From Stakelama marina (lineage in GTDB: Bacteria; Pseudomonadota; Alphaproteobacteria; Sphingomonadales; Sphingomonadaceae), in assembly GCF_018122655.1 (NCBI RefSeq), contig NZ_JAGRQC010000002.1, positions 558,001-622,000 on the forward strand: 64,000 nucleotides of DNA, in the 5' to 3' direction. The position numbers and the translations under genes are program-made. Every line of letters begins with the position of its first letter. Positions within the stretch are counted from its first letter, which is position 1. Positions 1 through 64,000 of this stretch are shown in pieces. Below the pieces are notes generated by a model. It did not search any database. It worked only from the letters and a program-made list of their open reading frames with translations, and was not told the origin of the DNA.

Positions 1-540
1 GCGAACTTTGCGCGCCTGCATATCGTCGCGATAGGCGATATGTTCCGCCATCACCGCGGCTTCGACCATCGCAAGCCGCTGGATCGCGTCGCACAAGGTG
101 CAGGCCTTGCCGGCGTCGCCGACAACCGCCTCGCGGATGAATTCCATCAGCTTGGTATGCCCGACCGACAGCGCCGACAGAAAGGCGTGAAGCGGTAGGC
201 CCGCCTTGTGACAGCGCGCGGCATTGCGCAGCGCCATGGAAAGCCAGTCGCGGCTGAGCGGTTCGCGATATTTTGCGCGAACATAGGCAGTCGATTCGCG
301 GAGCTGGCGTTCACGGTCGGCGTCCGACAACCGCCCGGTCGCCGCCACCACAGCGGGCGCATCCAGCAGACTGTCGAGAAACGCCTCTGCAATCTCGTCG
401 CATCGACCATCTATGATCGCGCTGATTTCCTCGCACGCGGACCCGATCAGGCCGTCCCGGTCGAAATCACCGAATCGCTCGGTCATCGCGTTCATCATCG
501 CGGCATGTCCCTGTCCGGATGCGACCGATTGCTGTTCCAT
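1..540 (-). CDS. Methyl-accepting chemotaxis protein, globin-coupled type (N-terminal part)
   Basis: Reading the minus strand from an ATG at 540 gives an open frame of 180 codons that leaves the window at base 1. The visible part is a helical sensor domain of the globin-coupled (protoglobin-like) type, with ARCHKAGLPLHAFLSA at about residues 108-123; its His is a candidate proximal heme ligand. It lies directly downstream of, and on the same strand as, a full-length chemoreceptor with a similar N-terminal domain, so the pair looks like paralogues. The signalling domain would lie outside the window. The assignment rests on similarity to the neighbour and on family knowledge; heme binding is inferred. 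Confidence 0.6.
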   Translation of the reverse strand, partial: MEQQSVASGQGHAAMMNAMTERFGDFDRDGLIGSACEEISAIIDGRCDEIAEAFLDSLLDAPAVVAATGRLSDADRERQLRESTAYVRAKYREPLSRDWLSMALRNAARCHKAGLPLHAFLSALSVGHTKLMEFIREAVVGDAGKACTLCDAIQRLAMVEAAVMAEHIAYRDDMQARKVR

Positions 541-562
541 GGCCCCGAGCCCTTCTACGCCG

Positions 563-1975
563 TCACACGGCGACCTTGGTTACAAAGTCGCTCGCGCGGC
601 CCTTCAGCGTTGCGAGTTCGTTGTCGAGCACCGCAAAGCCCTCGCCGACGCTGTCGATTTCCGACGCGACGCTTTCGGTGTCCTCCCGGATCGCGGCAAT
701 CGTCGTCGACATCGAATCGGCGGCGAGCGCGGTTTCGTCGACCGCCGCGGTAATCGCGGTGACGGTCTGCGCCTGCGCTTCCATCGCGCCGCGGATCCGG
801 TCAGCCGATTGCTGCACCTCGGTCACCGTGGTTCGGATCGAGGCGTTGGTTTCCACGGTCGATTTGGTCGCCGCCTGGATCGCGGCGATCTTTGCGGCGA
901 TATCGTCGGTCGCGCGCGCAGTCTGGTTGGCGAGGCTCTTCACCTCCTGCGCCACCACAGCGAAGCCGCGCCCCGCATCGCCCGCGCGCGCCGCCTCGAT
1001 CGTGGCGTTGAGCGCAAGCAGATTGGTCTGGCCGGCAATGTCGCGGATCAGTCCGAGGATCGATTCGATCGACTTGGCATGATCCGAAAGCGCTTCCGAC
1101 ACACCGACCGCCTCGCCCGCCTGGGTCGAAGCGCGGTTGGCGATTTCAGCGGCGATCTCCACCTCGCTACGTGCGTCCTCGATCGCGCGAATCAGCCCTG
1201 CCGCGGTCTGAGCGGCTTCGCGCATCGCCACCGCCGACTGTTCGGCGGCCGCCGCGACCTCCGACGTCTTGCCGAGCATTCCGCGCGCCGAGGCAGATGT
1301 CTGGCCCGCCTGCGAACGCAGCGTCTCGCCCTCATGCGAGGCGCGCTCGACGGTCAGGCCGATACTGTCGCGGAAGTCATTGGCCAGCCGATCGCGCGCC
1401 ACCTGTGCCGAATATTCGCGATAATCATTGTACAGCGCCACGGTGATGTCGCCTTCGAGCGCAGACAGCCGCATCAGCGTATCGATCAGGCCGTTGAGTC
1501 GCGGATCGTCGCGCTCGACCTTGTCCATCAGGATATCGAGCGCCGCGCGGTCGCTGGCGCTGATCATCGACAGCAGCGCCATCGGCGGGATATTTTCGGC
1601 ATAGGCGGCCGCCACCGATCGTTCGATCGATTCGACCCAGGCGCGCCCGCTCGTATCGAGAAAACGGTTGCGCAGGAACGCGCAGCCAAGGTCGATCATC
1701 TTTTCGGTTTCGTGCGGCGCCCATTCGCTTTCATCGGCGAAGCAGCGCAGCCATTGCTGCCAATAGGCTTCGGACACCGCCCGGCATTCGGGTTCCAGAA
1801 TGTCCCATGCCTCGCGCGCCTGACGCGTCAGCTGGCCTTCGAAGTCAAAGATCTTCAGCCGCGCACCGAGATCGATCTCGGCGCTGAGCTTCCCGATCGG
1901 CGGCAGATCCTTTTTTGCTGGTAGCGACACGTATTGCGACCCCCGAAAACCTGGAATTGATTCCTTGATCGCCAT
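563..1975 (-). CDS. Methyl-accepting chemotaxis protein, globin-coupled-sensor type
   Basis: A soluble chemoreceptor of about 470 aa with no transmembrane segment. Residues from about 30 to 190 form a helical protoglobin-like sensor domain. The C-terminal half is a long coiled coil with the chemoreceptor hairpin tip, including [20 protein letters not shown], which contacts CheA and CheW. The start chosen is the ATG at 1975 ([10 protein letters not shown]); the frame stays open further upstream, but that would run into the sdh promoter region. Where the downstream paralogue has a His in ARCHKAG, this protein has AAYAENIPP, so the likely heme ligand is not conserved. It is divergent from sdhC. 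Confidence 0.85.
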
Positions 1976-2081
1976 TTCTATCGCGCCAGAAGTTAAGGCG
2001 TGGTTAGCCAAAGCCGAGCCGATCCACTTGCATCCGCGCGCATGGCGCGTAAGTAGCACGCACCCGCGAAAGGAAACCGTT

Positions 2082-2498
2082 TTGGCTACAGCACCTTCGA
2101 AATCGCGCCCGCTATCCCCGCATCTGGGCATCTACAAATGGGGACCGCACATGCTGGTCTCCATCCTTCACCGCGCGACCGGCGACGGCATGGCGCTGAT
2201 CGGTACGGTGCTGACGATATGGTGGCTGGCCGCCGCGGCGGGCGGCGAGGCGAGCTATAACGCCTTTATCGACCTGTTCACGCTCGACAGCGGTGCGTTC
2301 AACGTGGTCGGCTACATCGTCGGGATCGGGCTGACGCTGTCCTTCTTCCAGCATCTGGCGAGCGGGATTCGCCATTTCGTGCTCGATACCGGCGCGGGTT
2401 ACGAGCTGAAGACGAACAAGAGCTGGGCGATCGTCACGATCGTCTTCTCGATCCTCGCGACCGCGGCCTTCTGGGCCTTTCTGATCTGGGGCAAATAA
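2082..2498 (+). CDS. sdhC: Succinate dehydrogenase cytochrome b556 subunit
   Basis: Membrane anchor subunit of complex II, which binds heme b and helps form the quinone site. It is about 138 aa with three predicted membrane helices. The early SPHLGIYKW and the [10 protein letters not shown] segment match the SdhC signature, and the later [12 protein letters not shown] motif contains the heme-ligand His region. The chosen start is a TTG at 2082 preceded by AGGAAA; an ATG at 1965 is in frame but would add a non-homologous N-terminus. It is first in the sdhCDA cluster and ends one base before sdhD. Confidence 0.9.
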
Positions 2499-2499
2499 C

Positions 2500-2886
2500 A
2501 TGGGCACAGGAACCGAACTCGGCCGCGTTCGCGGATTGGGATCAGCGCGCGAGGGCACGCATCACTGGTGGCACCAGCGGCTGACCGCCGGCGCCAACCT
2601 GATCCTGATGCTGTGGTTTATCGCCTCGGTCGCGCGCCTGCCGGGACATGACTATGCCACGGTCACGGCGTGGCTGTCCTCGGGCTGGGCAGCGATCCCG
2701 ATGATCTTGCTGATCGCCAGCGTCTTCTATCATGCGCGGCTCGGGCTGCAGGTGCTGATCGAGGACTATGTCCACGACCACAAGCAGTTCGTGTTGATGG
2801 TGCTGCTCAACGCCTTCACCATCGCCGGCGCAGCCATCGGCATCTTTTCCGTTCTTCGAATCGCATTCACCGGAGCACCCGCATAA
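2500..2886 (+). CDS. sdhD: Succinate dehydrogenase membrane anchor subunit
   Basis: Second membrane anchor of complex II, 128 aa, with three hydrophobic helices. [14 protein letters not shown] near the N-terminus and the [17 protein letters not shown] segment in the second half are typical of alphaproteobacterial SdhD; the latter carries the heme-side His and quinone-pocket Asp-Tyr residues. The gene follows sdhC with one base between them and overlaps the sdhA start (TAATG at 2884-2888), indicating tight translational coupling. Confidence 0.9.
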
Positions 2887-4703
2887 TGGCCGACAGCCAA
2901 GCCACAGAGGCCTACAAGATCATCGACCACACCTATGACACGGTGGTGATCGGCGCCGGCGGATCGGGCCTGCGCGCGACGATGGGTTCGGCCGAAGCCG
3001 GGTTCAAGACGGCCAATATCTCCAAGGTCTTTCCCACGCGCAGCCACACCGTCGCCGCGCAGGGCGGGATCGCCGCGTCGCTGGGCAACAACACGCCCGA
3101 TCACTGGTCGTGGCACATGTACGATACCGTCAAGGGATCGGACTGGCTGGGCGACCAGGACGCGATCGAATATCTGTGCCGCGAAGCGCCGCAGGCGGTC
3201 TATGAGCTTGAACATGCCGGCGTGCCGTTCAGCCGCAACGACAATGGCACCATCTATCAGCGCCCGTTCGGCGGCCATATGCAGAATATGGGCAAGGGCC
3301 CTCCGGTACAGCGCACCTGCGCCGCGGCCGACCGTACCGGCCATGCGATGCTCCACGCGCTCTATCAGCAGAGCCTGAAATACGACGCCGATTTCTTCAT
3401 CGAATATTTCGCGCTCGACCTCATCATGGAGGACGGCAAGTGCCGCGGCGTCATCGCGCTGTGCCTCGATGACGGGTCGATCCACCGCTTCCGCGCGCAC
3501 GCCGTCGTGCTCGCGACCGGCGGCTATGGCCGCACATTCCAGTCGGCGACCTCTGCGCACACCTGCACCGGCGACGGCAACGCGATGTGCCTGCGCGCCG
3601 GAATCGCGCTGCAGGATATGGAATTCATCCAGTTCCACCCGACCGGCATCTACGGCGCGGGCGTGCTCATTACCGAGGGCGCACGCGGCGAAGGCGGCTA
3701 TCTGACCAACTCGGAAGGCGAGCGCTTCATGGAGCGCTATGCCCCGTCCGCCAAGGACCTCGCCAGCCGCGACGTCGTGTCGCGGTCGATGGCGATGGAA
3801 ATCCGCGAGGGCCGCGGCGTCGGAAAGGAAAAGGACCACATCTTCCTGCACCTCGATCACATCGATCCGAAGGTGCTGCACGAACGCCTGCCCGGCATTA
3901 CCGAGACCGGCAAGATTTTCGCGGGCGTCGACCTGACGCGCAAGCCTTTGCCGGTGGTGCCGACGGTACATTACAATATGGGCGGCATCCCGACCAATTA
4001 TCACGGCGAGGTCGTCCATCTGAAGGACGGCAACCCCGATGCGGTCGTCCCCGGCCTGTTCGCGGTGGGCGAAGCCGCCTGCGTGTCGGTGCACGGCGCC
4101 AACCGGCTCGGCTCCAACTCGCTGATCGACCTCGTGGTGTTCGGCCGCGCGACCGGCCTGCGCCTGAAGGAAACGTTGAAGCCCGGCACCGCGCATGATC
4201 CGCTGCCCAAGGGGTCGGAGGAAATGGCGCTGACCCGGCTCGACCATTTCCGCAATGCCGATGGCGGCTCGCCGACCGCCGAAATCCGTTCGAAGATGCA
4301 AAAGACGATGCAGAAGCATTGCGCGGTGTTCCGCACCGACGAGCTGATGCAGGAAGGCATCAAGGAGATCGACAAGATCTATGCCGGCATGCAGGACGTC
4401 CATGTCAGCGACCGTTCGCTGATCTGGAACACCGACCTCGTTGAAACGCTCGAGCTCGACAACCTGCTCGCGCAGGCGATGGTGACGATCCGTTCGGCGG
4501 CCAACCGCAAGGAAAGCCGCGGCGCGCACAGCCACGAGGATTATCCCGAGCGCGACGACGCCAACTGGATGAAGCACACCGTCACCACCTTCGAAGGCTG
4601 GGGCGGCAAGGACGGCAAGGTCGCGATCGACTATCGCCCGGTCCACGACTACACGCTGACCGACGAGATCAGCTATATCGAGCCGAAGAAGCGGGTTTAT
4701 TGA
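2886..4703 (+). CDS. sdhA: Succinate dehydrogenase flavoprotein subunit
   Basis: Catalytic subunit of complex II that oxidises succinate to fumarate with covalently bound FAD; 605 aa, normal for the family. The FAD-binding GAGGSGLRA is near residue 20, and SHTVAAQGG contains the His that carries the flavin. HPTGIYG and the ARGEGG segment supply substrate-binding and proton-shuttle residues. The start is the ATG overlapping the sdhD stop. The next gene on the strand is not sdhB: two unrelated genes lie between. Confidence 0.97.
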
Positions 4704-5479
4704 TCTTGTACCGCCGGCCGACGCTTTTCGGTTGGACCATCATCGGGAGCGCCGCCGGTTTTATAATCGGTGGCGCTCTCCTTATTTGGGGCCTGACGCT
4801 GCCGCCATATTCTGACCACGCTTTGGCGATGCAGGAATGGAATAGCTGGTGCGCTGGCGGCACGAGCCGCGGAGCCGCGCAACAAGCGGCGGCCGATCGC
4901 TATTACGCGCTGATGACCTGGCGATATCCGCTGGTCGACACTGGCCTCAATCTGATTCTGGCCGCCTGCACTGTCGCGGGAATCGCCTATTCGCTTTGCA
5001 TAACGAGGGCGGCCGCTTGGTCTTGGTTGCGGACGCCGAAGTCGAGATCTTCATTCGTGCTGATCGGGCTGGGGGTGCTTGCCCTGAATCTGATGGGTTG
5101 GTCGATCAGTCTATATGTTGACCTCGACCGCGTCATGTTTCCATGGTGCGCCGATTCGATCGGTATCCCGTTGGAGGGACTTGTGACCTTCACCATTGCG
5201 GCAGCAGCCGTGGTGGTGCCGCTGGGCATCTTGATCACGCAGCTGTTCGGCGAGCTTCCCGTCTCGTTACTATATTGGGATTCAGACCGACGCCTGCGTT
5301 CATGGGGTGTCACGATAGCTTTCATGCTGATCGCCGCGCCGCTTGCTTTGGCCGTGGCGATCCAGTTTCCGACGTCCAGCTATTTGTCGGTTTGCGGCGG
5401 AGTAGTCGCGCTATATCTTGCGGCCGCCACACGTGCCGCCTTGCTCGCGCCTCCCGCCCGTTCGGAGCCGACAGCGTAG
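4700..5479 (+). CDS. Multi-pass membrane protein of unknown function
   Basis: A protein of about 259 aa, unrecognised. It shows roughly six hydrophobic segments: near residues 10-35, 75-100, 115-140, 155-185, 200-225 and 232-250. The middle of the protein contains several Cys and Trp residues. The start could be the TTG at 4700, overlapping the sdhA stop, or a TTG at 4706; neither has a strong ribosome site. Codon use is slightly less GC-biased than in sdhA. It sits between sdhA and sdhB and may be carried on the same transcript, but nothing in it points to complex II assembly. Confidence 0.6.
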
Positions 5480-5496
5480 CGCGGCGTTGTCCCGTC

Positions 5497-6264
5497 ATGC
5501 CGTCGCCGTTTCTCGTTTATGCCGCGTTGCTGCTGATCCTGCTCGGCGGGGTCGCGACGCTTGTGTTCGGGTTGCGTCTGGCATGGAAAGCGCGGGGCTT
5601 GCGGGAACCGAATCGCGCCACGCCGGTTGCGCGCTCCATGGACCAGGAAACGCCGACGCCCGCCCAGACGCCCGCTCCCGCGCCCGATACGGCCGGCGGC
5701 GAGAGCAAGGCGAACCAGTATCCCCTTCTCGCCAGCCCGCATATCCATCTGTCGGGGCCGGTCGATCAGGCGATGTACCAGTCGTTCCGCGATCAGCTCG
5801 GCAATGCGCCGGCCGACGGCACGCTTGTCATCGCGATCTCGACGCTGGGCGGCGATCCGGAGGTTGCGCGGCTGATGGGCGACGAGGTGCGGCTGATGCG
5901 CGACTATACCGGCCGCGAGATCCTGTTCCTCGGCAAGGTCGCGGTCTATTCGGCGGGCGCGACCTTCATGGCCGCCTTTCCGGTCGACAAGCGTTTCCTG
6001 ACCAAGGGAACGCGCATCATGATCCACGAGCGGCTGATTTCGAAGACGATCACCCTCAACGGGCCGCTGCGCACCTGCGTCGATACGCTGAAGGCAAATC
6101 TCCACGAGATCGAGCATTCGATCCGGATCGAGGAGGAGGGATTTCGCGACCTCGTCGCCGGGTCGAAGGTCGATTTCGAGGAGGTCCGCGAGCGCGCGCC
6201 CGAGAACTGGTACATCGACGCCGAGGAGGCGCGCGACAAGGGGCTGGTCCTCGACGTGATCTGA
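5497..6264 (+). CDS. Membrane-anchored ClpP-like serine protease
   Basis: A protein of about 255 aa. Residues 4-26 form one membrane helix, followed by a Pro/Ala-rich linker (about 45-75) and then a ClpP/crotonase-fold domain. AVYSAGATFMAAF has the Ser in the ClpP nucleophile position, and IMIHERL supplies the His; an acidic third residue is expected further on. Family knowledge suggests a self-assembling serine peptidase without its own ATPase. The start at 5497 was chosen because it gives the anchor; a second in-frame ATG at 5638 would give a soluble form. It lies between sdhA and sdhB. Confidence 0.75.
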   Translation: MPSPFLVYAALLLILLGGVATLVFGLRLAWKARGLREPNRATPVARSMDQETPTPAQTPAPAPDTAGGESKANQYPLLASPHIHLSGPVDQAMYQSFRDQLGNAPADGTLVIAISTLGGDPEVARLMGDEVRLMRDYTGREILFLGKVAVYSAGATFMAAFPVDKRFLTKGTRIMIHERLISKTITLNGPLRTCVDTLKANLHEIEHSIRIEEEGFRDLVAGSKVDFEEVRERAPENWYIDAEEARDKGLVLDVI

Positions 6265-6366
6265 GGGGTTTGCGCGCAGCCGCCTGCTGGTCTATCGCGC
6301 TGCCGAGGTTGACCGGGAAGCGTGCGCGTCCCATGTCGAAGCCCAGTCGAAAGCACGGAAGAGACC

Positions 6367-7149
6367 ATGGCCGAATTCACCCTGCCGAAGAACAGCGTCA
6401 TCAAGAAGGGCAAGAACCACCCTGCCCCGGAAGGCGCCGAACGGGTGAAACGGTTCAAGATCTACCGCTACGATCCCGATTCGGGTGAAAATCCGCGCTA
6501 CGACACCTTTACCGTCGATCTCGACGATTGCGGGCCGATGGTTCTCGACGCGCTCATCAAGATCAAGGGCGAGCAGGATTCGTCGCTGACCTTTCGCCGC
6601 TCGTGCCGCGAGGGCATTTGCGGGTCGTGCGCGATGAACCTGGACGGCAAGAACGGCCTTGCCTGCACCACCGCGATCGAGGACCTGAAGGGCGAAATCC
6701 GCATCACGCCGCTGCCGCACATGGCGGTCATCAAGGACCTCGTCCCCGATTTCACGCATTTCTACGCGCAATATGCCTCGATCCAGCCCTGGCTGAAGAC
6801 CGTGACGCCGCCGCCGGCGGGCAAGGAACGGCTACAGTCGCCCGAACAGCGCGACAAGCTCGACGGCTTGTACGAGTGCATCCTGTGCGCATGCTGCTCG
6901 ACCTCGTGCCCCAGCTATTGGTGGAATTCGGACAAGTTCCTCGGCCCTGCGATCCTGCTCCAGGCCTATCGCTGGCTCGCCGACAGCCGCGACGAGATGA
7001 CCGGCGAGCGGCTCGACGAGCTCGAGGACCCGTTCCGCCTGTATCGTTGCCACACGATCATGAACTGCGCGAACACCTGCCCCAAGGGCCTGAACCCGGC
7101 CAAGGCGATCGCCGAAACCAAGAAGATGATGGTCGAACGCGCCGTCTGA
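6367..7149 (+). CDS. sdhB: Succinate dehydrogenase iron-sulfur subunit
   Basis: Electron-transfer subunit of complex II, 260 aa. CREGICGSC and a later Cys bind the 2Fe-2S cluster. [16 protein letters not shown] begins the 4Fe-4S set, and [17 protein letters not shown] completes the 3Fe-4S and 4Fe-4S sites. The start ATG at 6367 is preceded by GGAAGAG. The gene is separated from sdhA by about 1.66 kb carrying two unrelated genes, unlike the common contiguous sdhCDAB order. The gap to the next gene is short (16 bases), so the thioesterase may be co-transcribed. Confidence 0.97.
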
Positions 7150-7165
7150 CGACGGCGATCACCGC

Positions 7166-7633
7166 ATGGCAGAAGACGCAGCGCCGCCCAGCTTCGTTTA
7201 CGAGGACCATCCCGACCTGCCGGGCTGGAAGCGCTGGCAGCTGAGCGACCCGAGCCGGTTCAATTCGATGCTCGGGCCGATGGCGGTGCGGATCGAGGGC
7301 AAGCTCGCGCGCGTCCGCATGACGCCCGAGCACAAGCATTCCAACCTGTCGAACAACGTCCATGGCGGCGCGCTGATGGGCTTTATCGATGTCGCGCTGT
7401 TCGCCGCCGGGCGTGGCTTCGGTATCCTGACCGCCGGTACCGCCGTGACGCTCGACCTGTCGGTGCAGTTCATCGGCGGCGCGCGAATCGGTGAGGATAT
7501 CGAGGCGCGCGTCGAATTGCTGCGTGAGACCGGACGCCTACTCTTCCTGCGCGGGCTGATCGTACAGGGCGAGGACGGTGAAGACATCGCCGCCAGCTTT
7601 TCGGGAACGGTGCGGAAGCCTACCCGCAAGTGA
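7166..7633 (+). CDS. PaaI-type hotdog thioesterase
   Basis: A 155-aa single-domain hotdog-fold protein. NNVHGGALMGFIDVA matches the HGG signature of the PaaI/YdiI branch, with the Asp of the FID segment in the catalytic position. These enzymes hydrolyse acyl-CoA thioesters; the substrate cannot be read from sequence. It begins 16 bases after sdhB and probably shares its transcript. Confidence 0.85.
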   Translation: MAEDAAPPSFVYEDHPDLPGWKRWQLSDPSRFNSMLGPMAVRIEGKLARVRMTPEHKHSNLSNNVHGGALMGFIDVALFAAGRGFGILTAGTAVTLDLSVQFIGGARIGEDIEARVELLRETGRLLFLRGLIVQGEDGEDIAASFSGTVRKPTRK

Positions 7634-7664
7634 AAGTCAGAAGAGTGACCGTTTCCTCTCCTGC

Positions 7665-7759
7665 CGTCATTCCCGCGAAGGCGGGAATCGATATTCTCGA
7701 ATGCCGCGTTTCTCCGTCGGGCGTTGCGCGTCTGGCCCCGCGCCTGCGCAGGGATGACG
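7665..7759. repeat. REP-like palindromic element
   Basis: Intergenic element bounded by CGTCAT and ATGACG in inverted orientation. It starts with a perfect 8-bp stem (ATTCCCGC, loop GAAG, GCGGGAAT at 7669-7688), and a second GC-rich arm (CGCCTGCGCAGGGATGACG) lies at the right end. A similar element is found at 13528-13590, so it is a dispersed family in this genome. It lacks a T-run and is not a standard terminator. Confidence 0.7.
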
Positions 7760-7790
7760 ACCCGAGCTTCGCTCACCACGGCACGCTGGC

Positions 7791-8918
7791 ATGAGCGAAC
7801 TCTACGCACGGTACGAAGCGCTCGTCGAGGCGGGCGAATTGAAGCCCGATGCCGAACAGGCAGCGGCGGCGAAGCGGCTCGAACAGCTCGCGCGCGAGCT
7901 CGAAGCATCGCCGCGTCGCGGCAGCATCCTGTGGCGCGCACTCGGCAAGGCGCCAGAGGCGCCGCGCGGGCTCTATCTCTGGGGCGGGGTCGGCCGCGGC
8001 AAATCGATGCTGATGGACCTGTTCTTCGAAAATCTTGCGATCCAGCGGAAACGCCGCGTCCATTTCCACGAATTCATGCTCGAAGTGCATGAACGCATCG
8101 CCGAGGAGCGCAAGAAGGAAGCGGGCAACCCGATCCCGCCGGTTGCCGCAGCGCTCACCGAGAATGTCCGCCTGCTCGCCTTTGACGAGATGGTCATCAA
8201 CAATACCGCCGACGCAGCGGTGATGTCGCGGCTGTTCACAGAGATGATGGAACGCGGGCTGACGCTTGTCGCGACGTCGAACCGCCCCCCGCGCGACCTG
8301 TACAAGGACGGGCTCAACCGCAGCCTGTTCCTGCCCTTTATCGACCTGATCGAGGAGCGCATGGATGTCATGCCGCTCAACGGCCCGGTCGATTACCGGC
8401 TCGACCGGCTCGGCCGGATGGACACCTGGCTGGTGCCCAACGGACCGGAAGCGACACAGGAACTGTCCGACGCCTTTTTTCGCCTGACCGACTATCCGGT
8501 CGAGGACCGCGCGCATGTGCCGACCTGCGAGCTGAATGTCGGCGGCACGCGCGAAATGCATGTCCCCAAATGCCTGAAGGGCGTCGCGGTATTCAGTTTC
8601 AAACGGCTATGCGCAGAAGCGCGCGGATCGTCCGACTATCTGGCCATTGCGCGCCGTTTTCACACGGTCATCATCGTCGGTATTCCGCGACTCGGGCCGG
8701 AGAACCGCAACGAAGCAGCGCGGTTCGTGACGCTGATCGATGCGCTCTACGAACATAAGGTCAAGCTGCTCGCCGCCGCCGATGCCGCGCCCGAACATCT
8801 TTACGAGGAAGGCGACGGCAAGTTCGAATTCGAACGCACCGTGTCGCGCCTCAACGAGATGCGCTCGGACGAATATCTGGCCAAGGGGCATGGCGAGGGC
8901 GAACAGTCTGGACGCTGA
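7791..8918 (+). CDS. zapE: Cell division protein ZapE (AFG1-like ATPase)
   Basis: A 375-aa P-loop ATPase of the AFG1/LACE1 family; in Proteobacteria it associates with FtsZ and the division ring. The Walker A motif is GGVGRGKS near residue 67, followed by FHEFMLEVHERI, a family hallmark. LLAFDEMVI is Walker B, and TSNRPPRDLYKDGLNR is the sensor and arginine region. The ATG at 7791 follows the REP-like element with no strong ribosome site, but the N-terminus fits the family. Confidence 0.92.
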   Translation: MSELYARYEALVEAGELKPDAEQAAAAKRLEQLARELEASPRRGSILWRALGKAPEAPRGLYLWGGVGRGKSMLMDLFFENLAIQRKRRVHFHEFMLEVHERIAEERKKEAGNPIPPVAAALTENVRLLAFDEMVINNTADAAVMSRLFTEMMERGLTLVATSNRPPRDLYKDGLNRSLFLPFIDLIEERMDVMPLNGPVDYRLDRLGRMDTWLVPNGPEATQELSDAFFRLTDYPVEDRAHVPTCELNVGGTREMHVPKCLKGVAVFSFKRLCAEARGSSDYLAIARRFHTVIIVGIPRLGPENRNEAARFVTLIDALYEHKVKLLAAADAAPEHLYEEGDGKFEFERTVSRLNEMRSDEYLAKGHGEGEQSGR

Positions 8919-8976
8919 TACCGCTACCGCCTAGCCTCACCCCGACAAGAACAGGGAAAAGAGGGGGTCTGGCCTG

Positions 8977-10860
8977 ATGCGAACCGCGATGCTCGTCGCC
9001 GCACTCATGACGGTTTTCAGTGCGCAACCGGGGCTTGCGCAGGAAAGTTCACCGCCCAGGATAGCGCCGGTTCTCGCCGCCGCCGACCTTCGTCCCGCCC
9101 GGGACCTGTCCGGGCCGTGGCACATGTCGATCGACCCCTATCGCGACGGCATGGCCGGCTTTCACGGCGGGAAGCCCGCCATGTCGAGCAGGCGCTATGC
9201 CGATATCGATATTGCCGAGACCGAACGCCGCGACGGCAGCGCATTGTTCGAACAGGATCTCGGTCGCTCGCCCGTCGTCACGCTGCCGCAGTCCTGGCTG
9301 ACCCAGTCGGCGGAGATGCGCCACTATCAGGGGCTGGTCTGGTATCAGCGCCATTTCGATGCGCACCCCCAGCCCGGCAAGCGCGTCTTCCTGCATTTCG
9401 GCGCCGCCAACTATGCCGCGCATGTCTATCTGAACGGCGAACATGTCGGCGAACATCGCGGCGGTTTCACACCCTTTGCCTTCGACGTGACCGACCTGCT
9501 GCGCGACGGCGACAACCAGATCACCGTCGGCGTCGATTCGCAGCGCGGCGATAAAGATGTGCCCCCGCCCGTCACCGACTGGGAAACCTATGGCGGCATC
9601 ACCCGCGCGGTGACGCTCATCACGGTGCCCGAAACCTATGTCGACGATGCGTGGGTCCGGTTGACCCGCGACGGGCGGATCGTCGCCAGCGGCACGCTCG
9701 ACGGCCCGGCCGCCGCCAATCGCGCGGTGCGGATCGCGGTTGGCGGCCTCGGCCTGACCATGACCGCGCGCAGCGACGCGCAAGGCAATTGGAGCGCCGA
9801 CGCGCCCGCGCCCGCGGGGCTGAAACGCTGGTCGCCGCAATCGCCGACGCTCTACGATGTCCGCGTGACCGCGGGCGACGATGTCTGGCACGACCAAGTG
9901 GGCTTTCGCACCGTCTCCGTCGATGGCGATCGCATCCTGCTGAACGGCAAGTCCGTTTTCCTGCGCGGTATCTGCATCCATGAGGAGGAATTCGGCGCCG
10001 ACCCCACGCGCGCGATCACGCCCGAAGCTGCGCGCGCGCTGCTGACCGAGGCGAAACAGGGCCTCCACGCCAATTATGTTCGCCTGGCGCATTATCCGCA
10101 TTCGCCCGTGATGACGCGCATGGCCGACAAGCTTGGCCTGCTCGTCTGGAGCGAGATTCCGGTCTATTGGCGGGTCGCGTTCGACGACGCCGACACCTTG
10201 AAACAGGCACGCACGATGCTCGCCGAGAATATTCTTCGCGACCGCGACCGTGCCTCGATCATCCTGTGGAGCGTCGGCAATGAAACGCCGGTCAGCGATG
10301 CGCGCACGCATTTCCTGACGACGCTCGCATCCGATGCGCGGCGGCTCGACGGAACGCGCCTGATCTCCGCAGCGCTTCTCAGCCACCGGGAGAAGCGCGA
10401 CGGCGTCGATACCGTCGTGATCGACGACCCGCTGATCCCCGCGCTCGATGTGATGGCGGTGAACACCTATAACGGCTGGTACGGCGACGACAGCCTGGCG
10501 TCGCTGCCATCGATCGCCTGGGCATCCAAATATCGCAAGCCGCTCATCTTCTCCGAACTCGGTGCGGCGGCGAAAGCGGGCTTTCACGACCCGACGGCGA
10601 CGCACAAATTCTCCGAGGAGTATCAGGCCGAATATTATCGGCAGACGCTAAAGATGGCGGAGAAGGTCCCGTTCCTGCGCGGAATGTCGCCCTGGATCCT
10701 GAAGGATTTCCGGTCTCCGCGCCGCCAGCACCCTATTTATCAGCAAGGCTGGAACCGAAAGGGGCTCGAATCTGAAACCGGACGGCGCAAACAGGCGTTC
10801 GACGTGTTGGCAGATCAATATCTGCGCTGGACCGACGCCCCGCCGGGTGCCGATCGCTAG
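8977..10860 (+). CDS. Secreted glycoside hydrolase family 2 protein
   Basis: A 627-aa protein with a signal peptide (residues 1-21, cut after GLAQ). The GH2 layout is visible: a jelly-roll sugar-binding domain (about 80-215, with GLVWYQRHF and YLNGEHVGEHRGGFTPF), an immunoglobulin-like domain (about 215-325), and a TIM barrel. RGICIHEEEFG is the family GxxxHE region, WSVGNETP carries the acid/base Glu, and IFSELGA the nucleophile Glu. It could be a beta-glucuronidase or beta-galactosidase; the substrate is open. The next gene is separated by a hairpin and a promoter-sized gap. Confidence 0.88.
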   Translation: MRTAMLVAALMTVFSAQPGLAQESSPPRIAPVLAAADLRPARDLSGPWHMSIDPYRDGMAGFHGGKPAMSSRRYADIDIAETERRDGSALFEQDLGRSPVVTLPQSWLTQSAEMRHYQGLVWYQRHFDAHPQPGKRVFLHFGAANYAAHVYLNGEHVGEHRGGFTPFAFDVTDLLRDGDNQITVGVDSQRGDKDVPPPVTDWETYGGITRAVTLITVPETYVDDAWVRLTRDGRIVASGTLDGPAAANRAVRIAVGGLGLTMTARSDAQGNWSADAPAPAGLKRWSPQSPTLYDVRVTAGDDVWHDQVGFRTVSVDGDRILLNGKSVFLRGICIHEEEFGADPTRAITPEAARALLTEAKQGLHANYVRLAHYPHSPVMTRMADKLGLLVWSEIPVYWRVAFDDADTLKQARTMLAENILRDRDRASIILWSVGNETPVSDARTHFLTTLASDARRLDGTRLISAALLSHREKRDGVDTVVIDDPLIPALDVMAVNTYNGWYGDDSLASLPSIAWASKYRKPLIFSELGAAAKAGFHDPTATHKFSEEYQAEYYRQTLKMAEKVPFLRGMSPWILKDFRSPRRQHPIYQQGWNRKGLESETGRRKQAFDVLADQYLRWTDAPPGADR

Positions 10861-10875
10861 CTGCACGCCGCTTTA

Positions 10876-10898
10876 TTGCAATTGCTTCGCAACTGCAA
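10876..10898. terminator. Hairpin after the GH2 gene
   Basis: Inverted repeat of 10 bp with one mismatch (TTGCAATTGC, loop TTC, GCAACTGCAA), starting 16 bases after the GH2 stop codon. There is no T-run on the plus strand, so it may be a weak terminator or a protein-binding dyad upstream of mdh. Confidence 0.4.
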
Positions 10899-10911
10899 AG
10901 AAAGCGCTTAA

Positions 10912-12629
<1,718 letters not shown>

Positions 12630-12633
12630 GCCA

Positions 12634-13518
<885 letters not shown>

Positions 13519-13527
13519 ACCAGTAAC

Positions 13528-13590
13528 CGTCATTCCGGCAGCAGCCGGAATCTCCTGCCGCACGAGGCCCCGGCTTTTGCCGGGGTGACG
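13528..13590. repeat. REP-like palindromic element, second copy
   Basis: Intergenic element between sucD and sucA with CGTCAT at the left and TGACG at the right. It contains two hairpins: ATTCCGGC-AGCA-GCCGGAAT, and a second GC-rich stem near 13569-13586. It is related in layout to the element at 7665-7759. Confidence 0.65.
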
Positions 13591-13622
13591 ATAGATTTGA
13601 AAGCGGTGCGAGGAATTTGGCC

Positions 13623-16559
13623 ATGGGATATGAAGGCCCCAATTTCGCGGACATTGCCGGCGGCGTAAGCCCGGCGTTCGTCGAAACGCTCTACAAGAAG
13701 TACAAGACCGATCCGTCGGCGGTCGAACCCGGCTGGCGCGAATGGTTCGACGGGCTGGAAAATGCCGTGGACGGGCCGAGCTGGGGCAATCCCAACTGGC
13801 CGCCCAAGGACACCGACCAGCTTACCGCGGCGCTCGATCCGACGCAGATGGAGCCGGCGCCCCGTCCGCCCAAGCCGGGCAAGGGCACGCCCGCGCCAAG
13901 TGGCGGCGCAAAGCCGACGACCGACGACATCGCGAAGGCTGCGGGCGATTCGATCCGCGCGATGATGCTGATCCGCACCTACCGCGTGCGCGGTCACCTC
14001 GCCGCCAATCTCGATCCGCTGGGTCTGTCCAACCAGGACCTGCCCGAGGATCTGCGCACCGAATATCATGGCTTTCCCGACAGCGACATCGACCGCCCGG
14101 TCTATCTCGGCGGCGCGCTGGGTCTTGAAAGCGCGACGATCCGCGAGGTCGTCGACATTCTGCGTGCCAATTATTGCGGCAATGTCGGCCTTGAATACAT
14201 GCACATCGCCGATGTCGAGGAACGCCGTTTCCTCCAGGAGCGCATGGAGGGCAAGGACAAGGCGATCGAATTCACGCCCGAGGGCAAGAAGGCGATCCTG
14301 TCCAAGGTGATCGAAGCCGAGCAGTGGGAAAAATTCCTCGGCAAGAAATATGTCGGCACCAAGCGCTTCGGCCTCGACGGCGGCGAGGCGATGATCCCGG
14401 CGCTTGAGGCGGTCATCAAATATGGCGGCCAGTACGGCGTTCGCGAGATCGTCTATGGCATGGCGCATCGCGGCCGCCTGAACGTGCTCGCCAATGTCAT
14501 GGCGAAGCCGTTCCGCGTGATCTTCCACGAATTTTCCGGCGGTTCGGCCAATCCGGAGGATGTCGGCGGTTCGGGCGACGTCAAATATCACCTCGGCACC
14601 AGCACCGACCGCGAGTTCGACGGAATCAACGTCCATATGTCGCTGGTCGCCAACCCCTCTCACCTCGAGGCGGTCGACCCGGTCGTGCTGGGCAAGACGC
14701 GCGCGATCCAAACGTTCCGCGGCGACCTCGCCGAGCACGAACAGGCGCTGCCCGTCCTGATCCACGGCGACGCCGCTTTTGCCGGCCAGGGCGTGGTCTG
14801 GGAATGCCTCGGCTTCTCCGGCGTGCGCGGATACAATACCGGCGGCTGCATCCACTTCGTCATCAACAACCAGATCGGCTTCACGACGAGCCCGCAATTC
14901 GCGCGTTCCTCGCCCTATCCGTCGGATGTGGCGAAGGGCGTCCAGGCGCCGATCTTCCACGTCAATGGCGACGATCCCGAGGCCGTCACCTTTGCGTGCA
15001 AGATGGCGATCGAGTTCCGCCAGCGGTTCAAGCGCGACATCGTCATCGACATGTGGTGCTATCGCCGCTTCGGCCATAACGAGGGCGACGAGCCGAGCTT
15101 CACCCAGCCGCTGATGTATGCCGCGATCAAGAAGCATCCGGCGGTGAGCAAGGTCTATGGCGACCGCCTGATCGAACAGGGCGTGATCGACCAGGCCTTC
15201 CTGAACGACAAGGTGAAGGAATTCACCGAGCTTCTCGACGGCGAATTTTCCGCCGGCGAAAGCTACACGCCGAACAAGGCCGACTGGTTCGCCGGTCGCT
15301 GGTCGGGGCTGAGCGTACCCGTCGACACCGAAGGTGCGCGGCGCAACGTCGAAACCAGCATCGACAAGAAGCTGTTCACCTCGCTCGGCCGCAAGCTGAC
15401 CGAGATTCCCGACACGCTCAACCCGCACAAGACGCTGGGCCGCGTACTCGACGCAAAACGCAAGATGTTCGACACCGGCGAGAATTTTGACTGGGCGACC
15501 GGCGAAGCGCTGGCGTTCGGCGCGTTGCTGTCGGAAGGCTATGGCGTCCGCCTGTCGGGTCAGGATTCGGGCCGCGGCACCTTTTCGCAGCGCCATGCGG
15601 TCTGGGTCGATCAGAAGGACGGCCACCGCTACGTGCCGCTCGACGAAATCGAGCATGGCCGGTTCGAGGTGCTCGACAGCCCGCTTTCCGAATACGGCGT
15701 CCTCGGCTTCGAATATGGCTATGCGCTCGCCGACCCGAAGACGCTGGTGCTGTGGGAAGCGCAATTCGGCGACTTCGCCAACGGCGCGCAGATCATGATC
15801 GACCAGTTCATCGCGTCGGGCGAGGCGAAGTGGCTGCGCGCCAACGGCCTCGTGCTGCTGCTGCCGCACGGCTATGAGGGTCAGGGTCCCGAGCACAGCT
15901 CGGCACGGCTCGAACGCTATCTGCAGCTCTGCGCGCAGGATAATATGCAGGTTGCGAACTGCACGACGCCGGCCAATTATTTCCACCTGCTGCGCCGGCA
16001 GATGCACCGCAATTTCCGCAAGCCGCTCGTCATCATGACGCCCAAGTCGCTGCTGCGGCACAAGATGGCGGTGTCGAGCGCCGAGGACTTCCTGGGCGAC
16101 AGCCATTTCCGCCGGCTTCTTTCGGACCCGTCGGCGCCTGCCGACAAGGAAACCAAGCGGCTGGTGCTGTGCTCGGGCAAGGTCGCTTACGACCTGATCG
16201 AGGCACGCGACGCGGCGGGCGACACAACCACCCAGATCGTTCGCGTCGAGCAGCTCTATCCCTTCCCGGGTGAGCCGCTGACCGCACGGTTGAAGAAGAT
16301 GACCAACCTTGAAGAGGTTGTCTGGTGCCAGGAGGAGCCGAAGAACAACGGCGCCTGGTTCTTCGTCGAACCGCTGATCGAACAATGTCTCGCCGATGCC
16401 GGCGTGAAGCCGGCGCGCGCGACCTATGCCGGTCGTGCGGCGGCGGCGTCGCCCGCGACGGGCCTGATGAAGCGGCACCAGGCCGAACAGGGCGCATTGG
16501 TCGCCGACGCGCTGGGGCATAGCGTCAGAGAAGAGATCCGCAGGACACGGAAGGGCTGA
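13623..16559 (+). CDS. sucA: 2-oxoglutarate dehydrogenase E1 component
   Basis: Thiamine-diphosphate decarboxylase of the 2-oxoglutarate dehydrogenase complex, 978 aa. [13 protein letters not shown] and [14 protein letters not shown] are E1 signature segments, the latter binding the cofactor pyrophosphate and Mg. [12 protein letters not shown] and the later [15 protein letters not shown] region are also characteristic. The ATG at 13623 has AGGAA seven bases upstream; an in-frame TTG at 13617 is less likely. It is followed by sucB after eight bases and works with sucB and lpdA. Confidence 0.96.
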
Positions 16560-16567
16560 ATCCGAAA

Positions 16568-17806
<1,239 letters not shown>

Positions 17807-17852
17807 TTTGAACAAACAGGCGCCCGGACAAGATCGGGACGCGAGGTGAGAT

Positions 17853-19244
17853 ATGGCAGAATTTGATTATGACGTTCTGGTAATCGGCGCCGGTCCCGGC
17901 GGCTATGTCGCGGCGATCCGCGCGGCGCAGCTGGGGCTGAAGACGGCGTGCGCGGAAAGCCGCGAGACGCTGGGCGGGACCTGCCTCAACGTCGGTTGCA
18001 TCCCGTCCAAGGCGATGCTCCATGCGTCCGAATATTTCGACGCCGCCGCCAATGGCGCGATGGAAAAGATGGGCATCAAGGTCAGCCCCAAGCTCGACCT
18101 CGACACGATGCATGCCCAGCGCAAGGACGCGGTCAAGCAGCTTACCGGCGGCATCGAATTCCTGTTCAAGAAGAACAAGGTCACCTGGCTGAAGGGCCGT
18201 GCGAGCTTCGAGGACGCGCACAAGGTGAAGGTCGGCGACGAGACGGTCACCGCGAAGAATGTCGTCATCGCCACCGGATCGTCGGTCACCCCGCTTCCCG
18301 GCGTCGAGATCGATCAGAAGGTCGTTGTCGATTCGACTGGCGCGCTCGAACTGCCCAAGGTGCCGAAGCACATGGTCGTCATCGGCGGCGGCGTGATCGG
18401 GCTCGAACTCGGCAGCGTCTGGCGCCGGCTGGGCGCAAAGGTCACCTGCGTCGAATTCCTCGATCAGATCCTGCCCGGCTTCGACGGCGATGTCCGCAAG
18501 GAATCGAACAAAATCTTCAAGAAGCAGGGTATCGAGTTCAAGCTCGGCACCAAGGTCACCGAGGTGAAGGTCAAGGGCGGCAAGGCGACGCTGACGCTCG
18601 AACCCGCCAAGGGCGGCGACGCCGAAACGATGGAGGCCGATTGCGTCCTCGTGTCGATCGGCCGCAAGCCGAATACCGACGGGCTGGCGCTCGACAAGGC
18701 GGGGCTGGAAACCAACCAGCGCGGCCAGATCGAGATCGACCATGATTTCCGGACCAAGACCGACGGCGTCTGGGCGATCGGCGACGTCGTGCCCGGCCCG
18801 ATGCTCGCGCACAAGGCAGAGGACGAAGGTATCGCGGTCGCCGAAAATATCGCGGGACAGACCGGCATCGTGAACCACGATGTGATCCCTTCGGTCGTCT
18901 ATACCTGGCCCGAGGTTGCGGGCGTCGGCCTGACCGAGGAAGCGGCCAAGGAGAAAGGTGACGTGAAGGTCGGCAAGTTCCCGATGCTTGCCAACAGCCG
19001 CGCCAAGACCAACCACGAACCCGACGGTTTCGTAAAGGTCATCGCCGATGCCAAGACCGATCGCGTGCTGGGCGTGTGGTGTATCGCTTCGGTCGCCGGA
19101 ACGATGATCGCGCAGGCCGCGCAGGCGATGGAATTCGGCGCAACGTCGGAAGACATCGCCTATACCTGCCACGCCCATCCGACGCATTCGGAAGCGATCA
19201 AGGAAGCGGCGATGGCAGTAACCGGAAAACCGATCCATATCTGA
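17853..19244 (+). CDS. lpdA: Dihydrolipoyl dehydrogenase
   Basis: FAD enzyme (E3) that reoxidises the lipoyl groups of SucB using NAD; 463 aa. GAGPGGYVAAI is the FAD loop, GGTCLNVGCIPSK the redox-active disulfide, GGGVIGLELGS the NAD loop, and HAHPTHSEA near the C-terminus the His-Glu pair. It ends the TCA cluster and is followed by a strong terminator. Confidence 0.96.
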   Translation: MAEFDYDVLVIGAGPGGYVAAIRAAQLGLKTACAESRETLGGTCLNVGCIPSKAMLHASEYFDAAANGAMEKMGIKVSPKLDLDTMHAQRKDAVKQLTGGIEFLFKKNKVTWLKGRASFEDAHKVKVGDETVTAKNVVIATGSSVTPLPGVEIDQKVVVDSTGALELPKVPKHMVVIGGGVIGLELGSVWRRLGAKVTCVEFLDQILPGFDGDVRKESNKIFKKQGIEFKLGTKVTEVKVKGGKATLTLEPAKGGDAETMEADCVLVSIGRKPNTDGLALDKAGLETNQRGQIEIDHDFRTKTDGVWAIGDVVPGPMLAHKAEDEGIAVAENIAGQTGIVNHDVIPSVVYTWPEVAGVGLTEEAAKEKGDVKVGKFPMLANSRAKTNHEPDGFVKVIADAKTDRVLGVWCIASVAGTMIAQAAQAMEFGATSEDIAYTCHAHPTHSEAIKEAAMAVTGKPIHI

Positions 19245-19257
19245 TTTCGGAATGTAG

Positions 19258-19293
19258 AAAGAGCGCGGGGTGACGGCATCCCGCGCTCTTTTT
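19258..19293. terminator. Bidirectional intrinsic terminator
   Basis: Perfect 12-bp stem AAAGAGCGCGGG (19258-19269), a 10-base loop, the complementary arm, and a T-rich tail on both strands. It ends the sucA-sucB-lpdA transcript on the plus strand and the pspC transcript on the minus strand, since the two genes converge here. Confidence 0.9.
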
Positions 19294-19300
19294 CTATCGC

Positions 19301-19588
19301 TCAGGCCGCGACGGTGGTCGGAACCGGCGCTTCGTCGTTTTCGCCGTGGACCTGCTCCTGCTCGGCAGGCGCATAGGCAGCCCGATCGGGCATCGTCCAG
19401 CGCAGCGCATAGACCACCACACCGAGACCGAAATAGGTCGCGAAGCAAAGTACCGGATTCCAGAACAGCAGTCCCGCGAACGCAAGGCGGAACAGGTTCG
19501 GGTTGACCCCGATATCGGTGCCCAGTCCTTCGCACACGCCGAAGAACGTGTCGGAGCGGTTGAAGAGCGGCTTGGTGGTGTTCTGCAT
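19301..19588 (-). CDS. pspC: PspC domain protein
   Basis: A 95-aa protein with a PspC domain: a short N-terminal polar segment (FFGVCEGLGTDIGVNPNLFR), then about 30 hydrophobic residues forming one or two membrane helices, then an acidic tail. PspC proteins sense envelope stress in the phage-shock system; pspA and pspB are not nearby, so its partner here is unknown. It converges on lpdA at a shared terminator. Confidence 0.8.
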   Translation of the reverse strand: MQNTTKPLFNRSDTFFGVCEGLGTDIGVNPNLFRLAFAGLLFWNPVLCFATYFGLGVVVYALRWTMPDRAAYAPAEQEQVHGENDEAPVPTTVAA

Positions 19589-19832
19589 TTCCTATTCTTC
19601 CTTGGCCTGTGCTGCCGATATCGGCGTGGTTGCCCTGTGCATCGCAAGCCATGTGCCAATTCGAATAATGGGCGGAATATCAGATAGTTCCTTAATATTT
19701 GCTGCATTGCAGCGCGCGAAACCAACGCACATATCACCGATTGTTGGGAAAAATCGCCATACCCGGCGTCTGCCACCGGCTCCGCGCACTCGCATCTCGA
19801 CGCGGGCCCCGCTTCCCCGCTACAGCGCCGCG

Positions 19833-21401
19833 ATGACACAGACACAGGATCGCCGCACCTTTGCGATCATCTCGCATCCGGACGCCGGCAAGACGACACT
19901 GACCGAAAAGCTGCTCTATTTCGGCGGCGCGATTCATCTCGCGGGCGAGGTGAAGGCGCGCGGCCAGGCGCGGCGCGCACGCTCGGACTGGATGAAGATC
20001 GAGCAGCAGCGCGGAATCTCGGTGACCAGCTCGGTGATGACGTTCGAGCGCGAGGGGATCACCTTCAACCTGCTCGACACCCCGGGCCACGAGGACTTCT
20101 CCGAAGACACCTACCGCACGCTGACCGCGGTCGATTCGGCCGTGATGGTTATCGACGTCGCCAAGGGCATCGAGAGCCAGACGCGCAAGCTGTTCGAGGT
20201 ATGCCGCCTGCGGTCGGTGCCGATCATCACCTTCGTCAACAAGGTCGACCGCGAAGGCCGCGAGAACTTCGAAACGCTCGACGAAATCGCCGACCTGCTC
20301 GCGCTCGATGTCACGCCGATGACGTGGCCGGTCGGGCTGGGCGGCCAGTTCGAGGGCGTGTACGACCTTGTCGGCAATCGCCTGCTGCTGCCCGAGGGCC
20401 CGAGCCGCGAGTTTCAGGGCAAGGTGATCCAGACAACGGGCCTCGACGATCCCAAGCTGGACGAAGTGCTGTCGGCGGACGGCGTCGCCAAGCTGCGCGA
20501 GGATGCCGAACTGGCGATGGTCGGCTATGCCCCGTTCGACGCGACGGCCTATCGCAACGGCGACCTGACACCGGTCTATTTCGGATCGGCGCTCAAGCAG
20601 TTCGGGGTCGATGCGCTGATCGGCGCGCTGGCCGAACACGCCCCTCCGCCGCGCCCGCAGCCGGCCGAGCCGGAACCCGTTGCGCCTACCCGCGACGAGG
20701 TCACCGGCTTCGTCTTCAAGGTGCAGGCGAACATGGACCCCAACCACCGCGACCGTATCGCGTTCATGCGGCTATGCTCGGGCACGTTCAAGCGCGGCAT
20801 GAAACTGACGCCGACCGGACACGGCAAGCCGATCGCGATCCATTCGCCGATCCTGTTCTTCGCGCAGGACCGCGAAATCGCCGACGAGGCCTTTCCGGGC
20901 GACATCATCGGCATCCCCAACCACGGCACGCTGCGCGTCGGCGACACGATGAGCGAAAAGGGCAGCGTGCGCTTTACCGGCCTGCCCAACTTCGCGCCCG
21001 AAATCCTGCGCCGCGTGGCGCTGAAGGACCCGACCAAGACCAAGCAGTTGAGGAAGGCGCTAGACGACATGGCGGAAGAAGGCGTGACGCAGGTCTTCTA
21101 TCCGGAGATCGGCGCAAACCTAGTCATCGGCGTGGTCGGGCAGCTCCAGCTCGACGTGCTGATCTCGCGGCTGGAGGCAGAATACAAGGTCGCTGCGGGC
21201 CTTGAGATGGCACCGTTCGAAACCGCGCGCTGGGTGACGGGCGACCCGGCCAAGCTCAAGGAATTCACCGACATCAACCGCGCCGCCATGGCCAAGGACC
21301 GCGACGGCAACCCCGTCTTCATGGCGAAGAGCGCGTGGGAAGTCGGCTATGTCTCCGAACGATACCCGGACGTGAAGTTCGCCGCCACGCGCGAGCGGTA
21401 A
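19833..21401 (+). CDS. prfC: Peptide chain release factor 3
   Basis: Translational GTPase that recycles RF1 and RF2 after termination; 522 aa, the usual length. HPDAGKTTLTE is the P-loop, DTPGHEDFSEDTYR is G3, and FVNKVDRE is G4. RSDWMKIEQQRGISV is the switch I region distinctive of RF3 against EF-G. The ATG at 19833 was chosen because it gives the family N-terminus; the frame is open further upstream without homology. Confidence 0.95.
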   Translation: MTQTQDRRTFAIISHPDAGKTTLTEKLLYFGGAIHLAGEVKARGQARRARSDWMKIEQQRGISVTSSVMTFEREGITFNLLDTPGHEDFSEDTYRTLTAVDSAVMVIDVAKGIESQTRKLFEVCRLRSVPIITFVNKVDREGRENFETLDEIADLLALDVTPMTWPVGLGGQFEGVYDLVGNRLLLPEGPSREFQGKVIQTTGLDDPKLDEVLSADGVAKLREDAELAMVGYAPFDATAYRNGDLTPVYFGSALKQFGVDALIGALAEHAPPPRPQPAEPEPVAPTRDEVTGFVFKVQANMDPNHRDRIAFMRLCSGTFKRGMKLTPTGHGKPIAIHSPILFFAQDREIADEAFPGDIIGIPNHGTLRVGDTMSEKGSVRFTGLPNFAPEILRRVALKDPTKTKQLRKALDDMAEEGVTQVFYPEIGANLVIGVVGQLQLDVLISRLEAEYKVAAGLEMAPFETARWVTGDPAKLKEFTDINRAAMAKDRDGNPVFMAKSAWEVGYVSERYPDVKFAATRER

Positions 21402-21445
21402 ACCCGGCGCTCGGGCTGCGTCCGCAGAGGCCATTGCAACTGCGC

Positions 21446-22717
21446 TTACGCGGCGTCCTCGTGCCACCATTCGGCGCGCAGGAATCGCGCGGCAATGAAC
21501 ATCAGCACCGCCGCCAGCAGGTAGAAGGACAGGCACCCGATCGCAGCATAACGCAGCGATTCGATACCATAGCTTTCCTTCAACCCGTCGGACACGGCGC
21601 CCATCAGCCACGGACCGACACCCAGCCCGATCAGATTGTTGATCATCAGAAAGCTGCCGCTTGCCGTCGCGCGCATGTGCGGCGGAACGAGGTTCTGCAC
21701 CGCCGTCGTCACCGGCCCCAGCCACAGGATGTTCAGGCCGTTGGGGACGAGCAGCAGGACCCAGGCGAGCGGCAGGATGCTCGTCGACAGACCGGCAGCG
21801 AAGGTCGGCGCGGTAATCAGCCAGGCGATCGCCGGCAGCCACGCATACCAGCGATGATCGGCATGGCCGAGCTTGTCGGCGAACCAGCCGCCCGCGAACA
21901 CGCCTGCGGTGCCGCCGATCAGGAGCAGCGATCCCATGAACTGGCCGGTGGTGATCAGGTCGAACCCGAAACTGCGCATCAGCACCGATGGCGTCCACAG
22001 CGCGAGGCCATAGCCGCACAGCGAGCTGAACCCGGCGGCGAACGCCATCAGCCAGAAGCTCTTCTTGCGCGCGAGCATCGGGAATACGCGCGACACCGGC
22101 GCAAGCGGCGGTCCGCCCGCCGCAACGCCGCGCGGCACGTCCTTGACCACCAGCCGAAAGATCGGGGCGATCACGATGCCCGCGATACCCACGGTCAGGA
22201 ATGCGACGCGCCAATCGACGCTGGACGCAATATAAGCGCCGAGCAGCGTGCCGAGCGCCAGCCCGATCGGAATGCCGAGCGAATAGATGGCGAGCGCACG
22301 CGCACGCTTTTCCAGCGGGAAATAGTCGGCGATCAGCGCATAGGACGGCGCGACGCCGCCCGCTTCGCCAATGCCGACGCCAAGCCGGAACAGAAACAGG
22401 TGCCAGAAGCCGCTGGCAAAGCCGCACAGCGCGGTGAATCCGCTCCATACGGTCAGCGCTCCGGTGATGACCCAACTCCGGCTCGTCCGGTCGGCGAGCA
22501 GCGCGAGCGGAACGCCCAGCACCGAATAGAGGATCGCGAAGGCCAGCCCGCCGACCGCGCCGAACTCGGCATCGGTCAGCCCGAGATCGTCCTTGATCGG
22601 CGTCGCGAGGATGCCGAGAATCTGCCGGTCGAGAAAGTTGAAGGTATAGACGAGGAGCAGCATCGCGAGGACGAGCCCGCGATAGCCCTTGCCCGTCGCT
22701 GCGGTCTGGCTGGTCAT
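21446..22717 (-). CDS. MFS transporter
   Basis: About 423 aa with 12 predicted membrane helices. LADRTSRSWVI between helices 2 and 3 is the MFS motif A equivalent, and GEAGGVAPSYALIADYFPLEKRAR is common in the spinster-like/anion:cation subgroup often found in sphingomonads. The substrate is unknown. It is 70 bases downstream of the TonB-dependent receptor on the same strand, suggesting a two-gene uptake unit: outer membrane receptor plus inner membrane carrier. Confidence 0.85.
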   Translation of the reverse strand: MTSQTAATGKGYRGLVLAMLLLVYTFNFLDRQILGILATPIKDDLGLTDAEFGAVGGLAFAILYSVLGVPLALLADRTSRSWVITGALTVWSGFTALCGFASGFWHLFLFRLGVGIGEAGGVAPSYALIADYFPLEKRARALAIYSLGIPIGLALGTLLGAYIASSVDWRVAFLTVGIAGIVIAPIFRLVVKDVPRGVAAGGPPLAPVSRVFPMLARKKSFWLMAFAAGFSSLCGYGLALWTPSVLMRSFGFDLITTGQFMGSLLLIGGTAGVFAGGWFADKLGHADHRWYAWLPAIAWLITAPTFAAGLSTSILPLAWVLLLVPNGLNILWLGPVTTAVQNLVPPHMRATASGSFLMINNLIGLGVGPWLMGAVSDGLKESYGIESLRYAAIGCLSFYLLAAVLMFIAARFLRAEWWHEDAA

Positions 22718-22787
22718 GATATCGGCTCCCCTCCCGTCCGCGGGCGATGCTGCCACGTCGGACGGGAGAAGCAATAGCCTGCGGCGA

Positions 22788-25154
22788 TCAGAACTTCACG
22801 CCAAAGGTGACGAACACCTGACGCGGGCTGCCATAATAGGCGGTCAGCACGCCCTCTGCCCCCAGTGTCGAGATGTAGTTGCCGTTCGCATCCTTCACGA
22901 AAGCGCCCGTATCGGGGTTCTGCGCCAGGAAGTTGTACCCCGAGGTGATATAGCGCTTGTCGAACAGGTTGCGGCCGTGAAGGCCGATCGTGAAGCGGTC
23001 ATCGGGCGCATGCCACACGATATTGGCGTCGAACAGTGCATAGCCGGGCTGATCGAGCATCGGCGTCGCCAGCTCGAACTGCTGCGTCTTGCTGCGATAC
23101 GAAACGGTGCCGGTAACGTCGAGGTCGCCGCCGCCGACCGGCGCCGAATAGCCGAGCGTGCCGCTGGCGGTCCATTCGGGCGTATTCTGGAACGCACGCT
23201 CATCGGCGACATCGATACCGCGGCTGTCGATGAACTGCGTGTATTTGGCGTCGATATAGCCAAGCGTCCAGGCGAAGGTCAGCTTGTCGCCAGGCGCGCC
23301 GAAATCGCGCAGCGGAACGGCATTGCCCTCGAACTCGATGCCCTTGATCCGTGCCTTGCCGGCATTGGTGGTGACGCCGATGAAGGTCTGCTGACCGTTG
23401 ATCGTCGTTCCCACCGAACCCGGCACCTGCACGTCGGTGTAATCGGCATAGAAGCCGTCAAGCGCGAGGTTCAGGCGGCGGTCGAACAGCGACGCCTTGT
23501 AGCCGACTTCATAGCTGTCGACCTTTTCGGGGTCGAAGGTCATGAACCGGTACACCTCGTCATAGCTGACGGTGCCGTCGCCGTTGAAATCGGGCGCCGC
23601 CGTCGTCACGCCGCGCGGGTCGAACCCGCCGCCCTTGAAGCCCTGCGAATAGCTCGCGTAGATCGTCTGGTCGGGCGTCGGTTTGTAGCTGAGCGATGCG
23701 CGCGGGGTGAACTGCTTGAAATTACGGCTGCCGCGGAAATCGGACTGTTGCAGGATCAGCGTCCCGGCACCGCCGAAATAGGGCGAGCCGCCGCCGATAT
23801 AGACGCCGCGATTGACGACCGAACTGCGCGTATCCCATGTGTACCGCCCGCCCAGCGAGAGGCTGATCTGCGGCGTGAAATCATAGGTGAAATCGCCGAA
23901 CAGCGCGACGGTGTCGGTACCGACATTGCCGAAGGTCAGCGCGGTCACCGTTCCCGGAAGCCGCACGTCGAACACCGTGCGCGCCTTGGCATCGAGATAA
24001 TAGATGCCGACCAGACCGTTCAGCTTGCCGGTATCGACCAGCGCCTGCATTTCCTGCGAGAACTGCTCGTTATTGTAACGTGCAGGTACGTCGAGATCGA
24101 CCGCGGGCAGCGCGTCGAAATCGATCGGCGTGTCGCTGTCATCCTTGCGGTAGCCGGTGATCGACCGCACCGTCAGCCAGTCCGACGGCCGCATCTCGGC
24201 GAGCAGCGTTCCGCCATAGGCGGTGACGTCCTGCGTCGGATCGAGCAGCCCGCCCCGGCTGTCATAGACATTGTCGAGCGGCGCCTGATTGGTCGCCAGG
24301 CTGGTGATCAGCCGGTGACCACCGCGGGCATTGCTCTTGTCGTGCGTATAGTCGCCCGAAAGCCGCAGGAAGAATTCGCTCGACGGTTCGAATTCGAACG
24401 ACGCGCGGCCCGCCCAGATGTCCTTGTTGTAGTTCTGCTGACCCGTAGTCAGATTTTCGCCGAAGCCGTCGCGGCTGAGGCGGGCACCGGCCAGACCGAC
24501 GCGCAACGTATCGGTCAGCGGCGCGCTGCCCGAAACCACCAGATCGGCCTGGTTGTACGTGCCATAGGTCGCCCGTGCGCGAAGCTCGGGCTTGTCGGGG
24601 TTGAGCCGCTTGGTGACATATTTGATCGCGCCGCCGATCGTGTTGCGGCCGTACAGCGTGCCCTGCGGACCGCGCAGCACTTCGATGCGCTGGACGTCGT
24701 AGATGTCGAGCACCGCCGCCTGCGGACGCGCCAGATAGACATCGTCCAGATAGATGCCGACACCGGGTTCGAACCCCGCGACCGGGTCCTGCTGACCGAC
24801 GCCGCGGATGAAGGCGGTCAGCGTCGAATTGGTGCCGCGCGAAGGCTCCAGCGTCACGTTGGGCGTCGTGTTGGAAATATCGGTGATGTCGATCGCGCCC
24901 GCCTGTTGCAGCTCTTCGCCGCTATAGGCGGTGACCGCGATCGGCACGTCAATCAGGCTTTCCGAGCGGCGACGCGCGGTGACGACGATCAGCCCTTCCT
25001 CGCTCGGCGTGGTCGCCTGCGCATCCTGCTGCGTCTGCGTGGTGGCGTCATTCTGCCCGGCATCGCTTTGCGCGAGCGCGGGCGGCGCGGCGAACATCGT
25101 GACGGCCGCACCGGCCAGCAGAATCGAACGCGCAGAGATATTCGTGGCGAGCAT
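22788..25154 (-). CDS. TonB-dependent outer membrane receptor
   Basis: A 788-aa receptor. Residues 1-31 form a signal peptide ending PALAQ. A TonB-box-like segment (EEGLIVVTARRR) is near residue 55, followed by a plug domain (about 60-175, with RGVGQQDP and LYGRNTIGGAIKYVTK), and then a long beta-barrel ending in Phe, as outer membrane proteins do. The start ATG at 25154 follows GGGAGGAAGAGG. It belongs to the large sphingomonad receptor family used for aromatics, sterols or glycosides rather than siderophores only. A divergent TetR gene shares its promoter region. Confidence 0.9.
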   Translation of the reverse strand: MLATNISARSILLAGAAVTMFAAPPALAQSDAGQNDATTQTQQDAQATTPSEEGLIVVTARRRSESLIDVPIAVTAYSGEELQQAGAIDITDISNTTPNVTLEPSRGTNSTLTAFIRGVGQQDPVAGFEPGVGIYLDDVYLARPQAAVLDIYDVQRIEVLRGPQGTLYGRNTIGGAIKYVTKRLNPDKPELRARATYGTYNQADLVVSGSAPLTDTLRVGLAGARLSRDGFGENLTTGQQNYNKDIWAGRASFEFEPSSEFFLRLSGDYTHDKSNARGGHRLITSLATNQAPLDNVYDSRGGLLDPTQDVTAYGGTLLAEMRPSDWLTVRSITGYRKDDSDTPIDFDALPAVDLDVPARYNNEQFSQEMQALVDTGKLNGLVGIYYLDAKARTVFDVRLPGTVTALTFGNVGTDTVALFGDFTYDFTPQISLSLGGRYTWDTRSSVVNRGVYIGGGSPYFGGAGTLILQQSDFRGSRNFKQFTPRASLSYKPTPDQTIYASYSQGFKGGGFDPRGVTTAAPDFNGDGTVSYDEVYRFMTFDPEKVDSYEVGYKASLFDRRLNLALDGFYADYTDVQVPGSVGTTINGQQTFIGVTTNAGKARIKGIEFEGNAVPLRDFGAPGDKLTFAWTLGYIDAKYTQFIDSRGIDVADERAFQNTPEWTASGTLGYSAPVGGGDLDVTGTVSYRSKTQQFELATPMLDQPGYALFDANIVWHAPDDRFTIGLHGRNLFDKRYITSGYNFLAQNPDTGAFVKDANGNYISTLGAEGVLTAYYGSPRQVFVTFGVKF

Positions 25155-25214
25155 ATCCTCTTCCTCCCCTAGGATCTCCCGGCTTCGATGCCGGGTTGTA
25201 CCTCGTTGACGAAA

Positions 25215-25243
25215 GCTATAGTGAAACCTGAACCGGGTTTCAA
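25215..25243 (-). promoter_or_regulatory. Receptor promoter overlapped by a TetR-type operator
   Basis: On the minus strand TTGAAA (25243-25238) and TATAGC (25220-25215) are 17 bases apart, a good sigma-70-type match. A dyad TGAAACC-N7-GGTTTCA (25222-25242) fills the region between the two boxes. A repressor bound there would block the promoter, and the divergent TetR-family gene starts 28 bases away, so it is the natural candidate. Confidence 0.65.
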
Positions 25244-25269
25244 CTTTGGATGAGTGGGGAGGAAGCCGA

Positions 25270-25917
25270 ATGGCCGCGAAGCGTGGCATTGGCGCAACGG
25301 ACGCCTCCGAAAGCGCGCCCAGCGCAGCGAGCAGTGGCAAGGAACCGCGCACCGCGCGCGGCCGCCGAACGCTACGCGCGATCCTCGACGCGGCAGCGGT
25401 CGAATTCGGCGAAAAGGGCTTTCACGAAGGATCGGTCAGCGGCATCACGCGCCGCGCCGGGGTCGCGCTGGGCAGTTTCTACACCTATTTCGATTCAAAG
25501 GACGATGTGTTCCGTGCGCTGGTGCGCGATATGTCGGGCCAGGTTCGCGACCATGTCGCGCCCGGCCTGCGCAGCGCAGATCACCAGATCGCGGCCGAGC
25601 GCGCCGGCCTGTTCCACTTCATCGAATTCGTGCGCGAGCACAAGGAAATCTACCGCATCATCGACGAGGCGGAATTCGTCGACCCCGAAAGCTTTCGCCA
25701 GCATTATGCGACGACGGCCGATCGCATTCGCACCCGTCTCGAGGATGCCGCCGAACGCGGCGAGCTGCGCGGCGGCATGTCCGAAGTCCATGCCTGGGCG
25801 ATCATGGGGATGAACGTGTTTCTGGGGCTCCGCTACGGGGTGTGGGACGAAGACATGGCGCCCGGCGATGTCGCCGACACGGTCGCCGACATGCTGAAGC
25901 GCGGTATCGGGGCCTGA
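25270..25917 (+). CDS. TetR-family transcriptional regulator
   Basis: About 215 aa. After a Ser/Ala-rich N-terminal extension, residues 35-85 form the TetR helix-turn-helix (ILDAAAVEFGEKGFHEGSVS, then GVALGSFYTYFDSKDDVFRA). The C-terminal domain is all-helical, with a ligand or dimer domain of the AcrR/FadR-like sort. The start chosen is the ATG at 25270 after GAGGAAG; a TTG at 25246 is also in frame. It is divergent from the TonB-dependent receptor and probably controls it through the dyad between them. Confidence 0.88.
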   Translation: MAAKRGIGATDASESAPSAASSGKEPRTARGRRTLRAILDAAAVEFGEKGFHEGSVSGITRRAGVALGSFYTYFDSKDDVFRALVRDMSGQVRDHVAPGLRSADHQIAAERAGLFHFIEFVREHKEIYRIIDEAEFVDPESFRQHYATTADRIRTRLEDAAERGELRGGMSEVHAWAIMGMNVFLGLRYGVWDEDMAPGDVADTVADMLKRGIGA

Positions 25918-26002
25918 CACCAGACTGACCGGCGGTTCGGGCCGGGCGCAAATCGCTGCGATCATGACGGGGCCGAGGGCGTCCCCTCGCACGGCATACG
26001 CC

Positions 26003-26320
26003 TCAGTCTTCTTCGGCGATCCGCACGCGCAGCCCGTCGAGTTCGGCCGTATAGGGAATCTGGCACGACAGGCGCGAAGTTTCGTCGCGGTCCATCGAGC
26101 TGTCGAGCAGGTCGTTCTCGTCCTCGCCCATCGGCGGGAGTTTGGCCGCAAATTCCGGGTCGACATGCACATGGCAGGTGGCGCACGAACAGCAGCCGCC
26201 GCACAGCGCAAGCAGTTCGTCGAACCCGTTGTCGCGAATATTCTCCATAACGGTCAGGCCGGTCTGCGCCTCGACCTCATGTTCTTTTCCATCGCGGGTG
26301 GTGACGATAAGCTTGGGCAT
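26003..26320 (-). CDS. 2Fe-2S ferredoxin, adrenodoxin/putidaredoxin type
   Basis: A 105-aa plant/vertebrate-fold ferredoxin. [16 protein letters not shown] and a final Cys in RLSCQIPYT supply the cluster ligands, with spacing typical of ferredoxins that feed P450s and oxygenases in sphingomonads. It could support the P450 encoded at 49932-51185, but it is far away and no ferredoxin reductase is visible near either gene. It is a stand-alone gene on the minus strand. Confidence 0.9.
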
Positions 26321-26390
26321 CGATGTCTCCGTAACGGGCCGTTCCAGCGCAAATGCCGTCTGGCGGCCGCATTTTCAAGGATTTCAGCCG

Positions 26391-27014
26391 ATGGGCCTCA
26401 GCGCCGACCAGCTTCGCACCTCGCTCGACGCGCTTGCCGTAGCGGAACCCGCCTTCGCCACCGCGATCGAACGCGCCGGCTATCCCGAACCCCGCATCCG
26501 CGACCGCGGCTATGCGACGCTGCTGCGCACCATCGTCGGCCAGCAGGTCAGCGTGGCGGCGGCAACGTCGATCTGGAACAAGCTCGATGCCGCGCTGGGC
26601 GATGCGACCGATCCCGCCGCGCTGCTCGCCGCCAGCGACGACGAACTTCGCGGCGCCGGGCTCTCGCGCCAGAAACAGAGCTATGCGCGCAGCCTTGCCG
26701 ACGAAGTGACGAGCGGCGCACTCGACCTCTCCCACCTGCCCGAAAACGACGAGGAAGCAATCAAGCAACTCGTCCGGATCAAGGGGATCGGCCGCTGGTC
26801 GGCGGAAATCTACCTTCTCTTCGCCGAAGGACGCCCCGATGTCTGGCCCGCGGGCGACCTTGCCGTGCAGATCGAGATCGGCCGCATCCTCGGCCACGAG
26901 GCGCGGCCCAGCGAAAAGCTCGTGCGCGAGCTGGCCGAATCCTGGCGCCCGCATCGCGGCGCGGCGGCGATCTTCGCCTGGCACCATTATGGTACGCCGA
27001 TGCCGGTGGGCTGA
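26391..27014 (+). CDS. alkA: DNA-3-methyladenine glycosylase II
   Basis: A 207-aa base-excision repair enzyme of the helix-hairpin-helix superfamily. LLRTIVGQQVSVAAAT opens the domain, LVRIKGIGRWSAEIYLLF is the HhH motif, and the Asp in PAGDLAVQ is in the catalytic position. It lacks the N-terminal domain of E. coli AlkA, so it belongs to the shorter group common in alphaproteobacteria. The start is the ATG at 26391. Confidence 0.88.
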   Translation: MGLSADQLRTSLDALAVAEPAFATAIERAGYPEPRIRDRGYATLLRTIVGQQVSVAAATSIWNKLDAALGDATDPAALLAASDDELRGAGLSRQKQSYARSLADEVTSGALDLSHLPENDEEAIKQLVRIKGIGRWSAEIYLLFAEGRPDVWPAGDLAVQIEIGRILGHEARPSEKLVRELAESWRPHRGAAAIFAWHHYGTPMPVG

Positions 27015-27045
27015 CCGATCGCCCCGCCTGATAGCGATACCAGAT

Positions 27046-27065
27046 ATTGTCTTGCGCAGGACAAT
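27046..27065. promoter_or_regulatory. Near-perfect 20-bp palindrome upstream of the lacI-type gene
   Basis: ATTGTC-TTGCGCAG-GACAAT is symmetric at 18 of 20 positions and ends 40 bases before the regulator's start codon. Its size and symmetry fit an operator; autoregulation by the LacI-family protein is the simple reading. It differs from the dyad upstream of the sugar transporter, so the two need not bind the same protein. Confidence 0.55.
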
Positions 27066-27105
27066 TTACATTCCACATCCCCCGAAACCGTGCTAGCCGA
27101 AGGAC

Positions 27106-28131
27106 ATGCAGGCAAGCAGACGCGCGACGATCATCGATGTGGCGAGAGAAGCCGGGGTTTCGATCAAGACCGTTTCACGCGTGTTCAACGACGCGCCCAA
27201 TGTCAGCGCTAAGATGCGTCAACGCGTGCAGGAAGCGGCAAACAGCCTGCACTACCACCCAAACATCGTCGCTCAGGGACTGGTCGGCAGGCGTTCCTAT
27301 CTGCTCGGCCTGTTCTACGAAAACCCCAGTCCCAACTATGTCGTCGAACTCCAGCGCGGCGCGGTCGAGCGGTTGCAGGGAGAACGCTACCGGCTGATCG
27401 TGTTGCCGGTCGAAAAGGCATCGGCGATCGCCGACAACATCCTCGCCTATGTCCGCTCGGCTGCGCTCGACGGAATCGTCCTGACGCCGCCCGCCTCGGA
27501 CAATCCGGTCATTCTCGAACGATTGTCGGAGGCCGGCTTCCCGTTCGTCCGGGTGGCCCCGACCACCGCGCCCGACGCCGGCCCGCGCCACGTCACCGAC
27601 GATGCCGCCGCCGCGCGCGAAATGACCGAGTATCTGATCGCGCTCGGCCATCGCCGCATCGCCGTCATCAAGGGCGATCCCAGCCATCCGTCGACCGAGG
27701 CGCGGATGCGCGGTTTCCGCGAGGCGATGGCGGCGCGTGATATCGAGGTCGCCGAAGCACTGGTCGAGCAGGGCATGTTTCAGTTCGACAGCGGGCAACG
27801 CGCCGCGCAACGACTGCTCGAACGCCCCGACCGCCCGACCGCCATCTTTGCGCAGAACGACGATATGGCGGCCGGTGCGATCATGGCGGCACACGATCTG
27901 GGCCTGAAGGTTTCCGAAGATATTTCGGTCGCCGGATTCGACGACAGCGCGATTGCGAGGATGGTCTGGCCGCGCATCACGACGATCCATCAGCCGGTGT
28001 TCGACATGGCGCGCGCCGCGACCGACACGCTGGTCGCCATGCTCGAAGATGCGCCGCACGAGGATGCTGTCGAACATCCCTTTTCGCTCGTCACGCGCCA
28101 ATCGACCGGCCCCGTTCCCGGCACAAGCTGA
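27106..28131 (+). CDS. LacI-family transcriptional regulator
   Basis: A 341-aa regulator. Residues 6-55 form the LacI helix-turn-helix and hinge (TIIDVAREAGVSIKTVSRVF). The remainder is a periplasmic-binding-protein-like sugar domain (GLFYENPSPNYV to the C-terminus), with DDMAAGAIMAAHDLGLKV and SVAGFDDS as family segments. The next gene on the strand is a FucP-like sugar transporter, so a sugar response is likely. Confidence 0.9.
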   Translation: MQASRRATIIDVAREAGVSIKTVSRVFNDAPNVSAKMRQRVQEAANSLHYHPNIVAQGLVGRRSYLLGLFYENPSPNYVVELQRGAVERLQGERYRLIVLPVEKASAIADNILAYVRSAALDGIVLTPPASDNPVILERLSEAGFPFVRVAPTTAPDAGPRHVTDDAAAAREMTEYLIALGHRRIAVIKGDPSHPSTEARMRGFREAMAARDIEVAEALVEQGMFQFDSGQRAAQRLLERPDRPTAIFAQNDDMAAGAIMAAHDLGLKVSEDISVAGFDDSAIARMVWPRITTIHQPVFDMARAATDTLVAMLEDAPHEDAVEHPFSLVTRQSTGPVPGTS

Positions 28132-28183
28132 ACCTCCGCCCGAGCCACAGCTGATCTTGCGCCCAAGCCGCAAAAAACAGCAA

Positions 28184-28200
28184 TTGATAACGTTGGTCAA
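28184..28200. promoter_or_regulatory. LacI-type operator candidate upstream of the sugar transporter
   Basis: TTGATAACGTTGGTCAA is a near-dyad built on a central AACGTT, a core seen in many LacI-family operators. It lies 72 bases before the transporter start codon and downstream of the regulator gene. The two halves are not perfectly symmetric, so the call is tentative. Confidence 0.45.
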
Positions 28201-28271
28201 TTTATGGTCTAAGGGCTGCCGCTAACGAACGGGCCGGCCTGCACCGGCACAAGCCGGGAGAGGTTTCAGCT

Positions 28272-29552
28272 ATGACGGGCAAGGCAACGGCCGGGGCGCG
28301 TGCGGCATTCATCGTGGTCACGTGCCTTTTCTTCGCGTGGGGCTTCATCACCTCGAACAACGACCCGCTGATCGCCGCGCTGCGCGGTATCTACACGCTC
28401 AGCATCGCCGAGGGCATGCTGACGCAATTCGCCTTCTTCCTCGCCTATTTCGTCGTTTCGTTGCCGGCTGCAGCATTGCTGGCGCGGCTCGGCCATAGCC
28501 GGACGATCATCACGTCGCTGCTCGTGATGGTCGGGGCGTGCCTGCTCGTGCTCGTCGCGTCGCAGTTCGAGCAATATGTGCTCGTCCTGGTGTCGCTGTT
28601 CATCATGGCGAGCGGCATCACCGCGCTCCAGGTTGCGGCAAATCCGCTTGCGGCGTCGCTCGGCCCGCCCGAGACGAGCCATTTCCGGCTTACGCTGGCG
28701 CAGGCGTTCAACTCGCTCGGCGTCGTGCTCGGCGTCAATATCGGATCGAAGATCATGCTGCGCGAGGATGTATTCGGCGCGGGCGGCCAGATCGCCGAGG
28801 GCGTGTCGCGCGGCCAGGCGCTCAGCGCCGTCGATCATGCCTTTGTGCTGATCGGCATCGCGGTCGCGGCACTCGCCATACTCATCTTCGCCTTTCGCCG
28901 CCGGATCGACGAATCGGCGGCGAAAGGCGAAATCGAGAACGCCTCGCCGCTGGAGGCGCTACGCTCTGGTTGGGCGCAGTTCGGCGCGATCGCAATCTTT
29001 CTCTATGTCGGCGCCGAAGTGACGATCGGCAGCATCATGATCAACTTCCTCAACCGTCCCGACGTGCTCGGCGTGTCGCTAAAGACGGCAGGCGATTTCT
29101 ACCTCACCTGGCTCTATTGGGGCGGCGCGCTGGTCGGGCGCTTCATCGGCAGCGCGGTACTGACGCGGGTTCGCGCCAGCCATCTGCTGACGGGCGCCGC
29201 GATCGTGGCCGCCTGCCTTGCCGCCGCCGCCTTTGCGCTGACGGGGCCGGCATCGGCCTATTGCGCGCTCGCGGTCGGCTTCTTCAATTCGATCATGTTC
29301 CCGACGATCTTCTCGCTGACGCTCGAACGGTCAAAGGCCTCGAACGCTTCGATTTCCGGTCTGCTGTGCATGGCGATCGTCGGTGGCGCCGTGCTGCCCT
29401 GGGCGTCAGGCAAGATCGCCGATGCCACCGGCATGATCGGCACGACCTTCGTTCTGCCGGTTATCGCCTATATCGGCATCACCATCTTCGCCGCCGCAGG
29501 TCGCAACGTCGGCGTGCGACCGGACGAGGCAACACCCGCATCGCCGCACTGA
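28272..29552 (+). CDS. FucP-type sugar MFS transporter
   Basis: A 426-aa protein with 12 predicted membrane helices. FAWGFITSNNDPLIAALR at the N-terminus and ALQVAANPLAASLGP after helix 4 are hallmarks of the fucose/glucose-galactose:proton symporter group. The sugar cannot be told from sequence; a sphingomonad might use it for glucose, fucose or an oligosaccharide product. The LacI-type gene directly upstream and the dyad between them support inducible expression. Confidence 0.88.
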   Translation: MTGKATAGARAAFIVVTCLFFAWGFITSNNDPLIAALRGIYTLSIAEGMLTQFAFFLAYFVVSLPAAALLARLGHSRTIITSLLVMVGACLLVLVASQFEQYVLVLVSLFIMASGITALQVAANPLAASLGPPETSHFRLTLAQAFNSLGVVLGVNIGSKIMLREDVFGAGGQIAEGVSRGQALSAVDHAFVLIGIAVAALAILIFAFRRRIDESAAKGEIENASPLEALRSGWAQFGAIAIFLYVGAEVTIGSIMINFLNRPDVLGVSLKTAGDFYLTWLYWGGALVGRFIGSAVLTRVRASHLLTGAAIVAACLAAAAFALTGPASAYCALAVGFFNSIMFPTIFSLTLERSKASNASISGLLCMAIVGGAVLPWASGKIADATGMIGTTFVLPVIAYIGITIFAAAGRNVGVRPDEATPASPH

Positions 29553-29932
29553 GCGACGACACACGGAAACCCGGCGGGATCAAGCCCGCCGGGACAGCGC
29601 GGCGATTGCGCCAAGCCGATGTTCGTTTGCGCCCCGCAATTCATGGAAACAGGGGTGCCACGCGCCCTCGTGGCGAGGGCTCGCCCGCTATCGACTGGCA
29701 GTTCAAACTTTTCCGCCCACACCTGGTGCAGCGCAATGCCTGGATTGATGACAGCTTGTAGGAACGGCGAAGCCAGCCGCAAGAACGGGCACGAGAACTC
29801 TACGCCAACCGGATTGTTTGCGGCGGCGGGCGATTGTTAGGCCCCGACTTTCGGCCCCAAGCGCGAACCCGCTGACAAGGCTCCACAAGCTCGTTCGGGA
29901 TTGTGGGATCTGCCTGTCCGGCTCTGTCGCAC
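29553..29932. other. Intergenic stretch with a GC hairpin, no gene seen
   Basis: About 380 bases between the sugar transporter and the tracrRNA terminator. A perfect 9-bp stem with a 6-base loop (CCCGGCGGG at 29570-29578 with its complement at 29585-29593) could end the transporter transcript, though it lacks a T-run. Short open frames on both strands show no recognisable protein. Confidence 0.5.
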
Positions 29933-30010
29933 AAAAAAGGCGGGGCCGTAGCCCCGCCCTTATTTGGTGCAGTCAAGCCGCTTGTTAACAGCTGGCCTGC
30001 GATCTCTGAG
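29933..30010 (-). ncRNA. tracrRNA of the type II-C CRISPR system
   Basis: On the minus strand the RNA would begin at about 30010 with CUCAGAGAUCGCAGGCC, a perfect 17-nt complement of the CRISPR repeat read on the minus strand. The following AGCUGUUAAC continues the pairing, with wobbles and one bulge, to the very first bases of the repeat (GUUGCGG...). A short middle region follows, then an 8-bp GC stem closed by a UACG tetraloop (29958-29939) and six U residues, a textbook intrinsic terminator. Predicted length is about 78 nt. It directs crRNA maturation and Cas9 loading. It lies upstream of cas9 and is transcribed divergently. Confidence 0.88.
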
Positions 30011-30016
30011 GCGCTG

Positions 30017-30045
30017 AGAATTCATTGAATTCGCGCCGAAGTCAA
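30017..30045 (-). promoter_or_regulatory. Candidate tracrRNA promoter
   Basis: TTGACT (30045-30040) and a weak -10 box AATTCT (30022-30017) are 17 bases apart on the minus strand. A start about seven bases downstream falls at 30010, exactly where the anti-repeat begins. The -35 match is strong and the -10 match is only three of six. Confidence 0.45.
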
Positions 30046-30153
30046 GAAGCCAGCTGCAACTAAGAGCCAATGGCCATTGCCAAAGCATGACGCATGAACT
30101 CAAGAACGGAAGCAGAGTTGGAATTCCACTTCCTGACGCTATATGACATACAA

Positions 30154-30211
30154 CAACTTTCCGAAAGTTGGCGATCCAGTGCTGTAGTTTGGACCTATAG
30201 CACTGGATCGC
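30154..30211. promoter_or_regulatory. Two adjacent long dyads upstream of cas9
   Basis: A perfect palindrome CAACTTTC-C-GAAAGTTG (30154-30170) abuts a second inverted repeat with 17-bp arms (30171-30187 and 30195-30211), 16 of 17 positions matched, around a 7-base centre. A possible cas9 promoter (TTGGAC at 30189-30194, TATCAT at 30213-30218) overlaps the second dyad. The position between divergent tracrRNA and cas9 suggests regulation of the system. No regulator gene is adjacent. Confidence 0.6.
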
Positions 30212-30250
30212 GTATCATCACGCTGACCACTCACCTCGCGCATTCGAGGG

Positions 30251-30279
30251 TTGACGTCAATCCCCTAAGAGCCAATAAA
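30251..30279 (+). promoter_or_regulatory. Candidate cas9 promoter
   Basis: TTGACG (30251-30256) and AATAAA (30274-30279) are 17 bases apart, matching the sigma-70 consensus at five and four of six positions. The predicted start near 30287 leaves a short leader of about 24 bases before the cas9 ATG. An alternative promoter lies at 30189-30218. Confidence 0.45.
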
Positions 30280-30310
30280 GCATTATCACTGAAGGGCGGC
30301 GGGGACGAGC

Positions 30311-33300
30311 ATGCTAAGACTGAGCCTGGATGTCGGCACCAACAGCATCGGCTGGTGCCTGGTGGAATTCGACGAAGACCATCCCATCGGAACGGGCATT
30401 CTCGACATCGGCGTTCGCATCTTCAGCGACGGACGCGATCCCAAGAGTGGCGCAAGCCTTGCCGTAGACCGCCGGGCGGCGCGGTCGATGCGCCGGCGAC
30501 GCGATCGCTATCTTCGCCGACGCTCGGTCTTTCTCGAAAACCTGGTCCAATTTGGACTGATGCCCGCCGATGCCGACGAAGCGAAACTGGTCGCCGCGCG
30601 TGACCCATATACGATCCGCGCCCGCGCGCTGGTCGAGCGCCTGGAGCCGCATGAGATCGGACGCGCGCTGTTCCATCTCAACCAGCGGCGCGGCTTCCTG
30701 TCGAACCGCAAGGCCGAACGGCGCAGCAAGGATGGCGATGACGGAAAAATCGCGGGCGGCGCCAAAGCGCTGGACCAGGCGATGGCCGAGGCCGGCGCCG
30801 ACACGCTCGGGCAGTTCCTCGTCGGTCGGACAGAAAAGCGCGTCCGGTTGAACGGTGAAAACCAGAGCTACGACTTTTATCCCCAACGGCGCCATATCGA
30901 ACACGAGTTTCAGCGCATCTGGGAGGAGCAGGCGAAACATCACCCCGCGCTGCTGACCGAAGACGCGCGCGCAACGCTTCACCGCGTCCTGTTCTTTCAG
31001 CGTCCGCTCAAGGAGCCTGCGGTCGGGGTGTGCCTGTTCGCGGGCCGTTACGGTATCCCTCGGGACGAGCGGCGTCTGCCCAAGGCACACCCGCTGTTTC
31101 AGGAACGGCGACTTTATGAAGAAGTGAACCAGCTCGAGATCACTACCCCGGGCGAAGCGTCTCGCAAGCTGACGCTGGACGAACGCGACAAGCTGATCCT
31201 CGCGCTTCGCGACAAGCGAAAGGTTGCTTTCACCTCGCTCGCCAGGACGCTGAAGCTGCAACCGGGCGAGAGCTTCAACAAGGCGAGCGAGACACGTACC
31301 GGGCTGATCGGCAACGAAGTGCGCGCCGTGCTGGGCGACAAGAAGCGGTTCGGCGCCGAATGGCATCGCAAGACGCCAGAAGCGCAATGGGAGATCGTCG
31401 AGAAGCTGATCGACGAAGAGAACCCCGACACGTTGCACGCCTTTCTGACCGGCCGCTGCGGTCTTGACGATGCGGCGGCAGAAGCAATTGCGAAGGCCCC
31501 GCTCCCAGAAGGCTATGGCCGGCTGGGCGAAACCGCGACACGGCGCATCCTCGACCGGCTCAAGGCCGGTGTCGTGACATATGCGCAGGCGGTCGAAGCA
31601 TGCGGCTGGCACCATAGCGACGATCGCACCGGCGAAGTGCTCGATAAACTGCCTTATTATGGCGAGCTGCTGTCTCGCGATATCCCGCCCGGCAGCTTCG
31701 ATCCGGCCCATGCCGACGAACCCGAGCGCTATTGGGGCAAGATCACCAATCCCACCGTGCATATCGGACTGCGCCAGCTTGAGAAACTCGTCAACGCCGT
31801 CATCGCGTTGCATGGGCGGCCCGATCAGATCGTGGTGGAGCTCGCGCGCGAGTTGAACCTCAGCGAGGACGACAAAAAGAAGCACGAAGCGCGCATTCGG
31901 CGCGACACCGCCGCAGCCATCGCCCGCGGCGAGAAGCTGGAGAAGGAAGGGATCGCCAATACCGGCGCCAATCGCGCGCTGCTCAAGCGATGGGAAGAAC
32001 TCAATCCCGCCAATCCGCTCGATCGCCGCTGCCCCTATTGCGCCGAACCTATCGGGATGCAGGCGCTGTTTTCGGGTGAGGCGGATATCGATCACATCAT
32101 CCCCTATTCGCGCTCGCTGGACGACAGTGCCGCGAACAAGGTCGTGACGCATCGCCATTGCAACCGGGCCAAAGGCAACAAGACGCCGTTCGAGCGCTGG
32201 GGCCATGATGCGGATCGCTGGGACAAGATCGCCGAACAGGTCGCCCGGCTGCACAAGTCGAAGCAGTGGCGCTTCGGCCCCGATGCCATGGAGCGCGTCG
32301 AGAAGGATGGTGACTTCCTCGCGCGGCAATTGACCGACACCCAATATCTTTCGCGGCTGGCGGGGAAATATCTGCGCGGGCTATACGCCACAAAGGAGGA
32401 GGGAAGCGTCTACGTCATTCCCGGGCGGATGACCACCATGCTGCGGCGCCTATGGGGACTGAACACCATTCTCTACGATCACAATATCGTGGACAACAAA
32501 CACAGCGACGCGCCCAAAAACCGGCTCGATCATAGGCATCACGCAATTGATGCGGCGGTGACTGCGGTCACTACGCGGAGCTTGCTTCAACGCATTGCCC
32601 GCACTGCCGCGCTTGCGGAGGGCAAGGACCTCGACCGCCTGTTCGAAGGGCTGGATCCACCCTGGACCGGCTACCGCGAGGAATTGGAAGAAAAGCTGAA
32701 GGGCGTCACCGCCAGCCACAAGGCCGATCACGGCCGCAAGCGCCGCCCCTCGCGTCATCACGACGTAACGGCCGGACGCCTGCACAACGACACCGCTTAT
32801 GGTCTGACCGGCGAGATGGCGGCTGACGGCAAGACGCCGATCGTCGTCCACCGTGTGCCGCTAACCAGTCTCAAGCCCGCCGATCTCACTCATGCCGAGC
32901 GGATTCCCGATCCGGCGCTGCGGGAGGCGCTCTATCAATGGACGCGCGATCTTACCGGAAAACCGTTCGAGGCGGCGTTAGAGCGGTTCCGGGAGACGCA
33001 CCCCGTCTTCGCGGGCATCCGGCGCGTGCGCGTGCGAGAACCGCTGAACGTTATCCCCATCCGCGACACCAGCGGCCGCGCGTACAAGGCCTATAAGGGC
33101 GACGCGAATGCGCGTTTCGAATTGTGGCGGTATCCGGATGGCAAATTGGAGACGCAGGTGGTCACGATGTTCCGCGCGCACCAACCCCGGCAGGACGATC
33201 GCCCGCATCCCGCGGCCAAGCGCTTGCTGACGTTGCGTCAAAACGACTTGCTCGCGGTCGAACGGAATGGAGGTCCGCGCGAGATCATGCGCGTCGCGGG

Positions 33301-33496
33301 CTTCAACGTGCAGGGCCGGCTAACCCTCGCGGCAGCGAATGAAGCGGGCAATTTGAAGGCGCGGGACGGGCTGCCGAACGATCGTGATCCCTTCAAATAT
33401 GTCTATCTGTCGGGACGCAGCATCATGAAGGCAAAGGCGCGTCAGGTGCGTGTCGATCCGCTCGGCCGCTTGTTCGATCCCGGCCCCCGGACGTAA
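30311..33496 (+). CDS. cas9: CRISPR-associated endonuclease Cas9, type II-C
   Basis: RNA-guided DNA endonuclease of 1061 aa, in the compact II-C size range. RuvC-I is LDVGTNSIGW with Asp7; an Arg-rich bridge helix follows (RRAARSMRRRRDRYLRRR). RuvC-II is IVVELARELN with Glu510. The HNH domain has CPYC at 574-577, consistent with a zinc knuckle, and DIDHIIPYS with catalytic His595. RuvC-III is HHAIDA at 743-748 with Asp747. All nuclease residues are present, so it should be active. The C-terminal 270 residues form the PAM-interacting region, too divergent to predict a PAM. The start follows a GGGGA ribosome site. cas1 and cas2 follow; csn2 and cas4 are absent, hence II-C. Confidence 0.97.
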   Translation: MLRLSLDVGTNSIGWCLVEFDEDHPIGTGILDIGVRIFSDGRDPKSGASLAVDRRAARSMRRRRDRYLRRRSVFLENLVQFGLMPADADEAKLVAARDPYTIRARALVERLEPHEIGRALFHLNQRRGFLSNRKAERRSKDGDDGKIAGGAKALDQAMAEAGADTLGQFLVGRTEKRVRLNGENQSYDFYPQRRHIEHEFQRIWEEQAKHHPALLTEDARATLHRVLFFQRPLKEPAVGVCLFAGRYGIPRDERRLPKAHPLFQERRLYEEVNQLEITTPGEASRKLTLDERDKLILALRDKRKVAFTSLARTLKLQPGESFNKASETRTGLIGNEVRAVLGDKKRFGAEWHRKTPEAQWEIVEKLIDEENPDTLHAFLTGRCGLDDAAAEAIAKAPLPEGYGRLGETATRRILDRLKAGVVTYAQAVEACGWHHSDDRTGEVLDKLPYYGELLSRDIPPGSFDPAHADEPERYWGKITNPTVHIGLRQLEKLVNAVIALHGRPDQIVVELARELNLSEDDKKKHEARIRRDTAAAIARGEKLEKEGIANTGANRALLKRWEELNPANPLDRRCPYCAEPIGMQALFSGEADIDHIIPYSRSLDDSAANKVVTHRHCNRAKGNKTPFERWGHDADRWDKIAEQVARLHKSKQWRFGPDAMERVEKDGDFLARQLTDTQYLSRLAGKYLRGLYATKEEGSVYVIPGRMTTMLRRLWGLNTILYDHNIVDNKHSDAPKNRLDHRHHAIDAAVTAVTTRSLLQRIARTAALAEGKDLDRLFEGLDPPWTGYREELEEKLKGVTASHKADHGRKRRPSRHHDVTAGRLHNDTAYGLTGEMAADGKTPIVVHRVPLTSLKPADLTHAERIPDPALREALYQWTRDLTGKPFEAALERFRETHPVFAGIRRVRVREPLNVIPIRDTSGRAYKAYKGDANARFELWRYPDGKLETQVVTMFRAHQPRQDDRPHPAAKRLLTLRQNDLLAVERNGGPREIMRVAGFNVQGRLTLAAANEAGNLKARDGLPNDRDPFKYVYLSGRSIMKAKARQVRVDPLGRLFDPGPRT

Positions 33497-33520
33497 CAGC
33501 TGCGGAGAGCAGAACGCCAG

Positions 33521-34462
33521 ATGGACCGCATCGTCGATATCGCCACCGATGGCCGGCATCTTTCGCTTTATCGCGGATTTCTCGTCGTAGAGGAGAAAAG
33601 CGAGGAGATTGGCCGGATCGCGCTCGACGATGTCTATGCCGTGATTATCCATGCGCACGGCACAACCTGGAGCGCCAATCTCGTGGCAGCACTGGCCGAG
33701 CGCGGTGCACCGATCGTGTTCTGCGGGTCGAACCATGCACCGATCGCAGTCACGCTTCCCATCGAGGGGCATCACGCCCAGAATGCACGATTCCGAGCGC
33801 AGTGGGCTGCGTCCAAACCACTTTGCAAGCAACTATGGCGCCGTATCGTCATGGCCAAGATCACCATGCAGGGATCGCTGCTGGAAGCGCTCGGCATCGA
33901 CGGCGCGCAGGCCTTTGCGCTGATCGCCCGGCGCGTTAAATCGGGAGATTCCGACAATGTGGAGGCACAGGCTGCGCGTCGATACTGGCCGCTGCTGATG
34001 GGCCCGGAATTTCGCCGCAACCGCGACAGCCCCGGTGCAAACGCACTGCTCAACTATGGCTATGCAGTGATCCGGGCCTGTGTCGCCAGGGCGGTCATTG
34101 CGGCGGGTCTTCACCCCACCATCGGCATCAACCACGCCAATCGCGGCAACGCCTTCGTGCTGGCGGACGACCTTGTCGAACCTTTCCGCCCACTGGTCGA
34201 TGCACTCGTGGTCCGGATGCTTGCGCAAGGGATCGATACACTCGATCCGGCCATCAAACGACATTTCGCAAGGCTGATCGCATTCGACCTGCGCATCGGC
34301 GGCGAAGCCTCCCCCCTTTCACTAGCCGCCGTGCGGCTTGCGCAGTCGCTGGCGCGCGCGTTCGAGAGCGGCCGTCCGTCGCTTGCGATCTTCGAACCTC
34401 CGACGCCCATACAATGGGCAGCCCTTGCCCGAGTCGATCTGGACGAAGGGGCTGTCGATTGA
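33521..34462 (+). CDS. cas1: CRISPR-associated endonuclease Cas1
   Basis: Spacer-integration enzyme of 313 aa, type II branch. The metal-binding catalytic residues are visible: Glu148 (VEAQAARRYWP), His205 (GINHANRGNAF) and Asp216/217 (LADDLVEPFRP). N-terminal beta-rich and C-terminal helical domains are as expected. It starts 24 bases after cas9 and its stop overlaps the cas2 start, so all three cas genes form one operon. Confidence 0.97.
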   Translation: MDRIVDIATDGRHLSLYRGFLVVEEKSEEIGRIALDDVYAVIIHAHGTTWSANLVAALAERGAPIVFCGSNHAPIAVTLPIEGHHAQNARFRAQWAASKPLCKQLWRRIVMAKITMQGSLLEALGIDGAQAFALIARRVKSGDSDNVEAQAARRYWPLLMGPEFRRNRDSPGANALLNYGYAVIRACVARAVIAAGLHPTIGINHANRGNAFVLADDLVEPFRPLVDALVVRMLAQGIDTLDPAIKRHFARLIAFDLRIGGEASPLSLAAVRLAQSLARAFESGRPSLAIFEPPTPIQWAALARVDLDEGAVD

Positions 34463-34800
34463 GTGGAGCTCCCTTTCTTAGCGGGTATCGACTGATGTGG
34501 ATCTTCGTCATGTTCGACCTTCCAGTCGGCACCAAAAAGCAGATGCGCGACGCCACCAAGTTTCGCGAGTTTCTGCTGGATGAAGGATTCGAGATGAGCC
34601 AGTTCTCGGTTTATGCTCGATTTTGTAACGGCAAGGACAGTTTCGATTCGCACTTATCACGCATCGAACGCAACCTTCCGGAAAAAGGCGATGTGCACAT
34701 CCTTACCTTCACCGACAGGCAATATGAAAATATCGTTCGATTCTCGAGCCAACGTCGACAACGGCCGCGCAAGAATCCCGATCAGCTCGCGATGTTTTGA
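34459..34800 (+). CDS. cas2: CRISPR-associated protein Cas2
   Basis: Small ferredoxin-fold partner of Cas1 in spacer acquisition, about 113 aa. LMWIFVMFDLPVGTKKQ is the first strand with the conserved Asp, and FQ/FSVYARFC the later signature. The start chosen is a TTG overlapping the cas1 stop (TTGA at 34459), because type II-C Cas2 usually carries the SGYRLMW extension; an ATG at 34495 would give 101 aa. The first CRISPR repeat begins 72 bases downstream. Confidence 0.93.
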   Translation: MSGAPFLSGYRLMWIFVMFDLPVGTKKQMRDATKFREFLLDEGFEMSQFSVYARFCNGKDSFDSHLSRIERNLPEKGDVHILTFTDRQYENIVRFSSQRRQRPRKNPDQLAMF

Positions 34801-34872
34801 GAGGATGGCGCGAAACACGGCCTCCGGATGCGCCAGTTTTCACTGTAACTTCAGTGATCTACTGGCACATCC

Positions 34873-37800
34873 GGTTTAGCCGCTCAGAGATCGCAGGCCA
34901 ACCGCAACGCGACGCCGGCCATTCCCATGCCGAGCATGGGTTTAGCCGCTCAGAGATCGCAGGCCAACCGCAACTTGGTGCTGGGCCGTGTTCGCGCAGC
35001 ATGGGGTTTAGCCGCTCAGAGATCGCAGGCCAACCGCAACTGTGCCGGACGCGGGCGCCACTTCGGTTGCGGTTTAGCCGCTCAGAGATCGCAGGCCAAC
35101 CGCAACCTGCTGACGATTGAGGCTGTTGACCGCGATGGTTTAGCCGCTCAGAGATCGCAGGCCAACCGCAACAGCATCGAGAATTACCAAGCGGCGCTGA
35201 GGGTTTAGCCGCTCAGAGATCGCAGGCCAACCGCAACTGAAAAAAGGTCGTCGACTTGCCATCGGCGGTTTAGCCGCTCAGAGATCGCAGGCCAACCGCA
35301 ACCACGCTGCGAAAGACGACGCAGGGTCATGCGGTTTAGCCGCTCAGAGATCGCAGGCCAACCGCAACTTTGCGGCCAACCTGGTGGCGACGACTGATGG
35401 TTTAGCCGCTCAGAGATCGCAGGCCAACCGCAACACCGACAAACGCATAGTCCTCGGCCTGTGTGGTTTAGCCGCTCAGAGATCGCAGGCCAACCGCAAC
35501 GCTGCTCTGGATCGAACCGCTCACGCCGGTGGTTTAGCCGCTCAGAGATCGCAGGCCAACCGCAACTGTTCTGCACCGCTGTCCTATCAGGCATCGGGTT
35601 TAGCCGCTCAGAGATCGCAGGCCAACCGCAACTTCAGCGAGGATACGGCCGACGATGTCGAGGGTTTAGCCGCTCAGAGATCGCAGGCCAACCGCAACTC
35701 GATCTCGTTGCGCCCCAGCATGGCGCTGGGTTTAGCCGCTCAGAGATCGCAGGCCAACCGCAACCGCCGGGCGCGTCTGTTGCTGGCGCGCCGGGGTTTA
35801 GCCGCTCAGAGATCGCAGGCCAACCGCAACAGATACGCCGAGTTGTACCCGACCGCGAATGGTTTAGCCGCTCAGAGATCGCAGGCCAACCGCAACGCAA
35901 CAGGGGTCAAAGCCCTGATGTGGGCGGGTTTAGCCGCTCAGAGATCGCAGGCCAACCGCAACCATGTCTCCCGTATAGCCGTGCGCGCGCGGGTTTAGCC
36001 GCTCAGAGATCGCAGGCCAACCGCAACACGCTGCTGCGCATGATCGCGAAGGCCAGGGGTTTAGCCGCTCAGAGATCGCAGGCCAACCGCAACCTGTGCG
36101 GGCGTGAAGCCCTGGCGTATGCAGGTTTAGCCGCTCAGAGATCGCAGGCCAACCGCAACTCGGCTGCGGCCGATACGGTCGTCAGGGCCGGTTTAGCCGC
36201 TCAGAGATCGCAGGCCAACCGCAACCCGTTGGATTTCGCGGTTGATGGCAGCGAAGGTTTAGCCGCTCAGAGATCGCAGGCCAACCGCAACCAGCGCCCG
36301 CTTGTGCCCGACGAGCCGCGAGGTTTAGCCGCTCAGAGATCGCAGGCCAACCGCAACAAGCTGCAGGGCGGCGACAAGACGGCGAAGGTTTAGCCGCTCA
36401 GAGATCGCAGGCCAACCGCAACTGCAACCCGTTGGCTGCAGGGGATGGCATGGGTTTAGCCGCTCAGAGATCGCAGGCCAACCGCAACGGATGCCGTGCC
36501 AGGCTGTGGAAGGGCCTGGGTTTAGCCGCTCAGAGATCGCAGGCCAACCGCAACACGACTTCCTTGATGCAGAGCGCGCGGTTGGTTTAGCCGCTCAGAG
36601 ATCGCAGGCCAACCGCAACGTAGAACACCACCTTTTCGATTGGCGTTCGGTTTAGCCGCTCAGAGATCGCAGGCCAACCGCAACCAAGGCGGAACGGGAT
36701 CGACTGGCAACCCTGGTTTAGCCGCTCAGAGATCGCAGGCCAACCGCAACGCGCCTTCGATCAGGTCGTCGCGAACCATCGGTTTAGCCGCTCAGAGATC
36801 GCAGGCCAACCGCAACTGATCCTTCCCCAGCTCCGCGTCGAGCGCTGGTTTAGCCGCTCAGAGATCGCAGGCCAACCGCAACCGACAACAAGCAGTCGCA
36901 ATATATCGAGAGGTTTAGCCGCTCAGAGATCGCAGGCCAACCGCAACTGCATCCTCGACAAAGATTTGCTTCACCCGGGTTTAGCCGCTCAGAGATCGCA
37001 GGCCAACCGCAACGGCGACGACGCGCACGGCGAACGGATCGCCGGTTTAGCCGCTCAGAGATCGCAGGCCAACCGCAACGGTCGGAAGATGCTGCTGGCG
37101 TTCGCGCCGGGTTTAGCCGCTCAGAGATCGCAGGCCAACCGCAACCCGCGCAGCACACGGGCCGTCTGGATGATCGGTTTAGCCGCTCAGAGATCGCAGG
37201 CCAACCGCAACATTCGCAACCGCATGATGGCGGAGGGTGCCGGTTTAGCCGCTCAGAGATCGCAGGCCAACCGCAACGCGCAGGACGTCGACGTTGTTCG
37301 CCTCAGCGGTTTAGCCGCTCAGAGATCGCAGGCCAACCGCAACTGCCGCCGGCCGTGCGCTGCACGGTGCCGAGGTTTAGCCGCTCAGAGATCGCAGGCC
37401 AACCGCAACCTGGGGCTCGATGGCGTACCGCACGGCCGGGGTTTAGCCGCTCAGAGATCGCAGGCCAACCGCAACGCGCCCCGACAGTCACTGCGTTTCA
37501 CGATGGGTTTAGCCGCTCAGAGATCGCAGGCCAACCGCAACCGCAGGGCACGCTCGAAGAAGATTGTGGCGGGTTTAGCCGCTCAGAGATCGCAGGCCAA
37601 CCGCAACCTTGCCTGGACGCCGATCGTGTCACGCCGAGGTTTAGCCGCTCAGAGATCGCAGGCCAACCGCAACTCGGTCGCGGCCGCAGTCTTCTTCAGG
37701 ATCGGTTTAGCCGCTCAGAGATCGCAGGCCAACCGCAACCGTCCGCGCGTCGAACCGCGAGCGTCAGCAGGTTTAGCCGCTCAGAGATCGCAGGCCAACC

Positions 37801-38268
37801 GCAACATGCCCCACAACGACATCGCCGGAAGGATGGGGTTTAGCCGCTCAGAGATCGCAGGCCAACCGCAACCAAGTGCTTCGAGTCCGATGTGACGGCG
37901 GCGGTTTAGCCGCTCAGAGATCGCAGGCCAACCGCAACCGACCAGGCATCAAAGCCGCGTTCAAGGAAGGTTTAGCCGCTCAGAGATCGCAGGCCAACCG
38001 CAACGGTCGGAAGATGCTGCTGGCGTTCGCGCCGGGTTTAGCCGCTCAGAGATCGCAGGCCAACCGCAACACCAGACGCAGGGCTTTGCCTCACTCGCCG
38101 GGTTTAGCCGCTCAGAGATCGCAGGCCAACCGCAACCCAGACCCCCAAAGAACCCCAACCCCCACAGGTTTAGCCGCTCAGAGATCGCAGGCCAACCGCA
38201 ACAGCGTATGCCTTATAGCGAACGAATGTTAGGGTTTAGCCGCTCAGAGATCGCAGGCCAACCGCAAC
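34873..38268 (-). CRISPR. Type II-C CRISPR array, 52 repeats and 51 spacers
   Basis: Repeat length is 36 bp; on the plus strand it starts GGTTTAGCCGCTCAGAG and ends CCAACCGCAAC. Counting repeat starts gives 52, from 34873 to 38233; no sequence variant was noticed among them. Spacers are 30 nt, except seven of 29 and one of 31. The direction is set by the tracrRNA: only the minus-strand repeat (starting GTTGCGGTTGG) pairs through its 5' end, so crRNAs are read leftward, toward cas2. Spacers at 37080-37109 and 38005-38034 are identical. The minus-strand repeat contains TTGGCC and TAAACC 17 bases apart, a promoter-like pattern as known from repeats of other II-C systems. Confidence 0.97.
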
Positions 38269-38625
38269 TTCGGGTTTGTAGATCGCGCAGCCGTCGCGGC
38301 TTTAGCCGACATATCCATCTAAGATTGGCGGAGCGGCTGGCGGAGACGGAGTCCGCCTTGCCGCACTGAAATTAAAGGGTTTTATCGGGTTTACTGATCT
38401 TCGTCATAAAAGCGGTCATAAAATAGTCGCCGACCGGTGGCGTTCGTTGGCGCTTCGAAGTGAACGTTCGTTGCGCTCTTGCTCTCGCGACGACCGAGAC
38501 GAGTGATGCTGTATACTCGAGTTCCTCAAGTTCACTCTCGCCAACTGCCAGCATTTTCGGCCTGAACTGGCCCGCTTGCCGACATTCCGCCTTTAGCAAC
38601 GGCTACATAGATAGCGGCCGCGATC
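38269..38625. other. Possible CRISPR leader and intergenic region
   Basis: With minus-strand transcription this region lies upstream of the array and would hold its leader. It is not markedly AT-rich except at 38368-38428, where GTCATAAAA occurs twice 13 bases apart. A short remnant resembling the repeat start (GGCTTTAGCCG) lies at about 38298-38308. An open frame on the minus strand (38372-38599, 75 codons) has no recognised relative and is not called. Confidence 0.4.
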
Positions 38626-38684
38626 CATCGTAAATCTACGATGCGAATTGACCGGGCGCATTCCCATCGATAAAAGTCGATGGG
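38626..38684 (+). promoter_or_regulatory. arsR promoter with two ArsR-type operators
   Basis: Two dyads: CATCGTA-AATC-TACGATG (38626-38643), and CCCATCGA-TAAAAG-TCGATGGG (38663-38684), the second ending on the base before the arsR start codon. TTGACC (38648-38653) and TAAAAG (38671-38676) are 17 bases apart, so the -10 box lies in the centre of the second dyad and transcription would start at or just before the ATG. Repression by ArsR and release by arsenite is expected. Confidence 0.65.
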
Positions 38685-39017
38685 ATGACGACTGACGACG
38701 CCCTCGCAGCGCTTGCCTCGCTCGCGCATCCGACGCGACTTGCCGCCTTCCGCCTGCTCGTTCAGGCCGAGCCCGACGGGCTTTCGACCGGTCAGCTCGT
38801 CGATGCTTCCGGTCTCTCCCAGAGCACATTTTCGAGCCATCTCGCCATCCTCGTCGCCGCCGGGCTCGTCATTCCGGACAAGCGCGGGCGGCAGATGATC
38901 CAGCGCGCCGATATCGAGCGACTGCGCGCGCTGATGCTGTTTCTCGCCAAGGATTGCTGTGGCGGTCGCGCCGAGCTGTGCGCGCCGCTCGTCACCGAAC
39001 TCGCCGATTGCTGCTGA
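38685..39017 (+). CDS. arsR: ArsR-family arsenic-responsive repressor
   Basis: A 110-aa winged-helix regulator. LSTGQLVDASGLSQSTFSSH is the recognition region. Cys residues in KDCCGGRAELC and at the C-terminal DCC could bind As(III); this differs from the CVC motif of E. coli ArsR and fits a C-terminal sensing group. No ribosome site precedes the ATG, as the operator occupies that space, so the message may be leaderless. It is first in a six-gene ars operon. Confidence 0.9.
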   Translation: MTTDDALAALASLAHPTRLAAFRLLVQAEPDGLSTGQLVDASGLSQSTFSSHLAILVAAGLVIPDKRGRQMIQRADIERLRALMLFLAKDCCGGRAELCAPLVTELADCC

Positions 39018-39028
39018 AGGAGCCGATC

Positions 39029-39562
39029 ATGCCTGAGCGTTCCTACAACGCGCTGTTCCTGTGCACGGGCAATTCCGCCCGGTCGATCATGGCCGAGGCG
39101 CTGCTCAATCGCGACGGCGAAGGCCGGTTCCGCGCCTATAGCGCGGGCAGCTTCCCGAAGGATGCGCCGCATCCGATGGCGCTGAAGCTGATCACGCAGA
39201 TGGGCCTTCCCACCGATGGCTATCGCTCGAAGAGCTGGGACGAATTCGCCGGCCCCGATGCGCCAACGATCGATTTGATCTTCACCGTGTGTGACGATGC
39301 GGCCGGCGAGGCCTGCCCGGTATGGCCCGGCTATCCGATGACCGCGCATTGGGGGATCGAGGATCCGACCGCCGCCGAAGGCCCCGGGCAGGAACAGGCG
39401 TTCCTCACCGCGATGCGTTATCTCCATACCCGCATCCAGTTGCTGCTTGCCTTGCCGATAGAGAGCCTTGACCGGCTCGCGCTCAAGCGCAGCCTGAACG
39501 AGATCGGCGCCCGCGACGGCGCGACCCCGCTCGCGCAGGGCACGCCGGAAGGTGCGGCATGA
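39029..39562 (+). CDS. Arsenate reductase, low-molecular-weight phosphatase type
   Basis: A 177-aa protein of the LMW protein-tyrosine-phosphatase fold. LFLCTGNSARSIMAEALL is the phosphate/arsenate loop with the nucleophilic Cys, TVCDDAAGEACPVWPG carries the second Cys region, and GIEDPTAAEG supplies the acid Asp. It would reduce arsenate to arsenite, probably with thioredoxin. It starts 11 bases after arsR (AAGGAG ribosome site) and overlaps the next gene by four bases. Confidence 0.88.
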   Translation: MPERSYNALFLCTGNSARSIMAEALLNRDGEGRFRAYSAGSFPKDAPHPMALKLITQMGLPTDGYRSKSWDEFAGPDAPTIDLIFTVCDDAAGEACPVWPGYPMTAHWGIEDPTAAEGPGQEQAFLTAMRYLHTRIQLLLALPIESLDRLALKRSLNEIGARDGATPLAQGTPEGAA

Positions 39563-39990
39563 CCGCGATCGACGTCGTCATCTATCACAATCCCGATTGC
39601 GGCACCTCGCGCAACACGCTGGCGATGATCCGTAATGCCGGGATTGAGCCGCATGTGATCGAGTATCTCCAGACGCCGCCGTCGCGCGCGATGCTCGAAC
39701 AACTGATCGCCCGCGGCGGGCTGACCCCGCGCGCGCTGCTACGCGAAAAGGGCACGCCCTATGCGGAACTCGGCCTCGGCGATGACAGCCTGTCCGATGC
39801 AGCTCTGATCGATGCGATGATGGCGCATCCGATCCTTATCAACCGGCCGCTGGTGGTGACGCCGATCGGGGTCAGGCTGTGCCGGCCCTCGGAAGTCGTG
39901 CTCGACATTCTGCCGAGCGCGCAGCGCGGCGCCTTTACCAAGGAGGACGGCGAGCGCGTCGTCGGCGACGCCGGCGAGTGTATCGGCTGA
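39559..39990 (+). CDS. arsC: Arsenate reductase, glutaredoxin-dependent type
   Basis: A 143-aa ArsC of the E. coli plasmid type. [14 protein letters not shown] has the catalytic Cys; [17 protein letters not shown] contains the Arg residues that bind arsenate. It uses glutathione and glutaredoxin, so the operon encodes two mechanistically different arsenate reductases. Its start overlaps the previous stop (ATGA) and its stop overlaps arsB. Confidence 0.93.
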
Positions 39991-41276
39991 TGCTGCTCGC
40001 GATCCTGATCTTCGTCGCCACGATCACCCTGGTGATCTGGCAGCCCAAAGGACTGGGTATCGGCTGGAGCGCGATCGGCGGCGCGACTGTCGCGCTGCTG
40101 ACGGGGGTTATCTCGCTCGGCGACATTCCGGTGGTATGGGACATCATCTGGAACGCCACCGGCGCGTTCGTCGCGGTGATCCTGATCAGCCTGGTCCTCG
40201 ACCGCGCCGGCTTCTTCGAATGGGCGGCGCTGCATGTCGCGCGCTGGGGCGGCGGCGACGGGCGCTGGCTGTTCGCGCTGGTCGTATTACTCGGCGCGGG
40301 CGTCGCGGCGCTGTTCGCCAATGACGGCGCGGCGCTGATCCTCACCCCGATCGTCATCGCGATGCTGCGCGCGCTGGGCTATGACGAGAAGGCGACGCTG
40401 GCTTTCGTGATGGCGGCGGGGTTCATCGCCGATACCTCCAGCCTGCCGCTGGTCGTCTCCAATCTCGTCAATATCGTCTCGGCTGATTTCTTCCATATCG
40501 GCTTCGGCCGCTATGCGCTGGTGATGATCCCGGTCGATCTCGCCGCGATTGCTGCGACGCTGGCGGCGCTGATGATCTTCTTCCGCAAAGATATTCCGGC
40601 CCGCTACGACGTCGCGCAATTGCGCGCGCCCGCCGAGGCGATCCGCGACCACGCCACCTTCCGCGCCGGTTGGGTGGTGCTGGCGTTGCTGCTCGCCGGG
40701 TTCTTCGTGCTCGATCCGCTCGGCGTGCCGGTGAGCGCGGTGGCCGCCGTCGGCGCCGTCGTGCTCATCGCCATTGCCGCGCGCGGCCCCGTCATCCCGA
40801 CGCGCACGGTGATCCGCGAGGCCCCTTGGCAGGTCGTGATCTTCTCGCTCGGCATGTATCTGGTCGTCTACGGTCTCAAGAATGCCGGGCTGACCGACGC
40901 GCTGGCCGGGCTGCTGACCCGCGCGAGCGAGGGCGGGGTGTGGGGCGCGGCATTCGGCACCGGCATCCTGGCGGCATTGCTGTCGTCGATCATGAACAAC
41001 ATGCCGACCGTGCTCGTCGGCGCGCTGTCGATCGACGCGACGCAGGCCACCGGCACAGTGCACCAGGCGATGGTCTACGCCAACGTCATCGGTTGCGACC
41101 TCGGGCCCAAGATCACCCCGATCGGCTCGCTGGCCACGCTCTTGTGGCTGCACGTGCTGGGGCAGAAGGGCGTGAAGATCGCCTGGGGCTATTATTTCCG
41201 CGTCGGCATCACGCTGACGACGCCGATCCTGCTCGTGACGCTGGCGGCGCTGGCGCTGCGCCTGACGCTGGCATGA
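39990..41276 (+). CDS. arsB: Arsenite efflux permease ArsB
   Basis: A 428-aa membrane protein with about 12 helices, of the ArsB/NhaD-like ion transporter superfamily, not ACR3. [20 protein letters not shown] and [12 protein letters not shown] are conserved duplicated hairpin segments. It expels arsenite, either alone with the proton gradient or with an ArsA ATPase; no arsA is present in this operon. Starts and stops overlap both neighbours, showing tight coupling. Confidence 0.94.
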
Positions 41277-41596
41277 CCGGCTATCTCGCCTATCCGCTGG
41301 CCGCGCTGTGCGAGATCGCGGGCTGCTTCGCGTTCTGGGCGTGGTGGCGGCTCGACCGCACGCCGGCTTGGATCGTCCCGGGGCTCGCCGTGCTCGCGCT
41401 GTTCGCCTGGCTGCTCGCGCAGGTGCCGACCGACGAAGCCGGGCGTGCCTATGCCGCCTATGGCGGCGTCTATGTGGCTGCTTCGCTGCTATGGCTGTGG
41501 GTCGTCGAAGGCACGACGCCCGATCGCTGGGACGTCGCCGGCGGTGCGGTCGTGCTCGCCGGCGCCGCCATCATCCTGTTCGGCCCGCGCGGCTGA
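41273..41596 (+). CDS. UPF0060 (YnfA-like) small membrane protein
   Basis: A 107-aa protein with four membrane helices. [29 protein letters not shown] and [21 protein letters not shown] are family segments related to small multidrug resistance proteins. Its place in an ars operon, overlapping arsB, suggests a role in arsenical or drug export, but the substrate is unproven. Confidence 0.88.
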
Positions 41597-41619
41597 GCTT
41601 TCTGTTTTCGGAGTTTCGC

Positions 41620-42363
41620 TTGTCCCGTCTGCGCCCGCTTCCCGAGCTCGATCACCTTCCCGCGCTCGACCCGGCCTATGTCCATGAACGGCCCGCGCTC
41701 GGACTCGGCGATGACAGCCCGCGCCCGCGCATTCTGCTGCTCTACGGCAGCCTGCGCGAGCGATCCTATTCGCGGCTCGCGGTCGAGGAGGCGGCGCGGC
41801 TGTTGCACTTGTTCGGCGCGGAGACCCGCATCTTCGATCCCGCCGACCTGCCGCTGCCCGATCAGGTCGCCGGCGACAATCACGCTGCGGTCGCCGAGTT
41901 GCGCGAACACGCTTTCTGGTCCGAGGGCATGGTGTGGTGCAGCCCCGAACGCCACGGCCAGGTCAGCGCGATCATGAAAGCGCAGATCGATCACTTGCCG
42001 CTCAACATCGGCGGCATGCGGCCGACGCAGGGGCGCACGCTCGCGGTGATGCAGGTCTCGGGCGGCTCGCAGTCGTTCAACAGCGTCAACACGCTGCGCC
42101 TGCTCGGCCGCTGGATGCGGATGGTGACGATCCCCAACCAGTCAAGCGTGCCCAAGGCCTATGAGGAGTTCGACGAGACCGGGCGGATGAAACCCTCGCC
42201 GCTCTATGACCGCATCGTCGACGTGATGGAGGAGCTGGTGCGCTTCACCGTGCTGCTCCGTCCCCATGCCGAGCAACTGGTCGATCGCTATTCGGAGCGC
42301 AAAGCGGATGACCGCCCCCTCGACCCAAATCAAGACCTGTCAGCAATCGCCATTCGCTCGTGA
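41620..42363 (+). CDS. arsH: Arsenical resistance flavoprotein ArsH
   Basis: About 247 aa; an NADPH-dependent FMN reductase family member that oxidises trivalent organoarsenicals. [21 protein letters not shown] is the flavodoxin-like FMN loop; [21 protein letters not shown] and [17 protein letters not shown] are ArsH-specific. The start is a TTG at 41620 after GGAG, giving the usual N-terminus [10 protein letters not shown]. It ends the operon; an IS630-type element begins 60 bases after the stop codon. Confidence 0.93.
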
Positions 42364-42423
42364 TTGGATGATCGCTTCCAGCGTTGGCATTGCAGCGAGC
42401 AGATGACCGAGATTGGGCGCCTA

Positions 42424-43470
42424 GAGTGTGATCATCTTAGATTGAAGCATATCCGCTGTTTTTGAGATAGTTTGCACACTCGCTTGGAGAGAAGGCGTCG
42501 AGCAGTGAGCCGATGCGTTTCCAGGTGGCCTCGACGGATCGTTCGTTTGCCTTTCGCAGGAGCGTCTTGAGCTTGGCGAAGACCTGCTCGATCGGGTTGA
42601 GGTCCGGGCTGTATGGCGGGAGGAACAGGAGCCTTGCGCCGCAACTGCGGATGGCCTGACGCGCCGCCTGTCCCTTGTGGCTGCCGAGGTTGTCCATGAT
42701 GACGATATCGCCGGGCGCGAGGGTCGGGACGAGGAACTGTTCGACATAGGCGAGGAAGAGCTGCCCGTTGATCGGTCCGTCGAGCACGCAGGGCGCATCG
42801 ATCCGATCGTGGCGCAGCGCGGCGAGGAAGGTCAGCGTGCGCCAGTGGCCGAACGGCACTTTCGCATGCAGGCGCTCGCCACGCGGGGCGCGGCCATGGG
42901 TGCGGGTCATATTGGTCTTGGCCCAGGTCTCGTCGATGAAGACGAGGCGTGTTGGATCAAGCCGGTTCTGGTATTTGCGCCACTGCATCCGTCGGCGGGC
43001 GACGGCCGGACGATCCTGCTCGCTGGCGAACAGGCTTTTTTTTGAACGACAGCCTCTCGCGATCGAGGAACAGCCACAATGCGCCATAGCTCGCCTTTAC
43101 GCCGCGGTCCCTCAGCTCGCCCAACAGCGCGCGCAAAGTCAGGTCGGGCTCGGCCGCAATGCGCGCCAGCAGCCACTCCCGCTCCGGCAGCAGCACCGGC
43201 TTGCGGTGTCCGCCCAGTCTTCCCGGTGCGACCCCGCCAGTCCGGCGCTGGCGCTGCGACCAGCGCACCGCGCTTGCAACGCTCACACCGAACTGCGCCG
43301 CAGCCGCTCGGGCAGAAGCCCCCGAGGCCATCGCCGCAACAACACGCTCACGAAGATCAATCGAATAGGCTCGGCTCATCCCTGCTGGCCTCCTGCCCAG
43401 CCAACAGGTTGAATCAGAAAAATCGTCCCGCGTGAATCCCCAATCGATTCAATCAAACAAGATCATGCTC
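42424..43470. mobile_element. IS630-family insertion sequence, about 1.05 kb
   Basis: Flanked by TA dinucleotides (42422-42423 and 43471-43472), the target duplication of this family. The ends are imperfect inverted repeats: the left begins GAGTGTGATCATCTTAGATT and the right, read inward, GAGCATGATCTTGTTTGATT. One transposase gene in two frames fills the interior on the minus strand. It sits between arsH and a flippase gene and looks intact. Confidence 0.88.
42437..43379 (-). CDS. IS630-family transposase, made by programmed frameshift
   Basis: The first frame (43379 to 42957, 140 codons) encodes the helix-turn-helix part ([17 protein letters not shown]). The second (entering near 43040 and ending at 42437) carries the DDE domain: [21 protein letters not shown] and [13 protein letters not shown] run of nine A on the minus strand near 43035-43043, in the codons for SFKK, is the slip site. 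Joining there gives a normal fused sequence ([18 protein letters not shown]), so the two-frame layout is native, not decay. Confidence 0.88.
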
Positions 43471-43472
43471 TA

Positions 43473-43800
43473 GTGGCCGACCCTCGCACTCCAGCGTGCT
43501 GACGGTTCTCGCCAACAAAGCGGTCCTTCATTGGATCGCAACGGCCTGCCGATACCTGCCGGTCGTTCATCAGGCCAAACCGGCTTCCAGGTGACCTCGG
43601 GAAGCCGGAGCTAGTGTCAAATTTCCGTCCGTTCAGAGAGTGTCAGGGCATCATCCACGTTCACGCCTAGCCTAGGATACTAAAGCTTCTGATTTGGTAA
43701 CGCGACCTAACAAAACGGATTGCAAGGCGTAGAGCCAAATCAGTTTTGCCTGACGGGATGCGGCCACCGAATCTTTACGGCTCGGCGGTATTGCTGACGC
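43473..43800. other. Intergenic region between the IS and the flippase gene
   Basis: About 330 bases. No convincing open frame on either strand. The left half resembles degraded sequence, and the right part is somewhat AT-richer and may contain the flippase promoter. No RNA gene is recognised. Confidence 0.4.
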
Positions 43801-45315
43801 ATGTTGAATCGTCGCTTGAAGAGCGAGGTCATAGCTCCCAAAACGACGCTTGGACGCGCGCGTGAGGCAGTTATCTGGCGTGCCGGCTCACAGATTGCGG
43901 GGCAACTCGTCACATGGGGTGCCACGTTCCTCGTGATCCGCATCCTCGATCCGCATGATTACGGCCTGTTCGCGATGACTCAGGTGGTGCTGAGCGTGCT
44001 CAACATGCTCAACGGCGCCGGGCTAGCAAGTGGACTGATCCAGAAGCCGGAGGCGGACGAGCGTTCGATCCGCCAGCTTTACGGGATGCTTATCGTGCTC
44101 AATTTCGGGCTGGGTATCGTCCAGTTCGCGATCGCGCCGCTGGTCGCCGCCTATTTCCGCCAGCCGATCGTCGCAGACCTGCTGCGTGTCCAGTCCTTCC
44201 TCTATTTCACGACGCCGTTCGTCGCCTTTCCCTATGCGCTGCTCGCCCGCGCGATCGACTTCAAGCCGCAGGCGAAGGTGTATTTCCTGTCCTCGATCAC
44301 CGGCGCGGTCGCCGCCTTGTGCGGGGCGCTGGCGGGACTAGGCGTATGGACGCTGATCCTTGCGCCAGCCGTGCTGTTCACCACCCGCGCGATCGGCATG
44401 ACGCTCGCTTCCGGCCACCGCTACCGCCCGCTGTTCAACTTTCGCGGCGCCGGCGCGCTGGCGAAGTTCGGCGGACTGATGGCGGCGGGACAATTCTTCT
44501 GGGTGTTGCAGAGCCAGTCCGATGTGTTCATTGCCGGCCGGGTACTGACGCCGACGACGCTCGGCCTCTACACCACCGGCCTGTTCCTGACACAGATCCT
44601 GGTGTCCAAATTCGTGCCCGCGATTAACGATGTCGCCTTCTCGGTCTATGCGCGGATGCAGGACGATCTCGACGCGGTCGCGGTCGGCTTCGCGCGATCG
44701 TCGCGCATGGTGATGCTGGTGGCGATGCCGTTTTATATCGGCCTTGCCGTCACCGCCCATCCGCTCGTCGAGACGGTCCTCGGCCCCAAATGGATCGAGG
44801 CGGCGCCGATCGTACGGCTGCTCGCGCTGGCGATGCCGATGATGACGCTGCAGGTGCTGACGGGCCCGGCGTGCAGCGCGATGGGTCGCCCGGGCCTGAC
44901 CGCGCAGATCGGCGCGGTCGGCGCGGTGATGATGACGATTTGCTTCGCCATCGGCCTGTTCGGGGGCGTTCAGGGCCTCGCCGCTTCCTGGTTTGTCGGT
45001 TATGCGATCTACCTTGCCTATACGGGCGTCCGCACGCTGCCGGTGATCGGGCTTTCTGCTGGGACGCTGGCGCGTGCGATTCTGCCGACGATCACCGCTG
45101 CGGCATCGATGGGGGCGCTGGTGGTGTTAGTCGATGCGGCGCTCCCGCCGATGATCGCACCGGCCCGGCTGGCGATCCTGGTGACGAGCGGCGCGGCGAC
45201 CTATTTTGGCTGGCTTGCGCTGTTCTCGCGCGACCTCTTGTTCGAGGCGGTGGCGATGGCGCGCGGGCGTCCCTATGGCGGCGAAGCGCCGATCCCGGCG
45301 ACCACCGCCGCCTGA
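43801..45315 (+). CDS. Polysaccharide/oligosaccharide flippase (MOP superfamily)
   Basis: A 504-aa protein with about 14 hydrophobic segments, related to Wzx/WzxC lipopolysaccharide exporters. GSQIAGQLVTWGATFLVIRIL at the N-terminus and DPHDYGLFAMTQVVLSVLNM are typical of the O-antigen flippase branch. No glycosyltransferases are nearby. Its 3' end overlaps the convergent phosphopantetheinyl transferase gene by 43 bases, so a role in exporting the peptide product is possible but only inferred from position. Confidence 0.82.
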   Translation: MLNRRLKSEVIAPKTTLGRAREAVIWRAGSQIAGQLVTWGATFLVIRILDPHDYGLFAMTQVVLSVLNMLNGAGLASGLIQKPEADERSIRQLYGMLIVLNFGLGIVQFAIAPLVAAYFRQPIVADLLRVQSFLYFTTPFVAFPYALLARAIDFKPQAKVYFLSSITGAVAALCGALAGLGVWTLILAPAVLFTTRAIGMTLASGHRYRPLFNFRGAGALAKFGGLMAAGQFFWVLQSQSDVFIAGRVLTPTTLGLYTTGLFLTQILVSKFVPAINDVAFSVYARMQDDLDAVAVGFARSSRMVMLVAMPFYIGLAVTAHPLVETVLGPKWIEAAPIVRLLALAMPMMTLQVLTGPACSAMGRPGLTAQIGAVGAVMMTICFAIGLFGGVQGLAASWFVGYAIYLAYTGVRTLPVIGLSAGTLARAILPTITAAASMGALVVLVDAALPPMIAPARLAILVTSGAATYFGWLALFSRDLLFEAVAMARGRPYGGEAPIPATTAA

Positions 45316-45941
45316 TAGCCCGGAACTGGTTCGAACGAGTAAAGCGCCCATCCCGGCGCGGCGCTGGTGAAATAGGCTGGCGCGCGAGGGTCGAGCGAGA
45401 CGCCAAACGAGTCGAGCGGCAGCGACAGCCCCTGGCCTAGCGCCTTCACATAGGCTTCTTTGCGCGTCCAGCAGTTGAAGAAACCGGAGACCCACAGATC
45501 GGCGGGCAGCGCGTGGAGCTCGGCATTCTCGGCATCGGTGAACAGGCGTTCGGCGACCTTCGGGCAGGCAAACGCAGGATCGCGGCGTTCGATGTCGCAC
45601 CCGACCGGGGTGTCCGCGGTAACGACGAGTGCGAAGCCACCCGAACTCGACAGGTTGAAATGCAGGTCCGGCGCGTCGGATAGATAGAGCTTACCCATGG
45701 CATCGGCTTGGATATCGAGCGCCGCCGGGTCGCCGCCGATATGCTTCGCCAGCACCGCGCGGAGTCCGGCGCGCCGGGCGACGAAGCGGTCGCGGTCGTT
45801 GGGACGCTGGAATCGCGCTGCACGCGCGCGTTCCTCGTCGCTCAGCGTCGCTGCCCATGCGTCGAGCGTGGCACGCGACGCGCGCAGGTCGAGCAGCCTT
45901 GTTTGGAAGCTGCCGATATCGCTGGCGGCGAGCGCGCCCAT
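45273..45941 (-). CDS. 4'-phosphopantetheinyl transferase, Sfp type
   Basis: A 222-aa enzyme that converts apo carrier domains to holo form using CoA. HFNLSSSGGFALVV, PVGCDIERRD (Mg-binding Asp/Glu) and FNCWTRKEAYVKALGQGL are the three Sfp motifs. It starts one base after the stop of the C-A-T-TE synthetase gene and is the last gene of the operon, so it is dedicated to the two carrier domains encoded upstream. Confidence 0.93.
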   Translation of the reverse strand: MGALAASDIGSFQTRLLDLRASRATLDAWAATLSDEERARAARFQRPNDRDRFVARRAGLRAVLAKHIGGDPAALDIQADAMGKLYLSDAPDLHFNLSSSGGFALVVTADTPVGCDIERRDPAFACPKVAERLFTDAENAELHALPADLWVSGFFNCWTRKEAYVKALGQGLSLPLDSFGVSLDPRAPAYFTSAAPGWALYSFEPVPGYQAAVVAGIGASPP

Positions 45942-45942
45942 G

Positions 45943-48900
45943 TCAGGCCGCCCGGGCGCGTTCCGCCCCGAGTGCGCGCTGAATCACCTCGCGCAGCCGC
46001 GCCGCCCAGATCTCGACATTAGGGGCGTCGGCCATGTCGTCATGGCTGCCGGGAATGTCGTGGGATTCGAACGGCCCGTGCGCGACCTCGCGCCAGCCCG
46101 GCTCGGTGTCGAGCACGCTCAGCCGGTCCGCGGGCTGGAACAGCGCGAGCGCACCTTCGTAGCGCGGCGGGGCATAGCCATAAGCGGCGCTTTCTAGCGC
46201 CAGCGTGAAACGACGGAACTCGGCATTTTCATGCTCGGCTTCGGCAACGCCGACATCCTCGAGGACGCCCTTTGCGCGGTCGAGTGCGTAGGACAGTCGT
46301 TCTGACACGGGCAACCGGTTCCACATGCCGAGATGGTAGCGCGCCTTGGCCATCCGCATCCTGGTGCGGGTGATGCGCAGGAACGAGACCGGGTTGATCG
46401 CATGGCCGAGCGTGAGCAGCGGCACGTCCTCGCCCACCGCGCGAAGCTGGCGCGCGACTTCGTAAGCGAGGATGCCGTTGGTGCACCAGCCGCCGATCAG
46501 ATATGGCCCGTGCGGACGGTGGCGGCGGATGACGGCGACGACCGCCGCGGCGATCTCCTCGAACCGGATTTCGTCATGGACGATTTGGTCGAGGATCGGG
46601 CCGAGGGGCAGGCCGAAAAAGGGCCGCTCGGTGCCGAGCGCCTGCGCCAGTTCCTGAAAGCGCAGACCGCCGTCGAGCCAGATCATCGGGATGCCGTCGC
46701 CCTCGGGCTGAAGCGGGACGAAGGCGTGGAGATCGCTTCGCTCGTCGCGCGCGGCGCGTTCGGCGAGCGCGCTGAGCGTCGGCGCGCGGAAGATTTCCGC
46801 CATGCCGATGCGGTGGCCCCATTCGTGCTCGATGGCGACGAGCAGCTTGGCGACAAGCAGCGAATGGCCGCCCAGTTCGAAGAAATTGTCGTCGCGACCC
46901 ACCCGCTCGATGCCGAGCAGATCGCACCAGATCGCGGCGAGCCGTTCCTCATCCTCACCCTGCGGCGGGATCAGGTCGGCTGCTGCGGTGCCGCCGGGTT
47001 TAGGCAGCGCCTTGCGGTCGATCTTGCGGTTGGGCGTCATCGGCAATTCGGCCAGCGGCTCGAAATGCGACGGGATCATATATTCTGGAAGGGTTTTGGC
47101 GAGATGCCCACGCAATTCGGCCCGGCCGGGCGTATCGCCATGCGGCACGAAATAGGCGGCAAGCGCGCGTTCACCCGACGCGTCTGGCCAGCTTCGCACG
47201 GCGGCTGCGGCAATGGCTGGGTGTTTGGCGAGCGCGCCCTCGATCTCCTCGACCGCGACGCGATAGCCGCGAATCTTCTCGTCATTGTCGACCCGGCCGA
47301 GGCAGAGCAGCGTGCCGTCGGGTCGCCATTTGGCGAGGTCGCCGGTGCGATAGAGGCGCTCGCCACGGATGGTGACGAACCGCTCGTCGGTCAGGTCCGG
47401 GCGGCCGTGATAGCCCTCAGCCAACCCGGCACCACCGATCCACAATTCGCCGATCTGGCCGATGGGCATGCGGTTGTGGTCGGGATCGAGGATGTGGATT
47501 GCCGTGTTTGCGATAGGACGGCCGATCGGGACCGGGCCATCGCCGCACTGGATACGCGCGATGGTCGACCAGATCGTGGTTTCGGTGGGGCCGTAGACGT
47601 TCCAGACTTCGCCCGAGCGTGCCAGCAGCCGCTCGGCGAGGTCGCGCGGAAAGGCTTCGCCGCCGCACAAGATGCGCAGCGCTGGATGGCCCTGCCATCC
47701 CGCTTCGACCAGCGCGCGCCAGGTTGCGGGGGTAGCCTGCATGACGCTGGGCGATGCTTCGGCCATCAGCGCGATTAGCTCGCGTGGGTCCTTGGTGGTT
47801 TCGCGCGAGGCGAGGATCAGTTCGCCGCCGGATATGAGCGGCAGGAAGAGTTCGAGCCCGGCAATGTCGAACGATAGCGTCGTCACCGCGAGCATCGAGT
47901 CCGCTGCCGTGAAACCGGGTTCGCGGCGGAAGCTGTCGAGCAGGTTGATGAGCGCGCCGTGGCTGATCTCGACGCCCTTTGGGTTGCCGGTCGAACCCGA
48001 GGTGTAGAGGACATAGGCGAGGTCGGTCGGCGCGGTTTCGATGGTCGGAACCGGTCCTTGAACTTCTCCGATATCATCGACGAGCAGGCGCCGGGGCGTG
48101 CAACCTGGAAACACGATATCAAGCGCGCGTTCAGTCAGCAGCGCGGCGACACCGGCGTCGCCGACGATGTAATCGAGCCGCGCTGCGGGAAAATCGGGAT
48201 CGAGCGGCAGATAGGCGGCGCCGATGCGGTGGACGCCGAGCAGTGCCGCGACCATGTCGGGCGAGCGGTCAAGGCAGATGCCGATGAGGTCGCCCGTGCC
48301 GAGGCCCGCACCGCGCAGCGCGGCGGCGATGGCGTCGGCGCGCGCGTCGAGCGCGGCATAGCTGACACTTTCGCCGGCGAAGCGGATCGCGGGGCTGTCG
48401 GGGCGCGCCTTCGCCTGTTCGCGTATCGCCTGTGGCAGCAGATAATCAGGGGCGGGAACGGTGGTGTCGTGCCACTCGCTCGCCAGCCGCTGTTCCTCAT
48501 GCGCGTCGAGGAGCGGCATATCGCGGATCAGGCAGTCGGGATCTTCGGCGGCACGCGCGACGATGTTCAGCCAGTGGCCGATCATCCGGCGGATGGTCGC
48601 AGCGTCGAACAATTCGGTCGAATAGAGGAAACGGCCGAGCATACCGTCGGGCCGCTCGTCGAGTTCGAGATAGAGGTCGAATTTCGCGCCGCCGACGACC
48701 ACGTCCATCTGGGTCAGGTCCCAGCCATCGGGGAAGGGGTCGACGGGCGGTTCGATGGAAAACAGGCAGTTGAACAGCGGGTGCGTGCCCGGCTCACGCC
48801 TGAGGTCGAGCGCGCGGACGACCTCGTCGAACGGCGCCTCGCTCGCGCCCAGCGCGCCGAGCACGCTGTCGCGCACCGCGTTCAGGAAGTCGCGGAATTT

Positions 48901-49935
48901 CATGTCGCCGCGCGGGCGTGCGCGCAGGGCGATGGTGTTGAGGAAATAGCCGACGACGCGCTCCAGCTCGGGGCGTCGTCGCAGGTCGGTGACGCCGCCG
49001 ACGATGATGTCCTCCTCGCCCGAATAGCGGTGCAGCAGCACATGATAGGCGGCGAGCAGCAGCATATAGGGGGTCATCCCGGCGCGGCGGCTGGTCGCGT
49101 CGACCTTTTCGATCAGGTCGAGCGGGATGAAGAAGGTTTCCATCGAACCGGCATGGGTCGGACGCGCGGGTTTCACCCGGTCGCCGGTCAGTTCCAGCTT
49201 CGGCGGCGCATCGGCCAGCGTCTTGCGCCAATAGTCGATCTGACGCTGGACCGGTGGCGACTGGAGATGCGTCTGCTGCCAGAGCGCATAATCGCCATAT
49301 TGCAGCGTCGGTTCTGGCAGTGGCGACGGCTTGCCCGCGGCGAACGCTTCGTAGAGCGCGGCGAGTTCGGGCACGATCACGCGGTAGATCGAGACGCCGT
49401 CGAAGATGATGTGGTGGAGGGTGAAATAGAGCCGGTGATTGTCATCGGCCAGCTTGACGATGCGCGCGCGGAACAGCGGCGCTTCGGAAAGGTCGATCGC
49501 ACGCTTGGCATCGTCGCTGCCGATCTTCAGCGCAGCGGCGTCACGTTCGGCTTCGGGCAGATCGCTGACATCGTCGAATGGCAGGTCGACGTCGCGATGC
49601 TCGCGCACGCGCTGTACCAGAACGCCGTCTTCTTCGAAGAAACCGGTCCGCCATGCCTCGTGCCGGCGAAGGATTTCGTTGACCGCGCGTTCCATCGCCG
49701 CGCGGTCGAAGCTGCCGAAGCGGTGGATGGTGATCGATTCATTATAGAGCGGCATGTCCGGCGCCATGATGGCGTGGAGCCACACCTGGCGCTGGTCGGC
49801 GGATAGCGGGATGACCGCTTGGCTGTCGCGCGGTTCGATCTGCTGTGGCTTGGCGGCGTTCGCCCCGCCGCCGCCACGCATCATCTTTTCGAGCAGCGCA
49901 CGCTTGGATTCGCTCAGATTGGTGTGGGCATTCAC
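45943..49935 (-). CDS. Nonribosomal peptide synthetase, C-A-T-TE (glycine-type A domain)
   Basis: About 1330 aa. The condensation domain (about 40-470) has HHIIFDG near 173. The adenylation domain (about 490-960) has YTSGSTGNPKGV, VYGPTETT, YRTGDL and NRKIDRKAL. Reading the ten selectivity positions against GrsA gives D-I-L-Q-L-G-V-I-W-K, one change from the published glycine code. The carrier domain has DNFFELGGHSLL, Ser near 1022. The thioesterase (about 1075-1320) has GGWCTNG near 1149, Cys where Ser is usual, and retains the late His in IPGSHDDM. The GTG start at 49935 overlaps the P450 stop (GTGA). It should add Gly to the upstream aminoacyl carrier and release the product. Confidence 0.93.
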   Translation of the reverse strand: MNAHTNLSESKRALLEKMMRGGGGANAAKPQQIEPRDSQAVIPLSADQRQVWLHAIMAPDMPLYNESITIHRFGSFDRAAMERAVNEILRRHEAWRTGFFEEDGVLVQRVREHRDVDLPFDDVSDLPEAERDAAALKIGSDDAKRAIDLSEAPLFRARIVKLADDNHRLYFTLHHIIFDGVSIYRVIVPELAALYEAFAAGKPSPLPEPTLQYGDYALWQQTHLQSPPVQRQIDYWRKTLADAPPKLELTGDRVKPARPTHAGSMETFFIPLDLIEKVDATSRRAGMTPYMLLLAAYHVLLHRYSGEEDIIVGGVTDLRRRPELERVVGYFLNTIALRARPRGDMKFRDFLNAVRDSVLGALGASEAPFDEVVRALDLRREPGTHPLFNCLFSIEPPVDPFPDGWDLTQMDVVVGGAKFDLYLELDERPDGMLGRFLYSTELFDAATIRRMIGHWLNIVARAAEDPDCLIRDMPLLDAHEEQRLASEWHDTTVPAPDYLLPQAIREQAKARPDSPAIRFAGESVSYAALDARADAIAAALRGAGLGTGDLIGICLDRSPDMVAALLGVHRIGAAYLPLDPDFPAARLDYIVGDAGVAALLTERALDIVFPGCTPRRLLVDDIGEVQGPVPTIETAPTDLAYVLYTSGSTGNPKGVEISHGALINLLDSFRREPGFTAADSMLAVTTLSFDIAGLELFLPLISGGELILASRETTKDPRELIALMAEASPSVMQATPATWRALVEAGWQGHPALRILCGGEAFPRDLAERLLARSGEVWNVYGPTETTIWSTIARIQCGDGPVPIGRPIANTAIHILDPDHNRMPIGQIGELWIGGAGLAEGYHGRPDLTDERFVTIRGERLYRTGDLAKWRPDGTLLCLGRVDNDEKIRGYRVAVEEIEGALAKHPAIAAAAVRSWPDASGERALAAYFVPHGDTPGRAELRGHLAKTLPEYMIPSHFEPLAELPMTPNRKIDRKALPKPGGTAAADLIPPQGEDEERLAAIWCDLLGIERVGRDDNFFELGGHSLLVAKLLVAIEHEWGHRIGMAEIFRAPTLSALAERAARDERSDLHAFVPLQPEGDGIPMIWLDGGLRFQELAQALGTERPFFGLPLGPILDQIVHDEIRFEEIAAAVVAVIRRHRPHGPYLIGGWCTNGILAYEVARQLRAVGEDVPLLTLGHAINPVSFLRITRTRMRMAKARYHLGMWNRLPVSERLSYALDRAKGVLEDVGVAEAEHENAEFRRFTLALESAAYGYAPPRYEGALALFQPADRLSVLDTEPGWREVAHGPFESHDIPGSHDDMADAPNVEIWAARLREVIQRALGAERARAA

Positions 49936-51185
49936 GCCGCCCGCTCCCGAAAAGCGATGGGAAGAGCCTTCAGCCCGCGCAGCCCCGAATTGGTGCGCCA
50001 TTCGAGATTGTCCGAGGTGACGCGAAGGTCCTCAAGGCGACCCAGCAGCGCGGTATAGGCGATCCGCCCCTCCATCCGCGCCAGCGCCGCGCCGAAGCAG
50101 AAATGCGCGGCCCAGCCGAAGGCGAGGTGACGGTTGTCGGCGCGTGTCAGGTCGAGCGTGTCGGGATCGGGGAAACGCTGGGGATCGCGATTGGCGGCGG
50201 CCATGATCGCCATTACCGCCTCGCCCTTGCGGATCGTCTGCCCGCCCATTTCCAGATCGTGGCGCGCGATCCGCGCAGTGTGCTGGCTGGGTGTTTCGAA
50301 GCGCAGCATTTCCTCGATCGCGGTCTGGACGATGTCGGGATCGTCGCGGAACTGGGCGAGCTTGTCGGGCTGGCGTGTGAGGGTGAGAATACCGCTGCCG
50401 ATCAGGTTGGTCGTTGTTTCCTGCCCGCCGACCATCGTGACGATGGTGTTGGCGATCACCTCTTCCTCGGACAGCCGCTGACCATCGACCTCTGCGTCCA
50501 TCAGCGAGCGGATCAGGCCGTCGCGCGGGTTTCGCTCCTGCTCGCGCACCGCATCGCGGAAATATCCGGTCATGTCGGCGACGCATTGCAGCACGCCGTG
50601 AATGCGGTCCGGGTTGTGCTGGAAGTTGCCGAGCATCTCCGCAAAGGTCGCGGACCATGCCTTCAACTGACGGTGATCGTCGAGCGGCACGCCGAGTAGG
50701 CCGGCGGTGACGATCGCGGGGAAGGGTTCGGCGAAATCGGAGATCAGGTCCATCTCGCCGCGCGCCATCTGCGCATCGATCAGCGAATGGGCGATCTCGT
50801 GGATCTTGCCTTCCATCGCGTCGACGCGGCGCGGGGTGAAGGCGCTCATGCACAGCTTGCGAAGCCGGGTGTGCGCCGGCGCATCGAGGAACAGCATCTG
50901 GCGCGCCATCAGGTCGGCGACCGGACCTAGCGAGGGCAGGCCAAGCGCCTCCATCTTTTTCGGATCAGGCGTCCGATCGGCCGAAAACTCCTTCAGCACG
51001 ACCATCACGTCGTCATAGCGGCTGACGACCCAGGTGTGCATGAACGGGTCCCACATGACCGGCGCTTCTTCGCGCAGGCGCTTGTAGAACGGGTAAGGAT
51101 CGGCATGGACCGCCGGTTCGAGCAGCTGAAACAGGCTCAACCCGGGGTCGAAGGGGGCGGCCTTCGGATGCGCGGGACTGTTCAT
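49932..51185 (-). CDS. Cytochrome P450
   Basis: A 417-aa soluble bacterial P450. VGGQETTTNLIG (about 250) is the oxygen-binding I-helix motif, EEMLRFE the ExxR region, and HFCFGAALARME (about 362) holds the heme-thiolate Cys. The start ATG at 51185 follows AAGGGGG. It lies between two synthetase genes, overlapping the downstream one by four bases, so it most likely oxidises a carrier-bound amino acid or the released dipeptide. Redox partners are not in the operon; the ferredoxin at 26003-26320 is one candidate. Confidence 0.93.
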   Translation of the reverse strand: MNSPAHPKAAPFDPGLSLFQLLEPAVHADPYPFYKRLREEAPVMWDPFMHTWVVSRYDDVMVVLKEFSADRTPDPKKMEALGLPSLGPVADLMARQMLFLDAPAHTRLRKLCMSAFTPRRVDAMEGKIHEIAHSLIDAQMARGEMDLISDFAEPFPAIVTAGLLGVPLDDHRQLKAWSATFAEMLGNFQHNPDRIHGVLQCVADMTGYFRDAVREQERNPRDGLIRSLMDAEVDGQRLSEEEVIANTIVTMVGGQETTTNLIGSGILTLTRQPDKLAQFRDDPDIVQTAIEEMLRFETPSQHTARIARHDLEMGGQTIRKGEAVMAIMAAANRDPQRFPDPDTLDLTRADNRHLAFGWAAHFCFGAALARMEGRIAYTALLGRLEDLRVTSDNLEWRTNSGLRGLKALPIAFRERAA

Positions 51186-51203
51186 GAAAAACCCCCTTGT
51201 GTG

Positions 51204-53015
51204 TCAGCCGCCGGTGCCGCTGGCACGTGCCTCGGCCTCGTTGTCGCTCATCGATTCGATTATCGCGATCAGCATTTCTTCGATCCGTCGGGCAAGTTGG
51301 CGGATGGTTGGCGCCTGGAACAGGTCGCGAAGCTGCAGTTCCACCCCGAAGGCGTCGCTCGCGCGCAGCACCACCTGCGTGCCGAGCAGCGAGTGGCCGC
51401 CTAGCAGGAAGAAATTGTCGTCGATGCCGACGCCTCCGCGTCCGAGCACCCCTTCCAGGATTTCGGCGAGTTTTGCTTCGGCGGGCGTTTCCGGTGCCGC
51501 GAAATCGGCGCTGTCGAGGGCGTTGTCGTCGCCCGGTTCGGGCAGTGCTTTCTTGTCGAGCTTGCCGTTAGCGGTGAGCGGCAGCGAGTCCATCCGCACG
51601 AATGCGCTGGGGATCATATATTCGGGCAGCGTCTCGCCGAGATATTTGCGAAGCGCCTCGGCTGAAACCTCCTCGTCGCCGACGATATAACCGATCAGCA
51701 TGTCGCTGCCGTCCGCCGCAGGCGCCGCGACAACCGCGGCGGAACGCACCGCCGGATGCTCGCGGATGATGCTCGCGGTCTCCTCCGGCTCGACGCGGTG
51801 GCCGCGGACCTTCGCCTGATCATCTAGGCGGCCGTGAAAGGTGATCTGCCCGTCCTCGCGCCAGGCGCCGATGTCACCGGTGCGATAGAAGCGCTGGCCC
51901 TTGATGGTCACGAACCGCTCGGCGGTGAGGTCGGGCTGTCCGCGATAGCCCCGCGCGACCTGCGGCCCACCGATCAGGATTTCGCCCTGCGCGCCGAACG
52001 CGACCGGCTTTCCGTCCTTGTCGAGGATATGGATTACCGTTTGCCCGATCGGACGGCCGATCGGGGGAAGGCCCGATCCGTCGCCCCCCGGTGGCGTCAT
52101 CGCCGAGGTCGAAACCACGGTGCATTCGGTCGGGCCGTAATTGTTGATAAGCTGGAACGAGAGGTTCGGCGCTGGCCGATCGACCAGCCGGTCGGCACCA
52201 GTCAGCAGATAGCGCAAGCCGCTTCCCCGCGCCCAGTCGTCGCGGATCAGATCCTGCGCAAGCTGGGTCGGAACGAAGGCGACCGTCACTCCCTGCACCA
52301 GCAGCCATGCGCGCAGCAGCGAGTCCGACGTGCGCACGTCATCGGGCGCGAGCACCACGGATGCGCCGGCTGCAAGATAGGGCCATACTTCCCAAACCGA
52401 GGCGTCGAAGCCGAGCCCGGCAAGATGGCTGCCGCGGTCCTTTGCGGTCACGCCGAACGCGTCGTTATGCCAAGTGACGAGGTGCGCCAGGTTGGCGTGC
52501 GTAATCTCGACGCCCTTCGGTTTTCCGGTCGTTCCCGAGGTATAGATGACATAGGCGAGGGGATCGGGGTCCATCGAAATCGCCGGTTCACCGGAGGCCT
52601 TTTCCACTGCATCCCAATCGAGCAGCTTAACGTCGACATCGGCACCGCTCAGCCGGTCGACAGTGTCGGCCCGCCCGAGGATAAGTGCGCATTCCGCCTC
52701 CCGCGCGATCATACGCAGCCGGGCGTCGGGCCATGCAGGATCGAGCGGCAGGTACGAGGCACCCGCTTTCCATGCGGCCAATGCCGCTATGATCTGATCG
52801 AAAGACCGCTCGAGACACAACCCGAGGAGTGCACCCGAGCGAACCCCTTGGCCGCCCAGCCAATTCGCTAGTTGATCGGCGCTCCGATTCAATTCACCGT
52901 AAGCAAGCGTGCCACAATCAGCAACTAGTGCAGGTCGTCCAGGACCCGCTGCTGCATGCGCAGCAATTGCCTCCGCGACCGACGATGGCATGTGCCGGTC
53001 AAAGGGTGCGTCCAT
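51204..53015 (-). CDS. Nonribosomal peptide synthetase, A-T (leucine-type A domain)
   Basis: About 603 aa, loading module without a condensation domain. The adenylation domain has YTSGTTGKPKGV near 165, NNYGPTECTV, YRTGDIGAW and TANGKLDKKAL. The selectivity positions read D-A-W-F-L-G-N-V-V-K, which equals a published leucine code. The carrier domain has DNFFLLGGHSLLG, Ser near 538, and a short acidic C-terminal helix that may dock to the next synthetase. The ATG at 53015 was chosen (GAAGG upstream); a GTG at 53042 is in frame. It is first gene of the operon; the 60 bases before it are AT-rich and probably hold the promoter. Confidence 0.92.
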   Translation of the reverse strand: MDAPFDRHMPSSVAEAIAAHAAAGPGRPALVADCGTLAYGELNRSADQLANWLGGQGVRSGALLGLCLERSFDQIIAALAAWKAGASYLPLDPAWPDARLRMIAREAECALILGRADTVDRLSGADVDVKLLDWDAVEKASGEPAISMDPDPLAYVIYTSGTTGKPKGVEITHANLAHLVTWHNDAFGVTAKDRGSHLAGLGFDASVWEVWPYLAAGASVVLAPDDVRTSDSLLRAWLLVQGVTVAFVPTQLAQDLIRDDWARGSGLRYLLTGADRLVDRPAPNLSFQLINNYGPTECTVVSTSAMTPPGGDGSGLPPIGRPIGQTVIHILDKDGKPVAFGAQGEILIGGPQVARGYRGQPDLTAERFVTIKGQRFYRTGDIGAWREDGQITFHGRLDDQAKVRGHRVEPEETASIIREHPAVRSAAVVAAPAADGSDMLIGYIVGDEEVSAEALRKYLGETLPEYMIPSAFVRMDSLPLTANGKLDKKALPEPGDDNALDSADFAAPETPAEAKLAEILEGVLGRGGVGIDDNFFLLGGHSLLGTQVVLRASDAFGVELQLRDLFQAPTIRQLARRIEEMLIAIIESMSDNEAEARASGTGG

Positions 53016-53129
53016 GACTTTAGCCTTCGAAGTTTTCCACACCCCGCATTATCTCCGCATATCAGTTTATATTTGATTAGAGATCGCCATATTGTTTCCA
53101 AAGAAAGAATAAGGGTTAGAATTCCGTCT

Positions 53130-53560
53130 CGGCTGTCTGTGCAACGACCTTATATCGCTCTGATGTGCTCCCCTGATTGTTGCCAGTCAGAGGTGGAATC
53201 CGGTTCATCCATGATGGTTGTGATGGGATGGCAAGGGCGATCTCCGCGGGGGCTTCCCACCCAGCTTCGAGTGCGTCGCGACGCGGTTGTAATCGTGCCG
53301 CCAAGCATCGAGCACGAAGCGGGATGTGCCAGCGACCTGAACAACGTCTCGTTGACGCATTCGTCGCGCAAGCGACCATTAAAGCTTTCGACGAAGCCGT
53401 TCTGCATCGGCTCGCCCGGGGCGATGTGATGCCATTCGACGCAGCCCTTCTGCGACCAGCACAGGATGGCGGATGAGGTCCACTCGCTGCCATTGCCGCT
53501 GACCACTGTGGATGGCTTCCCACGAAACCAGATCAGCGCCGTCAGTTCACCGGCAGGGTC
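53130..53560 (-). pseudogene. IS3-family transposase remnant
   Basis: Minus-strand frame with the integrase-core segment [20 protein letters not shown] followed by [14 protein letters not shown], clearly IS3 orfB. After that point the homology moves to another frame ([17 protein letters not shown]-like residues), and the first catalytic region reads VVSGNGSEW, with Gly where Asp is expected. Neither orfA nor the ends are present. This is a decayed fragment beside the peptide synthetase operon. Confidence 0.8.
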
Positions 53561-54076
53561 TGCCGCGTTTCGGCAACATCGCCGAGATGGGAGTACCGAC
53601 TGCTTCCCTGGCTATGATCGGCAGCTTCGGTCGAAACCAGACGTCCACCGAAGCTGAACAAACGACCGGGTCTGGTCGAGAGCCGCCGCTATCGATTGAG
53701 AGCAGGATCGAGACGCACCCGCGAACGAAACCTCCGTTCCGCAGATTGCTTCTGCTCCCTGGTAGCTGTCGGTCATTTACACGGCGATATATTGCTCCTC
53801 TCGGGCCGCGAGCGTCATTCCGGATATTGCAAAAGCTTCTTAGATGCAGACATTTGCAGAAGATCAAAACGGCTACACGCGCCGCTTTCTAAAATGTCGT
53901 AGCTGTAGTTGCCCCCCATCTCGGTTTCATCGTCGTTGACGGATGTTATTGGTCGTAGGTTAGCGCCTCTACGGATGGCCAATTTCCGGCGACGCTCGAC
54001 CCTGCACGGCGAATGGCCTATCGGCCCACATGGAAGATGTTCGCAACCTGGCAAAATGCGATCGAGGGGATATCAA
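53561..54076. other. Intergenic region, no gene seen
   Basis: About 500 bases with several short open frames but no recognisable protein. It is less GC-rich than the flanks. The right part presumably carries the promoter of the cytochrome c gene. Confidence 0.4.
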
Positions 54077-54661
54077 GTGCATTGGAAAAGTTTCTTGACC
54101 GGCTTAGGTGCGGTCATCGGTGTCGCGGTGCTTGGCGGCCTCGGTTTCGTTTATTCCGGCGCCTACGATATCGGCGCTGATTCTCCGCATTGGGGGGTAA
54201 CCAAAAACCTCATCTCAACTCTTCGCGAACGATCTGTCGAAAATCGTGCCAGTGACATTGTCGTGCCCGATCTGAAGGACCCGGCTCGGGTGCTTCGCGG
54301 TGCAGGACATTATTCCGAAATGTGCACCGGGTGCCACCTCAGTCCAGCCCAGCGAGATTCGGAAATGCGGCCAGGCCTTTACCCACAGCCGCCGAAACTG
54401 AGCGACATCAGTGTTGATCCCAAAGAAGCCTTCTGGACTATCAAACACGGAATCAAGATGAGCGGAATGCCGGCGTGGGGCACAACGCATGACGACGGCG
54501 CGATCTGGGACATGGTGGCGTTTATTCACCAGTTGCCGGGGATGTCGGCCGCACAATATAAGAAGATCGTGGCTGCCGCGCCTGCGGATGACGACGCCGA
54601 AGCTGACCATTCGTCCCATGATCATGATCATGATCACGGCCCCGATACGTCCCCGGAATAG
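54077..54661 (+). CDS. Membrane-anchored or periplasmic c-type cytochrome
   Basis: About 194 aa. An N-terminal hydrophobic segment (LTGLGAVIGVAVLGGLGFVY) acts as signal or anchor. MCTGCHLSP is the single heme-binding CxxCH, and the Met in KMSGMPAWG is the likely sixth ligand. The C-terminus is rich in His and Asp (HSSHDHDHDHG), which could bind metal. The GTG at 54077 has GAGGGG seven bases upstream; an ATG at 54056 is in frame. It lies upstream of a DUF4396 gene in a metal-handling block. Confidence 0.85.
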   Translation: MHWKSFLTGLGAVIGVAVLGGLGFVYSGAYDIGADSPHWGVTKNLISTLRERSVENRASDIVVPDLKDPARVLRGAGHYSEMCTGCHLSPAQRDSEMRPGLYPQPPKLSDISVDPKEAFWTIKHGIKMSGMPAWGTTHDDGAIWDMVAFIHQLPGMSAAQYKKIVAAAPADDDAEADHSSHDHDHDHGPDTSPE

Positions 54662-54810
54662 CGTTCATCGCGAGCCCACTGTCCGTTCCTGCCACAGCTA
54701 CGGAACCTTTCGCGCAAGTTACTCCTTTTGTTCATGTTTGACGCTGCGGGATGCACATCAACCATGCGTGTCGCAGTCAAATTTGGAACGTGCGATTTGA
54801 GGAGCAGTTA

Positions 54811-55521
54811 ATGCACCCCGATTTTCCGCAATGGTTGCATACACTGGCGATCATCAGCCTGCTTGCTGGCGCAATATGCGCCATCGTCATTGCCCTCGAC
54901 GAAATTCGCCGGCCTCAGAAGATGTGGATCATGAATATCGTGTGGCCGGTCACAGCGCTGTTCGGCAGCATATTGTGGCTCGCTGCGTATTATCGCTGGG
55001 GGCGTATGCCCGCCGACCCGGATGCCGAGCAGGAAAACCCTCCCTTTCCGGTGATGGTTGGCAAAGGGTCAAGCCACTGCGGTGCGGGTTGCACGCTAGG
55101 CGATATCGTTGCCGAATGGGCTGCGTTTGCCTTCCCGGTAATCGCTGTGTGGTTCGGCTGGCACAACTGGTTTAGCGAGAAGATATTCGCGATCTGGATA
55201 CCCGATTTCATCCTTGCCTATCTCATCGGCGTCGTATTCCAATATTACACCATCAAGCCAATGCGCGACCTGTCGGTCGGCGCAGGAATTTGGGCAGCGG
55301 TCAAGGCCGATACGGCGTCGATCACCTCGTGGCAGGTCGGCATGTATGGAATGATGGCACTGCTGCAGTTTGCATGGTTTAAACCCGATTTCGGCGGGAC
55401 CGCGGAAGTCAACACGCCCGAGTTCTGGTTTGCTATGCAACTGGCGATGCTGACCGGGTTTGTTACATCCTATCCAGTCAACTGGCTGCTTATCCGCATT
55501 GGCTGGAAAGAGCAAATGTGA
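54811..55521 (+). CDS. DUF4396 membrane protein
   Basis: A 236-aa protein with about six membrane helices and a short loop containing SHCGAGCTLGDIVAEW, the family signature; its His and two Cys could bind copper or another metal. DUF4396 proteins often sit near copper-resistance genes, as here, but the function is unknown. The start ATG at 54811 follows GAGGAGC. Confidence 0.82.
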   Translation: MHPDFPQWLHTLAIISLLAGAICAIVIALDEIRRPQKMWIMNIVWPVTALFGSILWLAAYYRWGRMPADPDAEQENPPFPVMVGKGSSHCGAGCTLGDIVAEWAAFAFPVIAVWFGWHNWFSEKIFAIWIPDFILAYLIGVVFQYYTIKPMRDLSVGAGIWAAVKADTASITSWQVGMYGMMALLQFAWFKPDFGGTAEVNTPEFWFAMQLAMLTGFVTSYPVNWLLIRIGWKEQM

Positions 55522-55598
55522 GATCCCATTCGCGGCGCTGCGGGCTTCGCACCCTAGCACCGCCTCGACAGACAGTAGTTATACCTGCCCGATGGCTC

Positions 55599-56036
55599 TT
55601 AACCGTTGGGCACGATGGTCACCGGGATGGGGGAGTGATGGATCAGTTGGTTTCCCGCGCTGCCTAGCAGCAGGTTGGAGAATCCACCGCGGCCGCGATT
55701 GCCCACCACGATCAGGGTCGCTCCTTCCTCCTGGGCCACGTCGATGATGACCTTCGCCGGGCGACCGCTGACGAGCCGCGTGACAAATTTTACGCCAATG
55801 TCGCGCAGTGGTTCACACCATTGTCCATCCAGCTTGTCTTGAGTCGCTGCGCGCAGGTTCTGCAACTCGTTGTCTGATATTACAACATAGCCGCCGGGAA
55901 TGGTGGTGGGGTCGGTCTCGAAAGCATGCACCAGCACTATGTCGCTGCCCATTCGCGAAGCGATTTCTCCCGCCCATCGCACAGCCGCAAGAGCCGGTTT
56001 AGATCCATCCGAGCCAACGACGATTTTCTCGAACAT
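55599..56036 (-). CDS. Universal stress protein, UspA family
   Basis: A 145-aa single-domain Usp. KIVVGSDGSKPALAAVRWA at the N-terminus, and VVGNRGRGGFSNLLLGSAGN with the final HSPIPVTIVP, form the ATP-binding G-2x-G-9x-G(S/T) signature. It is a cytoplasmic stress protein. It is a single gene, divergent from the MBL/rhodanese gene. Confidence 0.9.
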   Translation of the reverse strand: MFEKIVVGSDGSKPALAAVRWAGEIASRMGSDIVLVHAFETDPTTIPGGYVVISDNELQNLRAATQDKLDGQWCEPLRDIGVKFVTRLVSGRPAKVIIDVAQEEGATLIVVGNRGRGGFSNLLLGSAGNQLIHHSPIPVTIVPNG

Positions 56037-56259
56037 TTGCTGCCTTTCAGTTCTTTGCTTCGTTACGTCAGATCATCTGTCAATCCGCGCAACGCTATTT
56101 CCGACCAGCCTCGCCGCAAAATCAGTAACTTCCCCAAGGGTGTGCGGCAGCAGCCACCACGCGGGACAAAACCGGCGGAGCGCGTCTCGGACCCGGAATA
56201 CCAGACTCTGGGAACGCCCCTTCGAGTGTCACGTTGGCGTCGCGCAATCTGGAGGAACC

Positions 56260-57612
56260 ATGCTAATCGAGAAGATCAAGACGCCCGGTCTTTCGCACCT
56301 GTCCTATCTGGTCGGCTCCGGAGGAGAGGCAGCGGTTATAGATCCTCGACGCGACTGCGAGATTTATGTGGATAAGGCTCGCGCCGCCGGGCTGGAAATC
56401 ACCCATATTTTTGAGACGCACCGGAACGAAGATCTGGTTTCGGGCGCGCCAGCAGTTGCGTCCATGACAGGCGCCAAGGTTCTGCATGGACCAAATTCCG
56501 ACGGCGACGTCGTGTATGCAGACACTGCGCGCGAAGACGACTGCTTCGCGATCGGCCAGCTTGAAATTCGCGTCCTCGAAACGCCTGGCCACACCGACGA
56601 CCATCTGGCCTTTGCGTTATTCGACAGCGCCTATCCCGAAAAAGCAGTGGGCGTGTTCACTGGCGATGCTCTGTTTGTCGGCGATGTCGGACGGACGGAC
56701 TTTTATCCCGACCGCAAGGAAGAAGTGGCCGGCCGCCTTTATGATTCCTTGCAAAAGATACTTGCGCTCGGCGATCAAGCGATCGTCTATCCGGCGCACG
56801 GCGCCGGATCGGTCTGCGGGTCGGGCATGGCAGAGCGTGAGTTCTCGACGCTAGGCCATGAACGCCTAAATAACCCCCGGTTGCAAATATCAGATCGTGC
56901 CGCGTTCATTCGTGCCAAGATTGAGGAAAATCATTATCAGCCGCCCTATTTTCGGCTGATGGAGCGCCTGAACCTGGAGGGCGGTAAACCTGCACCGAGG
57001 GTGATGCGACCATCCACGGTCGCGCTGGCACAATTGCGCAAACTCGATGTCGACCATGTCGTCGATGTGCGTGAACCGATGGCATTTGCATCAGGCCACT
57101 TTCCCGGCGCGATCAGCTTGCCAGTAGGAATGATCTCGGCCTTTGCCGGCTGGTTCATCGGCGAAGGCGACAGCATCGCCCTGGTGGCCTCAGACCAAAG
57201 CCAGCTTGCGAGCGCGATGGAACATCTCGTCCGCATTGCTCTCGACAACGTCGCCGGGGGTTATGTCGGCGTGGTGCCGGCTGCGGCGCAGGGCGAAAGG
57301 ATGCGCTCCATTCCCATGATCGATACGCAAGAGGTCGCGCGGCGGCTCGACGAGGATGGGTCGGACTGGACTCTGCTCGATGTGCGCGATGCCGACGAGC
57401 GCGCCTCGGCTGCGATCGACAAATCACAGCATATCTATGTCGGCCACCTCAACGAACGCTGGGCCGAACTGGACAGACAGCGGCGCTATACCCTGATGTG
57501 CGCCAGCGGCATGCGGGCCACGGTGGCAGCGGGCTGGCTCGACAGCAAAGGATTTGAGCGAGTTGACATCTATCTGGGTTCGATGGGTGCCTGGAAGGCA
57601 GGTAAGCGCTAA
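56260..57612 (+). CDS. MBL-fold protein with two rhodanese domains
   Basis: A 450-aa protein. Residues 1-240 form a metallo-beta-lactamase fold with ETHRNEDLVSG (a variant of HxHxDH), TPGHTDDH, FTGDALFVGDVGRTD and YPAHGAGSVCG. The rhodanese domain at about 265-355 has no catalytic Cys; that at about 365-450 has MCASGMRA with Cys. Related proteins are persulfide dioxygenases or sulfurtransferases acting on reduced sulfur. The variant metal site (Asn for the second His) makes activity uncertain. The start is the ATG at 56260 after GGAGG. Confidence 0.85.
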   Translation: MLIEKIKTPGLSHLSYLVGSGGEAAVIDPRRDCEIYVDKARAAGLEITHIFETHRNEDLVSGAPAVASMTGAKVLHGPNSDGDVVYADTAREDDCFAIGQLEIRVLETPGHTDDHLAFALFDSAYPEKAVGVFTGDALFVGDVGRTDFYPDRKEEVAGRLYDSLQKILALGDQAIVYPAHGAGSVCGSGMAEREFSTLGHERLNNPRLQISDRAAFIRAKIEENHYQPPYFRLMERLNLEGGKPAPRVMRPSTVALAQLRKLDVDHVVDVREPMAFASGHFPGAISLPVGMISAFAGWFIGEGDSIALVASDQSQLASAMEHLVRIALDNVAGGYVGVVPAAAQGERMRSIPMIDTQEVARRLDEDGSDWTLLDVRDADERASAAIDKSQHIYVGHLNERWAELDRQRRYTLMCASGMRATVAAGWLDSKGFERVDIYLGSMGAWKAGKR

Positions 57613-57683
57613 GCTAGCTTTGGAGCCAGTTCCCGCCGACAACGCAGCGGTCCGAAGACCGCGGCACCGTCGGCTCCATCTGA

Positions 57684-57983
57684 TCATTTCTTTCGGTTAC
57701 GCATCATTTCGGCGCGCAGGTCGGCCATTTCCTTGCGTAGTTGCACCATCTGCTGCTGCATGGCCTGGCAATTCTGCATTGTATCACCGGACATCATCGA
57801 GCCCTGCTGCATCATATGCCCCTGCATGCTGCCCTTGCCCATCTGTCCAGACATGCCCTTCATCGGCATTTGCGATGTCTGCGTCGATGTGGCCGGGTCA
57901 TCCTGCTGTGCATGAGCGGGAATGGCAGTCCCGGCTGTCGCAACAACCAGGGCACCGGCGAGCGCAATCAATGACTTCGACAT
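57684..57983 (-). CDS. Periplasmic Met-rich small protein
   Basis: A 99-aa protein with a signal peptide (residues 1-25, cut after AHA). The mature part is rich in Met, Gln and His (MPMKGMSGQMGKGSMQGHMM), followed by a helical QMVQLRKEMADLRAEM tail. Met clusters of this kind bind Cu(I). The nearby copper-type ATPase supports a role as a periplasmic copper chaperone or buffer. Confidence 0.7.
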   Translation of the reverse strand: MSKSLIALAGALVVATAGTAIPAHAQQDDPATSTQTSQMPMKGMSGQMGKGSMQGHMMQQGSMMSGDTMQNCQAMQQQMVQLRKEMADLRAEMMRNRKK

Positions 57984-58135
57984 GGTTCCGTCTCCTTTCG
58001 TCGGTGTCCTAAGCGGTCACCCTGCACAACGTCTCTACGTAGCGTTCCGGAGGCACTGTGCTTCGCGTCTGCGGATCGGCGAGAGGAAATCCGACCGATG
58101 TCCGGAAAGCACAACGCATTTCCGCTGTACCACCT

Positions 58136-58462
58136 TCAGCGACGACTATAGGCCAGGAATGCCCATTCCGGTCCATATGCCTTTTGCAGTGTCATCGCGA
58201 TGCCGCCCGACGAAGGCCATGCATCGGATACCTTGATATAGCTGTAGGCGACCAGCGCCGTAACGACAGCACCTGCTATGAAAGACAGGGGGAAGAGCGG
58301 TCCGGCGAGTTCGGCTATCTGTCCGGTTAGCGCGAAAATTCCGGCGCCGATCATTACACCGGCCCCCATGGCGACCGCACCGGTCAGGGTGATCGACTCA
58401 GTCCCTTCGTCGACATGCTTCCAGTCGGAACGCGAGGTTGGCGCCTCGTCCTGCTCGTTCAC
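58136..58462 (-). pseudogene. Truncated APC-family amino-acid permease
   Basis: 108 codons corresponding to the first three helices of an amino-acid permease (ITLTGAVAMGAGVMIGAGIF and PSSGGIAMTLQKAYGPEW), which normally has about 430 residues and 12 helices. The frame ends abruptly at YSRR and no continuation is found downstream. Its ATG overlaps the stop of the copper ATPase gene (ATGA), so the fragment is still translationally coupled. Confidence 0.75.
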
Positions 58463-60774
58463 AGGCGAACTGTCCGAAGTCGCAATGCGTTGAGCACGAC
58501 CGAGATCGACGACGCGCTCATCGCGAAGGCGGCGAACATCGGGCTAATCAGAATGCCGAGGAACGGGAAGAGGATACCCGCCGCGACCGGCACGCCGGCT
58601 GCGTTGTAGATCAGCGCGAAGAACAGGTTTTGTCGGATGTTGCCCATCGTTGCCCGGGCAAGTCGGCGTGCGCGCACAATACCGTCGAGGTTGCCGCGCA
58701 CCAGCGTGATTCCCGCGCTCTCGATCGCCACGTCGGCCCCGGTGCCCATCGCGACGCCAACATCGGCCTGGGCAAGCGCAGGCGCGTCGTTGACGCCGTC
58801 GCCCGCCATCGCAACCTTGCGGCCCTGTTCCTGAAGCTCGCGGATGATCCGCGCCTTGTCCTCGGGCAGCACGCCCGCGCGGATCTCGTCGATGCCGAGC
58901 CGGGCAGCGACCGCCCTTGCGGTGCGTTCATTGTCGCCCGTCGCCATGATGATGCGCAGCCCGAGTTTGTGGAGCGCCTTCAGCGCGGCGGGCGTGGTTT
59001 CCTTGACCGGGTCGGCGACGGCCACCAGCCCCGCGACCTTGCGGTCAAGGACGACGAACATCACCGTCTCGCCCTCGTCGCGGCGTTCGTCCGCCTTTGC
59101 GCCGAGCGCGACGGCATCGAGCCCGAGATCGGCGAGCAGCGCGACATTGCCGAGCGCGACCGGCCTGCCACCGACCATGCCCATCACGCCCTTGCCGGTG
59201 ACGGCTTCGAACTCGTCGGCCTGCTCAGTCGCGATACCGCGATCGTCGGCGCCGCGCACGATCGCTTCCGCCAGCGGATGTTCCGATCCGAGTTCGAGCG
59301 ACGCCGCCAGCCGCAGCACCTCCGCCTCGTCGTGCCCCGGCTGCGGCAACACGGCGACGAGCCGTGGTTTTCCCTCGGTCAGCGTGCCGGTCTTGTCGAC
59401 GATCAACGTGTCGATCGTTTCGAACCGTTCGAGCGCCTCGGCATTCTTGATCAGCACGCCCGCCTGTGCGCCGCGCCCGGTAGCGGTCATGATCGACATC
59501 GGCGTGGCGAGCCCGAGCGCGCACGGACAGGCGATAATCAGCACAGACACCGCCGCGATGAGCGCGTAGGACAGCGCTGGTGACGGTCCCCCGATCGCCC
59601 AGGCGAAAAAGGCGATCACGGCAACACCGATAACCGCAGGAACGAAGAACCCCGCTACCTTGTCGGCATATTTCTGAATCGGCGCGCGCGAACGCTGCGC
59701 GGCAGCGACCATCTCGACGATCTGCGCCAGCATCGTGTCCGAACCCACTCGCGTCGCGGTCATCACCAGGCTACCGGTGCCGTTGATCGTCGCGCCGGTC
59801 AAACGATCGCCAGCCACTTTCTCCACCGGAACCGGCTCGCCGCTAATCATGCTTTCATCGACCGAGGAGCGTCCCTCGACCACCGTGCCGTCAACCGGCA
59901 CCTTGTCGCCAGGACGCACGCGCAGCCTGTCGCCGACCGCAACATCTTCAAGCGGGATTTCCGCCTCGCTGCCGTCCTCGCGAATGATGCGCGCCGTCTT
60001 CGCCGCAAGGTCGAGCAGCGCGCGGATCGCCTTGCCCGTACCCTCGCGTGCGCGCAGTTCCATGATTTGCCCGAGCAACACCAGCGTGACGATGACCGCC
60101 CCCGCTTCGAAATAGACCGCGACATGGCCTTCGGCATCGCGAAAGCCGGAGGGAAAAATGCCCGGCGCAATGACGGCGACGACGCTGAACAGCCACGCTG
60201 CCATCGTCCCCATCGCGATCAGCGAGAACATGTTTAAGTTGCGTGAGCGGAAAGAGTTCCAGCCACGCACGAGGAACGGCCAACCGCACCACAGCACTAC
60301 CGGCGTGCCCAGCACGAACTCCACCCATAGCGCGGTTCGCTCGCCGGTCGCAGCGCGGATGCCGCCCAGCCCGACGAAACCGCCCATCGCCAGAATGAGC
60401 AGCGGCACTGTGAGCGCTGACCCGATCCAGAAACGGCGGGTGAAATCGATCAGTTCGGGATTGGGGCCCTGCTCCGCCATGCTCGCCGATTCGAGCTCCA
60501 GCCCCATACCGCACAGCGGACACGAGCCCGGCTCGGGCTGCCGCACCTCAGGGTGCATCGGGCAGGTATAGACCGGTCCGTGATAGCTAGGCGGGACGTG
60601 ATCATATTTACCCGTGGCAGCACCGTGCGACTGGTGGGCGTCAGGGCCATCGCAATGGGTGTGAGGATCGGTCGCCGCCTCACCCTCCGCGACGAGATGC
60701 ATTCCGCATTTCGGGCAGTCGCCGGGTGCATTCTCGCTAATTTCGGGATGCATCGGACAGGTGTAAACGGTCAT
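58459..60774 (-). CDS. copA: Copper-type P1B ATPase with two N-terminal YHS-like metal-binding modules
   Basis: A 771-aa cation-exporting ATPase. Two CPMHPE modules (residues 5-30 and 69-93, each with a paired CPKCGM/CPLCGM) replace the usual ferredoxin-like metal-binding domains. The membrane core has [13 protein letters not shown] with the CPC metal site, [12 protein letters not shown] with the phosphorylated Asp, SGEPVPVEK in the actuator, HPLA in the nucleotide-binding domain, and [25 protein letters not shown] and [15 protein letters not shown] carry Tyr/Asn and Met/Ser residues typical of Cu(I) selectivity. The gene overlaps both neighbours. Confidence 0.92.
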
Positions 60775-61064
60775 TCGACCTCCTGCTGATTCTTGCGCTC
60801 AATATCTGGCACAGCCCCCGTCAGATCGTATTTCGTCTGCAGATATTCTTCGCGGCCGATCTCGCCGCGCGCATAGCGCCGGTCGAGTAGTTCGAGCGCG
60901 CTAGGCTCGCGACCACTTTCCTCTAGGTCTTGATCGCGCCGTGATGCGCGAAGCATCCAGGTTGCGCCGATCACCAGCGCAGCCAACAATATCAACCAGA
61001 AGACGCCGTGCAGGATCATCCAGCCCGCCGAATATCCGTCGTCGAAATAGCCATAGTGATGCAT
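60771..61064 (-). CDS. SHOCT-domain small membrane protein
   Basis: A 97-aa protein with one membrane helix ([19 protein letters not shown]) and a C-terminal SHOCT motif ([20 protein letters not shown]). Such proteins often precede copper ATPase genes, as here: its stop overlaps the ATPase start (ATGA). The N-terminal MHHYGYFDD could contact metal. Function unknown. Confidence 0.82.
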
Positions 61065-61220
61065 TGCCCTTCTCCGTTGCGATACCCCAACGCCTCGCGG
61101 CCTGGGGGCGGCGCGTCTCCCGCTTTACGATACGTTTCGCACCCGCTTACCGCTCGGCGTTTTATGAGGGGTAGTTGGGGTTCATGCGTAGACGAAACAC
61201 GCTCAAAACAGGAATTGGAC

Positions 61221-61505
61221 GTGTCGGATCAGGAAAGTCGATTGAACAAGGCACTGGTTTCGCTTGGCGTTGCCGAGCAGCACGACCTTCCCGAGGAATT
61301 TATGGACGGTGTTTGGCTGCGCGCTGGGGAAATAGCCGCCGGAGCCGATGGGCGGCGGCGAATCACGCTGTTAGCAATCTTCATGGTGGGTCTCGGCGCA
61401 GGATACGGAACAATCGAAGCGACGGACCATGATGAGCCCCAAGCTTATCAACTTGTGGCGGGGGCGGATCTCTCGCCAGCCAACCTGCTTCATGTCCTTT
61501 CATGA
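61221..61505 (+). CDS. Small single-helix membrane protein, possible anti-sigma-like
   Basis: About 94 aa from a GTG at 61221. A soluble N-terminal part (SRLNKALVSLGVAEQHDLPE), one membrane helix (ITLLAIFMVGLGAGYGTI), and a short periplasmic tail. Size and topology resemble CnrY-type anti-sigma proteins, and the next ORF resembles the start of a CnrX-like sensor, but no sigma-factor gene is visible. Low certainty on function. Confidence 0.55.
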   Translation: MSDQESRLNKALVSLGVAEQHDLPEEFMDGVWLRAGEIAAGADGRRRITLLAIFMVGLGAGYGTIEATDHDEPQAYQLVAGADLSPANLLHVLS

Positions 61506-61666
61506 AACTATCAACCTTTCATATACTCGTCGCGATCCTGCTGGCGGTGGTCGCAGGATGCCTCGGCGCGGTCGCCGCCAGCCAATCGGGTGCCCATGAC
61601 CGCGATGATTCTGGTTCTAGAAATTACGTAAGCAAATCCACCGCGTGGTCATATCCAGTCCGCTGA
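61502..61666 (+). pseudogene. Truncated periplasmic metal-sensor-like ORF
   Basis: 54 codons starting in the preceding stop codon (ATGA). KLSTFHILVAILLAVVAGCL and the following GAVAAS form a signal-anchor as found in CnrX/ZraP-like metal sensors. Then the sequence becomes non-homologous and stops, so the sensor domain (about 100 residues) is missing. Deletion with a foreign junction near 61590-61600 is the likely cause. Confidence 0.5.
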
Positions 61667-61709
61667 TGCGCTGCGACAGCGGCGTCATCCTTCCGGAGAA
61701 GCATCTTTG

Positions 61710-62033
61710 CTATGGGGAGCGTTCACGACCAGTTCCTTCGACCAATTCCCCAAACAGCTCGCGTGCCTGACGATGCGCCAAGGCCAATCCTTCACGACCG
61801 AGCTCCGTGGCGCGGTAGTAACGGCGAGCCGTGCTGCCATTGCGCTCCTCGTAGCTGGCCAGATAGCCCTTTTTCTCGAGAGTATGCAGCATCGGATAGA
61901 GGGTTCCGGGGCTTAGTCGGTATCCGTGATGTGCGAGCTCCTCGATGATCCAAGCGCCATAGATCGGCTCGTCAGCGGCATGGAGCAGGATATGCAGCCG
62001 TATAAAGCCGGAAAGAAGTTCGCGATGTTTCAT
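61710..62033 (-). CDS. PadR-family transcriptional regulator
   Basis: A 107-aa winged-helix protein. IRLHILLHAADEPIYGAWII opens the domain, YRLSPGTLYPMLHTLEKKGYL is the recognition helix region, and RRYYRATELGREGL the wing. It has only a short C-terminal helix, as in small PadR proteins. The ATG at 62033 is preceded by dyads at 62072-62100. It is divergent from the hemerythrin-like gene. Confidence 0.88.
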   Translation of the reverse strand: MKHRELLSGFIRLHILLHAADEPIYGAWIIEELAHHGYRLSPGTLYPMLHTLEKKGYLASYEERNGSTARRYYRATELGREGLALAHRQARELFGELVEGTGRERSP

Positions 62034-62071
62034 CGTGTGCCTCAGGTATCGACTCCGCCCTGATTGATAGC

Positions 62072-62100
62072 TATCGATATTCGATATCGGAAGCCGATAT
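62072..62100. promoter_or_regulatory. Tandem dyads between padR-type and hemerythrin-like genes
   Basis: TATCGA-TAT-TCGATA (62072-62086) and ATATCGG-AAG-CCGATAT (62084-62100) overlap by three bases and share the ATATCG core seen in PadR-type operators. They lie 39 bases upstream of the PadR start and 69 bases upstream of the hemerythrin-like gene, suggesting control of both. Confidence 0.6.
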
Positions 62101-62168
62101 AAGTTTTTCATTCCCCGTCGCGACCGCTTGCTGAATCCACGCGACAACGTCAATGCGAGGAGGTGCCG

Positions 62169-62933
62169 ATGCCCGCTACGAAAAGCCAGCCCGAGCTGGA
62201 CGCGGTCGAGACGGATCGCCGCCGCGCGCTCGGTGTGGTCGCTAGCGTGAGCCTGGCTGCCTCGGCCTTGGTCCTGCCCGGTTGTTCGCGAGCGTCCGAT
62301 GGCAATGGGGCTGAAACCGACGCAGGCAAAAGCGAGGTTACGGCCAATGAGGACCTGATGCGCGAACACGGCGTACTGCGCCGTATCCTTATAGTGTATT
62401 CGGAAGTGGCGCCCATATTGGCACGCGATCCCGGCAGCGTCGACGCCGGTGCCATCACGACCGCCGCGAGGCTCTTTCGCGATTTCGGCGAGCACTACCA
62501 TGAGCAAATTCTCGAGGAGCAGCATATTTTTCCGCTCGTGCGGAAAGCTGGCGGCAACGGCGCCGCGCTGATCGACACGCTACTCGCCCAGCATGAGCGC
62601 GGACGCGCAATCACCGATTATATTCTTGACCGGACAAAGTTGGGCCATATCGCGACTGGCGACGGTGAGGCGTTAGCGAAAGCGATGCGCGGCTTTACCC
62701 GCATGTATCAGGCGCATGCTGCTCGTGAAGATACAGTGGTGTTCCCCGCATTCAAATCGTCGATCGGTCGGCGTGCCTATTCCGAACTCGGCGAGCAGTT
62801 TGAGGAGATCGAGCACAAGCAGTTCGGCGGCGATGGCTTCGACATCGCGCTCGACAAGATCGCCGAGGTCGAGGCTGCGTTGGGGCTACAAGATCTAGCC
62901 GACTTTACAGCGCCAGCACCATCCGCCGGATGA
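62169..62933 (+). CDS. Exported hemerythrin-like (HHE) domain protein
   Basis: About 254 aa. The N-terminus has twin arginines (TDRRRALGVVASVSLAASAL) and then PGC, so a Tat signal with a possible lipoprotein Cys. The rest is a four-helix HHE domain with iron-ligand candidates at MREHGVL, HYHEQILEEQHIFP, AQHERGR and QAHAAREDTVVFP. Such domains bind a diiron centre and respond to oxygen, NO or metals. The start is the ATG at 62169, five bases after GAGGAGG. Confidence 0.82.
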   Translation: MPATKSQPELDAVETDRRRALGVVASVSLAASALVLPGCSRASDGNGAETDAGKSEVTANEDLMREHGVLRRILIVYSEVAPILARDPGSVDAGAITTAARLFRDFGEHYHEQILEEQHIFPLVRKAGGNGAALIDTLLAQHERGRAITDYILDRTKLGHIATGDGEALAKAMRGFTRMYQAHAAREDTVVFPAFKSSIGRRAYSELGEQFEEIEHKQFGGDGFDIALDKIAEVEAALGLQDLADFTAPAPSAG

Positions 62934-63025
62934 ACATCTCCTGGGGTTGTCCGTGCCGAATGAACAGATCGGCTTCTCAACGTGCGTGATGCGACGATCA
63001 GCGAACCTTGGCGGGACCTGGCGTG

Positions 63026-64000
63026 ATGTCGAATGAACGCCGTTATCTCGCCACCCACAATGCGCTGCGCGGCTTCGCGGCGCTCGCGGTATTCGCCTAT
63101 CATTTGCAACTCGACCCGCTCCACCCCCTACCGCTCGGATCGTTCGCTCCGCTGATAGACCGCGGCTATCTCTGGGTCGACTTCTTCTTCCTGCTCAGCG
63201 GCTACGTGCTTTCGATGTGTTATTTTGATCGCCTTGCGGACGGTGGGCTGACGGCGGCGGCGACGTTCCTGCGTGCTAGGATCGCTCGCATCGTGCCGAT
63301 GCATCTTGCCGCGCTCACGCTGCTGGTGGCACTCGTCTTTATGCTGCGGTCGAACCAGTCAGCTCTCGGGGGCGCACGTTTCTGGGCGTTTATCAACGCG
63401 CCACGCTTGGACTACCTAGCGCTTCAAACGGTGTTGTTGCAGGTCTGGAATTACCGCGCGGCGGTGAGCTGGAACGTTCCGTCTTGGTCGATCAGTGCCG
63501 AAATGCACATCTATTTGTTGCTTCCGGCTCTTGCATGGACAGCGGCGCGACGTCCGCGGCTCGCACCTTGGGGGATGCTCGCTGCATCGACGCTCATCTA
63601 TGCCTATATCCTTGCAGAACGTCCCCGCCTCGACATCCTCGATCCGCTGGCGATCCTGCGCTGCCTCGCCGGATTTCTGCTTGGTGCTGCGATTCAGCGC
63701 TGGCGGGGCTTCTATCTCGGAACGACTGAACGCCGCGCGACGCTGACGCAACTAACTGCTCTGGCGGGATTGGTCGCGGTGCTGCTCGGCTCACGCCAAG
63801 ACGTCCTTTCAATCCCTTTCTTTGCGCTTCTGCTCGCGGCGACCGCCGACGATCGCGGCATACTGGCGATCATTTTCTCAGCGCGCGCATGGCAAGCACT
63901 CGGCCGTATCTCCTATTCGATTTATCTTCTCAATTTTCCGCTCCTATTGGCCGGCGACGCAGCATGGATGGTCGTGTACCCGACGGCGACCACGCCAGGA
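63026..64000 (+). CDS. Acyltransferase family 3 protein (5' part)
   Basis: Translated directly from 63026, the frame is open for 325 codons to the window end. NALRGFAALAVFAYHLQLDP has the conserved His, GYLWVDFFFLLSGYVLS is the family signature, and FLRARIARIVPMH with SWSISAEMHIYLLLPALAW follow. About eight membrane helices are visible. Such integral membrane enzymes O-acetylate or O-acylate surface sugars. The 3' end lies outside the window. Confidence 0.85.
   Translation, partial: MSNERRYLATHNALRGFAALAVFAYHLQLDPLHPLPLGSFAPLIDRGYLWVDFFFLLSGYVLSMCYFDRLADGGLTAAATFLRARIARIVPMHLAALTLLVALVFMLRSNQSALGGARFWAFINAPRLDYLALQTVLLQVWNYRAAVSWNVPSWSISAEMHIYLLLPALAWTAARRPRLAPWGMLAASTLIYAYILAERPRLDILDPLAILRCLAGFLLGAAIQRWRGFYLGTTERRATLTQLTALAGLVAVLLGSRQDVLSIPFFALLLAATADDRGILAIIFSARAWQALGRISYSIYLLNFPLLLAGDAAWMVVYPTATTPG

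Follow-up and report, generated by a model that had tools for sequence, protein, structure and literature searches.

What does a compact nonribosomal peptide synthetase (NRPS) operon of Stakelama marina make, and on which substrate would its cytochrome P450 act? The operon lies in a window of 64,000 nucleotides, the whole stretch of DNA that was analysed (contig NZ_JAGRQC010000002.1, positions 558,001 to 622,000), and a first-pass annotation had read it as a Leu-Gly NRPS operon with an embedded P450. The genes run on the minus strand in the order A-T, P450, C-A-T-TE and Sfp-type 4'-phosphopantetheinyl transferase (PPTase), and the features, in window coordinates, are as follows.

51204..53042, minus strand: A-T loading protein, 612 aa from GTG; PF00501, PF13193 and PF00550 above cut-off
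51561..52961 and 51282..51473, minus strand: A domain (code DAWFLGNVV, Lys494, by alignment) and carrier of the A-T protein
49932..51185, minus strand: cytochrome P450, 417 aa; PF00067, 97.8 bits; acid-alcohol motif GGQETT
50097..50099, minus strand: codon of the P450 haem ligand Cys363, by alignment
45943..50001, minus strand: C-A-T-TE protein, 1352 aa from ATG; Pfam domains
48484..49821, minus strand: condensation (C) domain; PF00668, 320 bits; HHIIFDG intact by alignment
47023..48423, minus strand: second A domain, predicted Gly-type; code DILQLGVIW, Lys993; Pfam, alignment and DhbF comparison
46756..46947, minus strand: second carrier (T) domain, GGHSLL; PF00550
45946..46746, minus strand: thioesterase (TE) domain; PF00975, alignment and AlphaFold2 model (pLDDT 85.3)
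45273..45941, minus strand: Sfp-type PPTase, 222 aa; PF01648 and PF22624
43801..45315, plus strand: MOP/polysaccharide-type flippase, PF13440; convergent to the operon

The gene set is real: the four frames are intact and in order, and the expected Pfam domains pass their cut-offs. The tight coupling described earlier was borne out by an 18-base gap between A-T and P450 carrying AAGGGGG, which resembles a ribosome-binding site, by a GTGA overlap between P450 and C-A-T-TE, and by a TGACATG junction between C-A-T-TE and PPTase. Two starts deserve comment. The A-T gene starts at a GTG at 53042, where the first-pass annotation had taken an ATG at 53015, and the candidate GTG in the GTGA overlap, at 49935, is the likely real start of the C-A-T-TE gene, so that its product would have about 1330 residues and not 1352. 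The carrier motif GGHSLL (twice), the C-domain HHIIFDG, and the P450 motifs GGQETT and FGWAAHFCFG are intact; the second module thus has the HHxxxDG C domain, the A domain and the carrier Ser of an NRPS elongation-termination module. The domains, catalytic motifs, operon structure, Leu- and Gly-type codes, Cys nucleophile of the thioesterase and conservation described here are read from the DNA and its relatives. In a genome search, the operon held the sole condensation domain found and one of the two ACPS-family proteins found; no match to MbtH turned up. Relatives of the C-A-T-TE protein are present in 10 of 120 other genomes of the genus (50-78% identity; 64-92% for the P450 there), so the gene set is not a chance assembly. 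Chance or misread genes were ruled out by these relatives, the intact frames and the Pfam domains.

Both selectivity codes read by eye were reproduced by alignment, DAWFLGNVV and DILQLGVIW, each with its conserved C-terminal Lys. The first, written in full as DAWFLGNVVK, is what we take to be a Leu code. Next to the P450 it is near-invariant: among the best 80 of 157 P450 relatives, 66 of 72 fully readable codes were identical and the other six differed at one position. The code identity and this near-invariance support a Leu-type assignment of the first A domain. For the second A domain, a Gly-type assignment is supported independently by DhbF, in which Asp656, Gln699 and Trp755 are spaced exactly as Asp712, Gln755 and Trp811 are here. 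Among the best solved relatives of the second module were DhbF and AB3403, both Gly enzymes, and the LgrA dimodule, for which Val and Gly are listed. The Gly modules of DhbF and LgrA share Gly code residues with the second module; however, they belong to the bacillibactin and linear gramicidin lines, and the DhbF structure includes an MbtH-like protein. The code strings themselves were not found in the accessible part of a review searched for them. The Leu and Gly readings hold, and neither a match to a characterised cluster nor a prediction of other substrates appeared.

To see which of these features travel together, 80 named loci (L036-L115, the best 80 of 157 P450 relatives) were compared; they overlap a set of 14 other loci (L022-L035), and the two sets are not independent because several contigs, recognised by their equal lengths, are common to both. 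An A-T match ended at most 600 bases upstream of the P450 in 76 of the 80 relatives, whose records are named from several phyla, and the acid-alcohol and haem-ligand motifs of the P450 were present in 78 and 79 of the 80, respectively. In the window, the A-T protein likewise stands alone and keeps its carrier Ser. The Leu-type A-T protein and the P450 are therefore, on sequence grounds, a conserved front end recurring in several bacterial phyla. At the same loci, the second A domain varied: 61 codes were readable, of which 35 were Gly-type, 14 DIE-type and 12 others. Since the second A domain varies but the Leu code hardly does, the P450 appears to go with the Leu carrier and not with the second residue, and the conserved front end points to carrier-bound leucine as its substrate. 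The P450 is in the operon, as the first-pass annotation had it, but it is more than merely embedded, since it goes with the Leu loading step. Agreement of A-T and P450 distances was also considered as proof of the pairing. It is not decisive: the A-T distances agreed equally well with those of the C domain and of the P450 (Mantel r 0.862 versus 0.866), and thus do not mark the P450 in particular as the partner of A-T.

Nine of the 80 loci had no C-A-T-TE-like start within 900 bases after the P450, and four of these (L076, L077, L087 and L114) showed no separate place for C-A-T-TE within the sequence stretch examined. The distant sphingomonad relatives L032 and L033 have lost the P450 acid and carry a different code in the first A domain. 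Spread on plasmids was considered and rejected, as the plasmid collection held no P450 relative of at least 60% identity, the best among the matches listed being near 41%. Two plasmid homologues were inspected. The one from Nostoc (41%) lies between an AMP-ligase gene, whose product ends in what looks by eye like a carrier, and a PKS and an NRPS gene; the one from Paraburkholderia (41%) had no NRPS gene listed nearby.

We therefore propose, with a probability of about 60%, a two-module NRPS in which leucine on its carrier is oxidised by the P450, probably at the beta carbon, joined to glycine, and released as an oxidised dipeptide or a cyclic form. The hydroxylation and its site, the order of the steps, the released form, the export and any biological role are what we infer from the gene set. 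The PPTase would arm both carriers, and the A-T protein would load L-leucine onto its own carrier. The P450 would then oxidise the bound leucine, with the beta carbon as the most likely site, as in other A-T and P450 pairs, and the C domain would join the (hydroxy)leucyl donor to the glycine of the second carrier. Release of the dipeptide would fall to the Cys thioesterase, either by hydrolysis or by cyclisation to a diketopiperazine or to a lactone via the new hydroxyl, and the flippase encoded next to the operon may serve as its exporter. The product suggested earlier, an oxidised Leu-Gly dipeptide or a cyclised form of it, is still the simplest one. The earlier remark that this is not a described pathway agrees with our literature searches, which found no description of such an operon or pathway in the parts of the sources available.

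The arrangement resembles NovH/NovI, Qui18/Qui15, NikQ with its carrier, and the system proposed for PlyR, in which, as would be the case here, a stand-alone loading protein carries the amino acid and the P450 oxidises it on the carrier. In the source papers, Qui15 beta-hydroxylates the amino acid bound to Qui18, and PlyR is proposed as the P450 for beta-hydroxylation of leucine on a carrier; for both quinomycin and polyoxypeptin, the authors propose that the hydroxy acid is first set free by a separate thioesterase. Here, in contrast, the residue is Leu-type and the pair would feed the C domain directly; the likeness drawn here is one of gene arrangement. Within oxidation of carrier-bound leucine, the P450 may act differently, by gamma or delta hydroxylation, desaturation or N-oxidation. 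The site is not fixable from the sequence, and the TE ends on Gly, so that release demands no beta-hydroxyl; nevertheless, the carrier-bound amino-acid P450s named in the accessible text of the papers are beta-hydroxylases, and we regard another oxidation as rather improbable.

In a rival reading the P450 acts later, on the dipeptidyl carrier or on the dipeptide after its release or cyclisation, much as CypX oxidises cyclo(Leu-Leu). The top NCBIfam model for the P450 is the cyclodipeptide-associated family TIGR04538 (CypX), at 216.5 bits against a cut-off of 500, and relatives of CypX from staphylococci stand high among the best 50 fold matches (Z about 41, 22% identity). However, this fold match is not specific because the best 50 matches span only Z 42.6 to 39.1, and, with a P450 model of pLDDT 75, they do not split carrier-acting from other P450s. 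P450BioI, whose structures were solved with acyl-carrier substrates, was the closest solved relative by sequence (best 60 of 446) and the second by fold (best 50). In several Acidobacteria-type records, a single frame encodes the P450 together with domains of the second module, an arrangement that would also fit oxidation at the second carrier. Against later action, an A-T gene lies immediately upstream of the P450 at 76 of the 80 loci, and the Leu code hardly changes across loci that have this P450 but very different second residues. Later action is thus unlikely, and oxidation of leucine on the first carrier is preferred.

By alignment, the thioesterase has a Cys nucleophile and an altered triad, which the first-pass annotation overlooked; this and the Leu-type A-T/P450 front end are new to that account. 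The nucleophile, Cys1173 (46483-46485), is conserved as Cys in all 15 aligned sequences, and His1200 (46402-46404) takes the usual Asp place (position I). Two acids, Asp1292 (46126-46128) and Asp1298 (46108-46110), are placed after beta7 by the alignment and the AlphaFold2 model, and His1320 (46042-46044) after beta8. In a TE survey, His replaced the position-I Asp in 27 of 31 Gly-type Cys TEs; the Asp was kept in 13 of 14 Ser TEs and in 5 of 37 Cys TEs. AB3403 of Acinetobacter baumannii (4ZXH), called uncharacterised in its source paper, aligns as one stretch over residues 158-1330. That source gives it the same C-A-T-TE order, a Gly-type A domain and a Cys TE nucleophile, but it keeps the position-I Asp.

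The obafluorin and sulfazecin TEs, ObiF1 and SulM, which form a beta-lactone and a beta-lactam, raise the reading that this TE closes a strained ring by an akin mechanism. As their papers describe them, they resemble this TE in the Cys nucleophile and the missing position-I Asp, with candidate acids here after beta7 and His after beta8, and the small product fits a size remark made there. On the other hand, the last residue here is Gly-type; position I is His and not Gly as in ObiF1; the Cys is followed by Thr, against the SulM Gln-Cys-Asn motif; and the acid-His spacing is 28 from Asp1292 or 22 from Asp1298, against 30 in both. The place of Asp1292 also holds an acid, Glu, in 12 of 14 Ser TEs, and the position-I Asp is not always lost from Cys TEs. 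Neither ObiF1 nor SulM appeared in the listed top 50 structural matches for the TE, which excludes nothing. The predicted last residue, Gly, has no beta nucleophile, so that closing a beta-lactone or beta-lactam on it is impossible. Ring formation of this kind is quite unlikely, and release by hydrolysis or by diketopiperazine or lactone formation is preferred. A broader conjecture, which we hold to be a long shot, is that the pair of Leu A-T and P450 is a starter unit of ancient origin, widely exchanged, which supplies many unrelated NRPSs with the same oxidised leucine, and that the sphingomonad TE, a third kind of Cys TE with position-I His, would form a new small hydroxyleucyl-glycine ring, possibly via the P450-installed hydroxyl.

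With four genes in about 7.8 kb, the pathway could be rebuilt in a laboratory host, which would reveal the product of a P450/leucine starter common to records from several phyla. The same starter with Gly-type and other second modules is a natural series for the donor needs of C domains, and the TE would test whether a Cys with loss of the position-I Asp tracks small products generally or last-residue ring closure only.

The flippase gene overlaps the 3' end of the PPTase gene by 43 bases, and its product is a possible exporter. A relative is found in 9 of 10 close same-genus loci, three with other genes between, and in 14 of the 80 wider loci within the stretch examined. Homologues of about 54-63% identity occur in many same-genus genomes without the operon, and genome G011, which also lacks it, has one of 82%; these and the low count in the wider loci weaken the case for a dedicated cluster gene. 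A polysaccharide setting, considered from the flippase, was not borne out: 20 flank proteins of relatives gave one glycosyltransferase (L045) and no pattern. Nor was a longer cluster, as genes beyond the five were shared only within locus pairs in the ORF comparison (L023/L027, L024/L026, L029/L031, L032/L033 and L034/L035). No Rfam match at gathering level was found in the window.

Two insertion elements flank the locus, an IS3-type remnant some 110 bases upstream of the first gene and, past the flippase, one of IS630 type; inverted ends were sought and not recognised. The two elements would suit a decaying or silent insertion that yields no product in this strain. We consider this very unlikely, as the four frames and the checked motifs are intact and the P450 shares 97% identity with its Stakelama sediminis counterpart.

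The operon occupies the minus strand and comprises the following genes:

51204-53042, minus strand: A-T loading protein, domains by Pfam
49932-51185, minus strand: P450, domain by Pfam
45943-50001, minus strand: C-A-T-TE, domains by Pfam; probable GTG start at 49935
45273-45941, minus strand: PPTase, domain by Pfam

All expected Pfam domains exceeded their cut-offs and the junctions were short, in line with the four tightly coupled genes described in the first-pass annotation. In the junction DNA, A-T and P450 are separated by 18 bases containing AAGGGGG, the P450 end and the probable C-A-T-TE start overlap as GTGA, and TGACATG lies between C-A-T-TE and PPTase. The search of the 3.33-Mb genome found a single condensation domain, which is the one in this operon, no MbtH protein, and two ACPS-family proteins, one of them the operon PPTase. 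The operon encodes a compact NRPS pathway that is both intact and conserved; its kind is already known, and its predicted product is most likely an oxidised Leu-Gly dipeptide. New to us are the combination, in which a Leu A-T/P450 pair feeds a Gly module bearing a Cys/His thioesterase (TE), and the breadth of this front end; neither was found in literature searches, which also gave no match for the gene set, as the same annotation had supposed.

By alignment, the first A domain carries DAWFLGNVV plus Lys494 and the second DILQLGVIW plus Lys993, reproducing the codes previously read by eye. We take DAWFLGNVVK to be a Leu code. The earlier Gly reading of the second code was also supported. Excerpts of PMC11253843 describe the Gly enzyme DhbF as binding the amine by Asp656 and filling the pocket with Trp755, hydrogen-bonded to Gln699; Asp712, Gln755 and Trp811 of the window protein match these spacings (43 and 56). 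In the same excerpts the residue listed for AB3403 is Gly, and those listed for the LgrA dimodule are Val and Gly; all three, DhbF included, are top-ranking solved relatives of the second module. Since the residue spacing matches and Gly enzymes are among these relatives, the Gly assignment is independently supported. In alignments, the C-terminus of A-T is a conserved tail carrying an MSD-type motif, and C-A-T-TE of the closest relatives opens with a conserved S-KR-LLEKM-RG stretch. Such conserved ends would be expected for two proteins needing contact, and we infer that the two may dock.

The genome search covered 199 genomes, namely the window's own, 120 others of the genus and 78 others of the order. 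Near-full-length C-A-T-TE (50-78% identity) was present in 10 of the 120 and in none of the 78 outside the genus. P450 and A-T lay directly upstream in all ten loci (A-T is truncated by a contig end in L030), and PPTase and the convergent flippase gene were each found in nine, the exceptions being L024 and L029, respectively. Intervening genes separate flippase from PPTase in L028, L030 and L031. When the ten loci and more distant relatives were compared, the remaining flank genes were common to pairs of loci only; therefore, the gene set occupies differing surroundings. Of the named relatives, Stakelama sediminis DSM 27203 is nearest (P450 97%, A-T 94% and C-A-T-TE 95% identity), and the host is therefore probably a sphingomonad close to it. 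The flippase gene itself is common across the genus, and its homologues often begin within about 100-900 bases of a contig start (e.g. G038:C1:235, G023:C20:116 and G063:C12:227), a position that would suit a repeat, for example an rRNA operon or an IS, immediately upstream. Two distant loci encode P450s of 45-46% identity (L032 14445-15683; L033 14279-15511), in which Gly replaces the oxygen-activation acid (GGLGT); their first A code also differs, and additional genes lie between P450 and C-A-T-TE.

Genome contigs were also scanned by P450 alignment; this gave 157 relatives, of which the best 80 (57-97% identity) were taken. By their labels as given, many being those of MAGs, these 80 records are sphingomonads, other Alphaproteobacteria, Acidobacteria, Chloroflexi (Thermogemmatispora and Dictyobacter), Rokubacteria and others, including a planctomycete (Isosphaeraceae). 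Among these best 80, an A-T match ended within 600 bases upstream of the P450 in 76, the exceptions being L057, where a C domain stands between the two, L076, L084 and L092. The first A code was DAWFLGNVV in 66 of 72 fully readable cases and differed at one position in the other six; three unreadable codes and one partial code were not counted. The P450s kept the oxygen-activation motif GGQETTTN in 78/80 and the haem motif in 79/80. A C-A-T-TE-like stretch followed within 900 bases in 71 and was absent there in nine, and the 61 readable second codes comprised 35 DILQLG-type, 14 DIE-type (DIEDIG, DIENIG, DIESVG) and 12 others. Since the P450 and the first residue remain paired while the second residue varies, it can be argued on evolutionary grounds, short of proof, that the P450 would act on the first, carrier-bound residue. 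Over 51 loci, distances correlated between A-T and P450 (r 0.866), A-T and C (r 0.862) and P450 and C (r 0.763), with 0/999 permutations as high in each case. The A-T/C value is close to that of A-T/P450; therefore, the C domain is as much part of the inherited block as the P450.

Oxidation on a stand-alone carrier has a precedent in Qui15, which, in excerpts of PMC3578932, oxidises Trp bound to Qui18 and does not accept free Trp; for PlyR, action on Leu was proposed from likeness to NikQ (PMC3943440, in part). The best solved relatives of the P450 by sequence are P450BioI and PksS, and structure titles indicate that P450BioI was determined with acyl-carrier substrates. The best fold matches were CYP142, P450BioI, CalO2 and CypX relatives, whose Z values lie close together (42.6 to 39.1 across 50 rows). 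The best NCBIfam model, a cyclodipeptide-associated family, scored under its cut-off. Two plasmid homologues of 41% identity were examined: the Nostoc P450 is flanked by AMP-ligase and PKS/NRPS genes, and the nearby genes listed for Paraburkholderia include no NRPS gene. On the Nostoc plasmid (L118 5658-9209) the order is AMP-ligase, P450, PKS, NRPS, and the AMP-ligase C-terminus looks carrier-like by eye.

A less likely alternative is that the P450 would act at a stage later than the carrier-bound first residue. One frame joins P450 and second-module stretches in ten closed cases, in Acidobacteria-type records (L063, L067, L073, L078, L080, L085, L086, L094, L098 and L111), and in two cut by contig ends (L104 and L105). 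These shared frames show the P450 close to the second module and are the main result also compatible with later oxidation. L080, the one frame tested by Pfam, is P450-A-T-TE without a C domain; its neighbours are a glycosyltransferase and a protein of 483 aa that matched no Pfam model.

The TE nucleophile is Cys1173, and Cys is present in 15/15 aligned relatives. In an AlphaFold2 model of the domain (pLDDT 85.3; residues numbered by offset, strands named after partial text of PMC11298585), Cys1173 follows beta5, residue 1200 follows beta6, acids 1292 and 1298 follow beta7, and His1320 follows beta8. Of 31 Cys TEs with Gly-type codes (30 loci plus the window), 27 carry His at residue 1200, the usual place of the Asp (position I), two carry Asp there, one Thr and one Met. 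Among six other-code Cys TEs, three have Asp at this residue, two have Ala and one, poorly aligned, has Val; among 14 Ser TEs, one of which has a Gly-type code, 13 have Asp and one Glu. Because most of the 27 His-type TEs come from records of sphingomonads and other Alphaproteobacteria, this His may have arisen in a single evolutionary event. Their residue 1292 is Glu (15) or Asp (12) and 1298 is Asp (26) or Glu (1); since 12/14 Ser TEs also have Glu at 1292, this Glu alone is no class marker. As excerpted from PMC6668435 and PMC11298585, the ObiF1 and SulM TEs share with the window TE a Cys without the position-I Asp; they rely on an Asp located after beta7. Their products need the last residue to supply a beta nucleophile, and the predicted Gly has none. 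The best fold matches are the EntF TE, the NocB TE and AB3403. Release may therefore be by hydrolysis or by closure via the amine or the new hydroxyl.

Around the flippase/operon block, the window contains:

30311-34462, plus strand: Cas9-like protein (1061 aa; RuvC_III, HNH, weak Cas9_a), then Cas1
39879-42363, plus strand: arsenical pump ArsB and ArsH, beside the block
42437-43379, minus strand: IS630-type transposase, two overlapping frames
53150-53506, minus strand: IS3-type transposase remnant
58459-60774: metal-type P-ATPase

The IS630-type and IS3-type elements bracket the block, one per side; their terminal repeats were sought and none was clear. Together, ArsB/ArsH, the IS elements and the P-ATPase look like an accessory island. 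The Cas9-like protein and Cas1 form a compact locus of the CRISPR-Cas9 type, which is separated from the block by about 9-10 kb.
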